This document shows positions 1 through 64,000 of a stretch of 64,000 nt of DNA, one piece after another. How positions within the stretch are numbered: the first letter of the stretch is position 1; every line of letters begins with the position of its first letter. Under the pieces are notes generated by a model that ran no database searches, was not told the origin of the DNA, and saw only the letters and a program-made list of their open reading frames with translations. Made by a program: the position numbers and the translations under genes. The stretch is from Desulfatitalea alkaliphila. Lineage in GTDB: Bacteria > Desulfobacterota > Desulfobacteria > Desulfobacterales > Desulfosarcinaceae. The stretch lies in the NCBI RefSeq assembly GCF_022968795.1, contig NZ_JALJRB010000015.1, positions 1 to 64,000 of the forward strand, in the 5' to 3' direction.

Positions 1-63
1 GATGTGGCCGATCGTCCCTACGTTGACATGGGGCTTTTTTCTCTCAAATTTTGCCTTCGCCAT
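1..63 (-). CDS. tuf: Elongation factor Tu, N-terminal fragment
   Basis: The first 21 codons of EF-Tu, the GTPase that delivers aminoacyl-tRNA to the ribosome. The reverse strand reads MAKAKFERKKPHVNVGTIGH, the conserved EF-Tu N-terminus leading into the P-loop; the rest lies beyond base 1. A GGAGG ribosome binding site sits just upstream of the ATG. It lies directly downstream of four co-oriented tRNA genes, as in the tRNA-tufB operon of E. coli, so tRNAs and tuf are probably co-transcribed. Confidence 0.93.
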   Translation of the reverse strand, partial: MAKAKFERKKPHVNVGTIGHI

Positions 64-193
64 CTCGTCCTCCGCTGGTCATTCAATAAGGTCAATTGAA
101 TTCGGTCTAAATCACCGGGCCTCGTTGCGGATCGGACAATCCTCATGATTGTCGGCGGTTCTGCGGACCTTGCTGGAGACCTGGTGCAATATA

Positions 194-270
194 TGGAGCC
201 CACGACCGGAATCGAACCGGTGGACCTCTTCCTTACCAAGGAAGCGCTCTACCGTCTGAGCTACGTGGGC
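194..270 (-). tRNA. tRNA-Thr (GGT)
   Basis: The reverse strand folds as a full cloverleaf with acceptor GCCCACG/CGTGGGC, D-stem GCTC/GAGC, anticodon stem CTTCC/GGAAG around loop TTGGTAA (anticodon GGT, reading ACC), T-arm with GTTCGATTC, and an encoded CCA. It is the last tRNA before tuf, the position of thrT (GGT) in E. coli. Confidence 0.95.
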
Positions 271-327
271 TGAAGGTTGTTTTACGGAATGTCCTGAACG
301 AAGGCCGTTTGAAGTTCGGTAAAGAAT

Positions 328-403
328 TGGAGCGGGAGACGAGGCTCGAACTCGCGACATTCAGCTTGGAAGGCTGAAGCTCTACCAACTGAGCTACTCC
401 CGC
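328..403 (-). tRNA. tRNA-Gly (TCC)
   Basis: Cloverleaf on the reverse strand with acceptor GCGGGAG/CTCCCGC, anticodon loop containing TCC (stem TCAGC/GCTGA), T-loop GTTCGAGCC, and encoded CCA. It occupies the glyT position of the tRNA-tuf operon. Confidence 0.95.
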
Positions 404-572
404 TCGAATTTTCGGATCAGCGCAAGAATCCTGAACCTCGTTTGCACCCGATCACCGCGCTTCCCAAGGGGCACCCCCTGCGGTGTCACGATGATCCTTG
501 TACCGGCAGCCATGTAGTCAGACACGATTCCGAAAAAACGGATATCTCCTACAATGAGCAATGTGTCATGTG

Positions 573-657
573 TGGTGGTGGGGGGAGGATTCGAACCTCC
601 GAAGGCTTCGCCGACAGATTTACAGTCTGTTCCCTTTGGCCGCTCGGGAACCCCACC
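573..657 (-). tRNA. tRNA-Tyr (GTA)
   Basis: A long-variable-arm (class II) tRNA on the reverse strand: acceptor GGTGGGG/CCCCACC, anticodon stem ACAGA/TCTGT around CTGTAAA (anticodon GTA), extra arm about GGCGAAGCC, T-loop GTTCGAATC and encoded CCA. It occupies the tyrU position of the operon. Confidence 0.95.
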
Positions 658-668
658 GCATGCATCCA

Positions 669-744
669 TGGAGCCAGCGAAGGGACTCGAACCCCCGACC
701 CACTGATTACAAATCAGTAGCTCTACCAACTGAGCTACGCTGGC
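669..744 (-). tRNA. tRNA-Thr (TGT)
   Basis: Cloverleaf on the reverse strand: acceptor GCCAGCG/CGCTGGC, anticodon stem CTGAT/ATCAG around loop TTGTAA-type with anticodon TGT, T-loop GTTCGAGTC and encoded CCA. First tRNA of the Thr-Tyr-Gly-Thr-tuf operon, separated by only about 11 bases from tRNA-Tyr. Confidence 0.95.
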
Positions 745-1270
745 ATCAAACACGTTGATTGCTTAAGGCTTTCATATTAAAGATCCGCTCGGGTCCCTGA
801 GGACGCCAAGATGATTAAAAATGCGATTCCTACTCAATTTGCTGTCAAAAAACAAACCCGCGTTTTGAACAAAATCCGACGTTAAGGACCAGATATAAAA
901 AATTTTTGCTTAATATGTCCGTTTTTCTCCGATTAAGGCCATTTTTCGCCCATTTTTATTTCCAGCCCCAAAACGTCGCAAGCGCCCAAAACGATGGCAG
1001 CGCACCGCATTCAACGCCAAACGGCCGCCAACCAGACATCAGGCGGCCGCCCGGTCATATGATGCCAATCGCCCTTGCAAGTTAAAGTTTCCTGCCGCTG
1101 AACCGAAATAGTTTTTGAAAGGGGTGCAATGGCCGATAATACTTGACAGAAACCGCCGACTGCATGATATCGTGCGGGCAATTTACAATCCGGATCAACT
1201 TGGCGACCTTCTGCACACCCAATTCTTAGTAACAACCGCCTCCGCTTGCAACCCTAATATGAGAGCGACC
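745..1270. other. Intergenic region upstream of the tRNA-tuf operon
   Basis: No convincing gene. The 820-960 stretch is clearly more AT-rich than its surroundings. On the reverse strand a perfect -35 hexamer TTGACA (843-848) points toward the tRNA genes, but the sequence 17 bases further (CGCATT) is a poor -10, so the operon promoter is only tentatively placed here. A promoter for the plus-strand transglycosylase gene must also lie in this region but was not identified. Confidence 0.35.
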
Positions 1271-3175
1271 ATGCGCCGAATCGACAAAACAACGAGCAAC
1301 CCACCAAAGTCCATATTTTTCTTGCCATTGCTGTTTTTATGTTGTCTCGCCATCAGCGGTTGCGCTGCCCTGCCTTTCCTGCAGGCGGCATCCGAAAGCC
1401 CTGCCACTGCTTCCAGTGGATCCCTCCCGCCGTCGGACAGCGACGCGGAGCCCGGAGAGCACCTTCTGGAAACGCCAACGACCCACAAGAACGACGTGGA
1501 TGCGATCATCGAAGACGGTGGATCCACCTTGGCCGCCCGACCCGAAGCGGTGGCCGCCACTGTCAACTGCCCCGATGGCGACGCCGAATGCGAAGCGACA
1601 TCGGCCGACAATGCCAAGGAAGGACAATCCCGACTCGACGAAGCGTTGCATCTTTGCGAAGTTTCCCAATCCTTCTGGCAAAAGGGAGAGCTGGATAGCG
1701 CCCTCGACGCCCTGGACAACGCCTACGCCCTTATCCTGGACGTGGACACCCGCTACGACGATATCGAGCTGATTCAACAAAAAGAGGACCTGCGGTTCCT
1801 GATCTCCAAACGAATCCTTGAAATTTATGCCTCACGCAACATCGTGGTCAACGGCAAGCATGACGAAATTCCAATGGAGATGAACAGTTACATCGAGGCG
1901 GAACTGCGCCGGTTCACCACTGGACACGAGAAGGATTTTTTCCGGCGCTCTTTACAACGTTCCGGCCGTTACCGTCCCTACATTGTCGAAGTGCTACGCG
2001 AAGCCGGCCTGCCCGAGGAGCTTTCCTGGTTGCCCCTGATCGAAAGCGGTTACATGGTCAGGGCCTTGTCCAGCGCCCGCGCCTTGGGACTGTGGCAGTT
2101 CATCCCATCCACCGGTTACAAGTTCGGCCTGCGACGCACCCACTATGTGGATGAACGCATGGACTTCGTCAAATCCACCCATGCGGCCGTTGCGTATTTG
2201 AAGGAGCTGCACAACATTTTCGGTGACTGGGCCACCGTGCTGGCGGCCTACAACTGCGGTGAAGGGCGTGTGCTGCGGGTGATTCGTACCCAGAACGTCA
2301 ACTATCTGGACAACTTCTGGGATCTGTACCAGCGCCTGCCGAGGGAAACCGCCCGTTACGTGCCCCGCTTTTTCGCCACCCTGCACATTGTCAAAAACCT
2401 CGAACAATACGGCTTGGACCAAGTCGCCCTGGACGCACCTTTCTCCTACGACGAGGTGGATATCCACCGCCAGGCCCACCTGCGGGATATCGGTAAACCC
2501 ATCGGTGCGAATCTGGCCACCCTGGAAGCGCTAAATCCCGAGTTGCGCCACCGCATCGTACCGCCCGAACCCTACACCTTGCGGGTGCCTGAAGGCAGTG
2601 GTGCCACCCTGTTGGCCGACATCGACACCATCCCGACATCGAAGCTGCCACAGCAGGCCCACACCTGGCACACGGTGCGCTCCGGTGAAACCCTTGGCGC
2701 CATCGCCCGCCGCTACCGCACCAGTGTCAACCGTATCATGCAGACCAACAACCTGCGCAGTTCCCACTTCATCCGCGCCGGCACCCGTCTGCGGATTCCC
2801 CTTTCCGGCAGCGGTGCTGTCGCCGCCGGCCGGCAACAGCCCTCCACCCCGCCGGCATCGGGGGTGCACACGGTGGTCAAGGGAGACTCCCTGTGGAACA
2901 TCGCCAATCGCTACGGTACCACTGTGCAGCAGATTACAGCACTCAACCGACTCTCCTCCAATACATTGCAGATCGGACAGCGCCTGCGCATTCCCGGCCA
3001 CCAACCCCAGCCTTCGCCCAAAACCGGCGAACTGAACACCTATCAGGTGAAACGGGGCGACAGCCCCTTCACCATCGCCCGCAAGCACAACATGCCCCTC
3101 GAGCGTTTTCTGCGTATCAATCAATTGAGCAAGCGCAGCACGATCTATCCGGGCCAGGAAGTTTATATCGATTGA
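1271..3175 (+). CDS. MltD-like membrane-bound lytic murein transglycosylase with three LysM domains
   Basis: Cleaves the MurNAc-GlcNAc bond of peptidoglycan, probably anchored in the periplasmic face of the outer membrane. The N-terminus carries a lipoprotein signal (hydrophobic run, then LAISGC lipobox). The SLT domain begins near residue 240 with catalytic Glu about residue 258 in LPLIESGY, followed by SARALGLWQF and AAYNCGEGRV. Three LysM repeats follow (about residues 467, 532 and 590; HTVRSGETL, HTVVKGDSL, YQVKRGDSP), which bind glycan strands. The start at 1271 is chosen because GAGAG lies five bases upstream; ATG 1259 in the same frame is the alternative, and longer forms would bury the signal peptide. 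A hairpin follows the stop codon. Confidence 0.9.
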   Translation: MRRIDKTTSNPPKSIFFLPLLFLCCLAISGCAALPFLQAASESPATASSGSLPPSDSDAEPGEHLLETPTTHKNDVDAIIEDGGSTLAARPEAVAATVNCPDGDAECEATSADNAKEGQSRLDEALHLCEVSQSFWQKGELDSALDALDNAYALILDVDTRYDDIELIQQKEDLRFLISKRILEIYASRNIVVNGKHDEIPMEMNSYIEAELRRFTTGHEKDFFRRSLQRSGRYRPYIVEVLREAGLPEELSWLPLIESGYMVRALSSARALGLWQFIPSTGYKFGLRRTHYVDERMDFVKSTHAAVAYLKELHNIFGDWATVLAAYNCGEGRVLRVIRTQNVNYLDNFWDLYQRLPRETARYVPRFFATLHIVKNLEQYGLDQVALDAPFSYDEVDIHRQAHLRDIGKPIGANLATLEALNPELRHRIVPPEPYTLRVPEGSGATLLADIDTIPTSKLPQQAHTWHTVRSGETLGAIARRYRTSVNRIMQTNNLRSSHFIRAGTRLRIPLSGSGAVAAGRQQPSTPPASGVHTVVKGDSLWNIANRYGTTVQQITALNRLSSNTLQIGQRLRIPGHQPQPSPKTGELNTYQVKRGDSPFTIARKHNMPLERFLRINQLSKRSTIYPGQEVYID

Positions 3176-3192
3176 AACCGCTGCCCGGTGCC

Positions 3193-3231
3193 GCCAGAGA
3201 TAGAGCTTGGCATAAGGCCTCTATCTCCGGC
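3193..3231 (+). terminator. Hairpin after the mltD-like gene
   Basis: GAGATAGAG (3197-3205) pairs with CTCTATCTC (3219-3227), extended outward by GCC/GGC with one mismatch. It starts 18 bases after the stop codon. No clear U-tract follows, so it may be a stability hairpin and not a strong intrinsic terminator. Confidence 0.5.
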
Positions 3232-3337
3232 AGTACCGGAAGTGCTGCACCGCAGCCGGCAACCCGTCTTCGAAAATCAACGATCTTCGGCGCTGCGTCT
3301 TGCTTCCTCCCCCCGAATAGTGTAAATGCAGGTCCAC

Positions 3338-3413
3338 GCCTCCGTAGCTCAGGGGATAGAGCAGCAGATTCCTAATCTGTTGGCCGCAGGTTCGATTCCT
3401 GCCGGGGGCACCA
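3338..3413 (+). tRNA. tRNA-Arg (CCT)
   Basis: Cloverleaf with acceptor GCCTCCG/CGGGGGC (one T-G wobble), anticodon stem CAGAT/ATCTG around loop TCCTAA (anticodon CCT, reading AGG), T-loop GTTCGATTC, and encoded CCA. It stands alone between two protein genes. tRNA genes of this kind are common integration sites, but no integrase gene or repeated 3' end was seen nearby. Confidence 0.95.
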
Positions 3414-3726
3414 GGCAAAACGCGCCCTTATAGTCCCTTTATGGTCCCTTGACACTCACCGGTTTGATGCGCTAGTTGTGTTCAATGATATAAAATAGTC
3501 TTATTGCGCAACGCACCTGCCACGCAACATTCCGAAATCATAACATGATAATCGGTTTGCCGGTCGGCGGTGGCGCTCTATGGTCTTTCGGGACGCCACC
3601 AGTTAAAGTCTCACGTTCGGCGGTCGATACCTAAAGAGAGAGAGATGGTGCGATGTCCAACAGCCATACACCTGAATCCGAGGCCTTGGTCGCCCGACGG
3701 CACAAGGCGCTCTGCCGAATTGAGAT
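3414..3726. other. Intergenic region, no gene seen
   Basis: About 310 bases between tRNA-Arg and the exported protein gene. No coding frame with a ribosome binding site and no strong hairpin was seen. A TTGACA occurs near 3450, but no good -10 hexamer stands at 16-18 bases. Confidence 0.4.
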
Positions 3727-4659
3727 ATGATGTCCCTTAATCCGCTCCGCCTGTTGCTGTTCGCTGCGTTGGTGACGCTCTTGCATAGCCCGACCCACAC
3801 CGCTGCCGCCGGCCTTGCCCATGATGCGGCTGCCGCAATGCACGGCCACTATCACTCCGTGCGAGCAATGCTTGACGACAATGCCTTCGATCAACCCCTT
3901 CATTTGACTTCCGGCCATGAGGGCGACCACACCCAAGCCCGATTGAGCGCAGTCCTCGAGCACCCCTTCGACGCCTTTGCCGCAACATTCAAATCGCCCG
4001 ACAATTGGTGCGAATTGATGATGCTGCACCTTAATATCAAGTATTGCGCCGCCCATGACAACGGCCGGCAACAAATGTTGACGGTCTATGTGGGCCGCAA
4101 ACACGAACAACCGCTCGAATCGGCCCATCGCGCCGAATATGCCTATCGCGTGGTGGCCAACGGCCCCGATTACCTGAAGATCGCCCTGGAAGCGGACAAA
4201 GGTCCTTTTCGCACCCGGAACTACCAGATCGTTTTGGAAGCGGTACCGCTGGATGCGGAAAGCACCTTCATCCATTTCGGCTATTCCTACGACTTCGGCA
4301 GCCTGGCCAAAACCGCCCAGGCCATCTATTTTCGCACGGTGGGCCGTGACAAGGTGGGCTTCACGAAGATTGCGGATGACAATAGCCGCCCGCCCGAGTA
4401 TGTCGGGGGCGCGCGCGGGGCGCTGGAGCGCAACATCATGCGTTACTACCTCGCCCTGCAAGCCTATCTGAACGGACTTGCCGAGCCGGCGCCGCAACGC
4501 CTCGATAAACGGCTCGAAGGGTGGTTCGCCCTTACGGAGCGCTATCCGCTGCAACTCCATGAAATCGAGCGAGACGCCTATTTGCGCATGAAACAGAGGG
4601 AATTCGAACGGCAGCGGACCGGGGCTGAGGTGCTCAGCCCCGCCGGTGCCGTCTGGTGA
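3727..4659 (+). CDS. Exported protein of unknown function
   Basis: A 310-residue protein with a cleavable-looking signal peptide (hydrophobic LRLLLFAALVTLL, then an Ala-rich cleavage region near residue 28). The mature part is soluble, with no further membrane segment. It has a long mixed alpha/beta middle (HPFDAFAATF, YRVVANGPDYLKIAL, YQIVLEAVPLD, TFIHFGYSYDFG) that recalls lipid-binding START/SRPBCC-type beta sheets, but this is an impression, not a family assignment. The only cysteine pair (WCELMM and IKYCAAH) could form a disulfide. A hairpin, GGGGCTGA/TCAGCCCC, lies inside the last codons (4621-4641) and may act as terminator against the convergent gene. Likely periplasmic; function not recognised. 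Confidence 0.75.
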   Translation: MMSLNPLRLLLFAALVTLLHSPTHTAAAGLAHDAAAAMHGHYHSVRAMLDDNAFDQPLHLTSGHEGDHTQARLSAVLEHPFDAFAATFKSPDNWCELMMLHLNIKYCAAHDNGRQQMLTVYVGRKHEQPLESAHRAEYAYRVVANGPDYLKIALEADKGPFRTRNYQIVLEAVPLDAESTFIHFGYSYDFGSLAKTAQAIYFRTVGRDKVGFTKIADDNSRPPEYVGGARGALERNIMRYYLALQAYLNGLAEPAPQRLDKRLEGWFALTERYPLQLHEIERDAYLRMKQREFERQRTGAEVLSPAGAVW

Positions 4660-4662
4660 TGT

Positions 4663-5286
4663 TTACAACTGTTTGAACCCCTCGCGGGTGACATAGGCAA
4701 AGGCGAGGGGTTCCGAGACCTCCTCATCCACCTCGGCCAGGCATTCCATCTCGCGGCGCACGGTGGTCATGATCCCGTCCAATCCCCCTTTTTGCTGCGC
4801 CATGCGGTGCAACTGGTGCTCCAGTTTGATGATGCGCGGCACGCTGAAGCTGGTGCCGATTTCGTCACTGTCCAGCAATGGCTGCTTGCGCTTGGTCCAT
4901 AGCAGGTAGAGGCGAAACGGGTTTTGCGGATCGTTGCGCGTGTAGCCGCCCAATATGAACGTCACTTGGTGAATGGGATCGATGGGATGCACCTGGCAGG
5001 TTTTGCGCATGAAGCGCTCGTATTCAGTGGCCAGAAACGGCAAGGCCGCTTGGTGGATGTCATCCACATAAAGCAGATTCTCATCGTGAACAAAGCGTTT
5101 GAGGGCCTGACACATGGCCTCGCCGGCCACGGCGCCGCCGTTCATGATGGCTGCATAATCGGTCAACTGGTGCAAACGGTCCAACCTGGTCTCGATGAGG
5201 TTCCCGTTGCCGTTCACGTCGACGGCCTTGCCGTCCGCGCCAAGAACAATACCCTCCGGGCATTTGCAGGCAATCAATTGGGACAT
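4663..5286 (-). CDS. Proteasome-fold (Ntn-hydrolase-like) protein
   Basis: A 207-residue cytoplasmic protein. The N-terminus, MSQLIACKCPEGIVLGADGK, follows the strand-turn-strand pattern of proteasome beta/HslV subunits (TT-v-a-k-GVVLAADS), and YAAIMNGGAVAGEAM matches the family's INDKI-type segment. The nucleophile Thr is absent: the residues expected at Thr1 are Met-Ser-Gln, so it is either non-catalytic, uses another residue (Ser2, Cys7 or Cys9), or is processed. Strong ribosome binding site (AGGGAGGAGG). It is a single gene, convergent with the exported protein and not next to a proteasomal ATPase. The family call is by pattern only. Confidence 0.6.
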   Translation of the reverse strand: MSQLIACKCPEGIVLGADGKAVDVNGNGNLIETRLDRLHQLTDYAAIMNGGAVAGEAMCQALKRFVHDENLLYVDDIHQAALPFLATEYERFMRKTCQVHPIDPIHQVTFILGGYTRNDPQNPFRLYLLWTKRKQPLLDSDEIGTSFSVPRIIKLEHQLHRMAQQKGGLDGIMTTVRREMECLAEVDEEVSEPLAFAYVTREGFKQL

Positions 5287-5433
5287 ATGGGCCTCCTCCC
5301 TAACCGGTTAATGATTTCGCGGTCACACCGGCGCCGGTTCCAGAACGTCGGTGGCCGACCCTGCTTCCATAAACAGCCATACAGTAAGACAGGGGTGAAG
5401 AAATGTCAGGGGTGAGGGGCCGATGATTGCAGT

Positions 5434-6795
5434 TCAGTTCCCGCGACCCATGCGGGTGCGCCAATGTTCCAGGCGCTGCTTGATCATTTTCTCATAGCCC
5501 CGGTCCACCGGCTGGTAGTAGCGTTCGTTGCGCAGACGATCCGGCAGATGTTGCTGAGGCACATAGGCATCCTCGTAGTCGTGGGCGTACTGGTAGCCGC
5601 GGCCGTACCCCAACTCTTTCATCAACTGTGTCGGGGCGTTGCGAATGTGCATCGGCACCGCCAGGCTGCCGGTCTTGCGCACGGCCTCCGCCACGCGACC
5701 AAAAGCGCTGTAGACGCTGTTGCTCTTGACGGCGCTGGCCAAATAGACGGCCGCCTGGGCAAGGGCCAACTCCCCCTCCGGCGGCCCGATGAAGCGAAAG
5801 GCCTCCATGGCCGCCATGGTCAGGGGCAGGGCGTGGGGATCGGCGTTGCCGATATCCTCGGAAGCGAAACGTACCATCCGGCGGGCCACGTAAAGTGGAT
5901 CCTCGCCGGCCATGAGCATGCGCGCCAGCCAGTAGAGCGCCGCATCGGGGTCGCTGCCCCGCAAGCTCTTGTGGAAAGCGGAAATCAGGTTGTAGTGGCC
6001 CTCGCCGCTTTTATCGTATTGCAGCGCCTTTTGTTGCACCGCCTGCACCACGTCGTCCAAGGTGATGGCCCGCGCGGCACCGTCGGCGGTGGGCCCCTGG
6101 CGCGCCAGGGTCAAGAAGGCGGCCATCTCCAGACTGTTGAGCGCCGTGCGGGCATCGCCATCACAGGTGCGCAGCAGATGATCGGCGGCGTCCGGGTCCA
6201 GAACCAACCGGTGTCGGCCCAAGCCCCTATCCACATCGTTCAAGGCGGCTGTCACAATGGTATGCAGATCGCTTTCGGTCAACGGCTGCAGGGTTAGAAC
6301 GCGACATCGGGAAAGCAAAGGCGCAATCACCTCGAAAGAGGGATTCTCCGTTGTGGCCCCGATCAGGGTCAGCAAGCCGCTCTCCACGTGGTGCAGAAAG
6401 GCATCCTGCTGGCTTTTATTGAAACGGTGGATCTCGTCTACAAAGAGCACGGTGGGTTGGCCGCTGCTCCTCAGCTGGGCGCGCGCCTCCTCGATCACCG
6501 CCCGAATCTCCTTGACGCCCGACAGGACCGCCGAAAAATGGACGAAGTGAGCCCCGGAGGTGCCCGCCACGATGCGGGCCAAGGTGGTCTTGCCCACTCC
6601 CGGCGGGCCCCATAAAATCATTGAGAAGATACGATTGCGGCGAACAGCTTCGGCCAGCAGCGTACCCGGCCCCACCACGGCCGCTTGGCCGACAAATTCG
6701 GACAGAATCCGGGGCCGCATGCGTTCCGCCAGCGGTCGGGCTTCGGCGGGCGAGGTGGTATCGGTCGCAGGGTTGAACAAATCCATATGCACCAT
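5434..6795 (-). CDS. rarA: Replication-associated recombination protein A (RarA/MgsA AAA+ ATPase)
   Basis: Clamp-loader-like AAA+ ATPase acting at stalled replication forks, related to eukaryotic WRNIP1/Mgs1. Residues visible: [12 protein letters not shown] near the N-terminus, Walker [10 protein letters not shown], Walker [10 protein letters not shown], sensor-1 region [11 protein letters not shown], then the family C-terminal tetramerisation domain with [30 protein letters not shown] and HIRNAPT. The length of 453 is normal. The annotated ATG is followed three codons later by a second Met (MVHMDLF); either could be the start. It stands alone between the proteasome-fold gene and the divergent AsmA gene. 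Confidence 0.95.
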
Positions 6796-7132
6796 CCGGC
6801 GGACGCGGGCTTCTTTACATCCGCGCCATAATGGTTTAATTTACTGATCCATATCAATTCCATGACATATCCAAGTCATGACGAAATCGCAAACCATCAA
6901 GTCATATCCATCCGGACACGATGCGTTGAATCGATAAGAACAAAAGGGTCCATCCAAGGGTGAAGGAAAAGCGACGGCCCGCAAACGATCGACCCGGACA
7001 TCGGCCGGCGCGACATTTGCCCAGTAAGGCTTACGATTCGTTTTACTTGAATTGATTGTACAAAACAATGCATTGGGGCCCATGGCCGTCCGCCGGCCTG
7101 CACAGGGCCAATGCGAGGGGGGGGGTTGCAAC
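6796..7132. other. Intergenic region between divergent rarA and asmA-like genes
   Basis: About 340 bases that must hold both promoters. No convincing gene, RNA or hairpin. The part from 6840 to 6960 is richer in AT than the flanks. Confidence 0.4.
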
Positions 7133-9193
7133 ATGCTGAAAGTTATCAAGTGGTTGGCCATCGTATTTGCCGTCTTGGTGATCGTGGTGATTGTGGCGGT
7201 CATCATCGCCCCTATGGTGATCAACCTGGAAAAGTACAAGCCCCGCATCGAAGCGGAAGCCGCCAAAGCCTTGGACCGCCCGGTCACCCTCGGCGGCCGC
7301 ATCGCCCCCTCGGTTTTTCCGTGGGTCGGCATGGCGCTGTCCGATGTCCGGATCGGCAACCCGGTCGGCTTCAGCGAAGAACATTTCGTTTCCGTCGGCG
7401 AATTCGAAGTACGTGTCAGACTGCTCCCCCTGCTCTCCGGCAATTACGAAGTAAAACGTTTTGTGCTGCGGGATCCTTCCATCGTGCTGGAAAAAAACAA
7501 ATCCGGCCGCACCAATCTGGAGGGCCTGGGACAACAGGAGGGCGCCCCGGATGCCACCCCGCCGCCAGCGCCTGCGCCGGAGGAGGACCCGACCTCGGCC
7601 CCCGCCCAACTGCCCATCAAATCACTGGTGGTCAATGAGTTCGCCATCACCAACGGTGCGATACGCTACATCGACCACGGCACGGGAGTACGGCACGAAG
7701 TGCGGGAATTGAACCTGGTGCTCGACGACGTCTCCCTGCTAACCCCCATCGCCGTCGATTTTCGCGCCGTTGCCGACGGCCACCCCATCGCCCTGTCGGG
7801 CGCCGTGGGACCGGTCGGCGCCGAACCCGGCCGCTCGCCGATCCAGTTCAACCTGCTGGCAACCCTTTTGAAACAAATGAAAATCGACCTTCAGGGCAGT
7901 GTGGCTGACCTCCTGGAAACCCCCCGGCTGGAAATGCGACTGGCGGTGGACAAATTCTCGCCCCGCGACTTGCTGGCCGATTTGGCGCAACCGTTGCCTT
8001 TCGAGACCGCCGATCCAAAAGCATTGACCGCCTTGGGGTTCTCTTTGCATCTTTCGGGCACCCCCGAAGCCGTCCAATTCGACGATGGACAAATGACGCT
8101 GGACGAATCGCGCATCACCTTCAGCGGCCGCGCCCGGGCCTTTGACAAACCCGATATCGCCCTGGAAGCCGAATTGGACCGCATCGACCTGGACCGTTAC
8201 CTGCCCCCGCCACCGCCTGAAAAGGAAGGCGCCAAAGCCCCGGAAACCGCACCCGCATCGCGGCAGGAAAAGCCCGACACCGATTACACCCCCTTGCGGC
8301 AACTGGTGCTGGATGCGCGCCTGGCCATCGGCCAGGCCAAGCTTAAAAATGTGCGCATACAGAACATGGCCCTCAAGGCCACGGCCAACAACGGCATCAT
8401 CCGGCTCGATCCCGTCTCCCTGGATCTGTACAATGGTCGCGTCACCGCCACCACCACCATCAATGTGCAACAACGCCAACCCCGCAGCAATGCCGACCTG
8501 GCCATCAGCACCGTGCAGGCCGGTCCTTTTCTCAAGGATCTGTTGGACAAGGAGCTGATCGACGGCCTTTTGACGGCGGCCATCAACCTGCGCTTCACCG
8601 GCGACACCGCCGATGCCGTCCGTAAAAGCCTGAACGGAAAAGGCGAACTCAACTTCAACGATGGCGCCATCATCGGCATCGATCTGGCCGACATGGTGCG
8701 CAACGTCCAAGCCGCCTTCGCCCTGGCGGACAAACCCACGGAAAAGCCGCGCACCGATTTCACCGAACTGGCCGTACCCTTTTCCATCAGCGACGGCCTG
8801 TTCCGGCTGGACAACGCCCGACTCAACTCGCCGCTGTTGCGGTTGACCGCCGGCGGTGCGGCCGATCTGGTGCGCGAGACCCTTGATATGCGGATCGAAC
8901 CCCGCTTTGTCGCCACACTCAAGGGACAGGGCGACACCGTCGAACGGGCCGGCATCACGGTGCCGGTGATGGTGGGTGGATCCTTTGACAATCCCAGATA
9001 TCGACCGGACCTCAAGGCGATCCTGCAACAGGAGCTGCCCGACCGGGAAGCCCTGGAAAAAATGGTGCCCTCCAAGGAGACCCTTCGGGAAGGGGCCGAT
9101 GAAAAGGCTCGTGAACTGATTGAAGAAAAAGGCAGGGACCTGTTGCGCGGATTACCCCTGCGCCGTCAGCAGCAACCCGCCGACGGTCAGTAA
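7133..9193 (+). CDS. AsmA family protein
   Basis: A 686-residue inner-membrane-anchored periplasmic protein of the AsmA/TamB-like group, which is implicated in outer-membrane lipid and protein homeostasis and resembles bridge-like lipid transfer proteins. One N-terminal transmembrane helix (MLKVIKWLAIVFAVLVIVVI) is followed by the family N-terminal domain (INLEKYKPRIEAEAAKALDR, VTLGGRI, SVFPWVGMALSDVRIGN) and a C-terminal AsmA domain (INLRFTGDTADAVRKSLNGK, DLADMVRNVQ). A Pro-rich linker lies near residue 150. The start is set at 7133 because the run GAGGGGGGGGG stands about nine bases upstream and the helix begins immediately. Confidence 0.9.
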   Translation: MLKVIKWLAIVFAVLVIVVIVAVIIAPMVINLEKYKPRIEAEAAKALDRPVTLGGRIAPSVFPWVGMALSDVRIGNPVGFSEEHFVSVGEFEVRVRLLPLLSGNYEVKRFVLRDPSIVLEKNKSGRTNLEGLGQQEGAPDATPPPAPAPEEDPTSAPAQLPIKSLVVNEFAITNGAIRYIDHGTGVRHEVRELNLVLDDVSLLTPIAVDFRAVADGHPIALSGAVGPVGAEPGRSPIQFNLLATLLKQMKIDLQGSVADLLETPRLEMRLAVDKFSPRDLLADLAQPLPFETADPKALTALGFSLHLSGTPEAVQFDDGQMTLDESRITFSGRARAFDKPDIALEAELDRIDLDRYLPPPPPEKEGAKAPETAPASRQEKPDTDYTPLRQLVLDARLAIGQAKLKNVRIQNMALKATANNGIIRLDPVSLDLYNGRVTATTTINVQQRQPRSNADLAISTVQAGPFLKDLLDKELIDGLLTAAINLRFTGDTADAVRKSLNGKGELNFNDGAIIGIDLADMVRNVQAAFALADKPTEKPRTDFTELAVPFSISDGLFRLDNARLNSPLLRLTAGGAADLVRETLDMRIEPRFVATLKGQGDTVERAGITVPVMVGGSFDNPRYRPDLKAILQQELPDREALEKMVPSKETLREGADEKARELIEEKGRDLLRGLPLRRQQQPADGQ

Positions 9194-9252
9194 GGGCCCC
9201 TCGTTCCAGTCGAGATGAACTCAGGAATGCCCATGCGCATCGCAGCAACGTC

Positions 9253-9286
9253 AACGGCGCCCCTTCCGATCGGAAGGAGCGCCGTT
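9253..9286. terminator. Bidirectional hairpin terminator
   Basis: AACGGCGC (9253-9260) pairs with GCGCCGTT (9279-9286), with inner CTTCC/GGAAG pairing, between the convergent AsmA and dehydrogenase genes. The stem ends in AA/TT, so a short U-run is available on both strands. Confidence 0.7.
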
Positions 9287-9308
9287 TGCTTGCCGGTATT
9301 GGACGACC

Positions 9309-11969
9309 TTAATAAATTTCTTTAAACAACTGCTCGACCAAGGCCGGATCGCCCACCGGACGCGCGTTGAACATGGCAGGGGCATCGGCGATGGCATGCA
9401 GCGCGGCGGTAGGCAGCAGGTCCTCGGCCACTCCAACATCCCGCAGCCGCATCGGGTGGCCGCACCGCTTCATCAACGCTTCGACGGCCTCGGCGGCGGC
9501 CAGAGCGGCGTCACGTCCTTTCAAATCAACGATATTCACGCCCATGGAACGTGCCACCAGGGCGAGCTTCTCCGTGGCGTGATCCGCATTGAAACGCATC
9601 ACCGCGGGCAAGGCAATACCGCACGCCGAGCCGTGGGGCACCTTGGCAAGCCACCCGAGGGTGTGGGCCATGGCGTGGGCCAACCCGACCTGGGAGATAT
9701 TGAAGGCCCAGCCGGCGGTCGTGGCGGCGATTTGGAGGTTCAAACGGGATTGCTCGTCCTGGCCGTTTTCGATGACCCGCGGCAAATGGTCGGCAATCAG
9801 ACGGACCGCGTTCAATGCATGCCCGTCGCAAATGGGATTGGACTTGATGCTGGTCAGGGCCTCGACGGCATGGGTCATGGCGTCCATGGCCGTGGTCACC
9901 GTGAGGTGCGGCGGCAGGGTCAGAGTGAACAGGGGGTCGAGAATTGCGGTGTTGGGCACCATGAAGTTCTCGACGATATACACCTTGCGGCCCGCTTGGC
10001 CGCTTTTGATGACCGCGGTGTTGGTCACCTCGCTGCCGGTTCCGGCGGTCGTGGGAATCACGATGTGGGGCGTCTGGGGTTCGATCAGCCGCTGCAGAGA
10101 TATATGATCGTCGGCGCGTCCCCCGTTCTTCAATGTCACGCACACGGCCTTGGCGGTGTCGATCACGCTGCCGCCGCCGACGCTGACGATGATGTCCGCT
10201 CCCAGCGCCCGTGCCGCATCCGTGGCCGCGTCCACCGTTTCCAGATCGGAATCCTGAGGAATCCGGTCAAAAACGCCCGCGTAAAAATCCCCCAGCGCCT
10301 CGCGCACATAATCGAACAGCCCTGCATTGCGAACGCCGGCATCGGTCATCACCATTGCGCGACGGCCACGCAGGCGCACCACCTCGCGGGCGACGGACGC
10401 CAGGCAGCCATGCCCGGCCAACACCATGGTGGGCGTGCTGTACTGCACGAAGGGCAGGGTCGGATCGTCGGAAAACATCTTCATGGTGAAATTGGCTTTG
10501 TGATCCGCCACGGCCGAAACGTGCACCCGCTTGACCTGGGTGTATTCCGCCAAACCTTCATGGCCCAGTTCGCGTCCGAAGCCGGACTGTTTGTAACCGC
10601 CGAAGGGGCAAAAATCGCCGAAGGAGTGGTAGTTGTTGATCCACATCGTACCGGTTCTGATCTGCCGCGCGATATTCTCCGCCCGCCGCGTGCTGCGTGA
10701 AAAGACACCGCCCGCCAGTCCGTAAATGGAGTCGTTGGCGATCTGAATCGCCTCTTCCTCGGAATCGTACTTGATGACGCATACGACCGGGCCGAATATT
10801 TCTTCCCGGGCAATGCGCATGTCATTGCCGACGCCCGCAAAAATGGTCGGCTTGTAAAAATATCCTTCCTCGTGGCCCTTCACCACCGCGCGCTCACCGC
10901 CGGTGACCAGTTGGGCACCGGCTTCACGGCCGATACGGACATAGTCCTCAACGGTCGCCAACTGGCTGCTGCTGGCCAAAGGACCCTGGTGGGTGGTCGG
11001 ATCCAATTGATAGCCGATGCGCAACCCTTCGGCGCGGCGTTTCATCTTCTCCAGGAATTGATCGTGGATTTCCGCGGCCACCAGAACGCGGGTGCCCGAT
11101 TCGCACACTTGCCCTTGATGAAAGAAGGTGCCGAAAAGCGCCCCTTCCACGGCCAGATCGATATCCGCGTCGGGGCAGATGATATTGGCCGACTTGCCAC
11201 CCAACTCAAGGGTGACCTTCTTGACCGAATCGGCCGCCATCTTCATGATGTCGCGACCCACTTCGGTGCTGCCGGTGAAGGCGATTTTGTCAACGGCCGG
11301 GTGGGTGCACAACACATCGCCCAGCTCGCCCCCGGGGCCGGGCAGGACATTGATCACCCCCTTGGGAATGCCGGCCGCCTTGGCCGCTTCGGCGATGATC
11401 AGCGCCCCCAGAGGCGTTGCGGAGGCCGGCTTGAGCACAACGGTGTTGCCCATGACGATGGCATGCCCGATTTTCCAGAAGGCCATGCTGATGGGAAAAT
11501 TCCAGGGGATGATGCCGACACATACGCCGATGGGCTCGCGGCGGATGTAGTCCCGGCCGGGCGAAAAGACGTTGCCGGCATAGGGAATCTCCTCCTCCCA
11601 GGGAAAGCGGCGCGCCGCATAATGGGCGAAATTGCGCAGCAATCCCGACCCCTGACGCCCCCAGACCTTGCTCAGACGAATGATCTGACCGGAGTCCATG
11701 GCCTCGACCACCGCCATGCGCAGGGTCAATTGCGCCACCTGGTCGGCGAAGGCGTTGACTTTCACCGCACGCTCCACGGGCGTCAATCCACTCCAGACCC
11801 CGCTGTCGAAAGCACGGCGGGCGGCCGCAACGGCTGCCTCCGCATCCGCCTTACCGGCTTTGGCCACAGTGGCGAACGGCTTGCCCGTGCCGGGGTCGAT
11901 GCTCTGGAAAGTTGCGCCTCCGGCGGCATCCACAAATTCCCCATCAATAAAAAGTTTGTAATGGTCCAT
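9309..11969 (-). CDS. Bifunctional aldehyde dehydrogenase / iron-containing alcohol dehydrogenase fusion
   Basis: An 886-residue two-domain enzyme likely to oxidise an alcohol to aldehyde and then to acid with NAD(P)+. Residues 1-500 are a classical ALDH: KLFIDGEFVDAAGG, IIPWNFPISMA, FTGSTEVGRDIMKMA, LELGGKSANI, catalytic Cys289 in HQGQVCESG, EEIFGPVV, and FGGYKQSGFGRELG. Residues from about 505 are a group III Fe-ADH: GGGSVIDTAKA, PTTAGTGSEVTN, and metal-ligand Asp/His motifs DAMTHAVEA and LAHAMAHTLG. The order is that of AdhE, but the ALDH half is the hydrolytic, betaine-aldehyde-dehydrogenase-like type and not the CoA-acylating type. Start 11969 follows AGGGGGAAAGC; an upstream in-frame Met is less likely. 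Confidence 0.88.
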   Translation of the reverse strand: MDHYKLFIDGEFVDAAGGATFQSIDPGTGKPFATVAKAGKADAEAAVAAARRAFDSGVWSGLTPVERAVKVNAFADQVAQLTLRMAVVEAMDSGQIIRLSKVWGRQGSGLLRNFAHYAARRFPWEEEIPYAGNVFSPGRDYIRREPIGVCVGIIPWNFPISMAFWKIGHAIVMGNTVVLKPASATPLGALIIAEAAKAAGIPKGVINVLPGPGGELGDVLCTHPAVDKIAFTGSTEVGRDIMKMAADSVKKVTLELGGKSANIICPDADIDLAVEGALFGTFFHQGQVCESGTRVLVAAEIHDQFLEKMKRRAEGLRIGYQLDPTTHQGPLASSSQLATVEDYVRIGREAGAQLVTGGERAVVKGHEEGYFYKPTIFAGVGNDMRIAREEIFGPVVCVIKYDSEEEAIQIANDSIYGLAGGVFSRSTRRAENIARQIRTGTMWINNYHSFGDFCPFGGYKQSGFGRELGHEGLAEYTQVKRVHVSAVADHKANFTMKMFSDDPTLPFVQYSTPTMVLAGHGCLASVAREVVRLRGRRAMVMTDAGVRNAGLFDYVREALGDFYAGVFDRIPQDSDLETVDAATDAARALGADIIVSVGGGSVIDTAKAVCVTLKNGGRADDHISLQRLIEPQTPHIVIPTTAGTGSEVTNTAVIKSGQAGRKVYIVENFMVPNTAILDPLFTLTLPPHLTVTTAMDAMTHAVEALTSIKSNPICDGHALNAVRLIADHLPRVIENGQDEQSRLNLQIAATTAGWAFNISQVGLAHAMAHTLGWLAKVPHGSACGIALPAVMRFNADHATEKLALVARSMGVNIVDLKGRDAALAAAEAVEALMKRCGHPMRLRDVGVAEDLLPTAALHAIADAPAMFNARPVGDPALVEQLFKEIY

Positions 11970-12228
11970 GCTTTCCCCCTGACGAATCGGTTCGGTTGAG
12001 TTCGGCCCGGCCGTTGCGCCGGAATCGGCGGCGATCGGCACCGCAGAGATCTTTCGAAATGCAATCGATGCAGTAACGGAGGAACCAGGGAGGGGTCAAA
12101 TGATCTGTACTTTTCGGCGATATTTGTGTTTCATGGTAAAATGTTGTAATTTTCATCACTGCTAAAATGATATAATGGATCAAGAATAACTTATTCTAAC
12201 CCTTTGCAACCGCCTATCGCAGGATACC

Positions 12229-14448
12229 ATGCGCCATCGCCCTCCCTCCCATTTTGCTCTCCTGGCCGTGTTCCCCACCACGGAAAGTTACCGCCGGTTC
12301 ACCACCCGCGTCGAGAACAAGGCCATCCTCGACGATCTGGCCGCTTTTGCCGCGAAAACGGGTCTGATCGAACTGCCCGACCCCCACCGTCTCGCCCAAT
12401 GGGTGGCACGCCATGCCGTGTCCGACGAAGCGCTCGACCCGCCCGACGATATGGATTTCGCCCAATGGCTCGACCGCCGGGCAACAGTGCTGGAATTCCG
12501 CTGGTCGGCACGCGCCTTGGCCGACCGGGTCAACGCCCTTCTCGAGACCCACCGCATCGGTTTGCCCAAAATCGCCAACGCCATGTTGAGCCGGCTCAAA
12601 AAGGAACCGGCGGACACGCTCCACAAGTGCAACGTACTTCGCAGCATGGCCTTCTGGCTGGGCCATGAACGCCCGCACCTCGCCGCCCGATGGCACTTCG
12701 AGCACCTGCTGCGCCTGTGCCGGGGCGACCATCCCCCGGTGCAACCCAAGGACGGGGTACGTGTGGCCTTCGGTCTTTACAGCCGGGGTGAAGTGATCGA
12801 CCAGGAAATCGTGGCATGGTTGAAAAGGGCGCTCAAACAGCAGCGCCATCGGTCGCAGGCCGGTTTCCCCCGTGATCTGCGGGCCAAGGTGCGTTACCAC
12901 GACACCACCACCTTGTATGTCGACATTCCCAAGGAAAGCCTGCTGGACTACCCCTCGGCCTATCGGCGCTGTCTGCGCGAGGCCTTGTTCATGGCCCACC
13001 AAACGGCGATCCGCTGGTCCTTGTCCGGCCATTGCACCGGGCACCGGTTCCTGGCCATCGCCATGGCCGCCGGCGACTTCGACAAAGTGGACAACCAGCT
13101 CTACCCCGCCCTGGCAGCCAAGTTGCCGGGGGACCCCGTCATCCGCATGACCGACGATACGCGCCAATATCTACTGATCAATGAAATGCGGGCCTTGTTG
13201 AACCGCCGGCCCGTCGAAATCACCCTGCTCAACGGTGAAACCTTGCCGATCTGGTGGGTGGTCGGTTTCTGGAGCGCGCTCTATTTCGATTTCGTGCCGG
13301 ATTTGCTGGAAGACGCCATGCTGCAAAACCATCCCGCATCGGCCCGGCAGCTGGCGCAAAAATTATGGGCCTCCATCTACCACGAGACCGCCGCGCAGCA
13401 ACCCGAGGCCGACGCGGTCACCGCCCTGTTCCGCTTTCCCGGCAATTCGCTGCTGGGGGTGGAAATCGCCAAAACCCTCTATTATCGACGCCGCTTCTGG
13501 GACGCCATCGACATTCTCAAGGTCGTGCTGCACCTGGACCCGATGCAACTCAACGCCAGGACGCTGCGCATGACCCTGTTGCGCAACCTGGCGATCGACG
13601 CCCCCGGCTTCGCGGTTTCCGCCGACATGTTCAGCCAGGCCTACATGGAAGCGGATTTCATCATGGAAAATTGCGACTATCAAGCGGAAGACTTCTTTTG
13701 CGAGTATGCCGTCGTCTTCCTGGCCGAGGCCATGACCACCCTGCGCCGCCTGCGCCGTGGAGAAGTGGACGACCACCACCGCATTCAAACCTTAAAAAGC
13801 CGCGTGTTCGAATGCCTGCAACAGGCCGACACGTTGTTGACAAGAGGCATGATGTTATCGCCCACCGGTATCCGCTCCAACTACCTGCTGTATACCGTCA
13901 AAATACTCCGGAACACCTTGCTGCAGGACGACACCCTGTTCGAAGACAGGCGCACCATCGACGTCCGGCCGTGCGACATCCGGCAAACGGTGACCGACTT
14001 CCAGTGGCAAATGGGATACTTTCGTGGCGGGGCGACCGAGGAAGATCATCGGCGAAGCATTGAAACCAACTTCCGGCTGCGCGACATCAGCCACGGCGAA
14101 GCCATCTCCTTGCAAGCCTACCGGCCGACCACTTTCTTTTGCGCGGCCGTTGCCTGGTGGGATCTTTTTCCCGTTCGAACGCCCGAAACCGCTAAACGGG
14201 TCATCTCCTTCTTGCGCAGCGCCGCGGCCATGGCACGGGAGATGGAAGCCATGGACCTGTGCATCTACTCCTTTACCCGTACCTACGGCGAAATGATAAC
14301 GGCCCGTGAGTTCGTCCGCCACATGCACAAGGGCATCGCGATGATTTCCGCGCAGGACGCGAATCATTCAGCCCGCGGCAGCGATCAAACGGCGCCACCA
14401 TTGCCGGAAGGTGGACGCATCCCCCTGCTCATGACCTTGAACTTCTGA
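12229..14448 (+). CDS. Large protein of unknown function
   Basis: A 739-residue, apparently cytoplasmic protein with no signal peptide and no transmembrane segment. It is rich in Arg, His and Trp and mostly helical by composition; the second half has repeat-like helical stretches (YYRRRFWDAIDILKVVLHLD, LNARTLRMTLLRNLAI) that suggest a TPR-like scaffold. No catalytic motif was recognised. It starts with ATG after an AGGAT-type site, and an AT-rich upstream region (12100-12190) separates it from the divergent dehydrogenase. It ends 27 bases before the convergent nth stop. I do not recognise the family. Confidence 0.7.
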   Translation: MRHRPPSHFALLAVFPTTESYRRFTTRVENKAILDDLAAFAAKTGLIELPDPHRLAQWVARHAVSDEALDPPDDMDFAQWLDRRATVLEFRWSARALADRVNALLETHRIGLPKIANAMLSRLKKEPADTLHKCNVLRSMAFWLGHERPHLAARWHFEHLLRLCRGDHPPVQPKDGVRVAFGLYSRGEVIDQEIVAWLKRALKQQRHRSQAGFPRDLRAKVRYHDTTTLYVDIPKESLLDYPSAYRRCLREALFMAHQTAIRWSLSGHCTGHRFLAIAMAAGDFDKVDNQLYPALAAKLPGDPVIRMTDDTRQYLLINEMRALLNRRPVEITLLNGETLPIWWVVGFWSALYFDFVPDLLEDAMLQNHPASARQLAQKLWASIYHETAAQQPEADAVTALFRFPGNSLLGVEIAKTLYYRRRFWDAIDILKVVLHLDPMQLNARTLRMTLLRNLAIDAPGFAVSADMFSQAYMEADFIMENCDYQAEDFFCEYAVVFLAEAMTTLRRLRRGEVDDHHRIQTLKSRVFECLQQADTLLTRGMMLSPTGIRSNYLLYTVKILRNTLLQDDTLFEDRRTIDVRPCDIRQTVTDFQWQMGYFRGGATEEDHRRSIETNFRLRDISHGEAISLQAYRPTTFFCAAVAWWDLFPVRTPETAKRVISFLRSAAAMAREMEAMDLCIYSFTRTYGEMITAREFVRHMHKGIAMISAQDANHSARGSDQTAPPLPEGGRIPLLMTLNF

Positions 14449-14475
14449 AAGGGGTCGAACCACTACCGGAGCAAA

Positions 14476-15144
14476 TCAGCGCGAACGGGTCACCCCGATA
14501 CGGGGGCACATATCGCTCACCGGGCAGCGGCTGCAATGGGGGGATTGGGGCCGGCACAGCGTCTGCCCGAAAGCCACCAGCAGTTCGTTGTAGCGCACCC
14601 AGTGGCGGCGGGGCAGCTTACGGCGCAGCGCCATTTCGGTCTGCTCGGGGGTGCGGGTGCGCACGTAACCGATCCGGTTGCTGATCCGATGCACATGGGT
14701 GTCCACGCAGATGGCGTCCCGGCCGAAGCCCTCCACCAGCACCAGATTGGCGGTCTTGCGCCCCACTCCCGGCAAGGCCAGCAATGCCGCCATCGTGTCC
14801 GGCACCTCGCCGCGGTGCACATCGAGCAGCATCCGGCTGATCTCCATCAGACGCTTGGCCTTGGTGGGGTAGAATCCCACGGGATAGATCAAGCGGGCCA
14901 CCTCGGCCTCCCCCAACGCCAACACCTGTTCCGGTGTGCGGGCGGTGGCGAACAGCCGGGCGGCGGCGCCCCCGGTCACCTCGTCCTTGGTGCGCAGCGA
15001 CAGGATGGTGGAGACCAATATCTCGAAGGGTGTGGCGCCCCGGTTGGCGATGAAGGTGATGATGGGCGCCCGCCACAGGGGATAGGCCGCCGCCAGCCGC
15101 GCCACGAAGGTATCGATATCCAAGCGCTTGCGTGTCCTGCTCAT
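14476..15144 (-). CDS. nth: Endonuclease III
   Basis: DNA glycosylase/AP lyase for oxidised pyrimidines. The helix-hairpin-helix LPGVGRKTANLVL contains the catalytic Lys, and VDTHVHRISNRIG carries the catalytic Asp. The C-terminal 4Fe-4S loop shows C-x6-C-x2-C-x5-C (CRPQSPHCSRCPVSDMC). The 222-residue length is normal. It reads away from the divergent hybrid histidine kinase, with about 50 bases between the likely starts. Confidence 0.95.
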   Translation of the reverse strand: MSRTRKRLDIDTFVARLAAAYPLWRAPIITFIANRGATPFEILVSTILSLRTKDEVTGGAAARLFATARTPEQVLALGEAEVARLIYPVGFYPTKAKRLMEISRMLLDVHRGEVPDTMAALLALPGVGRKTANLVLVEGFGRDAICVDTHVHRISNRIGYVRTRTPEQTEMALRRKLPRRHWVRYNELLVAFGQTLCRPQSPHCSRCPVSDMCPRIGVTRSR

Positions 15145-15193
15145 CGTGCTCCCCTTGTTGTCGTCATGGGTCGGTATGGATCGGTATTGATCG

Positions 15194-17272
15194 TTGCAGC
15201 CGCGAACCGCTTGGGGTATAGTGATTAAACGGCATCGGTGCAGAAGCCCCTTTGGTCATTCGGCCCCATCTACCTGTTTGCACGAACGATTTCAACCCGT
15301 TTCGCAAGACGGCAAGGAATCCGGGTGGCACCACCGCTATCGCCCCCCCATTTCCGCAAACCACAACCCACCCGCGGCACCGGAGGCATACGGTTTGAGT
15401 CGATCCGACGAGCGACGATTTCAAGACCTTGTCGAAAACCTCAACGACGTCGTTTATGCAGCGGACCTCAACGCCGTCATCACCTATATCAGCCCCAACA
15501 TCAGTCGCATCGGCGGCTATTCGCCCGCTGAGGTGATCGGTCGCAACTTCACCGAGTTTGTCCATCCCGACGATTTGCCGGAACGCATCGAGCAGTTCCA
15601 GAGGGTTGTCGCCGGCGTCAGCGAACCGAGCGAATACCGGTTCATCACCAAGAGCGGAGAAACCGTCTGGGCGCATACCCGGGCCCGACCGGTCGTCGAA
15701 AACGGCCGGGTGACCGGCATCCAAGGGGTTTTGGTGGACATCACCGACCGCAAAGCGGCCGAGGAGGCGCTGCGGCAGTCCAAAGAGCGCTATCGACTGC
15801 TGGTGGAAAACGCCAACGATGCGATCTTCGTCATTCAGAACAAGCGGGTGGTCTTCATGAACGCCAGCGCCTTCGCCATTGCCGGCTACGACAATAACGA
15901 TCCGGTGGCCGATATCACCTTCGATCACTTCATCCACCCGGAGGACCGCGAACGGATCGTGTTGCGGCACACGCAACGATTGGCCGGCGAAACCCTGTCG
16001 GACCGCACCTCCTTCCGAATCATCTGCAAAGACAAAAGCATCAAGCATGTCAATCTCAACGCCGTGCGCATCGAGTGGGAAGGGCAGCCGGCCATTCTCA
16101 ACTTTTTGCGCGACATCACGGCGGACGTGCAACAAGCCGAACGGGAACGCCACCGACAGAAACTCGAAGCCCTGGGCACCCTGGCCGGCGGCATCGCCCA
16201 CAATTTCAACAACCTGCTCATGGGCATCCAGGGCAACGCCTCGTTGGCCCTCACCCAACTGCCCCCCGCGGAACCCGTGCGGGCCCGCATGGAAAAAATC
16301 ATCGAACTTGTGCAAAACGGCGCCCGTTTGACCCACCAGTTGTTGCAATACACCCGCGGCAGCCACCATCGCATGGGCCGGCTGGATTTGAACCAGGTCG
16401 TACGGGACGTGACGGGCACCTTGGCCGCTACCCGCAAGCAGGTGCGCATCCAATACCAACTGAAGGAAGGGTTGCCGCCCATCGAGGCGGATCGACAGCA
16501 GATCGAGCAGGTGATCATCAACTTGTTGCTCAACGCCGCCGACGCCATGCCCGAAGGCGGCGAGGTACGATTGACGACCGAGCGCCTCCCCGACTTGCAG
16601 GCGGCCACCGCGATGCCGACGGCGACCAACGGCCCCTGTGTGCGGCTCGAAGTGGCCGACAGCGGCCCAGGCATGCCGACGGCAACCCTAGAGCGCATCT
16701 TCGAACCCTTTTTCACCACCAAGGGCTTGGGCCGGGGTAGCGGCCTCGGGTTGTGCACCGCCTACGGCATCATCAAAAGCCACGGAGGACACATCGACGT
16801 CACTTCCGAGCCCGGCCGCGGCACCCGTTTCAGGGTCTACCTGCCGACCCTTGCCGCGCCCCGCAAACCGGCCGCGGCACCCGCCACGCGCGCACCGGCC
16901 GGCGGCACCTTGCTGTTGGTGGATGACGAAAGCAGCGTTCTGGAAACCAGCGCCCAATTGTTGACCCACAGCGGATTCAAGGTGCTCAAGGCATCCAGCG
17001 GAGCGGCGGCGTTGACCCTCTACCGTCGCCAACACCCGGCCATCGATATAGTGATTCTGGATTTGATCATGCCCGGCTTGAGCGCCAAAACCGTTTTGCA
17101 AGGCCTGCGCGCAATCCGCCCCGATGTCAAAGTGCTGCTTTCCAGCGGCTACAGCATGGGCGACCAGGCCCGCGAACTGCTGGTGCAAGGATGTGTCGGT
17201 TTTCTGCAGAAGCCTTACGATTTCGAAACCCTACACGAAACCCTGCAACGGCTGCTGCCCCCGGCGGAATAG
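15194..17272 (+). CDS. Hybrid sensor histidine kinase, PAS-PAS-HisKA-HATPase-REC
   Basis: A soluble hybrid kinase. Order: about 65 poorly conserved residues, PAS 1 (FQDLVENLNDVVYAADLN), PAS 2 (YRLLVENANDAIFVIQNK), HisKA with phospho-acceptor His in LAGGIAHNFNNLL, HATPase with NLLLNAADAMPEGG, DSGPGM and GRGSGLGL, then a C-terminal receiver domain (LLLVDDESSVLE, phospho-acceptor Asp in VILDLIMPG, LLSSGYS, Lys in LQKPYD). No membrane segment, so it senses a cytoplasmic signal. The start is uncertain: the frame opens with TTG at 15194 without a good ribosome binding site, and GTG 15221 or a TTG near 15392 are alternatives. No cognate output regulator is adjacent. Confidence 0.88.
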   Translation: MQPRTAWGIVIKRHRCRSPFGHSAPSTCLHERFQPVSQDGKESGWHHRYRPPISANHNPPAAPEAYGLSRSDERRFQDLVENLNDVVYAADLNAVITYISPNISRIGGYSPAEVIGRNFTEFVHPDDLPERIEQFQRVVAGVSEPSEYRFITKSGETVWAHTRARPVVENGRVTGIQGVLVDITDRKAAEEALRQSKERYRLLVENANDAIFVIQNKRVVFMNASAFAIAGYDNNDPVADITFDHFIHPEDRERIVLRHTQRLAGETLSDRTSFRIICKDKSIKHVNLNAVRIEWEGQPAILNFLRDITADVQQAERERHRQKLEALGTLAGGIAHNFNNLLMGIQGNASLALTQLPPAEPVRARMEKIIELVQNGARLTHQLLQYTRGSHHRMGRLDLNQVVRDVTGTLAATRKQVRIQYQLKEGLPPIEADRQQIEQVIINLLLNAADAMPEGGEVRLTTERLPDLQAATAMPTATNGPCVRLEVADSGPGMPTATLERIFEPFFTTKGLGRGSGLGLCTAYGIIKSHGGHIDVTSEPGRGTRFRVYLPTLAAPRKPAAAPATRAPAGGTLLLVDDESSVLETSAQLLTHSGFKVLKASSGAAALTLYRRQHPAIDIVILDLIMPGLSAKTVLQGLRAIRPDVKVLLSSGYSMGDQARELLVQGCVGFLQKPYDFETLHETLQRLLPPAE

Positions 17273-17383
17273 GGTTCGGCCGCAAACACATACATTATAT
17301 TTACATTGACATTTACATTTCGTCCGTTATGATGTTTCCCGGACAACGGCCCGGACAACCTGGGCCCCCTTTGGAAACCACCG

Positions 17384-18223
17384 ATGACGGACGCCACGCT
17401 TTCCTCCAGCCCTTGCCGCCTGCGGGTGGGCACCAGCGGCTACTCCTATCCGGAGTGGTGCGCCAACGGCTTCTATCCGCCGGATACGCCGGCGCGGGAG
17501 ATGCTGACCCTGTACGCCCGCCGCTTCACGGCGACCGAATTGAACTACACCTGGTACCAGATGCCCAAGGCGGCCGCCATGGCGCGCATGCTGCCCAATG
17601 TGCCGCCCGGTTTCGGTTTCGCCGTCAAGCTGACCCGCACCATGACCCACGAAGTGGATGAACGGCAGTGGCGCGCCCAGACCGCCCTTTTCCGGGAGGG
17701 CGTGGCGCCGCTGGTGCAAGCCGGCCGGCTGCTGGCGGTGCTGATCCAACTACCGCCTTCCTTTGAACGAACCGCCGCCCAGCGCCGTTACCTGGCCCAC
17801 CTGCTGGACGCCCTGGCGGGGCTGCCCCTGGCCATCGAGTTTCGTCACCGCTCGTGGGCCGTGGACCGGGTGTTCGACGAACTTGAAAAACGCCGGGTAA
17901 CTTTGGTGACAGTGGACGTTCCGCCCCTGCCCCATCTTTTTCCCGCCCTGCCGGTGGTCACCCATCCGGCCCTGTTTTACATCCGCTTTCACGGCCGCAA
18001 CGCCCGAGGATGGCGCTCGGGCAACATGCAACAACAGTTCGATTACCTGTACAGCGAAGCCGAACTGGCCTCCTGGAGCGGCACCGCCATTGCCGACATG
18101 GCGACCCGCGCCCGCAGCGGCCTCATCTTCTTCAACAACCACGTGCGCGCCCAGGCGCCCCGCAACGCCCGGATGCTGATGACCCAACTGGCGTCGACGG
18201 CGCCGCACTGCCAAGTGGGCTGA
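17384..18223 (+). CDS. DUF72 family TIM-barrel protein
   Basis: A 279-residue protein with the DUF72 signature: RVGTSGYSYPEW at the N-terminus, ELNYTWYQMP, FAVKLTRTMTHE, LIQLPPSF, IEFRHRSW, and a C-terminal FFNNHVRAQAP. The family is a TIM barrel related to endonuclease IV-like folds, and its biochemical function is unsettled. It is followed after a single base by the Y-family polymerase homologue, so the two are almost certainly one operon; this supports but does not prove a DNA-repair link. Confidence 0.9.
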   Translation: MTDATLSSSPCRLRVGTSGYSYPEWCANGFYPPDTPAREMLTLYARRFTATELNYTWYQMPKAAAMARMLPNVPPGFGFAVKLTRTMTHEVDERQWRAQTALFREGVAPLVQAGRLLAVLIQLPPSFERTAAQRRYLAHLLDALAGLPLAIEFRHRSWAVDRVFDELEKRRVTLVTVDVPPLPHLFPALPVVTHPALFYIRFHGRNARGWRSGNMQQQFDYLYSEAELASWSGTAIADMATRARSGLIFFNNHVRAQAPRNARMLMTQLASTAPHCQVG

Positions 18224-18224
18224 T

Positions 18225-19427
18225 ATGGACCGCGACATCATCCACATCAATGTGGCCGATTTCGCCGTGGCCGTGGAACGGTGCCTGGACCCATGCCTGG
18301 CGGACCGCCCGGTGATCATCGCCCCCGAAGGCGCCGCCCGGGCCACGGTCTATGACATGAGCGAAGAGGCCTACCGTGCCGGCGTACGCAAGGGCATGCC
18401 GCTGCGCAGGGCCCTGCGCCTGGAACGGGGGATCACCGTGCGCCCCCCCAAACCGGCCCGCTATGCGCAAGCCATGACCGACCTGCTGCGTCAGGCCCTG
18501 CCCTACTCGCCCCTGATCGAACCGGGCGACCGGGACGGCCACCTGTTCGTGGATGTGACCGGCACCAGCCGCCTTTTCGGTCCGGCCGTGGATGTGGCCT
18601 GGCGCATGCGGCGCCAGGCCCGGCGCATGCTGGGACTGGATCCCATCTGGTCCCTGGCCGCCAACAAACGGGTGGCCAAGGTGGCCTCGCGCCTGGTCAA
18701 ACCCCAAGGCGAATACATCGTGGCGCCGGGCGACGAAGCCGCCTTGCTGGCCCCCCTGCCCCTGTGGCTCATTCCGGGAATCGAAGCCGACGACCTGCAG
18801 CGGCTGCACCCGCTGAACCTGCACCGGGTGCAGCAAGTGACCGCCCTGAATCCCGCCCACCTGCAAGTGGTGCTGGGCCACCGCACCGATACGGTACTGG
18901 AGGCGCTGCGCGGCGAAGACCGGAGCCCCGTCCTGCCGGTGGGACAAGCCCCGCCCAAGGTGGTGCTGGACCACACCTTCGCCACCGACACCCACGCCCC
19001 CAGCGACCTGTACGCCGCCCTCCGGCCCCTGGTGGAAGCCGCCGGCCGCCAACTGCGCCATCAGGGCCGGGTGGCCCGCCGCCTCCTCATCGTGGCTGAA
19101 TACAGCGACGGCCGGTCGTGGGCCCGCCAACTGCGGGTGGCGCCCCCCAGTGCCAACGACCTGGCCCTCTGGCCCCTGGCCCGCCGGGCGTTGGCCCTGG
19201 CCACGGCCCGGCGCATGCGGGTGCGCCACATCCGTCTGATCTGCGACCGCCTGGCCTATCCTCCGGCCCAACTGCCGCTGTTCGCCGCCGAACGCCGCAC
19301 CGCTTTGCACCGGGAGCGCCTGGTCGACGCCCTGGACCACATCCGGGAACGGTTCGGCCCCCAGGCCGTGGGGTTTGCCATGGGCCTACCGGCCGTCGAT
19401 CCCTTGCAGATGCGAAATGCCGATTGA
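18225..19427 (+). CDS. Y-family DNA polymerase homologue with altered active site (ImuB-like)
   Basis: A 400-residue member of the DinB/UmuC superfamily. The palm start IIHINVADFAVAVE aligns with Pol IV IIHVDMDCFFAAVE, so the first metal-binding Asp (Pol IV D8) is Asn9. The second acidic pair aligns as DGHLFVDV against DEAYLDV: Asp104 is kept, but the catalytic Glu is Gly105. With two of three carboxylates lost, polymerase activity is doubtful, as in ImuB, the non-catalytic adaptor of mycobacterial-type mutasomes. Palm/thumb features remain (GTSRLFG, LAANKRVAKVASRL, LWLIPGIEADDLQRL), plus a little-finger-like C-terminus ending near the beta-clamp-type stretch QLPLF. No imuA or dnaE2 is adjacent. 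Confidence 0.8.
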   Translation: MDRDIIHINVADFAVAVERCLDPCLADRPVIIAPEGAARATVYDMSEEAYRAGVRKGMPLRRALRLERGITVRPPKPARYAQAMTDLLRQALPYSPLIEPGDRDGHLFVDVTGTSRLFGPAVDVAWRMRRQARRMLGLDPIWSLAANKRVAKVASRLVKPQGEYIVAPGDEAALLAPLPLWLIPGIEADDLQRLHPLNLHRVQQVTALNPAHLQVVLGHRTDTVLEALRGEDRSPVLPVGQAPPKVVLDHTFATDTHAPSDLYAALRPLVEAAGRQLRHQGRVARRLLIVAEYSDGRSWARQLRVAPPSANDLALWPLARRALALATARRMRVRHIRLICDRLAYPPAQLPLFAAERRTALHRERLVDALDHIRERFGPQAVGFAMGLPAVDPLQMRNAD

Positions 19428-19510
19428 AGGACACCGGCCGATTGTATATATGTCGGATGGGCATCCATCGGGATGATCGCAACTCTTGACCCATCAGACC
19501 GGAGCAACGC

Positions 19511-20653
19511 ATGCGCATCCAATCCAAGCTGCCCGACGTGGGCACCACCATCTTCACCGTCATGTCTCAACTGGCCGCCGAACACGGGGCCATCAACCTC
19601 TCCCAGGGGTTTCCCGACTTCGACGCCCCGGCGGGCCTCGTCGCGCGGGTCCACCATCACATGAGCCAAGGCATGAACCAGTACGCGCCGATGCAGGGCG
19701 TTCCCCGGTTGCGGGAAAGCATCGCCCGCAAAACGGCCGACCTCTACCAGGCGCGGGTCGATCCGGAAACCGAGATCACCGTCACCGCCGGCGCCACCGA
19801 GGCGCTCTACGCGGCCATCACGGCGGTGGTGCAACCCGGCGACGAGGTGATCGTCCTGGAGCCGGCCTACGACAGCTACGTGCCGGCCATCCAGCTCAGC
19901 GGCGGCGTGCCGCGGTTCGTGCCCCTGACCTTTCCCGACTACCGGGTGGACTGGAACCGGGTGCGCGACACCCTGAACGGCCGCACCCGCATGATCATCC
20001 TCAACTCCCCCCACAACCCCAGCGGCACGGTCCTGGACGAAGCGGACATGGCGGCCCTGACGGCCCTTTGTGCCGACAGCGACCTGCTCATTCTCAGCGA
20101 CGAAGTGTATGAACACATCATCTTCGACGGCCGTCCCCACCAGAGTATGCTGCGCCACCCGGCCCTGGCCGCCCGCAGCTTCGTGGTCAGCTCCTTCGGC
20201 AAGACCTACCACACCACCGGCTGGAAAACCGGCTACTGCATCGCCCCCGCGCCCCTGAGCGCCGAGTTCCGCAAAATCCACCAGTTTCTCACCTTCACCG
20301 CCAACACCCCCGTGCAGTTGGCCTACGCCGACTACATGGAGGACCAGGCGCACTACGCGGCCCTGGCCCGCTTCTACCAAGCCAAGCGGGACCTGTTCCG
20401 CGAGTTGATCGGGCCGTCGCGCTTCAAGCCGCTGCCCTGTGCCGGCACCTATTTCCAGGTGCTGGACTACAGCGCCATCACCGACGCACCGGACACCGCC
20501 TTCGCCCGGCGCCTGACCACCGAAACCGGCGTGGCGGCCATCCCGCCGTCGGTCTTCCACCACGACGGGCAGGACCACAAAGCGCTGCGTTTCTGCTTCG
20601 CCAAACAGGACCAAACCCTGGCCCGGGCCGCGGAAATCCTCTGCCGCTTATGA
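19511..20653 (+). CDS. PLP-dependent aminotransferase, methionine aminotransferase (YbdL) type
   Basis: Class I/II fold-type I aminotransferase, 380 residues. The N-terminus (SKLPDVGTTIFTVMS, INLSQGFPDFDAP) is typical of YbdL/methionine aminotransferases and kynurenine aminotransferase relatives. Cofactor-binding motifs: ILNSPHNPSGTV, LILSDEVYEH, and the Schiff-base Lys in SFGKTYHTTGWKTGY. A probable role is transamination of methionine or aromatic amino acids with a keto acid, for example in the methionine salvage branch. Ribosome binding site GGAG; about 80 bases separate it from the polymerase homologue. Confidence 0.9.
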   Translation: MRIQSKLPDVGTTIFTVMSQLAAEHGAINLSQGFPDFDAPAGLVARVHHHMSQGMNQYAPMQGVPRLRESIARKTADLYQARVDPETEITVTAGATEALYAAITAVVQPGDEVIVLEPAYDSYVPAIQLSGGVPRFVPLTFPDYRVDWNRVRDTLNGRTRMIILNSPHNPSGTVLDEADMAALTALCADSDLLILSDEVYEHIIFDGRPHQSMLRHPALAARSFVVSSFGKTYHTTGWKTGYCIAPAPLSAEFRKIHQFLTFTANTPVQLAYADYMEDQAHYAALARFYQAKRDLFRELIGPSRFKPLPCAGTYFQVLDYSAITDAPDTAFARRLTTETGVAAIPPSVFHHDGQDHKALRFCFAKQDQTLARAAEILCRL

Positions 20654-20833
20654 AATCCCAGCCTTGTGGGAAATAGCCGGATTACGGATCGTCGCCGCGG
20701 CCCTCGTTTTTCGGAACCAAAAGAGGCCGCCGGGCAATAACCCCACAGCCCCATTCACAAAGGATAAACTTTATACGACAGGCTTATCTCCCCACCGCAT
20801 TTTCCAGGCCGGCCTGTTGCCCCCACAACGGGA
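20654..20833. other. Spacer before the inverted-repeat element
   Basis: No gene or clear hairpin. It separates the aminotransferase stop codon from the left arm of the 376-base inverted-repeat element. Confidence 0.35.
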
Positions 20834-21209
20834 GGTGGTGTCGGTCGGGGAGTGGTGGGCTGCAGATTGCGGCACGGGTCCTTGGGCTCGCGCAAAAATA
20901 AATTCGCATTTGAGGCGCTCGGATTTGGGTCGGATTGGTTTGATCAGCGGATTCAAAACCGGAGGCATAGCGAGCTATTCCGAGGATTTTGAATCCGCTG
21001 ATCGGACCAAGACGGCCTGAAGCAGGGATGCATAAAATGGGAATTTCTTTTTGCGCGAGCCCTGAGCGCCGGTTGGGGGCGCACGCAGGGTTGTTCGGCC
21101 CGCACTGTTTGAGCCCCCAGGCGAGTTTGCGGGCCAAACCCGGAGTGCGCCCCCTACCGGCGCTTGGACCCCGCCGCCTGCAGCCCACCACTCCCCGACC
21201 GACACCACC
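20834..21209. repeat. Nested inverted-repeat element closed by a perfect 32-bp inverted repeat
   Basis: A 376-base non-coding unit. Outer arms 20834-20865 and 21178-21209 are perfect 32-base reverse complements. Inside are two independent hairpins. Hairpin A (20884-21062) has distal arms 20884-20908 and 21038-21062 (23 of 25 paired), a perfect 17-base inner pair (20942-20958 with 20987-21003) and an apical ATAGC-GA-GCTAT. Hairpin B (21065-21164) has arms 21065-21084 and 21145-21164 with one mismatch, plus inner GC-rich pairing. The whole would fold as a three-way junction with about 32 bp at the base. No transposase, no ribosome binding site and no sensible frame. It may be a MITE-like element or a structured RNA; its right end is 135 bases from the convergent gene's stop. 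Confidence 0.85.
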
Positions 21210-21344
21210 GGCGTTCAATGCTTTCACACTGAAGCCCTGTAACACCATTGTTCAGGGGTTCTTCCGATCAATATGCCGATTGCCCAATGGCCCGCAATCC
21301 GCACCGCAGAAGGAAAAATCCTGCCATCTGCATTTTTTGCTTAT
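21210..21344. other. Spacer after the inverted-repeat element
   Basis: Non-coding; it links the element to the stop codon of the nicotinate phosphoribosyltransferase gene. Nothing else seen. Confidence 0.35.
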
Positions 21345-22748
21345 TCAGGACTTGTGTTCGGCGATCAAGCGGTCCCGCGCATCCCGCAGACGGGTGCTGA
21401 TGCCCACCTTGTAGATATGGGGATTTTCGAAGCGCTGGTACTCAGCCGGCAGCAGCGCCAGGCGACTGCGGCAAAAGTCGGCGATGGCGGGCAGGTCGGG
21501 CGAATCGGCCACGATCCGTCCCTGCTTCATCACCGGTGTCAGCAGCGGCTCCAAAGGACAATCCGCCAAGGGAAAGGATTTGTGGGGCATGAAGGGATGG
21601 TGCATCATTGTGATCGGCGGTTCTCCCGCGATACCGACGGCATCGGCGCCCAGAAAGCGCCCTTCGCCGTTGAAGGCCCGAAACACCTGCTTGGCATGGG
21701 GCAGGGTGATCTTCTCCACGTTCTCTGAAATTTTGATCAAAGGCTGCCCATCCACGGCGGCCAGCTTGTAAACCCCGTCCAGGGCGGCATCCGGTTGACC
21801 GGTCACCAGGTTGGTGCCCACGCCGAACAGATCGATGGGGGCCTCCTGTTCCAGCAAACTCTTGATCACGTACTCGTCCAATTGATTGGAAGCCGCGATT
21901 TTCACATCGTGCAACCCGGCCGCGTCCAGCATGGCGCGGCTGCGCTGGGCCAGGTAAGCCAGATCGCCGCTGTCCAGACGGATGGCCTTCAATCGGTGGC
22001 CCCGCCGCGCCATCTCCTTGCCCACGGTGATGGCATTGGGGACGCCGCTTTTCAACGTGTCATAGGTATCCACCAACAGGACGCAGTTGTCCGGCCATCC
22101 CTCGGCGAACTGGCGAAAGGCGGTCAATTCGTCGGCGCAGCTTTGGATGAAGGAGTGGGCCATGGTGCCCGAAGGCGCCAGGCCGAAGTCCCGCGCGGCG
22201 CGCACGTTGCTGGTGGCGGCAAAGCCGCCGATCACCGCCGCCCGGCTGGCATGATAGCCGCCCAAGCCCTGGGCCCGGCGCAACCCGAAATCGATCAGGG
22301 TGCGCCCCTGGGCCACCCGTTGCATGCGACTGGCCTTGGTGGCGATCAGGGATTGGAAATTGAGCATGTTGAGCAGCAGGGTTTCGATGAGCTGGGCCTC
22401 GATCAAAGGGGCCTCGACCCGCACCACGGGGCGGGTGGGAAACACAAGGTCCCCTTCGCGGCAAGCGTGGATCGTCCCCTGGAAACGGAAACCCTTCAGA
22501 TACGCCAGAAAATCGGGGTGCATGCCCTGGAACCGCAAAAAAGAGAGGTCCTCGGCATCGAAACGCAGCTTTTCCAAAACCTTCAGCAATTCATGCAGAC
22601 CGGCGAACACCGTGTAGCCCCCCTTGAAGGGGTTCTTGCGAAAGAAATAGTCGAACACCGCCGTCTGGTCTTTTCGCCCGGAAAGAAAGTACACCTGCCC
22701 CATGGCCAACTGATACTGATCGGTGTAGGTGCCGGTGATGTCCATCAT
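21345..22748 (-). CDS. pncB: Nicotinate phosphoribosyltransferase
   Basis: Forms nicotinate mononucleotide from nicotinate and PRPP in NAD salvage. The 467-residue protein shows the family N-terminus [36 protein letters not shown], the [10 protein letters not shown] region containing the active-site His, [13 protein letters not shown], and [11 protein letters not shown]. The start is ATG 22748, which overlaps the stop of prfC as ATGA; GGGAGATCC lies upstream, and longer forms would run deep into prfC. The overlap implies translational coupling. Confidence 0.92.
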
Positions 22749-24361
22749 GATTGGATCTCCCGGGTTTTGAGAAAGATGATCTCCGGCCACTGCTCGCCCA
22801 CGTAGTTGAGCCACCATTCGCTGGCGGCCAGGTAGGCCAGGTTGCCTTCCGCATCCACCGCCAGGTTGGCCTGGTTGGCCTTTTCAAAGGCCGTCAGGCG
22901 CTGCTTGTCGTCGCACTGCACCCAGCGGGCGGTGGCGTAATCCACCGTCTCATAGACCGCCTCCACCCCGTACTCGTCCCGCAGCCGGGCCATGGTCACG
23001 TCGAACTGCAGCACCCCCACCGCCCCCAGGATGAACGCGCTGCCCAGCACCGGCCGGAACAGCTGCACCGCCCCCTCCTCGGCCAACTGGATCAACCCCT
23101 TTTGCAACTGTTTGGCTTTGAGGGGCGACTTGAGCAGCACCCGCCGGAAATAATCCGGGGCGAAATTGGGAATGCCGACGAACTGCAGCGGCTCCTTGTC
23201 CGAAAAGGTGTCGCCGATCTTGATGGTGCCGTGGTTGTGGATCCCCACGATGTCGCCCGGCCATGCCTCGTCCACCAGGGCGCGGTCCTGGGCCATGAAA
23301 ATGATGGGGTTGGCCACCACGATCTCCTTGCCCAGCCGGTGGTGGCGCAAACGCATGCCCCGATAAAACCGCCCCGAGCAAATGCGCATGAAGGCGATAC
23401 GATCGCGATGGGCGGGATCCATATTGGCCTGAATTTTAAACACGAACCCGGAAAAACCCGCCTCTTCGGGCGCCACCATGCGACTGGCGGCCGGGCGCGG
23501 TTGTGGCGCCGGGGCGATCTCCAAGAAGGCTTCCAGCATCTCGCCCACCCCGAAATTGTTCACGGCGCTGCCGAAAAAGACCGGCGTCTGGTTGCCTTTC
23601 AAATAAGATGGCAAATCGAACGGGTTGGCCGCGCCTTCCAGCAGGGCCACATCCTCGCGCAGCTCATCGGCCTGGCTGCCCAGCAGCCGATCGAGACGCG
23701 GGTTGTCCAGATCGTCGAACAACTCACCGTCGTCGCCCAGCCGCTCCTGCCCGGGAGTGAACAATTTCAATGTTTTTCGGTACAGGTTGTAGCTGCCTTT
23801 GAACCGCTTGCCCATGCCGATGGGCCAAGTGAGGGGTGCGCACTCGATCTGCAGGTTCTCCTCGATATCGGCCAGGATATCCAACGGCGCCATGCCCTCC
23901 CGGTCCAGCTTGTTGATGAAGGTGATGATCGGAGTGTTGCGCATCCGGCACACCTCCATCAACTTGCGGGTCTGGGGCTCCACCCCCTTGACGCTGTCGA
24001 TCACCATCACCGCGCTGTCCACGGCGGTCAACACCCGGTAGGTGTCCTCGGAAAAGTCCTGATGGCCGGGAGTGTCCAGCAGATTGATCTCGTAGCCGTT
24101 GTATTCGAACTTCATCACCGAACTGGTCACCGAAATACCCCGGTCGCGCTCAATGGCCATCCAGTCACTGGTGGCGTGGCGACTCGCTTTACGCGCCTTG
24201 ACCGCTCCGGCCATCTGGATGGCGCCGCCGAACAGCAGCAACTTTTCCGTCAAAGTGGTCTTGCCGGCATCCGGATGACTGATGATACCGAAGGTGCGAC
24301 GCCGCTGGATCTCATCCAGCTCCGCGCCATGTGTGGACAATGCATTTGATGTGGCCGTCAT
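22745..24361 (-). CDS. prfC: Peptide chain release factor 3
   Basis: Translational GTPase that recycles RF1/RF2 from the ribosome. The 538-residue protein shows [20 protein letters not shown] (G1), [10 protein letters not shown] (G2), [14 protein letters not shown] (G3) and FINKLDRE (G4), with the RF3-typical insertion FGGAIQMAG, then domains II and III ([10 protein letters not shown]). Start at 24361 follows GGGAAG with seven-base spacing; Met at 24376 lacks a site. A GC-rich hairpin lies directly upstream of the ribosome binding site. First gene of a two-gene operon with the nicotinate phosphoribosyltransferase. Confidence 0.96.
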
Positions 24362-24378
24362 GTCTGATCTTCCCATTT

Positions 24379-24398
24379 ACGTGCCCGCTCGGGCACGT
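24379..24398 (-). promoter_or_regulatory. Hairpin abutting the prfC ribosome binding site
   Basis: ACGTGCCCG (24379-24387) and CGGGCACGT (24390-24398) are perfect reverse complements with a minimal loop, ending four bases before the GGGAAG ribosome binding site of prfC. As RNA this is a stable stem in the leader and might modulate initiation. Confidence 0.45.
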
Positions 24399-24414
24399 TC
24401 AATGTCAATGAATC

Positions 24415-24443
24415 AATATAGTAGCGTCCAACCGTCATCACAA
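24415..24443 (-). promoter_or_regulatory. Probable sigma-70-type promoter of prfC-pncB
   Basis: On the reverse strand TTGTGA (24438-24443), 17 bases, then TATATT (24415-24420). The -10 matches consensus in five of six positions and the -35 in four of six. Transcription would start about 40 bases before the prfC ATG, so that the leader hairpin is included. Confidence 0.5.
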
Positions 24444-24798
24444 GGTGCGCACCCTTGGCCGGCGGAGGGAAGCGAGTTGGTTGCATAAATCGAAACAGCG
24501 ATCCAAAGCGGCGACCGCCTCGCCGGGCAGCGCCCTTGACCGTCAGGGGGGCGTGGGGGGAATGGCAGCGAACAGTGGTTGCATGGCGCCGCTTTTAGCG
24601 GCTTTAGCGGAGAATGTCAAACCGGTCCGAAATTCTTCCGAACGCTAAGGCAACGTGGTATGTTTCTGCACGGAGGCGGGTGGTCCGAGGGTCGTATAAA
24701 GCGCCGCAACATTGTTGCAACGCCGGGCAAATACGGCATCGGAATGGTTTCCTGATAACCGGCATCTGTGCGCAACCTGTCATGGGAGGTGAAATCGG
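24444..24798. other. Intergenic region between divergent prfC and the DUF1287 gene
   Basis: About 355 bases without a supported gene. A small stem, GCCGCTTTTAGCGGC, lies near 24590. The stretch is GC-rich with no obvious promoter for the plus-strand gene. Confidence 0.35.
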
Positions 24799-25413
24799 AT
24801 GAAGAGGCTGAAGCTGATTACGGCATTGCTGCTGGTTTTAACGGCCGCCCTGTTGTGCCTTGCCGACGAACCGGTCCCGGAACCGGACGTGGATCGTACA
24901 TCGCTGCTCATCCGCGCCGCCGTGGCCCAGACAAAAACACGGGTGACCTACGACGGGTCCTACCGGCGCATCCCTTACCCCGGTGGCGACGTGCCGGCCC
25001 ACATCGGGGTTTGCACCGATGTGATCATTCGAGCCTACCGTGCGGTGGGCGTGGATCTTCAGGAACGGGTGCATCTGGACATGAAAGCGGCTTTCGATGC
25101 CTATCCCCCGAATTGGGGCCTCTCGCGCCCGGATCCCAACATCGATCACCGCCGCGTGCCCAATCTGCAAACCTATTTTCGCCGACGCGGCGCCCAGCTT
25201 GCGGTCAGTGATATTGCGGAAGATTACCAGCCGGGGGATATGGTCACCTGGCGTCTGCCGGGCAACCTGCCCCACATCGGCCTGGTGACGGATCAGCCGT
25301 CACCCGATGGACGGCGCCGTCTGATCGTCCACAATATCGGCCGCGGCCCCGAGCTCGAGGATGTGCTTTTCGCCTACCCGATCACGGGGCACTACCGCTA
25401 TCACGAATGGTGA
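24799..25413 (+). CDS. DUF1287 family exported protein
   Basis: A 204-residue protein with a signal peptide (LKLITALLLVLTAALLCLA). The mature part follows the DUF1287 pattern: VTYDGSYRRIPYPGGDVPAH, GVCTDVIIRAYRAVGVDLQ, MKAAFDAYP, IDHRRVPNLQTYF, and the end region PHIGLVTD and VHNIGRGPELEDVLF. The conserved Cys and His residues suggest an NlpC/P60-like papain-fold hydrolase in the periplasm, but the function of the family is not established. Good ribosome binding site GGGAGG. No operon partner. Confidence 0.85.
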   Translation: MKRLKLITALLLVLTAALLCLADEPVPEPDVDRTSLLIRAAVAQTKTRVTYDGSYRRIPYPGGDVPAHIGVCTDVIIRAYRAVGVDLQERVHLDMKAAFDAYPPNWGLSRPDPNIDHRRVPNLQTYFRRRGAQLAVSDIAEDYQPGDMVTWRLPGNLPHIGLVTDQPSPDGRRRLIVHNIGRGPELEDVLFAYPITGHYRYHEW

Positions 25414-25456
25414 TTGCCGACGCCACGCGTCCTTTTCATGATGCTGCTTCAGCCTG

Positions 25457-26779
25457 CTATATCAACCCGGCCGCCTTCGGGGCGAACATGATGATCTGGG
25501 GGAAGAGCGAAAAGAGCAGCACGGCCACCAGCATGAGCAGCAGAAAGGGGATGACGCCTTGGTAGATGTGCGCCAGGGTCACCTCCTCCGGCGCGATCCC
25601 CTTCAGATAAAAGATGGTGTAGGCAAAAGGCGGTGTCAGAAAGGAGGTCTGCAGCACCACGATGTTCATGATGGCGAACCAGATGGGGTCGAAACCCAGC
25701 GTAATGGCAATGGGGGAAAAGAGCGGCACCACGATCATGACGATGCCGATCCAGTCCAGGAAGGCGCCCATGACGATGATGATGGCCCACATGCAGATCA
25801 GGATGCCCCATTTCCCGAAGGGCAGCCCCAATACCAGGCTCTCCACCACTTTGCCGCAGCCCAGGCGCATGAAGACGCTGGTGAAAAAGGAGGCGCCGAT
25901 CACCACCAGATAGACCATGGCCGAGGTGGTCATGGTGCGAATCGCCGCTTCCTTGAGAACCCCCAGGCGCAGGGCTTTGTAGAAGGCCGCCATGATCACC
26001 GCGGCCAAGGCGCCGATGGCCGCGGCCTCGGTGGGTGCGGCCAAGCCGAAGAAGATGGAACCCAGCACCGCCAGAATCAGCAGGCAGACCGGGAACACCG
26101 ATGTCAGAAACATCTTGGTTTTCTGAAAGATGGTGACCTTGATCTCGCTGGGCGCGATGGCGGGACCCATGGCCGGTTTGATGAAACAGACGACGGCGAT
26201 GTAAAGCACATACAACCCCGCCAACACCAAGCCGGGGATGAAGGCCCCGATCAGCAGCGCTCCCACCGACACGTTGGCCACCGGCGCGTAGACCAGGATC
26301 AGAATGCTGGGCGGTATCAGAATGCCCAGGGCGCCGCCGGCACAAATGGCGCCGGAGGCCAGCGGCTTGCTGTAATTGTATTTCATCATGGCCGGCATGG
26401 ACATGATGCCCATGGTGACCACCGTGGCGCCCACCACGCCGGTGGCGGCGGCGAAGATGGTGCAGGTGAGCACCGTTGCGATGGCCAGGCCGCCCCGCAA
26501 TCGCCCCAGCAGCACATACATGGTGTCGTACAGACGCGTGGCGACACCGGACCGTTCGATGACGATGCCCATGAAGACAAACAGAGGGATGGCGATGAGG
26601 ATGTAGTCGGCGAACACCACATAGAGGCGCAACATGAAGACATTGGCCACCTGGGGCCCGATGAACAGAAAGCCGAAGATGGTGGCGATGCCCGCCAGGG
26701 AGAAGCCGATGGGAAAACCCATCAGCACCACGGCGATCAAGGACGACAGCATTAACAGGGTGATCAGTTCTACGCTCAT
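25457..26779 (-). CDS. dctM: TRAP transporter large permease (DctM)
   Basis: The 12-helix subunit that carries the substrate with sodium ions in tripartite ATP-independent periplasmic transporters. 440 residues, almost entirely hydrophobic, with family motifs PLFVFMGIVIERSG, ATGVVGATVVTMG, GGALGILIPPSI and TPPFAYTIFYLKG. The start is ATG 26779, which overlaps the dctQ stop as ATGA behind GGAGAGGAG. Last gene of the dctP-dctQ-dctM operon. Confidence 0.93.
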   Translation of the reverse strand: MSVELITLLMLSSLIAVVLMGFPIGFSLAGIATIFGFLFIGPQVANVFMLRLYVVFADYILIAIPLFVFMGIVIERSGVATRLYDTMYVLLGRLRGGLAIATVLTCTIFAAATGVVGATVVTMGIMSMPAMMKYNYSKPLASGAICAGGALGILIPPSILILVYAPVANVSVGALLIGAFIPGLVLAGLYVLYIAVVCFIKPAMGPAIAPSEIKVTIFQKTKMFLTSVFPVCLLILAVLGSIFFGLAAPTEAAAIGALAAVIMAAFYKALRLGVLKEAAIRTMTTSAMVYLVVIGASFFTSVFMRLGCGKVVESLVLGLPFGKWGILICMWAIIIVMGAFLDWIGIVMIVVPLFSPIAITLGFDPIWFAIMNIVVLQTSFLTPPFAYTIFYLKGIAPEEVTLAHIYQGVIPFLLLMLVAVLLFSLFPQIIMFAPKAAGLI

Positions 26780-27291
26780 CGGGGCTCCTCTCCTTTGATC
26801 AACACATGCAACTCCTTGACGATCTCCACCACCCCTTGCAGCAACAAGAGTACAACACCGGCGAAAATCCATGTCTTATAAGGATAGATGGGGGGCATGA
26901 AACCGGTCATGGAACGCTCCTTCAAAGCCCAGGAGTTTTGCAGATGGGGCAGCATCACCCGAAAAATCTGGAACCAGCACAAATAGAAAAGCGTGACAAT
27001 GAAGATCACCTTCAGGGCCGCATTGACCCGCCGCGGCATTTTATTGGTAATCAGGTCGACGCTCACATGGCCGCCGATCTGCCAAGTGTAACCCATTCCC
27101 AGCACCAGCACGAGACTGGAGAGAAAATAGGTGGCGTCGAAACTCCATTGCGTCGGCTGATTGAAAGCATACCGGGCCACGACCTCGTAGCTCAAAGTGA
27201 GGATGAGCAGGAAGATCAGAAAGGAAAACCCCTTGGCGATATATTCGTTGCATTTGTTGATCGCCTTCATCAACCCCTTCAGCGCAACCAT
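26776..27291 (-). CDS. dctQ: TRAP transporter small permease (DctQ)
   Basis: A 171-residue, four-helix membrane protein that pairs with DctM. Helices are visible at FSFLIFLLILTLSYEVVARY, FLSSLVLVLGMGYTW, ALKVIFIVTLFYLCW and TWIFAGVVLLLLQGV, with the family segment GGHVSVDLI after helix 2. The start is ATG 27291 with AAAGGAG upstream; its end overlaps dctM by four bases. Confidence 0.9.
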   Translation of the reverse strand: MVALKGLMKAINKCNEYIAKGFSFLIFLLILTLSYEVVARYAFNQPTQWSFDATYFLSSLVLVLGMGYTWQIGGHVSVDLITNKMPRRVNAALKVIFIVTLFYLCWFQIFRVMLPHLQNSWALKERSMTGFMPPIYPYKTWIFAGVVLLLLQGVVEIVKELHVLIKGEEPR

Positions 27292-27399
27292 GGGCGCACT
27301 CCTTTGCCTTTGTTGTTTCCCGTTCCTCGCAAGCGCTCGACTCATCCACCGTGGCCGCAGGGCGGCACCCCATGCGGGATGCCGCCCGCCGAAGGGCAA

Positions 27400-28497
27400 T
27401 TACCGCACGGGGATCATGAAGTGCTCGTAGTCGACGAATTTATCCCAGAACTCCTTGACCGAATTCCAGGTCTTGGTGTAGTGGGCGTTGTTCTTGGCCG
27501 CCACGTCGTTGTCCAGCCAGTCCCAGGCCTTTGTGCGGAATGCGCGCTGGGCCTCGTCGGACACGCGGGTAAACACCTTGTCGCGGGATTTCCAAAACTC
27601 GAAGGTCTCGAAACCCAGAACGATATCCTGGGTCCAACTCCACAGCGTGGTTGCCATGGCCGCGGATTGCAGCATCTGCTTGTAAATCTCGGGCAGTGCG
27701 TCGTACTTCTGCTTGTTGAAGCCGAATTCGAAGTAGCAAGTGGGTTGATGCATGCCGGGGCCGGCCACATACTTGGTCACCTCGTGGAACCCCTGCTGCC
27801 GGTTCACGATGGGGCTGCTGAACTCGGTGGCATCCAGGATGCCGCGCTCCAAAGAGGGGTAAAGCTCGGTACCCGGCAGCATGGTGACCGACACCCCCAT
27901 ACCTTTGAGGATCTCTCCCCACCAGCCCGGTGCACGATATTTCAGTCCCACGAAATCTTCCAATGTCTCCAACGGCTTGTTGGAGTGGGCCAACAACTCC
28001 GGATGGGTCACGCCACCGGGAATGGAATAGACGTTGGCGCCGATCTCGTCGTACATCTCCTGCATCAACTCCTTGCCGCCGTAGGCGTAGAGCCAGGTAG
28101 TGTGCATCAACGGCTCCAGCGACATGGGAATGGAAGCGAAGAAGGGCGCCGAGGGGTGCTTGCTCATCCAGTAGCCGGGCCAACTGTGGTAGGCGTCGAT
28201 GGTGCCGGTGGAGGTGGCGTCCAGCACTTCCAAGCCGCCCACCACGGCGCCGGCCGGCAGAACGTCGATTTTGAAATTGCCGCCGCTCATCTGCTCCACC
28301 CGCTTGGCCATATCCTCTGCCATCTGGTGCAGCAACCATCCCTGGGCCCAGGTGGTCTGCAAGGTCCAGTTCACCTTGGGCAGCGGATCGACGACGGCAC
28401 CGGGCTGCTCCGCCGCCTTTTCACCGCAACCGGCGAGCAACAGCGGAAACACCATCAGTGTGACAATCAAGCCTGTAATCAATCGTTTTGTTTTCAA
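27400..28497 (-). CDS. dctP: TRAP transporter solute-binding lipoprotein (DctP family)
   Basis: Extracytoplasmic receptor that delivers the substrate, normally an organic acid, to DctQM. 365 residues with a lipoprotein signal (LLLAGC), then WTLQTTWAQGW, KRVEQMSGGNFKIDVLPAG, and the conserved Arg region VGLKYRAPGW. The substrate-pocket pattern (YHSWPGYWMSKHPSAPFF, YLYAYGGKELMQEM) is that of the keto acid/lactate-type group, so a 2-oxo or short-chain acid is a reasonable guess. TTG start codon at 28497 with GGGGAGG eight bases upstream. Confidence 0.9.
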   Translation of the reverse strand: MKTKRLITGLIVTLMVFPLLLAGCGEKAAEQPGAVVDPLPKVNWTLQTTWAQGWLLHQMAEDMAKRVEQMSGGNFKIDVLPAGAVVGGLEVLDATSTGTIDAYHSWPGYWMSKHPSAPFFASIPMSLEPLMHTTWLYAYGGKELMQEMYDEIGANVYSIPGGVTHPELLAHSNKPLETLEDFVGLKYRAPGWWGEILKGMGVSVTMLPGTELYPSLERGILDATEFSSPIVNRQQGFHEVTKYVAGPGMHQPTCYFEFGFNKQKYDALPEIYKQMLQSAAMATTLWSWTQDIVLGFETFEFWKSRDKVFTRVSDEAQRAFRTKAWDWLDNDVAAKNNAHYTKTWNSVKEFWDKFVDYEHFMIPVR

Positions 28498-29069
28498 TTG
28501 CTTTGCCTCCCCTTGTTTTGGTTTGTTGCGTCGGGGAAAACCCCGTCTGAAGATGAGCGATTACCGGTTATGCCAATGCCGGGTGTGCCTGTTCGCCACC
28601 AACGGCGTCGAAACCCCCGATACAAAACACCCCGTCATATTCCAGCGGTTGATGCAACTTGCAGACCAGCGCATTGGACAATCTCCCATGCGGGTCAATT
28701 CCCCTTTCACTATCCGGGCGAAAAGACTCCCCGCCTTCCCTTTTGCCCCTTGAAACAACACGGACCGGTTGCGTGGGCATACGGCACCGCCCACAGTCCT
28801 GTCGGTGGACGGCCAAGTGTTCTAAATGGTCTACACACGTTCGTCGTTTTTTTAGATGGCCCTGCGATAGATCATATCGGCCTGTTAATATTGCCTTTAT
28901 CTCAAAAACCCCGCAAAATGACTGCGGATTCGAAGGGCATAACATCAATTGAAACACCGTTATTGAATCGCCTTCATTCATTTTAAAGGCCTGCATCCAC
29001 TGGACATTGCCCGGGCTGTTCTAAAACGGCGACATGTTCTATTCAGTCTACACACCGGAAGAGGGGAAA
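28498..29069. other. Intergenic region upstream of the TRAP operon, with repeated TGTTCTA motifs
   Basis: 570 bases without a supported gene. TGTTCTA occurs at 28818-28824, 29017-29023 and 29035-29041; at the first and third sites it is followed by GTCTACACAC at the same distance (28818-28838 and 29035-29055, about 17 of 21 identical). Such direct repeats may be regulator-binding sites. No sigma-54 promoter match was seen for dctP. Confidence 0.45.
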
Positions 29070-31073
29070 TCAGTGCTTGAGCGCCTGCTCGGCATCCTTG
29101 TGCGTTTCGTAGATATGGGGCGCGACTTGCCGCTTAGCCAGGGCGTCGCCCAGTTTCTTGCGCAAAAAGGCGCTGGTGGTGAAACGGGTGGTATTGGCGT
29201 AGTAGCGATCCATCAAATATTTCACCATGGCGGTGTATTCATCCACCAGATCCTCGCGAATGTGGAAATTGTCGTAGTTTACAATGGTGTACACCTTTTT
29301 GTCGAGGGGTTTGAGCATGGATTCCACCAAGTTACGAATTTCCTGAATCTCATGCTTCTGCTTGATGGACAAGGCCTCGAAATTGACAAAAAATTGATTG
29401 GCTTCTGGATCGTAACTCAGCCGGCTGGCCAGGGGCAGCACCACCATCTGCTCGCGCAGCCCCATGGGCGCGGGCCGGAAAATGCGGGCATCCATGGTCT
29501 GCAAAGGATCGGCCACCACCGGCGCAAACCCCATGCGGGACAGGATATCGCGCTCCAGGTCCACGCCCGGTGCGATCTCGGTCAACTCCATGCCCTTTTC
29601 GGTGAGCCGGAACACGCACCGCTCAGTTATGTAGAGGGCCGATTGGCCCTTTTGCAAGGCATAGGGGCCGCTGTAGGTGCGGTGCTCCACCTGGTCGACG
29701 AATTTGCGCGCCTTGCCCTCCTGCTCAATGCGCAACTGCCCGTTGTCCACCGCCACGCGCAGGCCACCGGCAGTGAAGGTGCCCACAAAGACCACCTTCT
29801 TGGCATTCTGGCTGATGTTGATGAAGCCACCGGCACCGGCCAGCCGCGGACCGAACTTGCTCACGTTGAGATTGCCCTCTTTATCGGCCTGGGCCAGCCC
29901 GAGGAAAGCCACGTCCAGTCCACCACCATCGTAGAAGTCAAACTGGCTGTTCTGGGGAACCAGGCTGGTGATGTTGGTACCGGAACCGAAGTCGAGGCCG
30001 CCGGCCGGCACGCCGCCGATGATGCCGGGCTCGGCGGTCATGGTGAGCAGGTCCATGATCCGCTCCTCGTTGGACACTTCGGCCACGCCCTCCGGCATGC
30101 CGATGCCCAGGTTGACGATGTCGTTGGCCTGCAGCTCGAAGGCGGCGCGCCGGGCGATGATTTTGCGTTCTCCCATTTTCATGGGTGGCAGGGATTGCAG
30201 CGGAATGCGGATTTCGCCGCTGAAGGCCGGGTTGTAGGGGGTACCGAAGGTTTGCCAATGGCGTTCGGGTGCGGCCACCACCACGCAATCCACCAGAATC
30301 CCGGGAACGATCACGTCCCGCGCCTGTAAGGCCCCATGGTCGGCCACGCGCTCCACCTGGGCGATGACGAATCCGCCGGAATTCTTGGCCGCCTGGGCCA
30401 TGGCCAGACCATCCAGGGTCAAGGCCTCCTTCTCCATGGTGATGTTGCCTTCCAGGTCCGCCGTCGTGCCCCGCAAAATGGCCACGTGAATGGGAAACGC
30501 CTTGTAAAACAGCCACTCCCGTCCGCCCAAGGTGATCCGTTCCACCAGCTCATCGGTGGTCTTGGCATTGAGCCGGCCACCGCCGAAACGCGGATCCACG
30601 AAGGTATCCAGCCCCACATGGGTGACGGTGCCGGGCTTGCCGGCGGCGATGTCCCGGTAGAGGTGCGAAATGACCCCCTGGGGAAAATTGTAGGCCTCGA
30701 TCCGCCCTTCAACAGCCAGTTTCTGCAGTTTGGGCACCAGGCCCCAATGCCCGCCCACCACGCGCTTGACCATGCCGTCGTGGCCCCAATGGTTCAGGCC
30801 GCGCTCCTGGCCGTCGCCCTGGCCGGCGGCGTACACCAGGGTCAGGTCGCCGGGTGCACCGCTGTTGAGAAACCGCTCCTCGAGGCAAATGGCGATGTGC
30901 TCGGGAAAGCCGGTACCCACAAACCCGCTGGTGGCGATGGTGTCACCGCTGTTGATCAGCCCCACCGCATCCTCACCGGATACCACTTTGCTTTTTCTCG
31001 ATATCTGGGTCGTCATGTCCTTTACGACCGGATGGGTGCGTTCGGATTGCACCTGCTTTTTATCCTGATCCAT
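29070..31073 (-). CDS. Acyl-CoA:carboxylate CoA-transferase (propionate CoA-transferase type)
   Basis: A 667-residue class I CoA-transferase with alpha and beta parts fused, transferring CoA between an acyl-CoA and a free acid such as acetate or propionate. Visible: [18 protein letters not shown], glycine-rich [39 protein letters not shown], and the active-site Glu in [15 protein letters not shown]. About 120 extra C-terminal residues (from [12 protein letters not shown]) extend beyond the minimal family. Start 31073 follows AAGGAGG. A sigma-54 promoter match lies 110 bases upstream, and the gene is divergent from a short-chain dehydrogenase. It reads toward the TRAP operon, suggesting uptake and activation of one organic acid. 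Confidence 0.9.
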
Positions 31074-31183
31074 CCCACGCCTCCTTGTCTGCCGCTGAAA
31101 AGCGATTGCACTGAAAACGGACGTTGCGGTTGCCGAGCAATAGCAGTGATGCCATCGCCTGCAGCCCTTTTCCGAAACCAAGC

Positions 31184-31199
31184 AGCAAGAATGGTGCCT
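31184..31199 (-). promoter_or_regulatory. Sigma-54 promoter of the CoA-transferase gene
   Basis: The reverse strand reads AGGCAC-CATTC-TTGCT, matching TGGCAC-N5-TTGCW at all but the first base, with exactly ten bases between the -24 GG and -12 GC. Predicted start about 31173, leaving a leader of about 100 bases. Confidence 0.7.
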
Positions 31200-31260
31200 A
31201 TGCCGACGGCAACGGTGGGGGAAGTGCATTCGACCTTTTCAGCAAAAGGCTTCGAAATAA

Positions 31261-31276
31261 CGGCACCGCCTTTGCA
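31261..31276 (+). promoter_or_regulatory. Sigma-54 promoter of the short-chain dehydrogenase gene
   Basis: CGGCAC-CGCCT-TTGCA, matching the -24/-12 consensus at all but one base, with GG to GC spacing of ten. Predicted start about 31287, 65 bases before the ATG. It is back to back with the sigma-54 match for the CoA-transferase. Confidence 0.7.
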
Positions 31277-31352
31277 AGTCTATTTTTGTCACTTCATGAA
31301 CCCCATCATCAGATACGGCGGCCGCCACAGGCCGCGCTCACAGGAGGAGATC

Positions 31353-32147
31353 ATGCTGGACATTCGTGATGCAGTGGCCGTCATTACCGGCGGCGCCGGC
31401 GGCATCGGCAAATCCCTGGCACAGGCGTGGATCGGCAATGGCGGCAAGGTGGTCCTGGCGGATGTGGCGCCCGAGCCGTTGGCCCGCACCCAAGAGGAAC
31501 TCCGGGCGGCCGGCGGGCAGGTGGAAACAGTGGCGTGCGACATCACCCAGGAAGCGGATTGCGCCCGCCTGGCGGACCGGGCCATCGAAGCCTTCGGCGG
31601 CATTCACCTGGTAGCGCCCTTTGCCGGCATCATTCGCGACGGTCTGATGGTGGCCACCGACCGCCAGACCGGCAAGGTCAAAGGCAAAATGAGCCTGGCC
31701 GATTTCCAGTCCGTGATCGACATCAATCTCAAAGGGGTGTTCCTCACCATCCGCGAATGCACCGAACGGATGATCAACCACCAGTGCAAAGGATTGATCT
31801 GCACCATCTCCTCCACCGGCTCCCTGGGCACCGCGGGGCAGTTGAACTACGCCTCCACCAAAGCCGCCATGTCGGTCTTTCCCAAGGTGATTACGGCGGA
31901 GCTGTTCCGCCGCGGTCTGTCCGCTCAAATCCGCTGCGCGGCCGTGGCGCCGGGTTATGTGGGCACCCCCATGGTCAAGGGAATGGACCAACGGGCCCTG
32001 GAGAAAATTCTGGCCGATGTGCCCATCGGACGGCTGATCGAACCCGAAGAGGTGGTTTCCCTCGTTTTGGAACTGTACCGCAACGAAGCACTGGCCGGAG
32101 ACGTCTATTTCATCCACGGCGGCCTGCGACTCGGCTCACGGGGGTAA
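31353..32147 (+). CDS. Short-chain dehydrogenase/reductase
   Basis: A 264-residue classical SDR using NAD(P)H. N-terminal Rossmann motif TGGAGGIGKS, adenine-binding ACDITQEADC, catalytic Ser in ISSTGSLG and YASTK (Tyr-x3-Lys). Between strands there is an insertion, MVATDRQTGKVKGKM, not usual in FabG-like members. Start at 31353 follows AGGAGGAG; the frame is open far upstream but has no start signal there. The sigma-54 promoter upstream and the shared control region suggest a job with the CoA-transferase, such as hydroxyacid or hydroxyacyl-CoA oxidation. Confidence 0.88.
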   Translation: MLDIRDAVAVITGGAGGIGKSLAQAWIGNGGKVVLADVAPEPLARTQEELRAAGGQVETVACDITQEADCARLADRAIEAFGGIHLVAPFAGIIRDGLMVATDRQTGKVKGKMSLADFQSVIDINLKGVFLTIRECTERMINHQCKGLICTISSTGSLGTAGQLNYASTKAAMSVFPKVITAELFRRGLSAQIRCAAVAPGYVGTPMVKGMDQRALEKILADVPIGRLIEPEEVVSLVLELYRNEALAGDVYFIHGGLRLGSRG

Positions 32148-32457
32148 ACCATACGTATCGACCCTAAATAATGCGGTTATCCACACAATATAAGGAAGTG
32201 AGAAATTGGTTTGCCGGGGGGTGCAGATGATATGGAAATATCGGCTTGTCCTTCTTTCAAGCGACGTGCTGCAGTGTCTTATTCATCGGTGGGCATTGCT
32301 GAATCATCGCGCACTGCCCCCCATCAATCGACAGAATGCCTTAACTTAACACTTAAAACTTAAAACTTAAAACTGCCCTATATAATAGGGCCGGCAGCAC
32401 CCATCTTGACGCCTCCCGTCGGACTGGATATCATTCATTTGTTGTATGTAACATTTG
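32148..32457. other. Intergenic region with short tandem repeats and a palindrome
   Basis: Non-coding. ACTTAAA-like units are repeated three to four times at about 32345-32372, followed by the palindrome GCCCTATATAATAGGGC (32375-32391). The palindrome could be a regulator site or a weak terminator for the dehydrogenase gene; it also contains a TATAAT that could serve as a -10 for the downstream regulator. Confidence 0.45.
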
Positions 32458-33933
32458 ATGATACCCGAAACCGAACGCCGTACGGGAAAAGCCATGGGTA
32501 AAACAGCCGTTCACAAAACCGCGGTCCCTTCCGGAGACCCGCCGAACAAGGCCCGTGTCACGATGAAGGAGCTGTTTCAAGACCCCCACACGGTCGGGCT
32601 GTTTCTCGATCAGTTTCCCAACGGTGTTCTGATCACCGATCCCGACGGTTACGTCATCTTCATCAACAAACCCTATTCCCGATTTCTGGGACTCGACCAG
32701 CAAGCCCAGATCGGACGCCACTGCACCGAGGTGATCGCCACTTCGCGCATGCACATCGTCGGCAAAACAGGCCAGGCGGAAATCAACGCCGCCATGCTGA
32801 TTCAAGGCGAGAACATCGTGGTGCAGCGGATTCCCATTATCAAAGAGGGCCGTAAGCTGGCGGTCTTCGGGCTGGTCATGTTCCATTGCATCCAGGATTT
32901 TCACAAGCTGGGCAACAAGCTCAAATTGCTGGAATCCAAGGTGGAAATTTATGAAAAGGAGCTGCGCGCCCTGCGCCAGACGCGCTACACTGTGGAAAGC
33001 ATCATCGGCGACAGCGAAAGCCAACAGCGGTTGAAACAGTTGGTGTTCCGCGCCGCGGCCAACAACCTGACCGTGCTGATCACGGGGGAATCGGGTTGCG
33101 GCAAGGAGTTGTATGCCCAAGCCATTCACAACGCCGGCCCGCGCCGCCTCAAACCCTTCGTGCGCATCAACGCCTCGGCCATTCCCGCCGAGTTGCTGGA
33201 GTCGGAGCTGTTCGGCTACGAAAAAGGCGCCTTCACGGGCGCCAAGTCCAGCGGCAAACGCGGCAAATTCCACATGGCCCATCAGGGCACCCTCTTCTTG
33301 GACGAGATCGGCGACCTGCCGCCCGCCATTCAGCCCAAACTGCTCCGCGTCCTGGAAGAGAAAGAGTTCGACATGGTGGGGGGCACCGCACCGGTACACT
33401 CCGATTTTCGGCTGGTCGCCGCCACCAACCGCAACTTGGAAGCCATGGTGGAAGAGCGTCGCTTCCGCTCGGATCTTTACTATCGGCTCAACGTGTTCAA
33501 TATCCACATACCGCCACTGCGCGAGCGGCCCGACGACATTCTGCCCCAGGCCCGTTTTTTTCTCAACGACCTGGCGGAGGAGTGGTCCATTGCCACCCCG
33601 ACCCTGGCGCCGGAAACCGAAAAGGTGCTCAAGGCCTACCCCTGGCCCGGCAACAGCCGTGAGCTGCGCCATATTCTGCAAAGAACCATGGCGACCCTGG
33701 ACAACGACACCATTCACCCCGGGGATCTGCCCCTGCACCTGCTCACCCGGGCCTGTCCCTCCCACCCCATGGCGGTTTCCCCCCTCAAAAAGACCGTCCA
33801 GGACGCCGAAATCAAGGCGATCCAGGCCGCGCTCAAGGCCTGTGACAACAACAAGGCCAAGGCGGCCAAGATGCTCTCCATTCACCGCACCCTGCTCTAC
33901 CGCCGCATGAAACAATTGGGAATGGAAATCTGA
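32458..33933 (+). CDS. Sigma-54-dependent transcriptional activator, PAS-AAA+-Fis
   Basis: An enhancer-binding protein of 491 residues. An N-terminal PAS domain (about residues 48-150; [29 protein letters not shown]) senses a ligand, followed by a short coiled-coil linker. The AAA+ domain has Walker A GESGCGKE, the sigma-54 contact loop GAFTGA, Walker [12 protein letters not shown], and the Arg fingers region. A C-terminal Fis-type helix-turn-helix is present ([20 protein letters not shown]). The start is uncertain: ATG 32458, ATG 32494 or ATG 32566. It is the natural candidate to activate the divergent sigma-54 promoters at 31.2 kb. Confidence 0.92.
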
Positions 33934-33937
33934 CCCG

Positions 33938-34477
33938 TCACCACCGCATCATGGGCAGCGGCCGCAAGGGATAGCGCAGGCCCCAGTGCAGACCCAAGCG
34001 TATCAACAGGGCATGAAACCCCAGGCGCGGAAACACCGCGCGCAGCTCCGCCAACCAGGCTCGCGGCAAGCGGGTGGGCAGAGCGAAGAGGCACACATCC
34101 AGCCAGTCAGCCCGTCGAAAGGGCTCCACGAGGTGACGGGCGGGACCTTGCCAAGGCGTCACCTTGTGGTGTTGCAGAATCATGGCTTCAATTTCTGTTC
34201 GCCACCCCACGCGACCCGTTTGCTGCAGATAGGCCTCCAGGTGGCTCACGGACGGTTGCAGGTAGTCGAATGTCCCCGCCAGCCAAATCCCGATGTCGTG
34301 AAAGGCGGCCGCCAGGGCCGTTTTCTCCATGTCTTCCCCTCTAACCCCGCCCAGCCGCACCGCCATGTGGAACACGCGGTACACATGATTGCGGTAAGGC
34401 AAGAAAGCATCCCCCAGCGGCTCACGCCACTGCTCGAAAAGCGCATCGATGACAGGGTGGTGTCGAGTCGGTTCCAT
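33938..34477 (-). CDS. HD-domain protein
   Basis: A 179-residue protein with the metal-binding HD pattern: His in YRNHVYRV and His-Asp in AAAFHDIGIW, with further histidines in VSHLEAYL and ILQHHKV, as in small HD phosphohydrolases. The substrate is unknown. Start chosen at ATG 34477 behind AAAGGAAA; an upstream in-frame ATG 34492 has no site. Convergent with the sigma-54 activator gene, only five bases between stops. Confidence 0.8.
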   Translation of the reverse strand: MEPTRHHPVIDALFEQWREPLGDAFLPYRNHVYRVFHMAVRLGGVRGEDMEKTALAAAFHDIGIWLAGTFDYLQPSVSHLEAYLQQTGRVGWRTEIEAMILQHHKVTPWQGPARHLVEPFRRADWLDVCLFALPTRLPRAWLAELRAVFPRLGFHALLIRLGLHWGLRYPLRPLPMMRW

Positions 34478-34728
34478 GGCGTTTCCTTTCATGGTTTGAA
34501 TGGGAGCACAGCGGCCGCACCCGGAGCCGCCCCGGTGGCCCTGATGACTTGCCCCCGGCGCCGAAACCCGATGGCGCTGATCCGGCCTTCCCCCTCGTAT
34601 GTCGGAATATGGTGCCTTGCCCCTTGTTCCGCCTCTTGATCTTTGTTATCCAACGGGCATGTTCATCTTATGGGAACCCCATCGACAGGTCAAACCGGCT
34701 AAGATCGCGCACACCGACGGGCGGCGCC

Positions 34729-35460
34729 ATGCACCGTATGAATGAAAACCGGCCGCCCCCGGCAACCACCCAAGGGACTGTCGCGCCGCCATCCGGAACG
34801 CCCCGGCACACCTGCATCGTCTGCGGCCGACGATCCGCGCGCTTTTTCCAGAAGGTGGAGACGCAAACCTACAGAAGCTGCCACGCGTGCGGCGCGATTT
34901 TTCTCCATCCGGACCAGCGGTTGTCGGCCGCGGCCTCCTTCGAGCGCTACCGCCAGCACCGCAACGACCCGGACGATCCCCGGTATCGGCAATTCCTGGC
35001 GCAACTGGTCGACCCGTTGCTCGAGCGCCTATCGCCAAACCGACTCGGACTCGATTTCGGCTGCGGCCCCGGACCGGCCCTGGCATGCATGCTGCGCGAA
35101 GCCGGCCATCGGGTGCGTTTGTACGACCTGTACTTTCACCCCGACCCTGAAGCACTGACGCTGTGCTACGACTTCATCACCTGCACCGAAACCGCCGAAC
35201 ACTTCCACCGGCCGCGGGAAGAGTTCGAGCGCTTCGACCGACTGCTCAAGCCGGGCGGCTGGTTGGGTCTGATGACCTGTTTTGTAACGGACCCTGAACG
35301 GTTCGCCAATTGGCATTACCGCCGCGATCCGACCCATGTTGTTTTTTACCGCAAACGCACCCTGGCGGACATCGCCCGCCGGCTGGCCTGGCACTGCGCA
35401 TTTCCGGCAGCCAACGTGGTGTTGATGCAAAAGCCCCACGCGACACATGACGGGAGGTGA
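34729..35460 (+). CDS. Class I SAM-dependent methyltransferase with N-terminal zinc-finger-like motif
   Basis: A 243-residue protein. Residues about 30-60 hold CIVCGRR and CHACGAIF, a CxxC-x(n)-CxxC zinc-ribbon pair common at the N-terminus of methyltransferases of the Methyltransf_23 type. The SAM-binding glycine motif is LDFGCGPGPALACML, and TCTETAEHFHRP and LLKPGGWLGLMT complete the fold. Start at 34729 or 34738; both have weak ribosome binding sites. It runs straight into the ADP-ribosylglycohydrolase gene with a four-base gap. Confidence 0.82.
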   Translation: MHRMNENRPPPATTQGTVAPPSGTPRHTCIVCGRRSARFFQKVETQTYRSCHACGAIFLHPDQRLSAAASFERYRQHRNDPDDPRYRQFLAQLVDPLLERLSPNRLGLDFGCGPGPALACMLREAGHRVRLYDLYFHPDPEALTLCYDFITCTETAEHFHRPREEFERFDRLLKPGGWLGLMTCFVTDPERFANWHYRRDPTHVVFYRKRTLADIARRLAWHCAFPAANVVLMQKPHATHDGR

Positions 35461-35463
35461 CAT

Positions 35464-36246
35464 ATGATCGGCGCCATCGCCGGCGACATCATCGGCTCCA
35501 TTTACGAAGCCAACCCCATCAAAACCAAAACCTTCCCCCTTTTCCATCCCCGTTGCCGCTTCACGGACGACACGGTGCTCACTGTCGCCGCGGCCCAAGC
35601 CATCCTCACGGACCGGGATTATGGCCGCTGGTTCAGGGAGATCGGCCGTCGCCACCCCCATGCGGGCTACGGCGGCAGCTTCATCCGCTGGCTGCTCACC
35701 GATGCGGCGCCGCCTTACAACAGTTGGGGCAACGGCGCCGCCATGCGGGTCAGCCCCGTGGGCTGGGCCTTCGACGATGCGGCCACTGTTTTAGAAGAGG
35801 CGGCCCGCACAGCGGAGGTGACCCACAACCATCCCGAAGGCATCAAAGGCGCCCAAGCGGCTGCCCTGGCGGTCTTCCTGGCCCGCACCACCGGCGACAA
35901 GGCGCTGATCAAAACCAAAATCAGCCAACGCTTCGGTTACGATCTGGACCGCAACCTGGACGCCATCCGGCCCGCCTACGATTTCGACGTGTCGTGCCAA
36001 GGCACGGTGCCCGAAGCGCTGATCGCCTTTCTGGAAGCGGATTCCTACGAGGATACGGTACGCAACGCCGTCTCCCTGGGCGGCGACAGCGACACCCTGG
36101 CGTGTATTGCCGGCGCCATCGCCGAAGCCTACTTCGGGCCCGTGGCACCGGAACTGCTGGAAAGGGTGAAGCACCGCCTCACCCCCGACCTTTGGATCAT
36201 CACGGAACAGTTTTACCGACGTTTTGTGCAGCGGCAGCAGGATTGA
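35464..36246 (+). CDS. ADP-ribosylglycohydrolase family protein
   Basis: A 260-residue DraG/ARH-like hydrolase that removes ADP-ribose from proteins or small molecules. Motifs: IAGDIIGSIYE at the N-terminus, the metal-binding FTDDTVLT, and GGDSDTLACIAGAIAEAYFG near the C-terminus, all with the Asp/Thr ligands of the di-magnesium site. Ribosome binding site GGGAGGTG. It follows the methyltransferase gene closely, so the two are probably co-expressed. Confidence 0.92.
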   Translation: MIGAIAGDIIGSIYEANPIKTKTFPLFHPRCRFTDDTVLTVAAAQAILTDRDYGRWFREIGRRHPHAGYGGSFIRWLLTDAAPPYNSWGNGAAMRVSPVGWAFDDAATVLEEAARTAEVTHNHPEGIKGAQAAALAVFLARTTGDKALIKTKISQRFGYDLDRNLDAIRPAYDFDVSCQGTVPEALIAFLEADSYEDTVRNAVSLGGDSDTLACIAGAIAEAYFGPVAPELLERVKHRLTPDLWIITEQFYRRFVQRQQD

Positions 36247-36255
36247 AAGCGTGCT

Positions 36256-37647
36256 TTAAAGAGTAACCCCGTATAGCTTCATTTTGCTGAGCAAAGAAGG
36301 GTGGCTTATTTCCAGAAGACGGGCCGCATGGGTGCGGTTGCCTTCGGTGGCTGTGAGGGCCTTGATGATCATCTCCTTCTCCATGATGCGCTGCGCCTGT
36401 TTGATGGAGTAGCCCTCGAAGGCGAACGTCCCTTCCCGTGGTGCCGCGGCGCGGCAGGCGGGCAGATCGAAATGGCGTTCGCGAAGCTGTTCGCCGTCGG
36501 AAAGCACCATGGCCCTTTCGATGACGTTTTCCAACTCCCGCACGTTGCCCGGCCAGCCGTGGCGCAACAAGCGGGCCATGGCCGCCGGCGCGATGGATTG
36601 GACCGCGCGACCGAGAGAAGCGTTGAACTGCTCGATGAAATGGCGGCAGAGCAGCGGGATATCTTCGCCCCGTTCCCGCAACGGCGGCAGATCGATGCTG
36701 ACCACGTTGAGACGGTAGTAAAGATCTTCGCGGAAAGTACCGTCGGCCACCATCTGCATCAAGTCGCGGGAGGTGGCGGCGATGACGCGCACATCCACCG
36801 TGCGGCTTTGGGTCTGGCCCACCGGCCGCACTTCGCTCTCTTGCAACACCCGCAGCAGCTTGACTTGCAGCGCCACCGGCATCTCCCCCACCTCGTCCAG
36901 AAAGATGGTACCGCCGTGCGCCTCTTCGAACAGCCCCTTGCGGGAGCGGTCGGCGCCGGTGAAGGCGCCTTTCACGTGGCCGAAAAGTTCACTTTCCAGC
37001 AACGCTTCCGGAATCCCGCCGCAATTGACGGGCACCAGGGGTTTACGCGAACGCGGACTCGCATGGTGAATGGCCCGGGCCATCAGCTCCTTGCCGGTGC
37101 CCGATTCTCCCAACACCAGCAAAGTGGTGTCGTAGGGCGCCACCTTGGCGGCCAACTCGAACACCCGTCGCATCGCGCTGCTCTTGGCCACCAGATTGCC
37201 GAACCGAAAGCGTTCTTCCATGCGCCGGATCTGGGCCAAATAGTGCTGATTCTCTCGCTTGAGCCGGTCCCGCTCTTCGGCTTTCCTGATGGCCAGCCGC
37301 ACTTCGTCGCTTTTGAAGGGCTTGGAGATGAAATCGTAAGCGCCACGGCGCATGGCTTCGACCGCCAGATCGATGGTGCCGTAGGCCGACATCATGATGA
37401 TGGTGGGTGCCGGGTCGGCGGACTGAATGGTCTTCAAGAAGGTCATGCCGTCCATGCCGGGCATCTTGATGTCGCAGAGCACATAATCGGCGGCGTGGGC
37501 CGCCAGATGGTCCAATGCCGCCTGACCGTCGGTGGCGGTGGTCACTTCGTAGCCATCCCGCTTGAGCATGCTGGCCAGCATGTGCCGCATGTTCTCTTCG
37601 TCATCCACCACAAGGATGCGGGAGGGCCCGCCGGAATCATCCTGCAT
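36256..37647 (-). CDS. NtrC-family response regulator
   Basis: 463 residues: receiver domain (ILVVDDEENMR, phospho-acceptor Asp in YVLCDIKMPG, SKPFKSDE), AAA+ domain (Walker A GESGTGKE, sigma-54 loop GAFTGA, Walker [26 protein letters not shown]), and a Fis-type helix-turn-helix (EGNRTHAARLLEISHPSLLSK). Its start overlaps the end of the kinase gene by 11 bases, so the two form a two-component pair controlling sigma-54 promoters. Targets are not evident here. Confidence 0.95.
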   Translation of the reverse strand: MQDDSGGPSRILVVDDEENMRHMLASMLKRDGYEVTTATDGQAALDHLAAHAADYVLCDIKMPGMDGMTFLKTIQSADPAPTIIMMSAYGTIDLAVEAMRRGAYDFISKPFKSDEVRLAIRKAEERDRLKRENQHYLAQIRRMEERFRFGNLVAKSSAMRRVFELAAKVAPYDTTLLVLGESGTGKELMARAIHHASPRSRKPLVPVNCGGIPEALLESELFGHVKGAFTGADRSRKGLFEEAHGGTIFLDEVGEMPVALQVKLLRVLQESEVRPVGQTQSRTVDVRVIAATSRDLMQMVADGTFREDLYYRLNVVSIDLPPLRERGEDIPLLCRHFIEQFNASLGRAVQSIAPAAMARLLRHGWPGNVRELENVIERAMVLSDGEQLRERHFDLPACRAAAPREGTFAFEGYSIKQAQRIMEKEMIIKALTATEGNRTHAARLLEISHPSLLSKMKLYGVTL

Positions 37648-39241
37648 GGGGGTCCCCCTCGCTGGTGCTGCCGTATCCCTGCGGTAATTGCGGCGGCCCG
37701 CCGGGTCGGGCCAGGGGCAGTCGCAGGGCCAGAACGGTGCCCCGGCCCGCTGGACTCTCCACGGTGATGGTGCCGCCCATCTGTTCGACGATCATGTAGC
37801 TGACGGCCAATCCCAAACCGGTGCCCCGGCCCGGGGGTTTGGTGGAGTAAAAGGGGTCGAAGACGACATCCAATTGATCGGCGGAAATCCCGGCCCCGTT
37901 GTCCTCGACGGCGATGGTCAACCAGCGATCGAGGCCGTCATGGTTATTGCCGTCCGTTGCCGTCGTGGCGATGACGATCCGGCCGGCTTCCCGCTGTCCG
38001 TCGACCTCCTGAATGGCGTCGGCCGCATTGATCAGCAGGTTGAGCAGCACCTGGCGCAATTGATCGCCGTTGACCCAAAGGCCGTCGTCAACCGCCGCCA
38101 GCCGGGTCTGCAGTTGGATTTCGGCCATCATGGGCTGGTGGGCCATGACCGCCGCCAGATCTTCGATCACCGCGTGGGCCGACACATGGTGGGCGCCGCT
38201 CTCCTTGGGCCGGGCCAAGTCCAGCAGTTGTGTGATGATGGTGTTGATGCGTTGAATTTCATCTTCGGCCCGTCGGGCGAAATCGTCGTGCTCCGCCGGT
38301 TCCAGATCGGGCCGTTTGAGCAGGTCGAGATAGCCGAGCACGATGCCGATGGGATTGCCGATCTCGTGGGCGATACCCGCCGCCAGGCGCCCCACGGCGG
38401 CCATCTTCTCGGAACGGATGATTTCCTTCTGTGCCAACTGCAATTCGGCATTGGATTGTTCGAGGCGGGCGACGGTCCGGGTCAAAGCCTCCCGGTCCTC
38501 GGCGATCCGCTTGAGCATCCGGTTCAGAGCCGACGAAAGCCGGTTCAACTCGCTGTCTTCGCGCCGGAAGGTGAAAAACATATCGTCCTGGTCGTCATAG
38601 GCGTCGGCCTGGCGCACGATCCGGTCGATGGGACGCAAGTAAATGCGGAAAATGCGGTAGATGCCCGCGAGGCACAGCACCGTCGTGTTGAACAGAATCA
38701 TGATCAATACCGGTTTGTTGTACTGCCGCAGGGCGTCGTACAGTGGCGTAAGGGGCACGACGGCCGCCATGGCGAATCGGCCACGGCCCTCGTCCGGCAT
38801 GGGAACGGCGATCAAGGCAGCGCTGGGATGCCACCAGAAAACGGCCCAGGTGCTCCCGAGCCGCTCGGTGGTCGCGCTGCCGTCACGCAGGGCGGTGGCG
38901 GCGGCCCGCTGCAACAGTACATCGCCATACACCTCCCCGGTTCGCTCGAAAAGGGTCTGCCCCTTTTCGTCCACCAGCAGCAAGGCCGACCACTCTTCGG
39001 CCCGCAACATATCCGAAGCGGCAAAGGCGCGTGCGGCGGGGGGGTGTTCATCGGATGCAAAGGGTGGCGTCGTGATCAGCCGACTGATGGCCTCCATGCG
39101 CCGACGCTGTTGGGACAGGTGGTCCCGCACCAGCACCCCCTGGGCGAACAGCACCGCAAGGATGTCGGCGAGCAGGGCCGACAACAGCAGCAGAAAAGCC
39201 ACATACAATGCGATCTTGCTTCGAAAACCACGCAAGGGCAA
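37637..39241 (-). CDS. Membrane sensor histidine kinase, partner of the NtrC-type regulator
   Basis: 534 residues. Transmembrane helix 1 (IALYVAFLLLLSALLADILA), an extracytoplasmic domain of about 160 residues, helix 2 (VLIMILFNTTVLCLAGIYRI), a HAMP-like region with coiled coil, HisKA with phospho-acceptor His in LAAGIAHEIGNPIG, and HATPase (NLLINAADAIQ, DNGAGI, GRGTGLGLAV). First gene of the two-gene operon with the response regulator. Confidence 0.93.
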   Translation of the reverse strand: MPLRGFRSKIALYVAFLLLLSALLADILAVLFAQGVLVRDHLSQQRRRMEAISRLITTPPFASDEHPPAARAFAASDMLRAEEWSALLLVDEKGQTLFERTGEVYGDVLLQRAAATALRDGSATTERLGSTWAVFWWHPSAALIAVPMPDEGRGRFAMAAVVPLTPLYDALRQYNKPVLIMILFNTTVLCLAGIYRIFRIYLRPIDRIVRQADAYDDQDDMFFTFRREDSELNRLSSALNRMLKRIAEDREALTRTVARLEQSNAELQLAQKEIIRSEKMAAVGRLAAGIAHEIGNPIGIVLGYLDLLKRPDLEPAEHDDFARRAEDEIQRINTIITQLLDLARPKESGAHHVSAHAVIEDLAAVMAHQPMMAEIQLQTRLAAVDDGLWVNGDQLRQVLLNLLINAADAIQEVDGQREAGRIVIATTATDGNNHDGLDRWLTIAVEDNGAGISADQLDVVFDPFYSTKPPGRGTGLGLAVSYMIVEQMGGTITVESPAGRGTVLALRLPLARPGGPPQLPQGYGSTSEGDPHAG

Positions 39242-39453
39242 TCACTCCGTATGGCCATGGAAGAGAGGGGCATATGCCAAGATAACTTCTTGGAACGATA
39301 GCACTTCCTACTTAATAAAGCAATGGGCGATCCATCGCCCGCCGGCGCAGCCGGCCGCCACCGACCGGGCAGTGGCACTTGCGTGCTTTCATGCCCGCAA
39401 TTGCCCCCTCCCGCCGATTCTGTTAAGCTGACCCGGAGGAAGAAAGAACAGCG

Positions 39454-40032
39454 ATGAGGCAACGGATGGATTTCAATCCCGACGCATATGAAAAGTTGCA
39501 CACCCGCAACCTCCAAATGACATCCTACGGCTACCGGGCGGATGCCATCGTGCTGGAAGGCCGCTTGGTGGACGAGCGGTTTTTTCCTTCCCACAACTTG
39601 TTCGGCGATCACCGGCCACCGGGCATCGTGCACGACATGACCTTGCGCATGGTGATCGCCGGATCCGGTTTGGTCATCGAAGATATCGAGGCGCAAATGA
39701 CCACGGTGCCCAACACGGAGTGCCGCGAGGCGCTGGCTTCGGTGGCGCCCCTCAAAGGCGAGCGCATCACCGGCGGTTTCACCGCCCGGGTGCACCAACG
39801 CATCGGTGGCGGCAGCGGCTGCGCCCATCTCGTGGCCCTGGCACGGGCCATGGCTTCGGCCGCCGTGCAGGGGGCCTATGCCGCCATGTCGCGCCAACCC
39901 CCGCCGGGCGGCACCTACCCCATGAAAAGCTTGCGCGCGGTGATCGACACATGCCACATCTGGCGCTCGGACGGCCCCCTGGTGCAACGGCTGCTGCGGT
40001 TGGCGGGACGCGGCAAGCAAAACAACGCTTAA
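39454..40032 (+). CDS. DUF2889 family protein
   Basis: A 192-residue protein of the DUF2889 family, recognised by the early HTRNLQMTSYGYRADAIVLE segment, the LRMVIAGSGLVIEDIEAQM block, and GGSGCAHLVALARAM. It has no signal peptide or membrane segment. The family function is unknown; members often lie near acyl-CoA metabolism genes. GGAGGAAG lies upstream of ATG 39454. Confidence 0.85.
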   Translation: MRQRMDFNPDAYEKLHTRNLQMTSYGYRADAIVLEGRLVDERFFPSHNLFGDHRPPGIVHDMTLRMVIAGSGLVIEDIEAQMTTVPNTECREALASVAPLKGERITGGFTARVHQRIGGGSGCAHLVALARAMASAAVQGAYAAMSRQPPPGGTYPMKSLRAVIDTCHIWRSDGPLVQRLLRLAGRGKQNNA

Positions 40033-40094
40033 CCCCACAGGGCTCGCGCCGGTCGCCCCCGCACGCCGCCATGCCTTCGGAACAACCGTAACAA

Positions 40095-41363
40095 ATGCCC
40101 AAACAACGCCTTTTCTATGGATGGTACATCGTCGCGGCCTGCTTTCTGCTCTGCCTGCTGTTCGCCGGTGCCGGGTTTTACTCCTTCAGCATCTTCATCC
40201 GTCCCATCGAAAGCGAATTCGGCTGGGACCGGGCGGCCATCTCCCTGACCATGTCCATCTACCTGATCGTCGGCGGGCTGGCCGGCCCTCCCTTGGGCCG
40301 GTTGATCCAGCGATTCGGACCCAAGCGGGTGATGCGGATCTGCGCCGTGCTGGCCGGCGCCTGTTTTATGCTGGTCAGCCAAACCCGGTCATTGTGGTAT
40401 TTTTACACCGTCTACGCCCTGCTGGCGGCCGCCGTCTGCGGCATCGGGGTCATCCCGGTCAGCAGCCTGCTCTCCAACTGGTTCGACCGCCGACGGGGGA
40501 CCGCTATCGGCTTCGCCCTGGTGGGCATATCGGCCGGCGGCTTCCTGCTGGCGCCCGGTGTGGGCCTGATCACGGCGGCTTACGGCTGGAAAACCGCCTT
40601 TTGGGTGATGGGACTGATAGTGTGGGCTGTGGGGGTACCGATCATCCACCTGGTGATCAAGGACCATCCTGCCGAGATGGGCTTGCGGCCCGACAACCAG
40701 CCCGAACCGCATCCCGATCCAGCGACGGGCGCAGCGGCCGCCGACGCTTTGTTCAGCGGATGGACGGCCGAAAGCGCCCTGCGCAGCCGCTCCTTCTGGC
40801 TCATCTTCGGCGCCTTTTTGCTGGCGCCCATGGCCCAGATGGGGGTGCTGCAACACCAGGTGCCGCTTTTGATGGACATCGGGGTTTCCGAGGCGGCGGC
40901 CGCCGCGGCTTTGGGACTGACGGCCGGCGTCGGCGGATTGGGCAAGCTGGGGTTCGGCCGCATCTCCGAGTCGTGGCCTTTCCGCTATGTGACCCTGCTC
41001 TGCTTCGGCCTGCAAGCCATAGCATTGACGTTGCTGCTGTATGTCCCGGCCAAGGCCATGGTCTGGTTCTATGCCGTCATCTTCGGCTTCAGCATGGGCG
41101 GCATCGTGGTGTTGATGCCCCTGGTGGTGGGTCATTACTACGGCTTGCGGTCCTTCGGTTTTCTACTCGGTGTGATCTGGGTGGCCAACGCCATCGGCGG
41201 CGCCGCGGGCACCTACCTGTCCGGCGTGATCTTCGACTTGTTGGGGGATTACCGTCTGGCCTTGATGGGCTTCACCATCGCCTACCTCGTCGCCATCGCG
41301 GCCTTTTTCATGGCGGGCCGACCTCGATCACAAGGACCGGAAGTCAGCGGCCGCACGACTTGA
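40095..41363 (+). CDS. MFS transporter, oxalate/formate antiporter-like
   Basis: A 422-residue major facilitator with about 12 hydrophobic helices. The opening YGWYIVAACFLLCLLFAGAG, GLAGPPLGRLIQRFGPKRVM (loop 2-3 motif) and SNWFDRRRGTAIGFALVGIS are typical of the OFA/monocarboxylate-type subfamily. A hydrophilic loop follows helix 6. Likely carries a small carboxylate; direction unknown. No operon partner beyond the preceding DUF2889 gene, 62 bases away. Confidence 0.88.
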   Translation: MPKQRLFYGWYIVAACFLLCLLFAGAGFYSFSIFIRPIESEFGWDRAAISLTMSIYLIVGGLAGPPLGRLIQRFGPKRVMRICAVLAGACFMLVSQTRSLWYFYTVYALLAAAVCGIGVIPVSSLLSNWFDRRRGTAIGFALVGISAGGFLLAPGVGLITAAYGWKTAFWVMGLIVWAVGVPIIHLVIKDHPAEMGLRPDNQPEPHPDPATGAAAADALFSGWTAESALRSRSFWLIFGAFLLAPMAQMGVLQHQVPLLMDIGVSEAAAAAALGLTAGVGGLGKLGFGRISESWPFRYVTLLCFGLQAIALTLLLYVPAKAMVWFYAVIFGFSMGGIVVLMPLVVGHYYGLRSFGFLLGVIWVANAIGGAAGTYLSGVIFDLLGDYRLALMGFTIAYLVAIAAFFMAGRPRSQGPEVSGRTT

Positions 41364-41390
41364 ACGATTGTTTGACGGCCCGCAATGGAT

Positions 41391-42815
41391 TTAAGCGCTT
41401 TGGCTGTCATCGACCGGCGCCGGATCTTCGTTGGCGTTGAACAGCGCCTCGATGGTGTGGCGGTCATATTTACCGGCAGCGGTCAGGGGTATGTGATCCA
41501 CCACCTTGATCCCCCGCGGACGGGCATAGGGGTCCAATGTCTCGGCCAAGGCCCGGTTCAGATCGACGACCGTTGCCTCCCCTTCCACCAGAGCCATGAT
41601 CTGATTCTCCCGGGCGCGCCCCACCGGCAAGGCCAGCACCAGTGCCTCGCGCACACCGGGCTGTTGTTTTAGCGCCTGGCGCACGGCTTCCAGGTCCACC
41701 CGCTTGCCGCCCACCTTGACGATCCCGTCCGCCCTGCCCAACAGGCGAAAACGCCCACCGGCGGCGGCCGCGGCCCGGTCGCCCATGGTGAAAGATCCAG
41801 TGCGGGCGTCAACCAACCCCGGCGACAGATAGTCGGATCGCACCTCCAACCGCTCATCGATGATGCGCACGGCCACCGTCTCATAGGGTTTGAAATCGGT
41901 TTCGCCATCGGCCCGCACCCGCGCAGCGATCCCGCCGGTTTCGGTGGAGCCGTAAATTTCCGCCACCCTGACGCCGGTTTGGGCATGAAAGGCGTGGGCA
42001 TCCACCTCGGCCAACATGCCGGCCGAGGAAAAGGCCAGTCGCAGGCGGCGGGGCTGCCAAGGGTGCCCGTTCAAGGCCCGGTAGTGGGCCGGCACACTGA
42101 TCAAGATCGTGGCATCGACATCATCGACCACCGCCTCGATCTCCGCAGGAAAGGAGGGCGCCGGGCCGGCCACCGCGGCCCGGGCCAACAACGGCGCCAG
42201 GATCGCGTAAAGCAGACCGTAGATATGATTGGGGCTGACGGTGGCCACCATGCGATCCGCCGCGGTGATGCGGTAATGTTCCACAATGGCGATGGATTCG
42301 GCCAGCAGGTTGCGTACCGTCTTGGTCCACATGGAAGGAGTGCCGGTGGAGCCGCCGGTGAACAGTCGCACCCACTCGTCCGAGGTGCGCTTCGGTATCA
42401 GCGCCATCGCCGGCGGCCAACAGCTCTCGGCGGGCGTGGGATGCAGCGCCGTCACGCCGTCCGGCAACGGGCGCGGTCCATCCACCACCGCATGATCGAA
42501 TCCGGTCACAACCCGCACCTCCGCCAGCACGCCGGGCGACAGGCTGTAGGGCAGCACCAGCGCCGGGCCGCCCGCCAATGAAGCCAACAAAGCGGCGGCC
42601 ACCACCGCCTTGTCTTCCGCACACAGGCAAACCAGCGGCGCCCGGCCCATGGCATCCCATTCGGCCAGCAAACAGCCGGCCATGGCGTACAAATCCGCAT
42701 AGCGGGTACGGCCGATGACAAAATGGGATGCCCCCTCGTCCGGATCCGCCAACAGTCGCCCCATCCAGCGGTTCAATTCCGCTTCGCTCCTGACAAGATG
42801 TGTCGCTGCACTCAA
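41391..42815 (-). CDS. AMP-dependent acyl/aryl ligase (ApeH-like)
   Basis: ANL-superfamily enzyme expected to activate a carboxylic acid as acyl-AMP and load it on ACP or CoA. Core motif FTGGSTGTPSMWTK, motif AEIYGSTETGGIA, FRLLGRADGIVKVGGKRVDL (hinge) and the catalytic Lys near TAAGKYDRHT. Short for the family (about 474 residues), as in ligases of aryl-polyene loci. The start is uncertain: TTG 42815 has GGAGAG upstream; Met at 42854 lacks a site. It is divergent from the first radical SAM gene and marks the left edge of the biosynthetic locus; it is a candidate for starter-unit activation. Confidence 0.82.
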   Translation of the reverse strand: MSAATHLVRSEAELNRWMGRLLADPDEGASHFVIGRTRYADLYAMAGCLLAEWDAMGRAPLVCLCAEDKAVVAAALLASLAGGPALVLPYSLSPGVLAEVRVVTGFDHAVVDGPRPLPDGVTALHPTPAESCWPPAMALIPKRTSDEWVRLFTGGSTGTPSMWTKTVRNLLAESIAIVEHYRITAADRMVATVSPNHIYGLLYAILAPLLARAAVAGPAPSFPAEIEAVVDDVDATILISVPAHYRALNGHPWQPRRLRLAFSSAGMLAEVDAHAFHAQTGVRVAEIYGSTETGGIAARVRADGETDFKPYETVAVRIIDERLEVRSDYLSPGLVDARTGSFTMGDRAAAAAGGRFRLLGRADGIVKVGGKRVDLEAVRQALKQQPGVREALVLALPVGRARENQIMALVEGEATVVDLNRALAETLDPYARPRGIKVVDHIPLTAAGKYDRHTIEALFNANEDPAPVDDSQSA

Positions 42816-42946
42816 AAGCGTCTCTCCATTCGCATGGCCATAACCAACAGGCATAAAATCCGAAAAATGGAGCCATAACACGCAGGGGATGGATTTGACA
42901 ACTTACGCACTTTCCGACCGGCAGCACTTATCGCCGATTCGCCCCT

Positions 42947-42975
42947 TGACACCAAAGCCGCGCCTATATATTTAT
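42947..42975 (+). promoter_or_regulatory. Sigma-70-type promoter of the SPASM radical SAM gene
   Basis: TTGACA (42947-42952) followed by the AT-rich TATATATTTAT; TATATT (42968-42973) is 15 bases away and TATTTA 17 bases away. The perfect -35 with AT-rich -10 region, 45 bases before the GTG start, makes a promoter likely although the exact -10 is open. Confidence 0.6.
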
Positions 42976-43020
42976 ATGAGGTTGTACCACGTTCCAAAAT
43001 AACCCACAGAACAGGTCATC

Positions 43021-44112
43021 GTGAATCGACATCCAGCACCCATTAGCAATTTCGAGTTTTCCCCTGAAGATATCAAAGAGGCGGTCCGCCGGGGCCGGCT
43101 GCTCTCCATGGAGATCGAGTTCAGCCTGCGCTGCAATTTTCGCTGCCCCTATTGCTATGTGCCCCGGGAAGACCAGCTGAAAAACGAGCTCTGTCTGGAC
43201 GAAATCAGGGACACCATTCTGCAAGCCAAGGCCCTGGGCGCACGCAAGATCATCATTCTGGGTGGGGAGCCTACCATTTATCCCCACACCCTGGAACTGA
43301 TCCGCTTCATGCGGGGCCATGAGCTGGAGGTGGAAATTTTCTCCAACGGCAGCGGCATCACCGCCGAGTTTGCCCGACAGTTGCATGCGATGCAGGTGCG
43401 GGTGGTGATGAAGATGAACAGCTTCGATGCGGAGCTGCAGGATCGCCTTTCCGGCCTGCCGGGAGCCCACCGGATCATCCACGACGCCCTGGAGCACCTC
43501 AAGTCGGCCGGCTATCCTTCCGCCGAACACTTCCTGGCGGTCAGCTCCATCATCTGCCCACAGAACATCGACGAGTTGCCCGGTATGTGGCAGTGGCTGC
43601 GGGAGCAGGGTATCGCCCCCTATTTCGAGATTATTACACCCCAGGCCAACGCCCGCCACAACGATTGGCTCATGGTGGATCCCCTGGAGCTGGAACGCTT
43701 TTTTCAGGATATCGCCGACATGGACCGGCGCCTGTTCGGCCAGGAGTGGGAGATCCAGCCCCCACTGGTGGGCAATAAATGCATGCGCCACAAATTCTCC
43801 TGCCTGGTCAATGCGCAAGGGTATGTGATGCCCTGCGTGGGGGTGACCATCCCGTTGGGCAACATCCGCCAACAACCGTTGACCAGGATTCTGGCCGAAA
43901 GCCAGGTGCTCAAGGATCTGAAAGACCACCGCCACACCATCAAAGGGCCTTGTCACGACTGCGACCGCGCCGAAGAGTGTTATGGCTGCCGCGGCGCCGC
44001 CTACCAGCTCACAGGCGACTATCTGGCCTCCGACCCCCTGTGCTGGCGTAACTGCCGCACTCAGAAGCTGCAGTGCGCATCCGCGGTCCCGCAGAAGCGG
44101 TCTGCCGTGTAA
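43021..44112 (+). CDS. Radical SAM protein with SPASM-type C-terminal cluster
   Basis: 363 residues. The 4Fe-4S/SAM site is C38-x3-C42-x2-C45 (RCNFRCPYC), with the GGEPT motif for SAM at about residue 80. The C-terminal part holds eight or more further cysteines (CMRHKFSC, MPCVG, CHDCDRAEECYGC, CWRNC), the SPASM/twitch pattern for auxiliary iron-sulfur clusters. Proteins of this type modify peptides or small molecules. It is the only gene in the middle of the locus on the plus strand. GTG start at 43021. It is convergent with the PlsY-like gene, and the substrate is unknown. Confidence 0.9.
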   Translation: MNRHPAPISNFEFSPEDIKEAVRRGRLLSMEIEFSLRCNFRCPYCYVPREDQLKNELCLDEIRDTILQAKALGARKIIILGGEPTIYPHTLELIRFMRGHELEVEIFSNGSGITAEFARQLHAMQVRVVMKMNSFDAELQDRLSGLPGAHRIIHDALEHLKSAGYPSAEHFLAVSSIICPQNIDELPGMWQWLREQGIAPYFEIITPQANARHNDWLMVDPLELERFFQDIADMDRRLFGQEWEIQPPLVGNKCMRHKFSCLVNAQGYVMPCVGVTIPLGNIRQQPLTRILAESQVLKDLKDHRHTIKGPCHDCDRAEECYGCRGAAYQLTGDYLASDPLCWRNCRTQKLQCASAVPQKRSAV

Positions 44113-44180
44113 CGGTCGCTTGCCGTAGCGAATCCGAACCGGAAAACAAGGGCGGCGCCAAACGCCTCTTCGGTGGCTGT

Positions 44181-44819
44181 CTACTCCGAACCGTCCCTAT
44201 CGACAACGGATGGCGCGGCGGCTTGCCGCCAAGCCCTTATATTGCCGTGGTGAAACCACACGATCATCGCCACGGTCAGCACCACGGCGCCCATTCCCAC
44301 CCCATCCCCCCACCAATGGATCAGCCCGCCGGCGGCCAATACGGCCAACAGACCGAATGAGCCGATGAAAGAACGGCGCCACAGGGCGAAAACCAATAAA
44401 TAGATCCCCAAGGCCGCAAGGGTGACCCAAGGCATCAGGGCACCGCAGAAACCGATGTAGTTGGCCACGCCTTTGCCGCCCCGAAAGCGGTGGCACCATG
44501 GATAGCGGGTGCCCATCACCAGGGCCCAGCCGGCCCAGGGCACCAAAGTGGCGGGCCAATGGTGGGCGGCCAGCAAGCCCACGGCCACGGCGCGCCCCAC
44601 ATCCAGCAGCAGCACCAGTGCGGCCAACGGCCAGCCGGCTTGACGATAGACATTGGAGACGCCGGGATTGCCGCTGTAGCGGCTGCGAGGGTCCTCCCAT
44701 CCGAGCAAACGGAACAGCACGATGGCGAAATTGACCGATCCGGCCAGGTACGCCAAAAGCAGGCCCAACAAAAAAACGGTTGCGGACAACGATGCGCTGG
44801 TCAAATCATTGAATGGCAT
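44181..44819 (-). CDS. PlsY-type glycerol-3-phosphate acyltransferase
   Basis: A 212-residue integral membrane protein. Family motifs: AYLAGSVNFAIVLFRLLG (motif 1, GSxP-like), SGNPGVSNVYR (motif 2, normally GNPGATNxxR), and HRFRGGKGVANY (motif 3). PlsY transfers an acyl group from acyl-phosphate to glycerol-3-phosphate. It is the last gene of the 12-gene minus-strand biosynthetic operon, 11 bases after the PKS-type dehydratase gene. This suggests that the cluster's acyl chain ends on a glycerolipid, or that the enzyme is a re-purposed acyltransferase. Start chosen at ATG 44819. Confidence 0.82.
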   Translation of the reverse strand: MPFNDLTSASLSATVFLLGLLLAYLAGSVNFAIVLFRLLGWEDPRSRYSGNPGVSNVYRQAGWPLAALVLLLDVGRAVAVGLLAAHHWPATLVPWAGWALVMGTRYPWCHRFRGGKGVANYIGFCGALMPWVTLAALGIYLLVFALWRRSFIGSFGLLAVLAAGGLIHWWGDGVGMGAVVLTVAMIVWFHHGNIRAWRQAAAPSVVDRDGSE

Positions 44820-44830
44820 GGGTGTGGCAC

Positions 44831-45712
44831 CTATCCCTGATCTTCGGCGGGAATGCCCCGGCGCACCCATGCCGGCGGCACCCAACGGCCACCGCTCACA
44901 TCCCGCATGGCCACGCCGCGCAGCACTTCATAATGCCGGTCCCGGGCATCGGTGATCTTCAGATCGAACAGCAAGGTGCCCCCCTCCCGTCCCACCCACA
45001 CCACCTGCGCCAGATAGCGCTGCCCCGGCCGAGTGGGGGTCGCGATGTGCCGTTGGGCAAAACCCACGGGAAACGCCACCACCCCCGCGAACCGCTGTGC
45101 CCACACACAGGCGGCATGAAAGGCGGCGTCCAGCACGAAGGGTGAACCGAGACTGCCGGCGACGCCCGCGTGGGTCGGCGCCTGGATCACGGCCCGGGCA
45201 GCGCCGGCATCGAGCACCAGGGGTTCAACGATATTACGGTAGGCAGGGCCGAAGGGCACCAACGCTTCGTACAGCCGGACCGGATCGACGCTGAAGGTTG
45301 CACCTGTCGCACGCGCCGGCGGCGCAAACGGTTCGGCCGACCCCGAACCGTCGTCGGGCATAAAAACGACCTGCGCGTGGGTCACCATGCGCCGAATGCG
45401 CGCCGCGCCGGCTTGGATGCGGCTGAGCAGGGCGGCGCGCAAACCGCCGCCCGGCAATGTCGACAGATCGCAGTAGGCTGCTATTGCACCGCCATCGGGC
45501 GGCAATGCCAGGAATTTATCGAAACGGGCAGCGCCCATGCGGTGCAGGTTCAATTCAGGGCGAACCGACCGGCACACATCGGCCAGCACCTGCAAGGCTT
45601 CCACCGCGGGCAGCACGGCCCGCTCCTGGAAGCGGTGGTCCGACCAGCAGGCCTCGGTTTTCAGATTCAGCAACCGGCGTTCGCCGGCGCCTATTTGGGG
45701 AAAATCTCCCAC
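44831..45712 (-). CDS. Stand-alone PKS-type double-hotdog dehydratase
   Basis: A 293-residue protein that looks like an isolated polyketide synthase DH domain. N-terminal half: SDHRFQERAVLPAVEAL, which fits H-x3-(G)-x4-P with catalytic His and the Pro kept but Gly replaced by Glu. C-terminal half: FVLDAAFHAACVW, the D-x3-(Q/H) motif with catalytic Asp. FGPAYRNIVE matches the GYxYGPxF-type region. It would dehydrate a beta-hydroxyacyl-ACP. The GTG start at 45712 overlaps the thioesterase gene by 22 bases, but the exact start is not secure. Confidence 0.75.
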   Translation of the reverse strand: MGDFPQIGAGERRLLNLKTEACWSDHRFQERAVLPAVEALQVLADVCRSVRPELNLHRMGAARFDKFLALPPDGGAIAAYCDLSTLPGGGLRAALLSRIQAGAARIRRMVTHAQVVFMPDDGSGSAEPFAPPARATGATFSVDPVRLYEALVPFGPAYRNIVEPLVLDAGAARAVIQAPTHAGVAGSLGSPFVLDAAFHAACVWAQRFAGVVAFPVGFAQRHIATPTRPGQRYLAQVVWVGREGGTLLFDLKITDARDRHYEVLRGVAMRDVSGGRWVPPAWVRRGIPAEDQG

Positions 45713-46176
45713 AGGCGCACCGTTTTGGGGTCGACGGCCACCGGCGTGCCCTTGGCGTTCACCGCGCAGTGCTTGGTGAAGCCGATGCAGACGATATCGC
45801 CGCTCTCCTGGTGGGTGATAATGTAGTCGAAACGCAACTTGACCCGTTCCATGGGACCGGGACGGGTGTGAATGAGCATGGCGTCATCGTAGCGCAGCGG
45901 CCGGTAGTAGTCGATGCCGGTGGAGATGATGGGGTAGACAAAACCGCTCTCTTCGATCTCCCGGTACGGATAGGCCGCCTCGCGCATCAGCGAGGCGCGG
46001 CCAAATTCGAAATAGCGCAGGTAGTTGGCATGGTACACCACCTGGGAGCGGTCGGTGTCGGCATAGAGGGTGCGCAAACGGCAGCGGTGCCAGACCAGGC
46101 CGGTGGTGTCGTCGCACACACAGGATTGGAACGCCGCGTCGTCAAGGGGTCGGGGCACGAAGGGTTTGGGTCGCAT
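45691..46176 (-). CDS. Hotdog thioesterase, 4HBT family (ApeK-like)
   Basis: A 161-residue acyl-CoA/ACP thioesterase-like protein. The signature YADTDRSQVVYHANYLRYFEFGR contains the catalytic Asp of the 4-hydroxybenzoyl-CoA thioesterase type, and ISTGIDYYRPLRYDD follows the central strand. Its ATG comes immediately after the TGA of the ketosynthase gene (no spacer), so it is translated from the same message. Likely hydrolyses or transfers the product or aberrant intermediates from ACP. Confidence 0.88.
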   Translation of the reverse strand: MRPKPFVPRPLDDAAFQSCVCDDTTGLVWHRCRLRTLYADTDRSQVVYHANYLRYFEFGRASLMREAAYPYREIEESGFVYPIISTGIDYYRPLRYDDAMLIHTRPGPMERVKLRFDYIITHQESGDIVCIGFTKHCAVNAKGTPVAVDPKTVRLWEIFPK

Positions 46177-47442
46177 TCAAACCCCCCGGAAAACGATGCA
46201 GCAGTTGGTGCCGCCGAAGCCGAAGGCGTTGGACAGAAAATGCTCGTAGGTGTGCCGCCGCGCCGCGTTGGGTACCACATCCACATCGGCCAGATCGGGA
46301 TCGGGGATGTGGTTGGCGGTGGGCAGCAGGATGCCCCGCCGCATGGCCTCGATGCCGAGCGCCGCTTCGATGGCCGCCGCGGCGCCCAGGGTGTGGCCGA
46401 TCTGGGATTTGTTGGCGGTCACCGTCACCCGCTGCAAATCGTTGCCGAAAATGGCGCGCAAACATTCCACCTCCACCTTGTCCCCTTTGGGTGTGGAGGT
46501 GCCGTGGGCATTGACGTGGGGAATGTCCGCGGCCGTCAAACCGGCATCGTCGATGGCTTCGGCCATGGCCCGGATGATGGTGGGCTTGTGGGGCAGGGTG
46601 AAATGATGTGCGTCGGAGGACCATCCCACCCCCACCACTTCGGCCTTGGGGGTCAACCCCAGGGTTTTGACACGCTCTTCGGCTGCCAGCACCAGCGCGC
46701 CCGCGCCCTCGGCCAACACGAACCCCTTGCGATCGATGCTGTAGGGCCGGGAGGCCTGGGCAGGATCCCCATGGGCGCGATCGCCCGGCTCGACCTTGAT
46801 GGTGGCCCACATGTTGGCGAAGCCTTGAATGATCTCGGGGATCAGGCAGGTTTCCACCCCGCCGGCGATGACAAAATCGCAATCGCCGTCACGGATCATG
46901 CGCGCCCCCAGGGCGATGGCATGGTTGCCCGATGCGCAGGCCCCCTGGGGCGAAAAGATGGGGCCGGTGAAACCCAACTGCATACCCGCCTTGCCCGCCG
47001 GTAGATTGGCGCACAAATTGGGCAACAGATAGGGACTCACTTTGGTGGCGCCGTGGCGGGTGTAATTCTGGATGGCAATGCGCAGGGCATCGCTGCCGTT
47101 GAGGGCCGATCCGATCAGGCAGGCGGTGCGCGGCGCGGTCTCATCGTCCATGACCAGGCCGGCATCGGCCAGGGCGCGCCGGCACAGCACCATGGTCAGA
47201 AATACAAAATCGGCGTTCCAGTTGCGGGCCTCTCGCGTTTCGATATGGCCGTCGGCCAAAGGGTCCCAGTCCGGAATTTCGCCCACCACATTGCTGCGGG
47301 AGGTGGTCTGACAGCGGGTCACGCGCCGGAACCCGGCCTCGCCGCGCAGGGCGCGTTGCCAGGTACTCTCGAAGGTGCTGCCCAGTGCCGTGGCGGCATC
47401 GTAGCCGACGACGTAAACTTTGCGATTCAGTGGTGCTTTCAT
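46177..47442 (-). CDS. Beta-ketoacyl-ACP synthase (FabF/ApeO-R-like)
   Basis: A 421-residue thiolase-fold condensing enzyme. Catalytic triad present: Cys in SPQGACASGNHA, His in VNAHGTSTPKGD and His in NKSQIGHTLGAA, with the C-terminal GFGGTNCC. Extends an acyl chain with malonyl-ACP. It overlaps the preceding ketosynthase gene as ATGA and abuts the thioesterase gene. Together with its neighbour and the fused ketosynthase it gives the locus three apparently active condensing enzymes. Confidence 0.93.
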   Translation of the reverse strand: MKAPLNRKVYVVGYDAATALGSTFESTWQRALRGEAGFRRVTRCQTTSRSNVVGEIPDWDPLADGHIETREARNWNADFVFLTMVLCRRALADAGLVMDDETAPRTACLIGSALNGSDALRIAIQNYTRHGATKVSPYLLPNLCANLPAGKAGMQLGFTGPIFSPQGACASGNHAIALGARMIRDGDCDFVIAGGVETCLIPEIIQGFANMWATIKVEPGDRAHGDPAQASRPYSIDRKGFVLAEGAGALVLAAEERVKTLGLTPKAEVVGVGWSSDAHHFTLPHKPTIIRAMAEAIDDAGLTAADIPHVNAHGTSTPKGDKVEVECLRAIFGNDLQRVTVTANKSQIGHTLGAAAAIEAALGIEAMRRGILLPTANHIPDPDLADVDVVPNAARRHTYEHFLSNAFGFGGTNCCIVFRGV

Positions 47443-48689
47443 TGAACCTTCTCAAAGACGATACAAGCGTTGCAGCCTCCGAAACCGAAGGCGTTTTTGA
47501 GCACATGGGTCTGGTCCACCTTGCGTCGGCCTTCGGCCACGCAATCGATGGGCAGTTCCGGGTCGGGTTGGTGGTTGATGGTGGGCGGCAGCACCCCGTC
47601 GCGCAGCCCCAAAAAGGCGAAGATGGATTCGATGGCGCTGGAGGCCCCCATGGCATGCCCGATCAAAGACTTGTTGGCGGTCACCGGCGGCATGGCCTTG
47701 CCGAAAACCGCCCGCAGGGCATCGAACTCCACCTTGTCCCCCACCCGCGTGGAGGCGGCATGGGCGTTGACGGCGTCCACGTCTGTCGGCGCTATGCCGG
47801 CCCGCACAATGCTCTGCTGGATGCAACGCTGCACCGTGGGCAAGTGGGGCGCCACGAAATGGTGGGCATCGGAACTCATGCCCCAGCCGGCGACGGCCAC
47901 GTCGTGAGCCAAGCCTTGGGCCCGGGCGAAGTCGCTGCGCGCCAGGATAATGCACCCGGCTCCCTCGGCGATCACAAACCCGCGCCGATGAAGTGAAAAG
48001 GGCCGACTGGCCAGGGCCGGCGATTCCTCGGGTTGTCCCGGCTTGGGCACATAGGCGCCGCCCATGGTGGCGAAACCGGCCACGATGGGTTCCACAAGGG
48101 CGAAATCCACCGCGCCGCACAACACCACATCGGCCTGGTCCTGGGCCAGCAGCATGGCGCCGGTGATCATGGAACTGACCCCGGTGGCGCAGGCGGTGAT
48201 GGTGCTGATGATGGGGCCCGTGGCACCGGTGTGCATGGAGACCTTGCCGGTCACCATGTTGATGCAGGCATTGGGATTGACACACGGCAAGGGCAGAGTG
48301 CCGTGGGCCGCCAATTTACGGTCGGCGGCCAGCACCGTATCCAAGCCGCCCACGGCCGAACTGTAGGTGATGGCCGTTCGCGGCGCCAATTCGGGGGTGA
48401 TCTCCAGGCCGCATCGTTCCAAGGCCCGCTGCACCGTCAGCAAGGCATACTTGAAGATGGGCGACGGCCAGCGCGCCTGCTCCCTGGGCTTGAGAAAGGG
48501 ATAGGCCAGATGATCGATGTCGGGCGCCTGGCCGGCGATGCGCACCGGAAAATCGTCTCCGGGAGCGAACCGGGTCAGCGGACCGACACCGCTTCGGCCG
48601 GCCAGGGCGGCCTGCCACTGGGCCTCCAGGTCGATCCCCAGGGGCGATATCGCATCATAGCCGATGATGACCGCACTTTTGGCGTCCAT
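47439..48689 (-). CDS. Beta-ketoacyl-ACP synthase
   Basis: A 416-residue condensing enzyme, paralogous to the next gene. Triad: Cys in ISTITACATGVSS, His in VNAHAASTRVGD and His in NKSLIGHAMGAS; C-terminal FGGCNACIVFE. The HAAST variant in place of the usual HGTST is a small departure at the first histidine. Weak ribosome binding site; about 60 bases separate it from the upstream radical SAM gene, and its stop overlaps the following ketosynthase start. Confidence 0.92.
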   Translation of the reverse strand: MDAKSAVIIGYDAISPLGIDLEAQWQAALAGRSGVGPLTRFAPGDDFPVRIAGQAPDIDHLAYPFLKPREQARWPSPIFKYALLTVQRALERCGLEITPELAPRTAITYSSAVGGLDTVLAADRKLAAHGTLPLPCVNPNACINMVTGKVSMHTGATGPIISTITACATGVSSMITGAMLLAQDQADVVLCGAVDFALVEPIVAGFATMGGAYVPKPGQPEESPALASRPFSLHRRGFVIAEGAGCIILARSDFARAQGLAHDVAVAGWGMSSDAHHFVAPHLPTVQRCIQQSIVRAGIAPTDVDAVNAHAASTRVGDKVEFDALRAVFGKAMPPVTANKSLIGHAMGASSAIESIFAFLGLRDGVLPPTINHQPDPELPIDCVAEGRRKVDQTHVLKNAFGFGGCNACIVFEKVQ

Positions 48690-48749
48690 AAAGTCAACTG
48701 CCGACCGAAAGATCGCTTGCGAAAAGCGACCGAATCATCGGCATCCTCC

Positions 48750-49748
48750 CTACCATGGGATGAACTGGTAGAGCTTGGCGAACATTTCGTAAACCTCGAT
48801 CCAGTTCTGCAAATCCTTGGTCGAGCGCATATGGGACCGCTTGTTGACCATCACCCAGCTCATGTGGGCCGCCCCGTCCTTGCAGGTGGTGCAGTCGCGG
48901 GTCTCGGAGGTGCAGCAGCGGTGCATGGTCTGCAAATCGGAAGCCCAGCGGATGAAGTTGGTCAGGCGCCGGGGCTGCGGATTGCGGTGATCCAGGGGTT
49001 GGGTCACCGAAGGGCACTCCATCCAGCCGAAGGGCCGCCCCAGCATGCGGCCGGTGGTGATGATCTCGTGGTAGTATTTGGAGGAGATGACCGTGTCGGG
49101 ATAGGCGTCCAGCATGGCGTCCATCTCCTGCCGGATGGTGCTCAGCTCCTCCGGCTGCCAGGAGAAGCCGTCCACCCCTTCGTCGTTGGAAAGCAGCTGC
49201 ATGTGCACCTTGAGCCCCACATCGCGGATTTTACGGATGATGCGCTCGGTCTGGCCGATCTGCCGCGGCGTGATGGTGTACAGGTAGTAGACGTAAGGAT
49301 CGCCGGCGTAATGGCGACTCGAAACGGCGAAGGTGTCCTTGCCGCGCAGCAGCTTTTCGGCCGCCTCGTCGCCCCACAAGGAGATGCCGATCATCATGTC
49401 GGGAAAACGGTCCCGGGGCACCTTGATCAAGCCGTTGGTGGCGCAAAAAGTGGGCAATCTTTTGTAAAACGCCTCCACCCGGTCCAGACAGAGGGTGGGC
49501 TCGCCGCCGATCAGGATGGCCAGGTTGACCCCCCGTTCCATCTCCTTGTCGATGAAGGTCTCCCAACGGTGAAGGTCCATCTCCTCCGGGGCGGCCTCGT
49601 GTTCGCCGGATGAAAAGAAAAAGCAGCCCTTGCAGCGCAGATTGCAACGATTGGTCACGTCGTAGATGGAGCTGCGGATGTTGAGCTTGGAAATCTTCTT
49701 GTAGCGTGCATACCAATGTTCATCCAGCAGCGAGCTGACGGTCTTCAT
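48750..49748 (-). CDS. Radical SAM protein (tandem paralogue 2)
   Basis: 332 residues. Radical SAM site C35-x3-C39-x2-C42 (RCNLRCKGC), SAM motif GGEPTL, and strand motif ATNGLIKVP. Near the C-terminus it has CC-x7-C-x2-C (CCTSETRDCTTC), likely ligands of an auxiliary cluster. It shares DVTNRCN-RC-GCFFF, GxEPxL, ATNGL-K-P, ISLWG and the C-terminal CC...DCxxC with the preceding gene, so the two are duplicates that have diverged. Ribosome binding site GAGGAAA. The substrate is unknown; its position suggests modification of the ACP-bound chain. Confidence 0.88.
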   Translation of the reverse strand: MKTVSSLLDEHWYARYKKISKLNIRSSIYDVTNRCNLRCKGCFFFSSGEHEAAPEEMDLHRWETFIDKEMERGVNLAILIGGEPTLCLDRVEAFYKRLPTFCATNGLIKVPRDRFPDMMIGISLWGDEAAEKLLRGKDTFAVSSRHYAGDPYVYYLYTITPRQIGQTERIIRKIRDVGLKVHMQLLSNDEGVDGFSWQPEELSTIRQEMDAMLDAYPDTVISSKYYHEIITTGRMLGRPFGWMECPSVTQPLDHRNPQPRRLTNFIRWASDLQTMHRCCTSETRDCTTCKDGAAHMSWVMVNKRSHMRSTKDLQNWIEVYEMFAKLYQFIPW

Positions 49749-49784
49749 GATGGCATTTCCTCACATAACAAATACAGGCACTTC

Positions 49785-50885
49785 CTAAAAAAGGGCGAAC
49801 CCCGGTGGTGATACGGGGGCCGAGCACAAGTTGTTTCCTTTGGGATAGTCGCTGACCCACACCGCCAGGTAGGTGTCCACATAATCGAGCCACGCGTTGA
49901 AGGTATCCGGATCGGTGGCATGGCGAAACAGACGCGCCGTCACCACCGCGCTGCCGGCCGCGTAGTGGCGGCAGTCATCGCAATCGGTGTCGGGTACGCA
50001 GCAGGCGACGCTGCGGTCCCAGTTCAGGTCGGTGCGGTACTGGCGGAAAGAACGTCCCAGGCCGATATCGGTGGAAGGATTGCATCGCGGGTATGAGCAA
50101 CCGTAAAGGGCGTGCAACCCCAGGCGATGGGTGTGGGCCACGGCATTGTATGGCGAGAAAAGCACGGTGTCGGGGTGATTCGCCAACAAGGTCAGCATAG
50201 CCTGCCGCGTCCGACGCAGGGAATCTTCCGTGTGGCGCAAGGTGCCCGTGTAGCCCACCGGCGAAGAGAAGACGTTGAAGGTGATTTTACACCCTTGGGA
50301 TGCCAACTGCCGGGTGACCTCTTCGGCTTCTTCGATGTTGTGGGGCGTGAAGGTGTAGACGAACACCGCCCGGGCATCGTCGCGGTAGTTTTCGATCTGC
50401 CGCTGCAACATGTGCTTGGCGTTGCGGATGCGCTCGCTGGTGCGGTCGTTGCCCCACACGGAGATATGGATCTTGTATCCCACCTGCGCGGGAATCTTGC
50501 GCAAACCGTTGGTGGCGATGGCCCCCAGGGGCATCTGCTCATGGCAAACCGTCAGCAGCTCGGGCACCAGGGAGGGTTCGGCACCGGCCAGCACCACATA
50601 GGTGATACCGCGCGCCTTCTCGGACTGCATCAGGGCCCGCCAGGCTTCAGGGTCCGACACTTCCCGGGCGTGCTGCTTTTCGCCCTCAAAATAGTAGCAT
50701 CCGTCGCAGCGTATGTTGCAACGGTGGGTCATGTCATAGGTGGATTCGCGCAGAAAAAAGTACTGCCGCACCTTCTCCCACCGCTCACGCACCGCCGCAT
50801 CGGCGATCAACTCGGAGAACTTCCATTGCCTTGCGGCGCCCCCGGCCCCTTCGGCCGAAGGCGCGGCCTCATTTTGTTCCACCAT
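49785..50885 (-). CDS. Radical SAM protein (tandem paralogue 1)
   Basis: 366 residues. Radical SAM site C56-x3-C60-x2-C63 (RCNIRCDGC), AGAEPSL where GGEP is usual, ATNGLRKIP, ISVWGND, and a C-terminal CC-x5-C-x2-C (CCVPDTDCDDC). Its ATG overlaps the TAA stop of the ACP gene by one base (TAATG), so ACP and radical SAM enzyme are translationally coupled. An Ala/Gly-rich N-terminal tail of about 20 residues precedes the domain. Confidence 0.88.
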   Translation of the reverse strand: MVEQNEAAPSAEGAGGAARQWKFSELIADAAVRERWEKVRQYFFLRESTYDMTHRCNIRCDGCYYFEGEKQHAREVSDPEAWRALMQSEKARGITYVVLAGAEPSLVPELLTVCHEQMPLGAIATNGLRKIPAQVGYKIHISVWGNDRTSERIRNAKHMLQRQIENYRDDARAVFVYTFTPHNIEEAEEVTRQLASQGCKITFNVFSSPVGYTGTLRHTEDSLRRTRQAMLTLLANHPDTVLFSPYNAVAHTHRLGLHALYGCSYPRCNPSTDIGLGRSFRQYRTDLNWDRSVACCVPDTDCDDCRHYAAGSAVVTARLFRHATDPDTFNAWLDYVDTYLAVWVSDYPKGNNLCSAPVSPPGFALF

Positions 50886-51160
50886 TACGCCTCGGCTGTC
50901 CGTTTCTTGTAAATGTATTCCGAAATCAGGCGCAGTGTGGTCAGCTTGGGATAATCGTCCTCGTCGATGCGCACGGCATATTGGTCCCGCAGCACCAGGG
51001 CCACGGTGGCCAAATCCATACTGTCGATGCCCACCTCGTCCACCAGGTCGATGTCGGGGTCGAAGGTTTCGGCCGTGACATCCTCCAGCTTCAGTTCCTC
51101 AATCATGATTCGGGCGATATCGCGAATCATCCGGTCCAGATCAGTTGTTACCACCGCCAT
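50885..51160 (-). CDS. Acyl carrier protein (second ACP of the locus)
   Basis: A 91-residue acidic protein with the phosphopantetheine attachment Ser47 in EVGIDSMDLATV and helix I IARIMIEELKLEDV. It carries growing acyl chains as thioesters. It lies between the ApeI-like dehydratase and the tandem radical SAM genes and is coupled to the latter. Distinct from the first ACP of the operon (about 30% similar by eye), so the two may serve different steps. Confidence 0.92.
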   Translation of the reverse strand: MAVVTTDLDRMIRDIARIMIEELKLEDVTAETFDPDIDLVDEVGIDSMDLATVALVLRDQYAVRIDEDDYPKLTTLRLISEYIYKKRTAEA

Positions 51161-51165
51161 GCCTG

Positions 51166-51555
51166 TTATTCTCCTTTAGCAGAATCTTTTGCCTCTTTGG
51201 CGCCGGCCGCCGCCACCACCATGTTGCCGCTGCAGACCAGCACTTCGTCCTTGCTGATGCGAAAGCTGTAATTGTCGTTTTTCCCCGGCCGGGCCTCGGC
51301 CGTAACCACCAGGTGATCGTCCGGCAGCACCATCTGCTTAAATCGCACCCGACTCACCTCCACCACCCGCAGGGGCATTTCCCGAGCGTGGCGGAGGACA
51401 TCCAGCACCATTCCCAACTGAGCAACTCCCGGAAGAATCGGATGGCCGGGGAAATGGCCGTTGAACCAGGGGGACGACGGTGGCACGTGCACATCGGCCG
51501 ACGGGCATTGCGCATCATAAGGCGTTCGAATTGTTAGATGATACCACACAGCCAT
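51166..51555 (-). CDS. ApeI-like hotdog 3-hydroxyacyl-ACP dehydratase
   Basis: A 129-residue single hotdog. FNGHFPGHPILPGVAQLGMV matches the FabZ/ApeI active-site helix with the catalytic His kept; the Glu that FabZ carries four residues after PGV is Gly here, as in ApeI-like proteins, where the motif is PGVxQL. ApeI acts in dehydration during aryl-polyene chain growth. Start chosen at ATG 51555; a GTG at 51636 would add 27 residues without a convincing site. Five bases separate it from the ACP gene. Confidence 0.85.
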   Translation of the reverse strand: MAVWYHLTIRTPYDAQCPSADVHVPPSSPWFNGHFPGHPILPGVAQLGMVLDVLRHAREMPLRVVEVSRVRFKQMVLPDDHLVVTAEARPGKNDNYSFRISKDEVLVCSGNMVVAAAGAKEAKDSAKGE

Positions 51556-51642
51556 TTTTATTGTAAATCCTGTTTTGCATTCCCCCCAACGGCGCTTCGC
51601 ACCGACCGCCGCAATCGATCCACCCGGTGACGCCACTCTGTT

Positions 51643-52992
51643 TCAACGGACCAGGTATTCCCACAACGGCCCTGAGAAACCGCGCCGATACATGCGGGCC
51701 ATGATTTTAACCACCTTTTCCCCGCCGGCCCCCACCACCCAGTTGTCCCGCTGTCGGGCGTGCCCGGTCACCTGCGTGATCACATGGTCCATGGCCAGGC
51801 CGGGTGGGCGATAAAACACCGGTTCGAGCAGGTTGTCGCCGGTACTGATCTGCGCCTCGGCCACAGCCCGTTGGTAAAGGTCCGTATGAGGGTAAATGCG
51901 CATCCCGGCAAAGAGGAATAGAACGCATTTTTCCAACCTGTCAATACGCTCCAACGATTCGGCCACCGTTTGCGCCGTTTCGCCGGGACCACCGAACAGG
52001 AAATAGTGGGCCACATGCAGTCCGGCCGCCACGGCGGCTTTATGGGCCACCTTGACCTGATCGGTGTGAAACGGTTTGCCGTAGGCCTTGAGCACCGCGT
52101 CACAGAACGCCTCGGTACCGAACTCCACGTGGCGCAAGCCGCATCCGGCCAGGGTGTCGAAATAGCCGTCGGGCAGCGCCGTGGGCGCGAAAAACCCGCC
52201 CCAGGGAATGGTCACCCCCGCATCCCGCAGGGCCTGACCGACGGCCAGGCTGTGGGGGATATCGGCATTGAAGGCCGAGTCCGTGAGAAAAATATATTTG
52301 GCGCCGGCCTCCTGGAGCTGCCGGGCGATGCGGCCGATGATTTCGGGTGGTTCGCAACGCATGTGCCGCCCCTCGATGCGCGGATAGGTGCAGTAAACAC
52401 AGCGAAAGGGGCAACCCCGCTTGGTTTGCAGATTGAGCATGCCGCCGTTGCGCAAGTAGAAATCGGTGTGCGCTGCATCGGGGTCGAAGCGCCGCGCCCC
52501 TGCGCCCGCCAATGGCGGCGGGGCACCGCGCCGGCCGCCGCGAACGATCACCCCCGGCACCGCCAGGGGGTCTTGCCCGTTGGCAAGGGCATCGAGCAGC
52601 AATCCCAACCGCTCGCCCTCGCCCACGATGCCGTAATCGGCCGCCAAGGCGTCCATGATCTCGCGGGGAAACAGGGTGAAACCGCTGCCGCCCAAAATGA
52701 CGGGGCCATTGCAGCAGCGCCGCACCCTTTCCACCAAGTCGCGGTAGCCGGGAATGTAGCCCCTGGGGTCGGTGATATCGGTGTTGTCGATGTTGCGCAG
52801 GGAAAGGCCGATCACCTCCGGCGCGAAGGCGCCGACGGCATCTTCCAGGGTAAGGCCCTCGGGCAACCGGTTCATGTCCAGCACCCTGACGGTGTGATCG
52901 GCGGCGATGGCCCCGGCCACATAGTCCAACCCCAGCGGATAAACCGGGTAGGGCTCGCGCACCGTATTGGCCGATAGCAGCAACACCTTCAT
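51643..52992 (-). CDS. B12-binding-type radical SAM protein
   Basis: 449 residues. The N-terminal third resembles a cobalamin-binding Rossmann domain of class B radical SAM enzymes (KVLLLSANTVREPYPVYPLG, PEVIGLSLRNIDN, GPVILGGSGFTLFP, YGIVGEGE). The radical SAM site is C194-x3-C198-x2-C201 (RGCPFRCVYC), followed by IFLTDSAFNAD and FFLFGGPGET. Enzymes of this architecture often methylate unactivated carbons or rearrange skeletons. The ATG at 52992 overlaps the TGA of the ketosynthase fusion (ATGA), tying it to the condensing enzyme. Confidence 0.88.
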   Translation of the reverse strand: MKVLLLSANTVREPYPVYPLGLDYVAGAIAADHTVRVLDMNRLPEGLTLEDAVGAFAPEVIGLSLRNIDNTDITDPRGYIPGYRDLVERVRRCCNGPVILGGSGFTLFPREIMDALAADYGIVGEGERLGLLLDALANGQDPLAVPGVIVRGGRRGAPPPLAGAGARRFDPDAAHTDFYLRNGGMLNLQTKRGCPFRCVYCTYPRIEGRHMRCEPPEIIGRIARQLQEAGAKYIFLTDSAFNADIPHSLAVGQALRDAGVTIPWGGFFAPTALPDGYFDTLAGCGLRHVEFGTEAFCDAVLKAYGKPFHTDQVKVAHKAAVAAGLHVAHYFLFGGPGETAQTVAESLERIDRLEKCVLFLFAGMRIYPHTDLYQRAVAEAQISTGDNLLEPVFYRPPGLAMDHVITQVTGHARQRDNWVVGAGGEKVVKIMARMYRRGFSGPLWEYLVR

Positions 52993-55157
52993 GGCAGCCG
53001 GATCCCCACGGCGCTCACGCCATCGCCCAGTCCCAGCAACAGCACCGCCTTGCCCGCCAGGGCGCAAGGGGCACCACCGGCCAGAGCTGCGGGCACCGCG
53101 CCAGCGCGCACCATGGCGACCCCCATCACGGCGGCCACGGCCGAAGCGGTGCCGAATTCCCCGGTCAAGCGTCGGTAATCCACCATTGGTCCATCAAAAC
53201 CGCTGGCCTGCCGGAAAGCCGCCCATTGGGCCTCGGCCACTGCATAGGCCCGGGCCGGCATCCCGACCAAGATTGCGCCGTAATTGTTGTGAACGACATC
53301 GGCGCCGCCCAGCAGGCCCACCAAGTCGGCCCCGGTCCCGGCGCCATCACCGCTGCGATAGGCCAGCAGTTGAAGCATCGGCGCGTTGCCGCCCGGTTCA
53401 CGCCGCAACAGAAGGGCGCCGCCGCCGTCGGCCGCCGGCGGGTCCGGCCGTGCCGCGGGCGCCAGCAGGGGCGAGAGTTGCGGATGGTGTTCATCCAAGC
53501 CGGCCACCAAGACCGCATCCGCGGAGCGTCGTGTCAGCAGGTCGGCGGCCAGCAACGCCTGCTCGAAACTGTGGTCGCCGCCCGAGGTGGTCACATTGGC
53601 GCCTTTGATACCCAATTGCATGGCAATCTGACCGGCCGGCGCATTGTGCACCGACCCGACAAAATCAGTGGGCGACGGATACTGCCCCCGGGTCTCGGCC
53701 AATCGCTGCAAAAAGGCATGGGTTTCGGAAAGGGCGCCCCAGGCGGTGCCGATACTCACCGCCGTCGGCATGCGCTCCGGCGCCAGATCCCGGCAGGCAT
53801 TCATCGCCAGGGACAGCGCCATGCGGGGCAACCGCTTGAAGCGACGGATGACCCGTGGCGGCAACGCCTCGGACAGGGTCTGTTCATCGAGACAACCGGC
53901 GCACTCCTTGCCCGCCAACAAGGCCTCCAGGCTGGCCGGTCCATGACCGGCGCCGGTGATGCAGGCGGCGCCTTGCACCGACAGCGGCGCGGTGACGACC
54001 GAGGGTGCCGCCACCGCAGCGGCACCGGCGGCGCGACCCACGATCACCGTCGCGTTGTTGCCGCCGAAACCGAAAGAGTTGGACATAACGGTCTTCAATG
54101 GTGCCGAACGGGGTGCGGTGACCGGCGAAATACCCAATTCGGGATCCGGCGTGCCATACCCCACGTTGCCAGGCAGCAGGCCGTTGCGGATGCACAGCGC
54201 CGCCACCACCGCCTCGATGGCCCCTGCTGCGGCCAGGGGATGCCCCATGGCCCCTTTGATGGAAGACAGCGGGGGCGGCTGCCGGCCGAACAACCGGTGC
54301 ACCGCCCGGCCCTCGGCCAAGTCGTTGTCCGGCGTACCGGTGCCATGCAGATTGATGTAGTCGATTTGCGCAGGCGTCAAGCCGGCATCGGCCAGGGCGG
54401 CGGTCATGGCGGCCAAAGCGCCTTCTCCCTCGGGATGGGGCGCGGTGGCATGGTGCGCGTCACAGGAGAGACCGGCACCCAGCAGGCATACCCCGTCAGC
54501 GGCGGCATCGGCACTGAGCAGCAGCAAAGCCGCGCCTTCGGCCACCGACATGCCGCGCCGCTCACGGTCAAGGGGCCGTGCGCCCGCCGGGTCGATCAGC
54601 TGCAGGGACTTGAAGCCGAAATAGGTCAAACGGCACAAGGAATCGACGCCGCCGGCCAGGACCCGTCGCGCCATGCCGCAACGCAACATTTCCAGGGCCA
54701 ACTTGAGGGCCACGGCCCCCGACGAGCAGGCGGTGGAAACGGTGAGCACCGGCCCGGTGCACCCCCATTGGCGGGCCAGATCCTCGGCCACCGTGGCGAG
54801 GCCATGATGACGGTAGGCCCGCGGGTCGGTGCAATGGTTTTGCAAAAGGGATTCTGTGGTCAGAATGCCGCCGGTGGTGGTGCCCAACACAATGGCATCG
54901 GGCGCCGCGTCGCTGCCGGCCAAGGCCTCCGCGGCCGCAATCCGCGCCAACCGATGGGTGCGGGGCAAGGCCTGGTCTTGCATATCGAACCCTCGGACCG
55001 CCCCCACGGGCAGCACTTGGCCGGCAGGCGCCACGAAAAGCGTCAAGCCGCTCAAGCCGCATTCCCCGCCGCGCAATGCCGCCAGGGTCCGCTCCGCACC
55101 GGTTCCCAACGCGCTGACCACTCCCATGCCGGCAATGGTCACCGGGACATCACTCAA
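52989..55157 (-). CDS. Ketosynthase fused to a chain-length-factor-like domain
   Basis: 722 residues with two thiolase-fold halves. Residues 1-385 are an active-type ketosynthase: Cys144 in VSTACSSGAVA, His in INLHGTGTPDND, His in KGAMGHPLAAAG, and GFGGNNATV. Residues from about 390 (CITGAGHGPASLEALL) are a shorter ketosynthase-like domain in which the nucleophile region reads TTSGGDHSFEQA, with no Cys, and the His motifs are missing, as in chain-length factors (KS-beta, ApeC-like). In known systems these are separate subunits that dimerise. It starts with TTG overlapping the ACP stop (TTGA), so it is co-translated with its ACP. Confidence 0.88.
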   Translation of the reverse strand: MSDVPVTIAGMGVVSALGTGAERTLAALRGGECGLSGLTLFVAPAGQVLPVGAVRGFDMQDQALPRTHRLARIAAAEALAGSDAAPDAIVLGTTTGGILTTESLLQNHCTDPRAYRHHGLATVAEDLARQWGCTGPVLTVSTACSSGAVALKLALEMLRCGMARRVLAGGVDSLCRLTYFGFKSLQLIDPAGARPLDRERRGMSVAEGAALLLLSADAAADGVCLLGAGLSCDAHHATAPHPEGEGALAAMTAALADAGLTPAQIDYINLHGTGTPDNDLAEGRAVHRLFGRQPPPLSSIKGAMGHPLAAAGAIEAVVAALCIRNGLLPGNVGYGTPDPELGISPVTAPRSAPLKTVMSNSFGFGGNNATVIVGRAAGAAAVAAPSVVTAPLSVQGAACITGAGHGPASLEALLAGKECAGCLDEQTLSEALPPRVIRRFKRLPRMALSLAMNACRDLAPERMPTAVSIGTAWGALSETHAFLQRLAETRGQYPSPTDFVGSVHNAPAGQIAMQLGIKGANVTTSGGDHSFEQALLAADLLTRRSADAVLVAGLDEHHPQLSPLLAPAARPDPPAADGGGALLLRREPGGNAPMLQLLAYRSGDGAGTGADLVGLLGGADVVHNNYGAILVGMPARAYAVAEAQWAAFRQASGFDGPMVDYRRLTGEFGTASAVAAVMGVAMVRAGAVPAALAGGAPCALAGKAVLLLGLGDGVSAVGIRLP

Positions 55158-55420
55158 TTGGGCAGCTCCGAAGCGTGTTCCTGGATATAGGCCGCGAGGG
55201 TACCGAGGGTGGCAAACACTTTGGCGCCCAGCTCCTTGTTGTTGATGGCCACCCCGTAATCCTTCTCGATCATGATGACCATCTCCAGCACATCGATGGA
55301 GTCGATGCCCAGCTCGCCTCCCACCAATTGGGCGTCGGTCTGGATATCCGCCGGTGTTACATCCGGCAGATTCAATATGTCGACAATTTTGACTTTCAGC
55401 TCTTCGATCAAATGTTCCAT
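55154..55420 (-). CDS. Acyl carrier protein (first gene of the operon)
   Basis: 88 residues, attachment Ser41 in ELGIDSIDVLEMVI, with typical helix I (LIEELKVKIVDILNLPD) and helix III. It heads the 12-gene minus-strand operon and overlaps the ketosynthase/chain-length-factor gene by four bases. ACPs of this DSIDVLEM type are usual in aryl-polyene and PKS-like type II systems. Confidence 0.93.
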   Translation of the reverse strand: MEHLIEELKVKIVDILNLPDVTPADIQTDAQLVGGELGIDSIDVLEMVIMIEKDYGVAINNKELGAKVFATLGTLAAYIQEHASELPN

Positions 55421-55864
55421 AATTCGTTGGTTACCCCACCCCTATGAATTGCACCGGCCGGCACCTTTTAAGCATGACAATGCATCAATAGGTGTCACCG
55501 GGCTGATCGGTTTTATTATCAGGTTCACATGAACCCTGTCCACCCCTAAAACCGGGACCGCTGCAAGCAATCCGCGATCACCACCCGAAGTTGATCGAGC
55601 ATCTTCTTGTCGAAATCGAAATCGCTATCGGGATCGGGATCTATTCTCTTTAATCCGGTGACCATAGTACCTGAATTTTTTCGATTTCGATCCCGATTTC
55701 GATTGTCACAGGATTATACAATGAACTTTCCCGGTGGCGCGCGGGGTCATGGACAGCCATTGTGTTTTATAGTACCATCCCACACCGCACATGATGCCGC
55801 GCAACCTTACTGTGCTATGCGTGTGCTTGTTTTTAAACCGTTATGCCGCAACGGACCATACCCT
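55421..55864. other. Divergent control region between the two biosynthetic operons
   Basis: 444 bases that must contain promoters for both operons. No gene. Two arms built of six-base units occur at 55610-55645 (TCGAAA, TCGAAA, TCGCTA, TCGGGA, TCGGGA) and 55681-55704 (TCGATT, TCGATC, CCGATT, TCGATT); they are partly complementary and could pair or bind a regulator. A weak sigma-54-like GGCAC-N5-AAGC at 55460 lacks the TT of the -12 element. Confidence 0.5.
55610..55704. repeat. Hexamer-periodic inverted repeat
   Basis: Left arm of five or six TCGAAA/TCGGGA-type hexamers and right arm of four complementary ones, separated by about 35 bases. This is a low-complexity repeat, not a coding sequence. 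Confidence 0.7.
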
Positions 55865-56290
55865 ATGCCGACGTCACCCCTGACCCTCGAAATGGTGTTG
55901 CCCCACCGCAAACCCATGCTGTTGATCGGGGAAGTGCTCTGCTTCGACGAGCAAGGCGCGGTCACCCGGTCCACCGCGGATGCACAATGGCCCCTGGGCA
56001 CTTCCGAGGGCATCAGCGGCTTGATCCTCATCGAGCTGGTGGCCCAGACCGCCGGCGTCAACAACGGATTGGCGCTGCGCAAACGAAACGGCGGCGGCCA
56101 CCAGCGCGGCTGGATCGTGGGCGTCAAACGGGCCCGTTTGATGATCGACCGCATTGCACCGGGCACCCAAATAGTGGTTGCAACGCAAAATGGTTTTGCC
56201 TATGAAAACTTTCGGGAGGTGCACGGCACCGTCCGCATCGACAACCAAACAGCCGCTGAAATCACGCTGCAACTGATGCAGGCCAAATAA
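55865..56290 (+). CDS. ApeP-like hotdog dehydratase
   Basis: 141 residues. LPHRKPMLLIGEVL is the N-terminal FabZ/ApeP motif and ILIELVAQTAGVNNGL the active-site helix with Glu; the region where FabZ has HFP reads WPLGTSEGISG. ApeP is the second dehydratase of aryl-polyene pathways and pairs with ApeI. The start at ATG 55865 is chosen because it begins just before the conserved part; upstream frame is open but not family-like, and the ribosome binding site is weak. First gene of the plus-strand operon. Confidence 0.83.
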   Translation: MPTSPLTLEMVLPHRKPMLLIGEVLCFDEQGAVTRSTADAQWPLGTSEGISGLILIELVAQTAGVNNGLALRKRNGGGHQRGWIVGVKRARLMIDRIAPGTQIVVATQNGFAYENFREVHGTVRIDNQTAAEITLQLMQAK

Positions 56291-56329
56291 TCAGGCGGCA
56301 GGATCGACTGTTCAGCAAAGGATCGACAT

Positions 56330-57070
56330 ATGCAAGATTCAGCCGGCAACAAACCGGTGGCGCTGGTCACCGGCGGCAGCAAGGGGATCGGCCGCGCCAT
56401 CTGCGTGGAGATGGCACGTTGCGGTTACGAGGTGATCATCAATTATCTTTCAGATGAGGCAGGTGCCCGGGAGACCCTGGCGCAGGTGGAGCAGCAGGGC
56501 GGCAGCGGCATGTGCATCGGTTTCGACGTGGCCGCGGAAGCGGCCACCCAGGACGCGCTTGAACGCATCTTCGCCACCTATGCATCGGTGGACGCCCTGA
56601 TCAACAACGCCGGCCGCATCGCCGACGAACTGTTCGTAATGATGACACCGGACAAATGGCGCGGCGTGATCGACACCACCCTGCAGGGGTTTTACAACGT
56701 CACACGGCCCGTGCTCGAAAAAATGGTGGTGCACAAACGGGGGTCGGTGGTCTCCATCGCCTCGGTGGCGGGCATCATGGGCAATCGCGGGCAGGCCAAC
56801 TACGCCGCCGCCAAGGCGGGGTTGATCGGCGCCAGCCGATCGGTGGCCGCCGAAGTGGCCCGGCTCGGCATCCGGGTCAATGTGGTGGCGCCGGGGTTGA
56901 TCCAGACCGACATGATCCATGACGCACCGGTGCAAAAGATAAAATCGATGATCCCCATGGCCCGCCTCGGCAAGGCCGAGGAGGTGGCCCGGGTGGTGCG
57001 TTTTCTCTGCTCGGAGGATGCATCCTACTTGACCGGCCAGGTCATCAGCGTCAACGGCGGTATGTTTTGA
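56330..57070 (+). CDS. 3-oxoacyl-ACP reductase (FabG/ApeQ-like)
   Basis: 246-residue SDR that reduces beta-ketoacyl-ACP with NADPH. TGGSKGIGRAI for cofactor, ALINNAGRI, catalytic Ser in SIASVAGIMGN, Tyr-x3-Lys in NYAAAKAG, and the FabG-type end DASYLTGQVISVNGGMF. It completes the ketosynthase-reductase-dehydratase cycle for the locus. Its TGA overlaps the TTG start of the LolA-like gene. Confidence 0.93.
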   Translation: MQDSAGNKPVALVTGGSKGIGRAICVEMARCGYEVIINYLSDEAGARETLAQVEQQGGSGMCIGFDVAAEAATQDALERIFATYASVDALINNAGRIADELFVMMTPDKWRGVIDTTLQGFYNVTRPVLEKMVVHKRGSVVSIASVAGIMGNRGQANYAAAKAGLIGASRSVAAEVARLGIRVNVVAPGLIQTDMIHDAPVQKIKSMIPMARLGKAEEVARVVRFLCSEDASYLTGQVISVNGGMF

Positions 57071-57675
57071 GCCGTTTCAAAGCGCTGCACCTGCTTTTAC
57101 CGTTGTTTGCCCTGTTGTGTGTCGGGTGGGCCGATTCATGGGACGGGATCCGCACGGCGGCTGAAACGGTGACGGCCATCCAGGCCGATTTCATTCAGGA
57201 GAAACACCTGCCGATCCTTGCCAAACCTTTGGTTTCCAAGGGACGTTTCTATTTTCGCACGCCCCGCTCACTGCGCTGGGAATACCTGGCGCCGTTGCAA
57301 AGCATTCTGATCATGCACGAAGGCCGCACCACCCGCTGGGTGGCCGATCCATCCGGCTGGCGCGCCGAACGGGGACCGGGCCTGGAAGCCATGCAGGTCG
57401 TGTTGCAGGAAATCAGCCTCTGGCTGTCCGGCCGTTTCGAGGACAACCCTTCCTTCGATGCCCGCCTGACCGCTGAACGGCGGATTGTGCTCACCCCGCG
57501 CGAAGCGGCCTTCGAGGAGCTCATCCAGCGCATCGAGCTGCAACTGGGCGCACAACCCGGGACCATCGAAAGCGTTGAAATCCACGAGGGCCCGCAAGCC
57601 TTCACCCGCTTGATTTTCGAAGGCACGCAACTCAACCCGGACTTGAAGGCGGCGATCTTCAAGGAGGCACCATGA
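57067..57675 (+). CDS. LolA-like outer-membrane lipoprotein carrier (ApeL-like)
   Basis: 202 residues with a signal peptide (ALHLLLPLFALLCVGWA). The mature part follows the LolA beta-barrel pattern: VTAIQADFIQEKHLPILAKPLVSKG, FYFRTPRSLRWEYLAP, ILIMHEGRTTRWV. In aryl-polyene loci a LolA-like protein is thought to help move the product across the periplasm. TTG start overlapping the fabG stop (TTGA); its end overlaps the DUF3261 gene by four bases. Confidence 0.88.
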   Translation: MSRFKALHLLLPLFALLCVGWADSWDGIRTAAETVTAIQADFIQEKHLPILAKPLVSKGRFYFRTPRSLRWEYLAPLQSILIMHEGRTTRWVADPSGWRAERGPGLEAMQVVLQEISLWLSGRFEDNPSFDARLTAERRIVLTPREAAFEELIQRIELQLGAQPGTIESVEIHEGPQAFTRLIFEGTQLNPDLKAAIFKEAP

Positions 57676-58361
57676 GCAAACATCGTTTTCCTATAATGAC
57701 GGCAATCCTTGTCATGCTGCTGGTCGTGGCCTGCGCCGGTCCGCCGCGCATTGCATTGCCACCTGATGACACGAATGGCGATTTTGCAGCCGATTGCGCC
57801 GCCGTCTTTCCCCAAGGCAACTGGCAGTTCGCCCACGCCATCCAGGCCCACCTGCCCGATGGCTCGCGCCAGACGATGATCGGCATCACCCGCATCTCCG
57901 CCGCTGCGCAGGCCTTCGAATGCGCCATGCTGACCCTCGAAGGCATGGTCCTGTTTCAAGCCCGTTATGATGGTACTGCCATTGAAGTAAAAAAGGCGGT
58001 CCCCCCGATGGACCAGCCGGGCTTCGCCCAAGGGCTGATCGATGATATCGCGCTGCTCTTCTTCCCTCCCGCCGCGCCGCCGGCGCAATCCGGTCTTTTA
58101 AAAGACGGCGCCCGCATCTGTCGCTACCCCCTTGGGGACGGCATCCAGGATGTAGTCGTGCAGCCCGACGGCCGCTGGGAAATCCGCCGCTACGGCGCCG
58201 ACGGGCGGCCACGCCGCACGGTCCTGCCCGATGGCAGCGAAGCCCGGCACCCCCAAGGCTTTCCCTCCCGGCTGGAGCTGCGCGCCCATGGCGCCAAGGG
58301 ATACCGCCTCAACATGAGCTTGATGGAAGCCGTCCCCCTGGACAGCCGATCCACGCAATAG
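57672..58361 (+). CDS. DUF3261 lipoprotein (ApeN-like)
   Basis: 229 residues with a lipoprotein signal (ILVMLLVVAC). The rest fits the DUF3261 family of aryl-polyene clusters: GNWQFAHAIQAHLPDG, ISAAAQAFECAMLTLEGMVLF, a Pro-rich turn FFPPAAPP, and IQDVVVQPDGRWEI. Presumed outer-membrane partner of the LolA-like carrier. ATG overlaps the LolA-like stop (ATGA). Low sequence complexity of the family makes the assignment partly positional. Confidence 0.8.
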   Translation: MSKHRFPIMTAILVMLLVVACAGPPRIALPPDDTNGDFAADCAAVFPQGNWQFAHAIQAHLPDGSRQTMIGITRISAAAQAFECAMLTLEGMVLFQARYDGTAIEVKKAVPPMDQPGFAQGLIDDIALLFFPPAAPPAQSGLLKDGARICRYPLGDGIQDVVVQPDGRWEIRRYGADGRPRRTVLPDGSEARHPQGFPSRLELRAHGAKGYRLNMSLMEAVPLDSRSTQ

Positions 58362-58384
58362 CCAAGCAATCGAAAAGGAAAACC

Positions 58385-59650
58385 ATGCGACTCAAACTGA
58401 TCTATCCCCAATGGTCCAAGCTGATGCGGCAAACCGAATTCCATCTGCCGCCCCATGGCCCGGTGGTCTTCGCCGCCGCCCTGCCCGATGATGTGGACGT
58501 GGATTTCATCGACGAAAACCTGCAAACCATCGATTTCGATGACCGGCCGGACGTGGTGGCCATCTCCATGATGCTCACCATCCAGGTCAAGCGGGGTTGG
58601 CAAATCGCCGATACCTACCGGCGCATGGGCGTTCCCGTCATCTTCGGCGGCATCGCCACCATGCTGCATGCCGAAGAGACCATGGCCCATGCCGACGCCG
58701 TCTTTCTGGGGGAAGCCGAGGGCCACATGGAAAAAGTGTTGGATGACCTGCGCCGCGGCGCCTTGCAGAAAGTGTACGACCATCTGGAAGACCGCCCTCC
58801 CATCGAAATGGTGGGCACCGCCCGACGGGACATCCTGCAGCGGGATCTGTACAACTACAAAGGGGTGCAGATGGTGGACCTGGTGCACGCCTCCCGCGGC
58901 TGCCGCTATCACTGCTACCCCTGCGCCGTGGCCTATTTGGGCGGCCGCCGGTTCCGACCACGGCCCATCGACAAATCCATCGCCGAGATGGCCGCCATCG
59001 ACAACAACCGCCTGTTCGTGGTCGACAACTCCCTGGCCCAGGACACCGCCTGGGAAATGGACCTGTTCCGCGAAATGATCCCCCTCAAGAAGAAGTGGTG
59101 CTGCCATCCCATCGAAGACAAACCCGAAGTGCTGGACCTGGCCGCCCAAGCGGGCGCCTGGTATGTCTACCAGGCGGTTTTCGATACGTCGAACTACATC
59201 CGCGAGCGCATCAAACGCTACCACGATCATGGCATCGGGGTGGAGGGCACCATTCTGCTGGGATTGGACGATCACACCGAAGACAGTATCAAACGGCTGA
59301 TCGATTTTCTGTTGGAGATCGAACTGGATCTGGCCGAATTCACCGTGCTGACCCCCTTTCCCCACACCAAGGCGTGGGACGACCTGCACGGGTCGGGACG
59401 CATCTTCACCTACGACTGGGACGCCTATTCGGCCGACAATGTGGTCTACCACCCCAAACACATGAGTGCCGAGAAGCTCCAGGAGCTGCTCGCTTATGCC
59501 TGGGACACCTTCTACCAGGACGAGCCCCAGGAGATGAAGATGTCCAAGCTGTTTGCCCAGGTGATCCGCAAAGAGATGGCCGACAACACCTATCGGCCCC
59601 GCAGGGGGGAGCTGCGCGACCGGGCTTTTGGAAGACCCCTGGAGGTATAA
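58385..59650 (+). CDS. B12-binding-type radical SAM protein (end of plus-strand operon)
   Basis: 421 residues. An N-terminal Rossmann-like domain (LIYPQWSKLM, LPDDVDVDFIDEN, VVAISMMLTIQ, VPVIFGGIAT, AVFLGEAEGHM) is typical of cobalamin-dependent radical SAM enzymes. The radical SAM site is C173-x3-C177-x2-C180 (RGCRYHCYPC), then LFVVDNSLAQD and GTILLGLDDHTEDS. It lies 23 bases after the DUF3261 gene with AAAGGAA upstream. It is followed by a strong terminator, which marks the right edge of the biosynthetic locus. Confidence 0.88.
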   Translation: MRLKLIYPQWSKLMRQTEFHLPPHGPVVFAAALPDDVDVDFIDENLQTIDFDDRPDVVAISMMLTIQVKRGWQIADTYRRMGVPVIFGGIATMLHAEETMAHADAVFLGEAEGHMEKVLDDLRRGALQKVYDHLEDRPPIEMVGTARRDILQRDLYNYKGVQMVDLVHASRGCRYHCYPCAVAYLGGRRFRPRPIDKSIAEMAAIDNNRLFVVDNSLAQDTAWEMDLFREMIPLKKKWCCHPIEDKPEVLDLAAQAGAWYVYQAVFDTSNYIRERIKRYHDHGIGVEGTILLGLDDHTEDSIKRLIDFLLEIELDLAEFTVLTPFPHTKAWDDLHGSGRIFTYDWDAYSADNVVYHPKHMSAEKLQELLAYAWDTFYQDEPQEMKMSKLFAQVIRKEMADNTYRPRRGELRDRAFGRPLEV

Positions 59651-59715
59651 ACGTCTATTTCAGGAATCGCGCAAACGGTGCTGCTGGACCTTGTTTGCGT
59701 CCAACCCACCATCTG

Positions 59716-59744
59716 CGAGGCGGGCTGACACACAGCCCGCCTCG
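59716..59744. terminator. Bidirectional terminator at the right edge of the locus
   Basis: CGAGGCGGGCT (59716-59726) pairs perfectly with AGCCCGCCTCG (59734-59744) around a seven-base loop, between the convergent radical SAM and TRAP permease genes. No long U-tract. Confidence 0.75.
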
Positions 59745-59746
59745 GC

Positions 59747-61957
59747 TCAGGCCGCCGCAGCCGGCGGTGTTCTTCTTTTCACCCGCCACTTCTGCCAAGC
59801 GTACATACCAAAGTAAGCGCTGATGCCGATGGCTTGAATCGTGGTCGGCCCCAGGGGCAGGTGGGACTCGATGACCGCCGCCTTGAAGGTGGATGCGGCC
59901 ACGGCCAGCAAGATGAGCCGCTCCAGGATGTTACAATGCACCACCAGGTGGCCCTGGAGAAACGAGGCGAAGGCGAACATGGCGATCAATCCGGAAAAGA
60001 AGACCCAGATAATCCGGACGGGATTGTCCAGCCAGATAATGGCGCCCGTCTCGGTGACACCGTCGATCATCAACAGTTCGTTGTTGAACAGGAAGATGAA
60101 CGGCAGGATCGCCGTGCGCAGGTCGTAGGTGAAGCCCTGGATGCCGGTGCGAATGGGATCGGACCGGGCGATGGCGGCCCCGGCATAGGCCGCCAGCCCC
60201 ACCGGCGGCGTGTCGTCGGCCAGAATACCAAAGTAGAAAACGAAGAGATGAGCGGCGATCAGTGGAAACACCAGGCCCGCGTCGCCCCCCAGGGTGACGA
60301 TGACTGGGGCGGTGAGGGTGGCCATGATGATGTAGTTGGCCGTGGTGGGCATGCCCATGCCCAGGATCAGGCAGGTCATGGCGGTGAAGATCAGCATCAG
60401 CACCACGTTGCCCATGGAGATGGTGTCGATGAGGGTGATGAAGCGCCCCACCAGCCCGGTGATGGTCACCACCCCCACGATAATGCCCGCCGTGGCGGTG
60501 GCCACGCCCACGGAAATCATGTTGCGCGCACCACCGATCAAACCCTGCCAGACATCCATGAGACCTGTCACGAATGCCTTGCGCAATTCGACGGTCATGT
60601 CGACATCTTGCGTCAGCGTCCCGGACCGGCGGGCCAAGGTGAGCGAAAAATAGAGGGTGATCGGCCGCTGAATGAGCATGATCACCACCAGGGATTCGAT
60701 GGCCAGGAGCACCGCGGTCACCGGTGAACGGCGCAACACGACCAGGTAGATGATCAAAACCGCCAAGGGAATCAAAAAATGGATGCCCCGCAGGAAGGTC
60801 CGTTTGAAAAGCGGCAGCAATTCCCGCGGCAAGGCAGCCACGCCCAGCTTGAGCGCCTCCATGTGCACCACGTAAAACAATGCCAGGTAGGATATCAGGG
60901 CCGGCAGCAGTGCCGCCCGCACCACATCCAGGTAGGGAATCCCCAGAATCTCGGCCATGATGAAGGCGGCCGCGCCCATGATGGGGGGCATCAACTGCCC
61001 ATTGGTGGAGGCGGCCACCTCGATGGCGGCGGCTTTGTAGGGCGGCAGCCCCACCTTCTTCATCAAAGGAATGGTGAAGGTGCCGGTGGTGACGGTGTTG
61101 GCGATGGAGGAGCCGGAAACCAGGCCGGTCAAACCGGAGGCCAACACCGCCGCTTTGGCCGGTCCGCCCCGATAGGTGCCCAGGGCGGAAAAGGCCACAT
61201 CGATGAAATATTTGCCGCCCCCGGCCTTGTCCAGCAGGGAGCCGAACAGCACGAACAAAAACACGAAATCGGTGGAGACGCCCAGGGGCACGCCGAAAAT
61301 ACCGGTGGTGGTCAAATACATGTCGCTGATGATGAAATCCAGCGGGACGCCGCGATGGCGCAGCACTTCGGGCAGGTAGGGACCGCCTATGGTGTAGAGG
61401 ATGAACAGTGCGGCCAGAGTGGCCAGGGCCGGACCGAGACTGCGCCGGGCCGCCTCCAGCAGCAAAACGATCAGGATGGTGCCCAGCACGATATCGGTGG
61501 TGTTGGGCAACCCCTGACGCATGATCAGTTGGTTGTAGTCCCACCAAATGTAGAGGGCGGCGGTGACGCCGACCACCGCCAATACGATATCCTGGAGGGG
61601 AATACGTGTGATGATCGACCGCCCGGACCGCAGGGGCAGCACCTTGCGCAGCCCCCGGATCCAGAAGGGCGGCCGATGAGGTTTGTAGCTCGGATAGAGC
61701 AGAAAGGCCAGTGCCATGGCGAAGGCCAGGTGCCAGGCCCTGGCCACATGGGAGTCGATGGGCCGAAAGGCGATGAAGAGCTGGTAGCCGGACCAGGCCA
61801 GGCACATCAGGGTGATCACCCAGGATGCAATCCAGCTGCGGGGATTGCGGGCGCCCGCTTCCGCACCGGCCAGAATCTGCTGGGCCTCTTTCGCGCCGTT
61901 TTTCACATCCGACTGCTTGTCGGCACCGCGATCCGCACTTGCAACATCACCGCCCAT
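59747..61957 (-). CDS. TRAP transporter fused permease (DctQM type)
   Basis: 736 residues with some 17 or more hydrophobic segments: an N-terminal four-helix DctQ-like part and a C-terminal 12-helix DctM-like part in one chain, the form that works with TAXI-type binding proteins. Motifs: GLVSGSSIANTVTTGTFTIP, AASTNGQLMPPIMGAAAF, ILGMGMPTTANYI, LADDTPPVGLAAYAGAA. ATG at 61957 follows GGAGAAAGG. Located just downstream of its binding protein gene and separated from the biosynthetic locus by the terminator, so a functional tie is not established. Confidence 0.92.
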   Translation of the reverse strand: MGGDVASADRGADKQSDVKNGAKEAQQILAGAEAGARNPRSWIASWVITLMCLAWSGYQLFIAFRPIDSHVARAWHLAFAMALAFLLYPSYKPHRPPFWIRGLRKVLPLRSGRSIITRIPLQDIVLAVVGVTAALYIWWDYNQLIMRQGLPNTTDIVLGTILIVLLLEAARRSLGPALATLAALFILYTIGGPYLPEVLRHRGVPLDFIISDMYLTTTGIFGVPLGVSTDFVFLFVLFGSLLDKAGGGKYFIDVAFSALGTYRGGPAKAAVLASGLTGLVSGSSIANTVTTGTFTIPLMKKVGLPPYKAAAIEVAASTNGQLMPPIMGAAAFIMAEILGIPYLDVVRAALLPALISYLALFYVVHMEALKLGVAALPRELLPLFKRTFLRGIHFLIPLAVLIIYLVVLRRSPVTAVLLAIESLVVIMLIQRPITLYFSLTLARRSGTLTQDVDMTVELRKAFVTGLMDVWQGLIGGARNMISVGVATATAGIIVGVVTITGLVGRFITLIDTISMGNVVLMLIFTAMTCLILGMGMPTTANYIIMATLTAPVIVTLGGDAGLVFPLIAAHLFVFYFGILADDTPPVGLAAYAGAAIARSDPIRTGIQGFTYDLRTAILPFIFLFNNELLMIDGVTETGAIIWLDNPVRIIWVFFSGLIAMFAFASFLQGHLVVHCNILERLILLAVAASTFKAAVIESHLPLGPTTIQAIGISAYFGMYAWQKWRVKRRTPPAAAA

Positions 61958-61986
61958 GGGCCCCTTTCTCCTCTATTCGGTTTTGC

Positions 61987-62946
61987 TTACATCCATCCTT
62001 TTTCCTTGTAGTATTTCAAGGCACCGGGATGAAAAGGCGCCGAAAGCCCCTGCAGCATCTCCTTGGGATCCAGATGCCGGAAGGCGGCATGGGAACCCTT
62101 GAGTTGTTGCAGATTCTCGAAAACGGTCTTGACCATGTCGTAAACGATCTGATCGTCCACCGTTTCATGGCTGATGACCGTGGCGGTCACCGCGTAGGTG
62201 GGCACGTCGTAGTCCACACCCTTGTAAGTGCCGGCGGGAATTTTGGTGAAAATGTAGTACGGCTTCTCTTCCGCCATCTTCTTGATGTCCGGATGATCCA
62301 AGGGCACCATGACGATGTCCACGGACTGGGCCGGCTCTTCAATGGCCGCGCTGGGGTTGCCTACCGTGTAGAAGAAGGCGTCGATCTTGCGGTCCACCAG
62401 GGCCCGGGACGCTTCGTGCTGCTGCAAGCTCTCGGCCCGCAGATCGCTGGAAGGATCGATGCCGTAAATCCGAAGCACCTCCTCGGCATTGAACCGCTGG
62501 CCGGAGCCGGGATTGCCGATGTTGACCCGTTTGCCCTTGATGTCCTCAACCTTCTTGATCCCCGTGTCCTTGCGGGTCACCAGCATCACGGTCTCGGGAT
62601 GCATGCTGAACACGCTACGCAGGTTCTTGACCGGCTTGCCTTCCCAATCGGCGACCCCGTTGAAGGCCTGATAGTTGCGGTCCGACTGGGCCACGCCGAA
62701 ATCGAAGGTTTCACGCACCATGGCGTTGATATTGAACACCGAGCCGCCCGTGGGGCGCCCGATGTAGTTGTAGTCATCGCCGCGGTGCCGGTTCATCAGG
62801 TTGCTGATCTGCAAAGCCACCTGGTAGTAAACACCCACGATGGATGCACCGCCGAACAGCACATCGGTTTTGGCCATGGCCGGTTGCACCGGCACGATCA
62901 GCGCCGCGATTACCAAAGCTACAAGAACGACTCTTTTCCAAGCCAT
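61987..62946 (-). CDS. TAXI family TRAP solute-binding protein
   Basis: 319 residues with a signal peptide (VVLVALVIAALIVPVQPAMA). VLFGGASIVGVYYQVALQIS is the TAXI family opening; STGGS-like RPTGGSVFNINAM, FGVAQSDRNYQAFNG, GKRVNIGNPGSGQRF complete it. Binds a small carboxylate or glutamate-like ligand in known members. Start at ATG 62946 with AAAGGAGG upstream; longer in-frame starts would precede the signal peptide. First gene of the two-gene TRAP operon. Confidence 0.93.
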   Translation of the reverse strand: MAWKRVVLVALVIAALIVPVQPAMAKTDVLFGGASIVGVYYQVALQISNLMNRHRGDDYNYIGRPTGGSVFNINAMVRETFDFGVAQSDRNYQAFNGVADWEGKPVKNLRSVFSMHPETVMLVTRKDTGIKKVEDIKGKRVNIGNPGSGQRFNAEEVLRIYGIDPSSDLRAESLQQHEASRALVDRKIDAFFYTVGNPSAAIEEPAQSVDIVMVPLDHPDIKKMAEEKPYYIFTKIPAGTYKGVDYDVPTYAVTATVISHETVDDQIVYDMVKTVFENLQQLKGSHAAFRHLDPKEMLQGLSAPFHPGALKYYKEKGWM

Positions 62947-63204
62947 ACCTGCCTCCTTTCGATTTTCGGTTGAATGGTGGGGGAAAATGTGGTTGCCGTT
63001 TATCTGCAAGAGGATAGTGGATATTGGGACCCGGCCTTCGTTTTCTAAGCTAGGCGAGCCACCCCTTGCGGTGCCGACAGAAAACGCCACACGTTAAAAA
63101 GGTATAAAATTCCGCAAGTTGATCATACCGTTCGAGTATGGCAAAAAGCACGGCATGTGTCAACTGTCATTCAGAAACTATAAGGCGTTTTTTTCTTTGC
63201 GCCA

Positions 63205-64000
63205 CTATCGGGGCTCCGCTGTTTCCCTGGCCGGCTCGAAGCTGCGCATGGCGCTCAGGAACCCGGGCAGATGACGCACCATGAACCACAAACTGCGGCG
63301 GTGCTCCCATATGCGCCGGCGAAATCGGCGACGCCAGCCCGGGTCGGAGTAGAACCGCTTGACATGGGTGTTGTAGAGCTGATCCAAGCGTTCCAACGAT
63401 CCGATCTGCCGCGGCACGAAAACGAAGTTCAGGCAGTTCATCAAGCGCCAATCCTCGTTCACCGTTCCCTGCGCGAATATGGACCGCCACACCGGCGCAC
63501 CGTGAAAGGGCGTGAATTTGGCCATGTTCATATCGTCCAGCCCCAGAGAGAGGACGAAATCGCTGGTTTTGCGGATCGACGCCACCGTTTCGCCCGGCAA
63601 GCCCATCATGAAGAGCCCCTTGGCCCGCAGCCCGGCGGCCTGGATGCGGCGCACCGTGTCTCGCACATCGTCCAGGTAGACGCCCGGTTTGTGCACTTCC
63701 AACAGATCGGGGTCGCCCGATTCGATGCCCAGGGAGACCATCAGGCAGCCGGCCGCCTTGAGCATGCGCAGCAGGTTGTCATCCGCATGCCCGACGCGCA
63801 CGGCGCAGTTGAAATGCAGCCCCAGGGGTTTGGCCGTCAACAAGGTGCACAGCGTTTCGATCCGCTCCCGGTTGAGGGTGAACAGGTCATCGTAAATGTT
63901 GATGTGGCGGACGCCGAAACGGTCCCGCAAATATTTCATGTGGGCGTAAATATAGGCGGCCGAGTTGTAGCGAAACCCCTGCTTGAAAACCGATCGGTCA
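63205..64000 (-). CDS. Radical SAM protein, C-terminal part (runs out of the window)
   Basis: At least 264 residues of a radical SAM protein whose N-terminus, including the CxxxCxxC motif, lies beyond base 64000; the frame is open to the end. Visible core: RHINIYDDLFTLNRERIETL, LHFNCAVRVGHAD, LMVSLGIESGDPDLL, GLFMMGLPGETVASI, typical of class B (B12-binding-type) members such as those with BchE-like architecture. The C-terminus is Arg-rich. It is separated from the biosynthetic locus by the TRAP operon. The first in-frame ATG inside the window (63939) is internal, not the start. Confidence 0.85.
   Translation of the reverse strand, partial: DRSVFKQGFRYNSAAYIYAHMKYLRDRFGVRHINIYDDLFTLNRERIETLCTLLTAKPLGLHFNCAVRVGHADDNLLRMLKAAGCLMVSLGIESGDPDLLEVHKPGVYLDDVRDTVRRIQAAGLRAKGLFMMGLPGETVASIRKTSDFVLSLGLDDMNMAKFTPFHGAPVWRSIFAQGTVNEDWRLMNCLNFVFVPRQIGSLERLDQLYNTHVKRFYSDPGWRRRFRRRIWEHRRSLWFMVRHLPGFLSAMRSFEPARETAEPR

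Follow-up and report, generated by a model that had tools for sequence, protein, structure and literature searches.

A 376-base palindromic feature of Desulfatitalea alkaliphila, probably a nested pair of unrelated mobile elements

The 376-base palindromic feature between positions 20,834 and 21,209 of the window (the whole stretch of Desulfatitalea alkaliphila DNA analysed, 64,000 nucleotides) is very probably a nested pair of unrelated, non-autonomous palindromic mobile elements, in which one, A, has inserted in the left arm of the other, C, and the arms of C have been kept complementary by arm copying. The striking 'three-way junction' thereby resolves into two ordinary events, and behind it stands element C, apparently an undescribed family of palindromic elements whose core recurs across sulfate-reducing bacteria. 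Coordinates of the individual features are collected in Table 1.

Table 1. Features of the nested elements and their surroundings, in window coordinates.
Feature	Position	Strand	Remarks
Element A, complete 179-bp palindromic MITE in C left arm	20884..21062	.	Ends GGGCTCGCGCAAAA / TTTTGCGCGAGCCC
TGA, right TNA target duplication of A; left copy decayed to TT	21063..21065	.	
Element C left arm up to A insertion point; its first 32 nt form the perfect outer arm	20834..20883	+	Aligned with other C copies
Element C beyond A: remaining left arm, core and right arm	21063..21209	+	
Conserved apical hairpin of C, GGCCCGCA-CTGTTTGAGC..GGCGAGTT-TGCGGGCC	21097..21135	+	
Perfect 32-bp right outer arm of C	21178..21209	+	
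GGAGG, left foot of C hairpin	20831..20835	+	Conserved in own-genome and G004 copies, similar in G009, G039 and G002
CCGGC, right foot of C hairpin	21208..21212	+	Conserved likewise among C copies
Possible outer part of C, candidate boundary	20779..20833	+	Leader similar to those of other own-genome copies; CAGG at 20779
Possible outer part of C, candidate boundary	21210..21239	+	GGCGTTCAATGC, similar to GGCGGTCGTTCAACGC in other copies; CCCTG at 21235-21239

An earlier note had described the feature, from its letters, as a nested palindrome closed by perfect arms and lacking coding potential, and this description holds. The two outer arms, at 20834-20865 and 21178-21209, pair without a single mismatch over 32 nt, and the outer inverted repeat reaches 39 nt at 92% when extended past the perfect stretch; the inner inverted repeats are likewise present, at 20928-20971/20974-21017, 20884-20916/21030-21062 and 21065-21092/21137-21164. 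The 376 bases hold no transposase, and the reading frames of 118-154 aa that cross them are mechanical read-through of the palindrome; neither A nor C has coding capacity. Folded as RNA, the segment reaches -282.4 kcal/mol on the + strand (z = -20.4; 0 of 100 shuffles equal it) and -256.2 kcal/mol on the - strand (z = -19.5; no shuffle equals it).

When the 376-bp segment was used as a query against its own genome (G000; 5.07 Mb in 98 contigs), the single full-length match was the query itself, and none was found in the 59 relatives searched. The partial matches in the own genome, from which all copy counts given here derive by similarity searches, form two separate series, one confined to query positions 51-230, mostly at 87-94% identity, and the other to positions 235-328, and this split is repeated in the relatives. 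A query from which A has been removed finds uninterrupted copies of C, chiefly in the relative G004. Each element on its own is one uninterrupted hairpin, of -109.5 kcal/mol over 179 nt for A and -173.1 kcal/mol over 197 nt for C without A. Because A and C recur separately and each is a single hairpin, the three-way junction is the product of the insertion of A in C, and its interpretation as a design gives way to that of an accidental by-product. The proposed MITE-like nature is borne out, but not the single unit, since there are two separate families, one inside the other. The further copies that the earlier note had suggested looking for exist, A and C each being multi-copy in the own genome and in relatives, and its fallback of a single copy with no homologues does not apply.

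The ends of the A family read GGGYTCGCGNAAA. There are twelve full-length copies in the own genome (the window copy and 11 further), with a mean pairwise identity of 0.927, and A recurs alone, without C, at many loci. Its end motif TNAGGGYTCGCGNAAA has 48 sites in the own genome (at most one mismatch) compared with 2 for the reversed control, and 95-126 sites in each of G003, G019 and G048 compared with 0 for the control. The target-site duplications that had been proposed as a check are found as well: 24 copies from the own genome and relatives include 11 flanked by TAA/TAA and six by TTA/TTA, giving 17 exact duplications and indicating that A duplicates a 3-bp TNA target, of which the window copy keeps only the right one. 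In its multiple copies, TIRs, target duplication and lack of a transposase, A behaves as a MITE.

The TNA target, by its length, suggests an IS1031-like (IS5 family) helper. Like the IS5-family (IS1031-like) MITEs, A is short, has TIRs and makes a 3-bp TNA duplication; unlike them, it is without an autonomous partner, and its body is wholly one palindrome. No autonomous partner with the same ends was found among the long TIR pairs of the own genome and G003: the pair at C19 of the own genome was rejected, as it encloses an asnB-like gene (named by reading) and no transposase, and the G003 pairs also carry none. At locus L154 (G000:C89:155694-155724) a 30-bp minimal hairpin, GGGTTCGCGAAAAGAATTTTTCGCGAACCT, consists of only the two ends of A and lies directly after TAA. 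A dispersed AT-rich repeat, roughly ATCGATAGAATTCATTAACTTAAAACTTAAAACTTAACAC, adjoins several A and C copies of the own genome (L128, L129, L130 and L015), and at L130 it stands in place of part of the C right arm.

Element C has about 16 copies in the own genome and dozens in relatives, most of which are draft genomes, many of the G004 copies stopping at contig ends. The copies have a conserved apical core in common; the outer arms vary from copy to copy and are complementary within each. An alignment of 10 own-genome and 8 G004 copies yields a 71-pair hairpin; at 28 of these pairs both sides have changed in a compensatory way, and several of the 28 occur as 3-4 pair types. Across genera, in a core alignment of 46 sequences, the apex keeps CTGTYTGAGC..GCGAGTT and 20 of the 29 core pairs have changed on both sides; alignments fitted for pairing lean towards pairing, and the E-values of the covariance models are rough. 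Matches to the covariance model R1 are strong in the own genome, G009 and G039 and weaker in the rest of the order and phylum, and the weakest of them (~25-45 bits) may be other GC-rich palindromes; the window copy is matched at 21063-21167 with 82 bits. By inspection, further families within the order share this architecture (e.g. L173-L181), as does L299 from the wider phylum. A scan of GTDB contigs for the core pattern matched only Desulfatitalea, Desulfococcus and other deltaproteobacterial or Desulfobacterales MAGs, and the literature searched yielded no description of the core motif, of Desulfobacterales palindromes, of ISAs1 MITEs or of promoter-targeted transposons. One C core, L145 of Desulfatitalea SH-MAG143, has a left half like the G005/BRH_c12 type and a right half of the own-genome type, and is possibly recombinant. 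At L129 and L137 in the own genome the tail motif GGTCGTTCAACGCTC occurs again ~50 nt further 3' of C, as if tail units were duplicable.

The relatives show in what surroundings the core travels. In G039, a single-contig genome, C copies end sharply at TCAACTTTCGACTTTCAT..ATGAAAGTCGAAAGTTGAG, a TIR motif with 259 sites compared with 0 for the control, and 10 of 16 copies (62%) lie between target duplications of 7-8 bp (counted from a score of 6 upwards), compared with 10% in mis-paired flanks. Subfamily I of G009 likewise has 7-8 bp duplications at 4 of 5 copies (80%; 0% when mis-paired), and a second G009 subfamily has yet other ends. The G004 frame is CAGGGYRATYGCATR..CCCTG, with 100 sites compared with one for the control, and the same CAGGG ends bound a 1345-bp element (L266) whose 369-aa protein matches PF13808 and PF01609, the combination of an ISAs1-type DDE transposase. 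A 9-bp duplication, within the 8-10 bp of the ISAs1 family, is clear at L115 in G004 and unclear in the other copies. Core-less frames with the same TIRs occur in both G004 and G039. Since one core stands between different ends in different species, and frames also occur without it, the core is cargo within transposon frames.

C is probably a long-hairpin MITE: a frame with terminal repeats and a conserved hairpin core, lacking a transposase. An insertion sequence resident in the genome presumably moves it in trans, and in G004 this may be the ISAs1-type element with the same ends. Multiple copies with TIRs and without transposase were found in G039 and G004, and target duplications in G039 and G009 subfamily I. 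Among the ~16 own-genome copies no consistent target duplication was found and no TIR could be fixed, and the sole ISAs1-like trace in that genome is a decayed transposase fragment at L275 (G000:C1:296637-296732). Like ISAs1-family insertion sequences and their derived MITEs, the G004 frame has CAGGG ends, no transposase of its own and one clear 9-bp duplication; it differs from them in its long conserved hairpin cargo and in ending 19 bp from -35 boxes, and C departs further from that family in G039 and G009, where the same core lies between other ends.

The position of the G004 frame relative to promoters is unusually regular. The best sigma70 promoter starts 20-22 nt past the CCC of the C 3' end in 17 of 21 G004 copies, and exactly 21 nt past it in 13; these promoters have a mean score of 9.1 compared with 3.8 for shuffles, and -10-like boxes follow ~17 nt on. 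In a second set of G004 ends, fetched by TIR alone, 14 of 26 listed flanks have a best -35 that starts exactly 19 nt past CCCTG; inner or degenerate ends are also in this list. When the 73 ends collected are pooled, with inner and degenerate matches counted in, TTGACA (at most one mismatch) begins at position 19 in 23 and at position 20 in four, and at any other position in no more than two. The only other marked information peak past these ends is at the expected -10, and the 19 nt between are essentially unconserved. Phased loci are L112-L127 and L233-L270 (e.g. L115, L118, L126, L242, L253 and L260). The insertion at G004:C212 faces TTGACG within the reading frame of another transposase, so the -35 sequence itself may be what is recognized. 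No such phasing was seen in the own-genome, G009 and G039 copies, which ties it to the ISAs1-type frame rather than to the hairpin.

We tentatively propose, as a possibility short of an even chance, that the hairpin core is a palindromic cargo captured by and moved between several unrelated frames across Desulfobacterota, and that at least one of these, the ISAs1-type frame of G004, goes in where the complex of RNA polymerase and promoter has its upstream edge, so that the end of the frame lies exactly 19 bp from the -35. If true, this would parallel, in bacteria, the Pol III-guided integration of Ty elements, and many promoters would have the hairpin upstream of them. The literature searched gave no description of promoter phasing at a fixed distance, and if insertion at a fixed distance upstream of sigma70 promoters is confirmed, bacterial DDE transposons would have a new kind of target choice.

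Other dispersed palindromes resemble C in part. REP/REPIN sequences and GTAG- or CGTC-tagged palindromes (PMC3733652), and stem-loop sequence families (PMC2267715, PMC1590033), have been described. Like the REP/REPIN and stem-loop families, C consists of dispersed intergenic stem-loops with a small conserved core and species-specific expansions; however, it is 200-320 bp long with terminal repeats and target duplications, which the 20-40 bp REPs lack, and its core has no constant tag. A REP-type tag at the hairpin foot, GTAG..CTAC, is present in some G004 copies only. ERIC and Correia-type repeats are intergenic imperfect palindromes of 100-200 bp. The elements described here are likewise intergenic palindromes, but appear to differ from these in sequence and host group. 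Integron attC sites, considered because of the right flanks GTTCAAC or GCTTAAC, were rejected: the copies are scattered singly, and no matching left core site was seen.

In a set of 10 own-genome copies of C, identity is 0.951 between cores and 0.826-0.831 between the outer arms of different copies, whereas it reaches 0.947 between the left arm of a copy and the reverse complement of its right arm; none of 5000 permutations that re-paired the arms was as good as the true pairing, and three of the 10 copies have perfect arms. Arms therefore match their own partners better than those of other copies, and perfection is kept or re-created within each copy. Some of the differences are multi-base or length changes mirrored in both arms. 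Compensatory changes, which the earlier note had offered as a check, are indeed abundant in both alignments described above, but the G-U intermediates of RNA selection are not enriched: among strand-neutral pairs, which are those predicted on either strand alike, mismatches of the G-T and the A-C type are about equally rare, at 7 against 4 and 5 against 9. Selection on an RNA fold would normally pass via G-U, and the lack of a G-T excess over A-C fits copying of arm onto arm.

The strongest competing explanation is that C is a functional structured RNA, such as a 5' leader, an sRNA or a guide, with its fold selected and its mobility secondary. The changes on both sides of the core pairs across genera would agree with this, as would the conserved loop and bulge sequences and the greater RNA stability of the + strand, seen in almost every copy. 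Furthermore, the gene 3' of C is co-directional in 40 of 49 copies (p = 9e-6), comprising 17 of 18 in G009, 10 of 11 in the own genome and 13 of 20 in G039, with genes called by a home-made, strand-symmetric codon model; together with the greater stability of the + strand, this makes an RNA or regulatory role possible. However, in addition to the equal rarity of the two mismatch types, the outer arms are unrelated between species, the relatives have TIRs and target duplications, and an Rfam search returned nothing above the gathering score, only sub-threshold matches to miRNA hairpins. The window copy is itself an exception to the co-directional arrangement, lying between convergent genes and broken by A. 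We consider selection for an RNA unlikely as the origin of the family and favour arm-to-arm copying of DNA, in which one arm would serve as the template for the other, through template switching, say, or through repair while the palindrome is extruded as a hairpin. Arms re-perfected copy by copy would constitute a natural record of hairpin-templated DNA repair.

Far less probable is a one-piece mobile or structured element of 376 bp whose three-way junction would be by design; its three stems do exist and are stable, but the lone full-length copy and the recurrence of A and C apart from each other, with different ends, already refute it. Least probable of all is a host terminator, suggested by the site between two convergent genes and by a long hairpin that could stop transcription, since A and C are both multi-copy at unrelated loci and most of the remaining C copies are found upstream of genes; termination is thus refuted as the origin, and is possible as a side effect.

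The perfect outer arms had also been read as a possible sign of recent movement, which the comparison with other copies does not bear out: the window C is ~74-77% identical to other C copies of the own genome and G004, and A has lost its left duplication. The window copy is probably old, and appears now to be inert. Candidate ISAs1-type ends, CAGG and CCCTG, were picked out around it by eye (Table 1), and no duplication was seen there. Its left neighbour is an aminotransferase gene ending at 20653 (+) and its right neighbour a convergent nicotinate phosphoribosyltransferase gene ending at 21345 (-), both named by reading the sequence. No clean empty site was found for this locus, the aminotransferase neighbourhood differing in all relatives with a close orthologue. 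In those relatives the aminotransferase is directly followed by an apparent nitrilase-like hydrolase or, in G004, by a transporter (by reading). The interval 19511-22817 of the window, with the aminotransferase, the nested elements and the convergent nicotinate phosphoribosyltransferase, is a rearrangement breakpoint.

Follow-up and report, generated by a model that had tools for sequence, protein, structure and literature searches.

A divergent PlsY-type acyltransferase linked to a radical-SAM ketosynthase locus in Desulfatitalea alkaliphila and its relatives

The last gene of a biosynthetic operon in Desulfatitalea alkaliphila encodes a PlsY-type protein that, on the evidence of its sequence, belongs to a separate clade of this family (clade S), in which the glycerol 3-phosphate pocket is intact and the acyl-phosphate pocket is altered. 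The linkage of the S-type genes to a locus of radical-SAM proteins and ketosynthases is conserved, as gene order shows. The protein is best read as a glycerol-3-phosphate acyltransferase of PlsY fold dedicated to the cluster, acting in the route proposed below, and a probability of a little under 60% may be given to this reading. What the S-type PlsY attaches to glycerol phosphate is probably the product of the cluster or a lipid anchor for that product. The DNA analyzed here, referred to as the window, is the first 64,000 nucleotides (64 kb) of a 114 kb contig, from a genome of 5.07 Mb.

The S-type plsY (PF02660, 212 amino acids; 44181–44819, reverse strand) and the adjacent dehydratase gene (44831–45712, reverse strand) lie where they were originally placed, at the end of the operon, and the locus itself runs on past the right edge of the window. 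The likeliest start of plsY is the ATG at 44819, 11 nucleotides past the dehydratase stop codon, while the TTG at 44885 simply opens the longest reading frame. The protein matches PF02660 with an E-value of 3.3e-32 (112.3 bits, cut-off 24.1), which places it in the family, and its AlphaFold model (pLDDT 89.6) finds aaPlsY (5xj7) as the top solved structure, with a Z score of 21.9 over 187 residues, at 2.1 Å. The clamp residues are intact, and the protein carries Thr92 and His98 (aaPlsY numbering, used throughout).

The operon runs leftwards from 55420 to 44181, with an acyl carrier protein first and PlsY last. On the reverse strand, this first acyl carrier protein (55154–55420) is followed by a ketosynthase fused to a second, divergent ketosynthase-like domain (52989–55157), a B12-binding/radical-SAM protein (51643–52989 by the limits of the profile match, with the longest frame reaching 53067), an ApeI/FabA-like single-hotdog dehydratase (51166–51636), another acyl carrier protein (50885–51160), radical-SAM proteins B (49785–50885; 26.8 bits, under the Pfam cut-off of 29.5) and A (48750–49748), two FabF-like ketosynthases (47439–48689 and 46177–47442), both Cys-His-His by alignment, and a YbgC/FadM-type thioesterase of the 4HBT family (45691–46176). 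Three radical-SAM proteins thus accompany the ketosynthases and acyl carrier proteins. The fused ketosynthase pair seems to be missing between the acyl carrier protein and the B12/radical-SAM gene in relatives such as G017 and G022.

The operon is faced by forward-strand genes (55607–59650), which encode a protein with no Pfam match in the window copy (55607–56290), whose orthologs are hotdog-like and give a weak ApeP-like match, an SDR ketoreductase (56330–57070), a LolA-like carrier (57067–57675), a DUF3261 (ApeN-type) protein (57672–58361), and a B12-binding/radical-SAM-like protein (58385–59650). On the other side, a radical-SAM/SPASM gene (43021–44112, forward strand) is convergent with plsY, and an AMP-binding ligase (41391–42881, reverse strand) is also found near the S-type gene in many relatives. 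Genes of a TRAP transporter (DctM and an NMT1-like binding protein, 59747–63090) separate the halves of the locus.

Past base 64000, the contig encodes an MMPL exporter fused to a SAM methyltransferase domain (contig 65578–68667, forward strand; L173:1578–4667), a fusion also found in SAR324. This is followed, on the reverse strand, by a B12/radical-SAM protein (69558–71051), PlsC (contig frame 71132–72391), a ketosynthase (71947–73185), an LpxL-type acyltransferase (73498–74514), a glycosyltransferase (74533–75261), and a fatty-acid kinase in which the Dak2, FakA middle, and DegV domains are fused (FakA–FakB; 75924–77762). A similar set is found in one SAR324 locus, where the S-type PlsY is accompanied by a Dak2-FakA_M-DegV fusion, an AMP ligase, PlsC, an MMPL exporter, and the two other enzyme types, a glycosyltransferase and an LpxL-type acyltransferase.

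A second plsY had been predicted, and a search of the genome with PF02660 recovered it at G000:C4:86957–87490. This protein scores 165 bits against PF02660, versus about 113 for the cluster copy, and it passes the equivalog cut-off of TIGR00023 (137.2 bits) with 154 bits, which the window PlsY fails with 89.7. The S-type proteins fall below this cut-off in six of six cases (89.7–108.6 bits), and the ordinary PlsYs lie above it in four of four (154–163 bits). In a tree of 48 PlsY proteins, the S-type (26 rows) is split from the ordinary type and aaPlsY (22 rows) at 100/100 support. When 394 genomes of the phylum were searched with a profile, 19 S-type proteins (that of the window included) scored at least 212 bits, and the next match reached 123; the count takes in second matches in G151, G153, G185, and G497 that were left unclassed. 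The frame beside the ordinary plsY (L001:2233–3504) appears, by eye, to join IspH-like and UbiA-like parts.

The S-type set comprises 91 distinct proteins, from 80 named loci and from the relatives. The named loci come from a single scan with two peptide patterns, and are the best 80 of 134 stretches encoding relatives; the taxa among these best 80 include Desulfatitalea, Desulfosarcina, Smithella, Syntrophaceae, Syntrophus, Spirochaetes, SAR324, and others.

In aaPlsY, as described in PMC5700162, glycerol 3-phosphate is held by Ser35, Arg45, Lys104, Asn180, Ser142, and His177, and the acyl-phosphate by the backbone amides of residues 104–107 and the side chains of Thr41 and His92. The six glycerol 3-phosphate residues are all present in the window PlsY, and in 91 of 91 or 90 of 90 S-type proteins, where readable, and Lys104–Ala107, whose backbone forms the loop of the phosphate hole, is invariant in all 91. 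The histidine at position 92 is replaced throughout, by Asn in 89 proteins and by Thr in two, those of the window and the sister genome G004, and all 91 have a histidine at position 98. The ordinary PlsYs of the same order have His92 in 21 of 21 cases and His98 in none of the 21. Position 108 of the S-type proteins is mostly Asn for Thr, a count biased by the inclusion of Asn108 in one of the two peptide patterns; positions 92 and 98 lie outside both.

The replacement of His92 by Asn or Thr, together with the histidine at 98, neither of which figured in the original prediction, is diagnostic of clade S. Among 7,288 PlsY homologs, His92 is reported to be conserved in 97.8%, with Asn in 0.5%, and the H92N variant of aaPlsY to retain 6.9% of its activity (PMC5700162), which counts against the reading preferred here; given that all 91 proteins replace His92, clade S tolerates a change that cripples aaPlsY. 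The histidine may have been relocated by six residues, from 92 to 98, which is an attractive explanation of this tolerance. The S-type PlsYs represent, then, natural variants at a pocket residue that is supposedly near-irreplaceable, which makes them useful for dissecting the recognition of the donor. The original prediction had pointed, instead, to motif 2, which does read GNPGVSN. This motif carries less weight, since Ala40Val is found in 23 and Thr41Ser in five of the 91 S-type proteins, and it was rejected as the key change, given that Thr41 is kept in 78 and that T41S retains 45% of the activity in aaPlsY (PMC5700162).

The replacement in all 91 proteins of His92, one of only two side chains that hold the acyl-phosphate, raises the alternative that the S-type PlsY has abandoned this donor for a thioester (acyl-ACP or acyl-CoA) or an acyl-adenylate. 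Most of the S genomes lack PlsX, and acyl carrier proteins and an AMP ligase are found in or near the operon, which would both suit such a donor. The invariant Lys104–Ala107 loop argues against it, as does the fatty-acid kinase fusion in the locus of 16 genomes, and the ordinary PlsYs of these bacteria also lack PlsX, yet have kept His92. This last observation also led to the rejection of PlsX loss as the cause of the change at position 92. A thioester donor was, at one stage, the first choice, but was demoted by the finding of the kinase in the locus, and a donor other than acyl-phosphate is now considered improbable.

FakAB is the known PlsX-independent route to acyl-phosphate. As the kinase fusion would provide such a source, a PlsY in a genome with no PlsX is no longer puzzling where the fusion is present. 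The sequence from FakAB acyl-phosphate to PlsY and then PlsC, with no PlsX, is reported to work in vitro (PMC13400652). The fusion was found in the fetched flanks of 13 of 21 genomes (12 of the 19 with an S-type gene), a hand-picked sample rather than a random draw, and in three further SAR324 loci. The flanks fetched for the other eight (G017, G022, G028, G030, G063, G072, G081, and G093) showed no such fusion; of these genomes, G093 has PlsX. The equivalents of the residues Asn32, Asp38, Asp40, Thr41, Asn82, Cys240, His282, and His284 are kept wherever they are covered (16 copies, one of them truncated), with the catalytic residues of FakA being those named in PMC9136124. The fusion stays below the cut-offs of NF038248 (FakA; 81.6 against 975 bits) and NF038249 (FakB1; 35.9 against 350 bits), NCBIfam models that describe separate full-length subunits. 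The system resembles the FakAB–PlsY route of the Firmicutes in its FakA and FakB domains, with their catalytic residues, and in having a PlsY downstream in the logic, and differs from it in the joining of the kinase and binding domains in one protein, the biosynthetic locus, and the host, a PlsB-bearing anaerobe.

At least two of the core genes (the thioesterase, the dehydratase, the two ketosynthases, and the two radical-SAM proteins) lie within 7 kb upstream of the S-type gene, on the same strand, in 61 of the 91 cases, and only one in a further six (in L114, a weak ketosynthase match only). No core gene was found within this distance and on this strand in the remaining 24, five of which (L120, L136, L142, L149, and L154) have, in place of the core genes, the half of the locus with the LolA-like and DUF3261 genes, while, of the others, several are near contig ends and the rest are truly separated. 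The dehydratase ends at most 400 nucleotides from the S-type gene in 57 of the 91, and S-type genes close this operon in both Desulfobacterota and Spirochaetes. The original prediction of a specialized, cluster-linked PlsY is borne out.

Among 59 relatives, with their kinship ignored, the S-type gene and a dehydratase ortholog are found together in 19, the S-type gene alone in six, the dehydratase alone in five, and neither in 29, with G010, G016, and G058, which gave weak matches only, scored as lacking the dehydratase. No dehydratase ortholog was found, then, in six of the 25 S-bearing relatives, and in several of the S-bearing relatives the gene sits apart from the cluster. A PlsY of either type is present in 24 of the 24 relatives with the dehydratase, and in 25 of the 35 without it (kinship again ignored). 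In five relatives the cluster is present and the only PlsY is of the ordinary type, encoded elsewhere in the genome, and the S-type is, therefore, not strictly required.

The 60 genomes that include that of the window (G000–G059) have PlsB (PF19277) in 59 cases, a PlsY of either type in 50, and PlsX (PF02504) in none. The search for PlsX does work, given that four of the 49 named S genomes match it at about 1e-100; PlsB is present in 47 of these 49, and the S-type protein is the sole PF02660 match above the cut-off in 48, with two in G070. These 49 come from a set of 50, of which L124 was left out. The ordinary PlsYs of G000–G059 are likewise found with no evident PlsX partner. Both types of PlsY occur together in only one of the 59 relatives (G004), in addition to the genome of the window, which has S-type and ordinary PlsYs as well as PlsB. 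These two genomes, G000 and G004, are also the only ones with Thr92 in the S-type protein.

The near exclusion of the two types, and the status of the S-type as the sole PlsY in so many genomes, would be expected if it were the housekeeping PlsY of the lineage, found in the cluster by chance. This is very unlikely. The presence of PlsB in nearly all the S genomes and the absence of PlsX speak against it, as do the recurrence of the linkage in two phyla, the ordinary PlsY in the genome of the window, and the ten relatives (of 59) that have no PlsY of any kind. The near exclusion may also reflect interchangeable enzymes, which fits the five cluster-bearing relatives that have only the ordinary type. 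The original prediction held that a sole plsY would mark a housekeeping gene, and this is ill-posed, since genomes with the S-type as their sole PlsY nearly always have PlsB and nearly always lack PlsX, and the S-type gene does not become a housekeeping one by having no second plsY beside it. Judging from gene content, PlsB, rather than PlsY, is most likely the enzyme that acylates glycerol 3-phosphate for the ordinary phospholipids of the S genomes. In a bacterial order with PlsB and PlsY, and no PlsX, a lone plsY is no proof of an acyl-phosphate housekeeping route.

The best reading of the overall order, as inferred here, runs from free acid to acyl-phosphate, to lysophosphatidate, and then to export. 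The ketosynthases, acyl carrier proteins, ketoreductase, and dehydratases would build the chain, which the radical-SAM proteins would modify and the thioesterase release as a free acid. The fatty-acid kinase would convert this acid to the acyl-phosphate, from which the S-type PlsY would transfer the acyl group to the 1-hydroxyl of glycerol 3-phosphate, and PlsC would attach a second chain. The glycosyltransferase and the LpxL-type enzyme might then complete the glycerolipid, which the MMPL, LolA-like, and DUF3261 proteins would carry to the outer membrane. The locus would thus predict the destination of its product, glycerol phosphate and then the envelope, and the kinase, S-type PlsY, and PlsC form a short, testable module. 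The least certain points are the chain moved by PlsY and the effect of the exchange of His92 for Asn and of the histidine at 98.

It is conceivable, though rather unlikely, that the S-type PlsY makes an anchor only, by acylating glycerol 3-phosphate with an ordinary fatty acid, with the chain of the cluster being added later by PlsC, the LpxL-type enzyme, or another protein. The presence of PlsC, the glycosyltransferase, and the LpxL-type acyltransferase in the same locus would fit this arrangement, which parallels the aryl-polyene loci of E. coli, where two acyltransferases, ApeD and ApeJ, are proposed as the anchors of the polyene (PMC8253772). The S-type gene, however, shares its operon with the chain-building genes, and is directly behind the dehydratase in 57 of the 91 cases, and its acyl-donor pocket is unlike that of the ordinary PlsY. 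The reading of a cluster-dedicated enzyme that moves the product chain itself is preferred here.

The locus is, by its gene content, a mix of ladderane-like and aryl-polyene-like genes. Its description as simply aryl-polyene-like does not hold, given that the B12/radical-SAM protein of the operon exceeds the cut-off of TIGR04072 (rSAM_ladder_B12; 394.5 bits against 360), which makes the locus ladderane-like with aryl-polyene-like parts. It shares with the ladderane clusters this protein, further radical-SAM proteins, divergent ketosynthases, acyl carrier proteins, and an anaerobic host, and adds the S-type PlsY, the PKS-type dehydratase, the LolA-like, DUF3261, and MMPL proteins, and the fatty-acid kinase. 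To our knowledge, the ladderane-annotated clusters found outside the anammox bacteria have no known product. Clusters of the ladderane type are described in Kuenenia and in Desulfotalea, which yielded no ladderanes (Rattray 2009, PMC2649909), and such clusters are reported to be expressed in Desulfobacterota and other phyla, with their function said to need testing (PMC9902471). The phytoene-desaturase-like gene listed as a ladderane-cluster feature (Rattray 2009) was not found among the scanned genes, which represent part of the reading frames of the window, and the main text of two ladderane papers (PMC2649909 and PMC4790861) makes no mention of PlsY or an acyltransferase.

The likeness to the ApeA–R genes of E. 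coli extends to two acyl carrier proteins, ApeI-like and weak ApeP-like dehydratases, a ketoreductase, ketosynthases, a 4HBT thioesterase, and the LolA-like and DUF3261 proteins, as well as, beyond the window, the MMPL/RND exporter, glycosyltransferase, and lipid acyltransferases. The core set of the aryl-polyene loci (KS/CLF, ACPs, KR, DHs, TE, LolA-like, and DUF3261) is present, with the ApeP-like match being weak, and the window locus adds several radical-SAM proteins, the PKS-type dehydratase, PlsY, and the fatty-acid kinase, all of which are missing from the gene table for E. coli (PMC8253772). The aryl-polyene loci have an aryl starter ligase, ApeH, and an AMP-binding ligase lies near the window operon. 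Neither the plsY nor the dehydratase is a standard aryl-polyene gene, as originally claimed, both being absent from the E. coli aryl-polyene gene table (PMC8253772). The contrast drawn between a membrane lipid and a polyene ester did not fare so well, as a polyene acid attached to glycerol phosphate would fall into both categories, and the aryl-polyene loci encode their own glycerolipid acyltransferase, ApeD (PMC8253772).

Compared with the known PlsYs (TIGR00023; aaPlsY 5XJ5–5XJ9), which it matches in fold and in the six glycerol 3-phosphate residues, the S-type differs in its sub-threshold TIGR00023 score, Asn or Thr at 92, His98, mostly Asn108, a biosynthetic operon, and the usual absence of PlsX. 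No earlier description of a PlsY with ladderanes or aryl polyenes was found in the open-licence literature searched. Tentatively, the ladderane-like clusters outside the anammox bacteria may possess a full glycerolipid line, with a radical-SAM-modified chain, a free acid, a dedicated fused kinase, and a new PlsY subfamily in which the histidine has moved from 92 to 98. If so, this would represent a second phospholipid pathway, running in parallel with PlsB and serving a chain that is strained or polyunsaturated.

The dehydratase is a PKS-type double-hotdog protein (PF14765, E-value 5e-10), the model of which (pLDDT 87.8) matches the fold of the PKS dehydratases, with a Z score of 25.0 (7zsk), while a sequence search of the PDB found no match at an E-value of 0.1. 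The catalytic His and Asp were correctly said to be kept, given that all 19 orthologs compared have both His26 and Asp195. The glutamate in the Hx3Ex4P motif is also present, as described, and carries little weight; it was rejected as a functional clue, given that the position varies among the 19 orthologs (Gly in 12, Asp in four, Glu in two, and Asn in one). The term “stand-alone” fits the window copy, which has no fused PPTase domain, unlike many relatives, and covers only one of two architectures: PF01648 was found in three of the four proteins scanned and, by similarity, the fusion is present in 41 of 94 open frames, a count that contains duplicates. A dehydratase fused to a 4'-phosphopantetheinyl transferase closes the operon in L104, L058, L072, and others, and the transferase part is lost or absent in the window and in G004.
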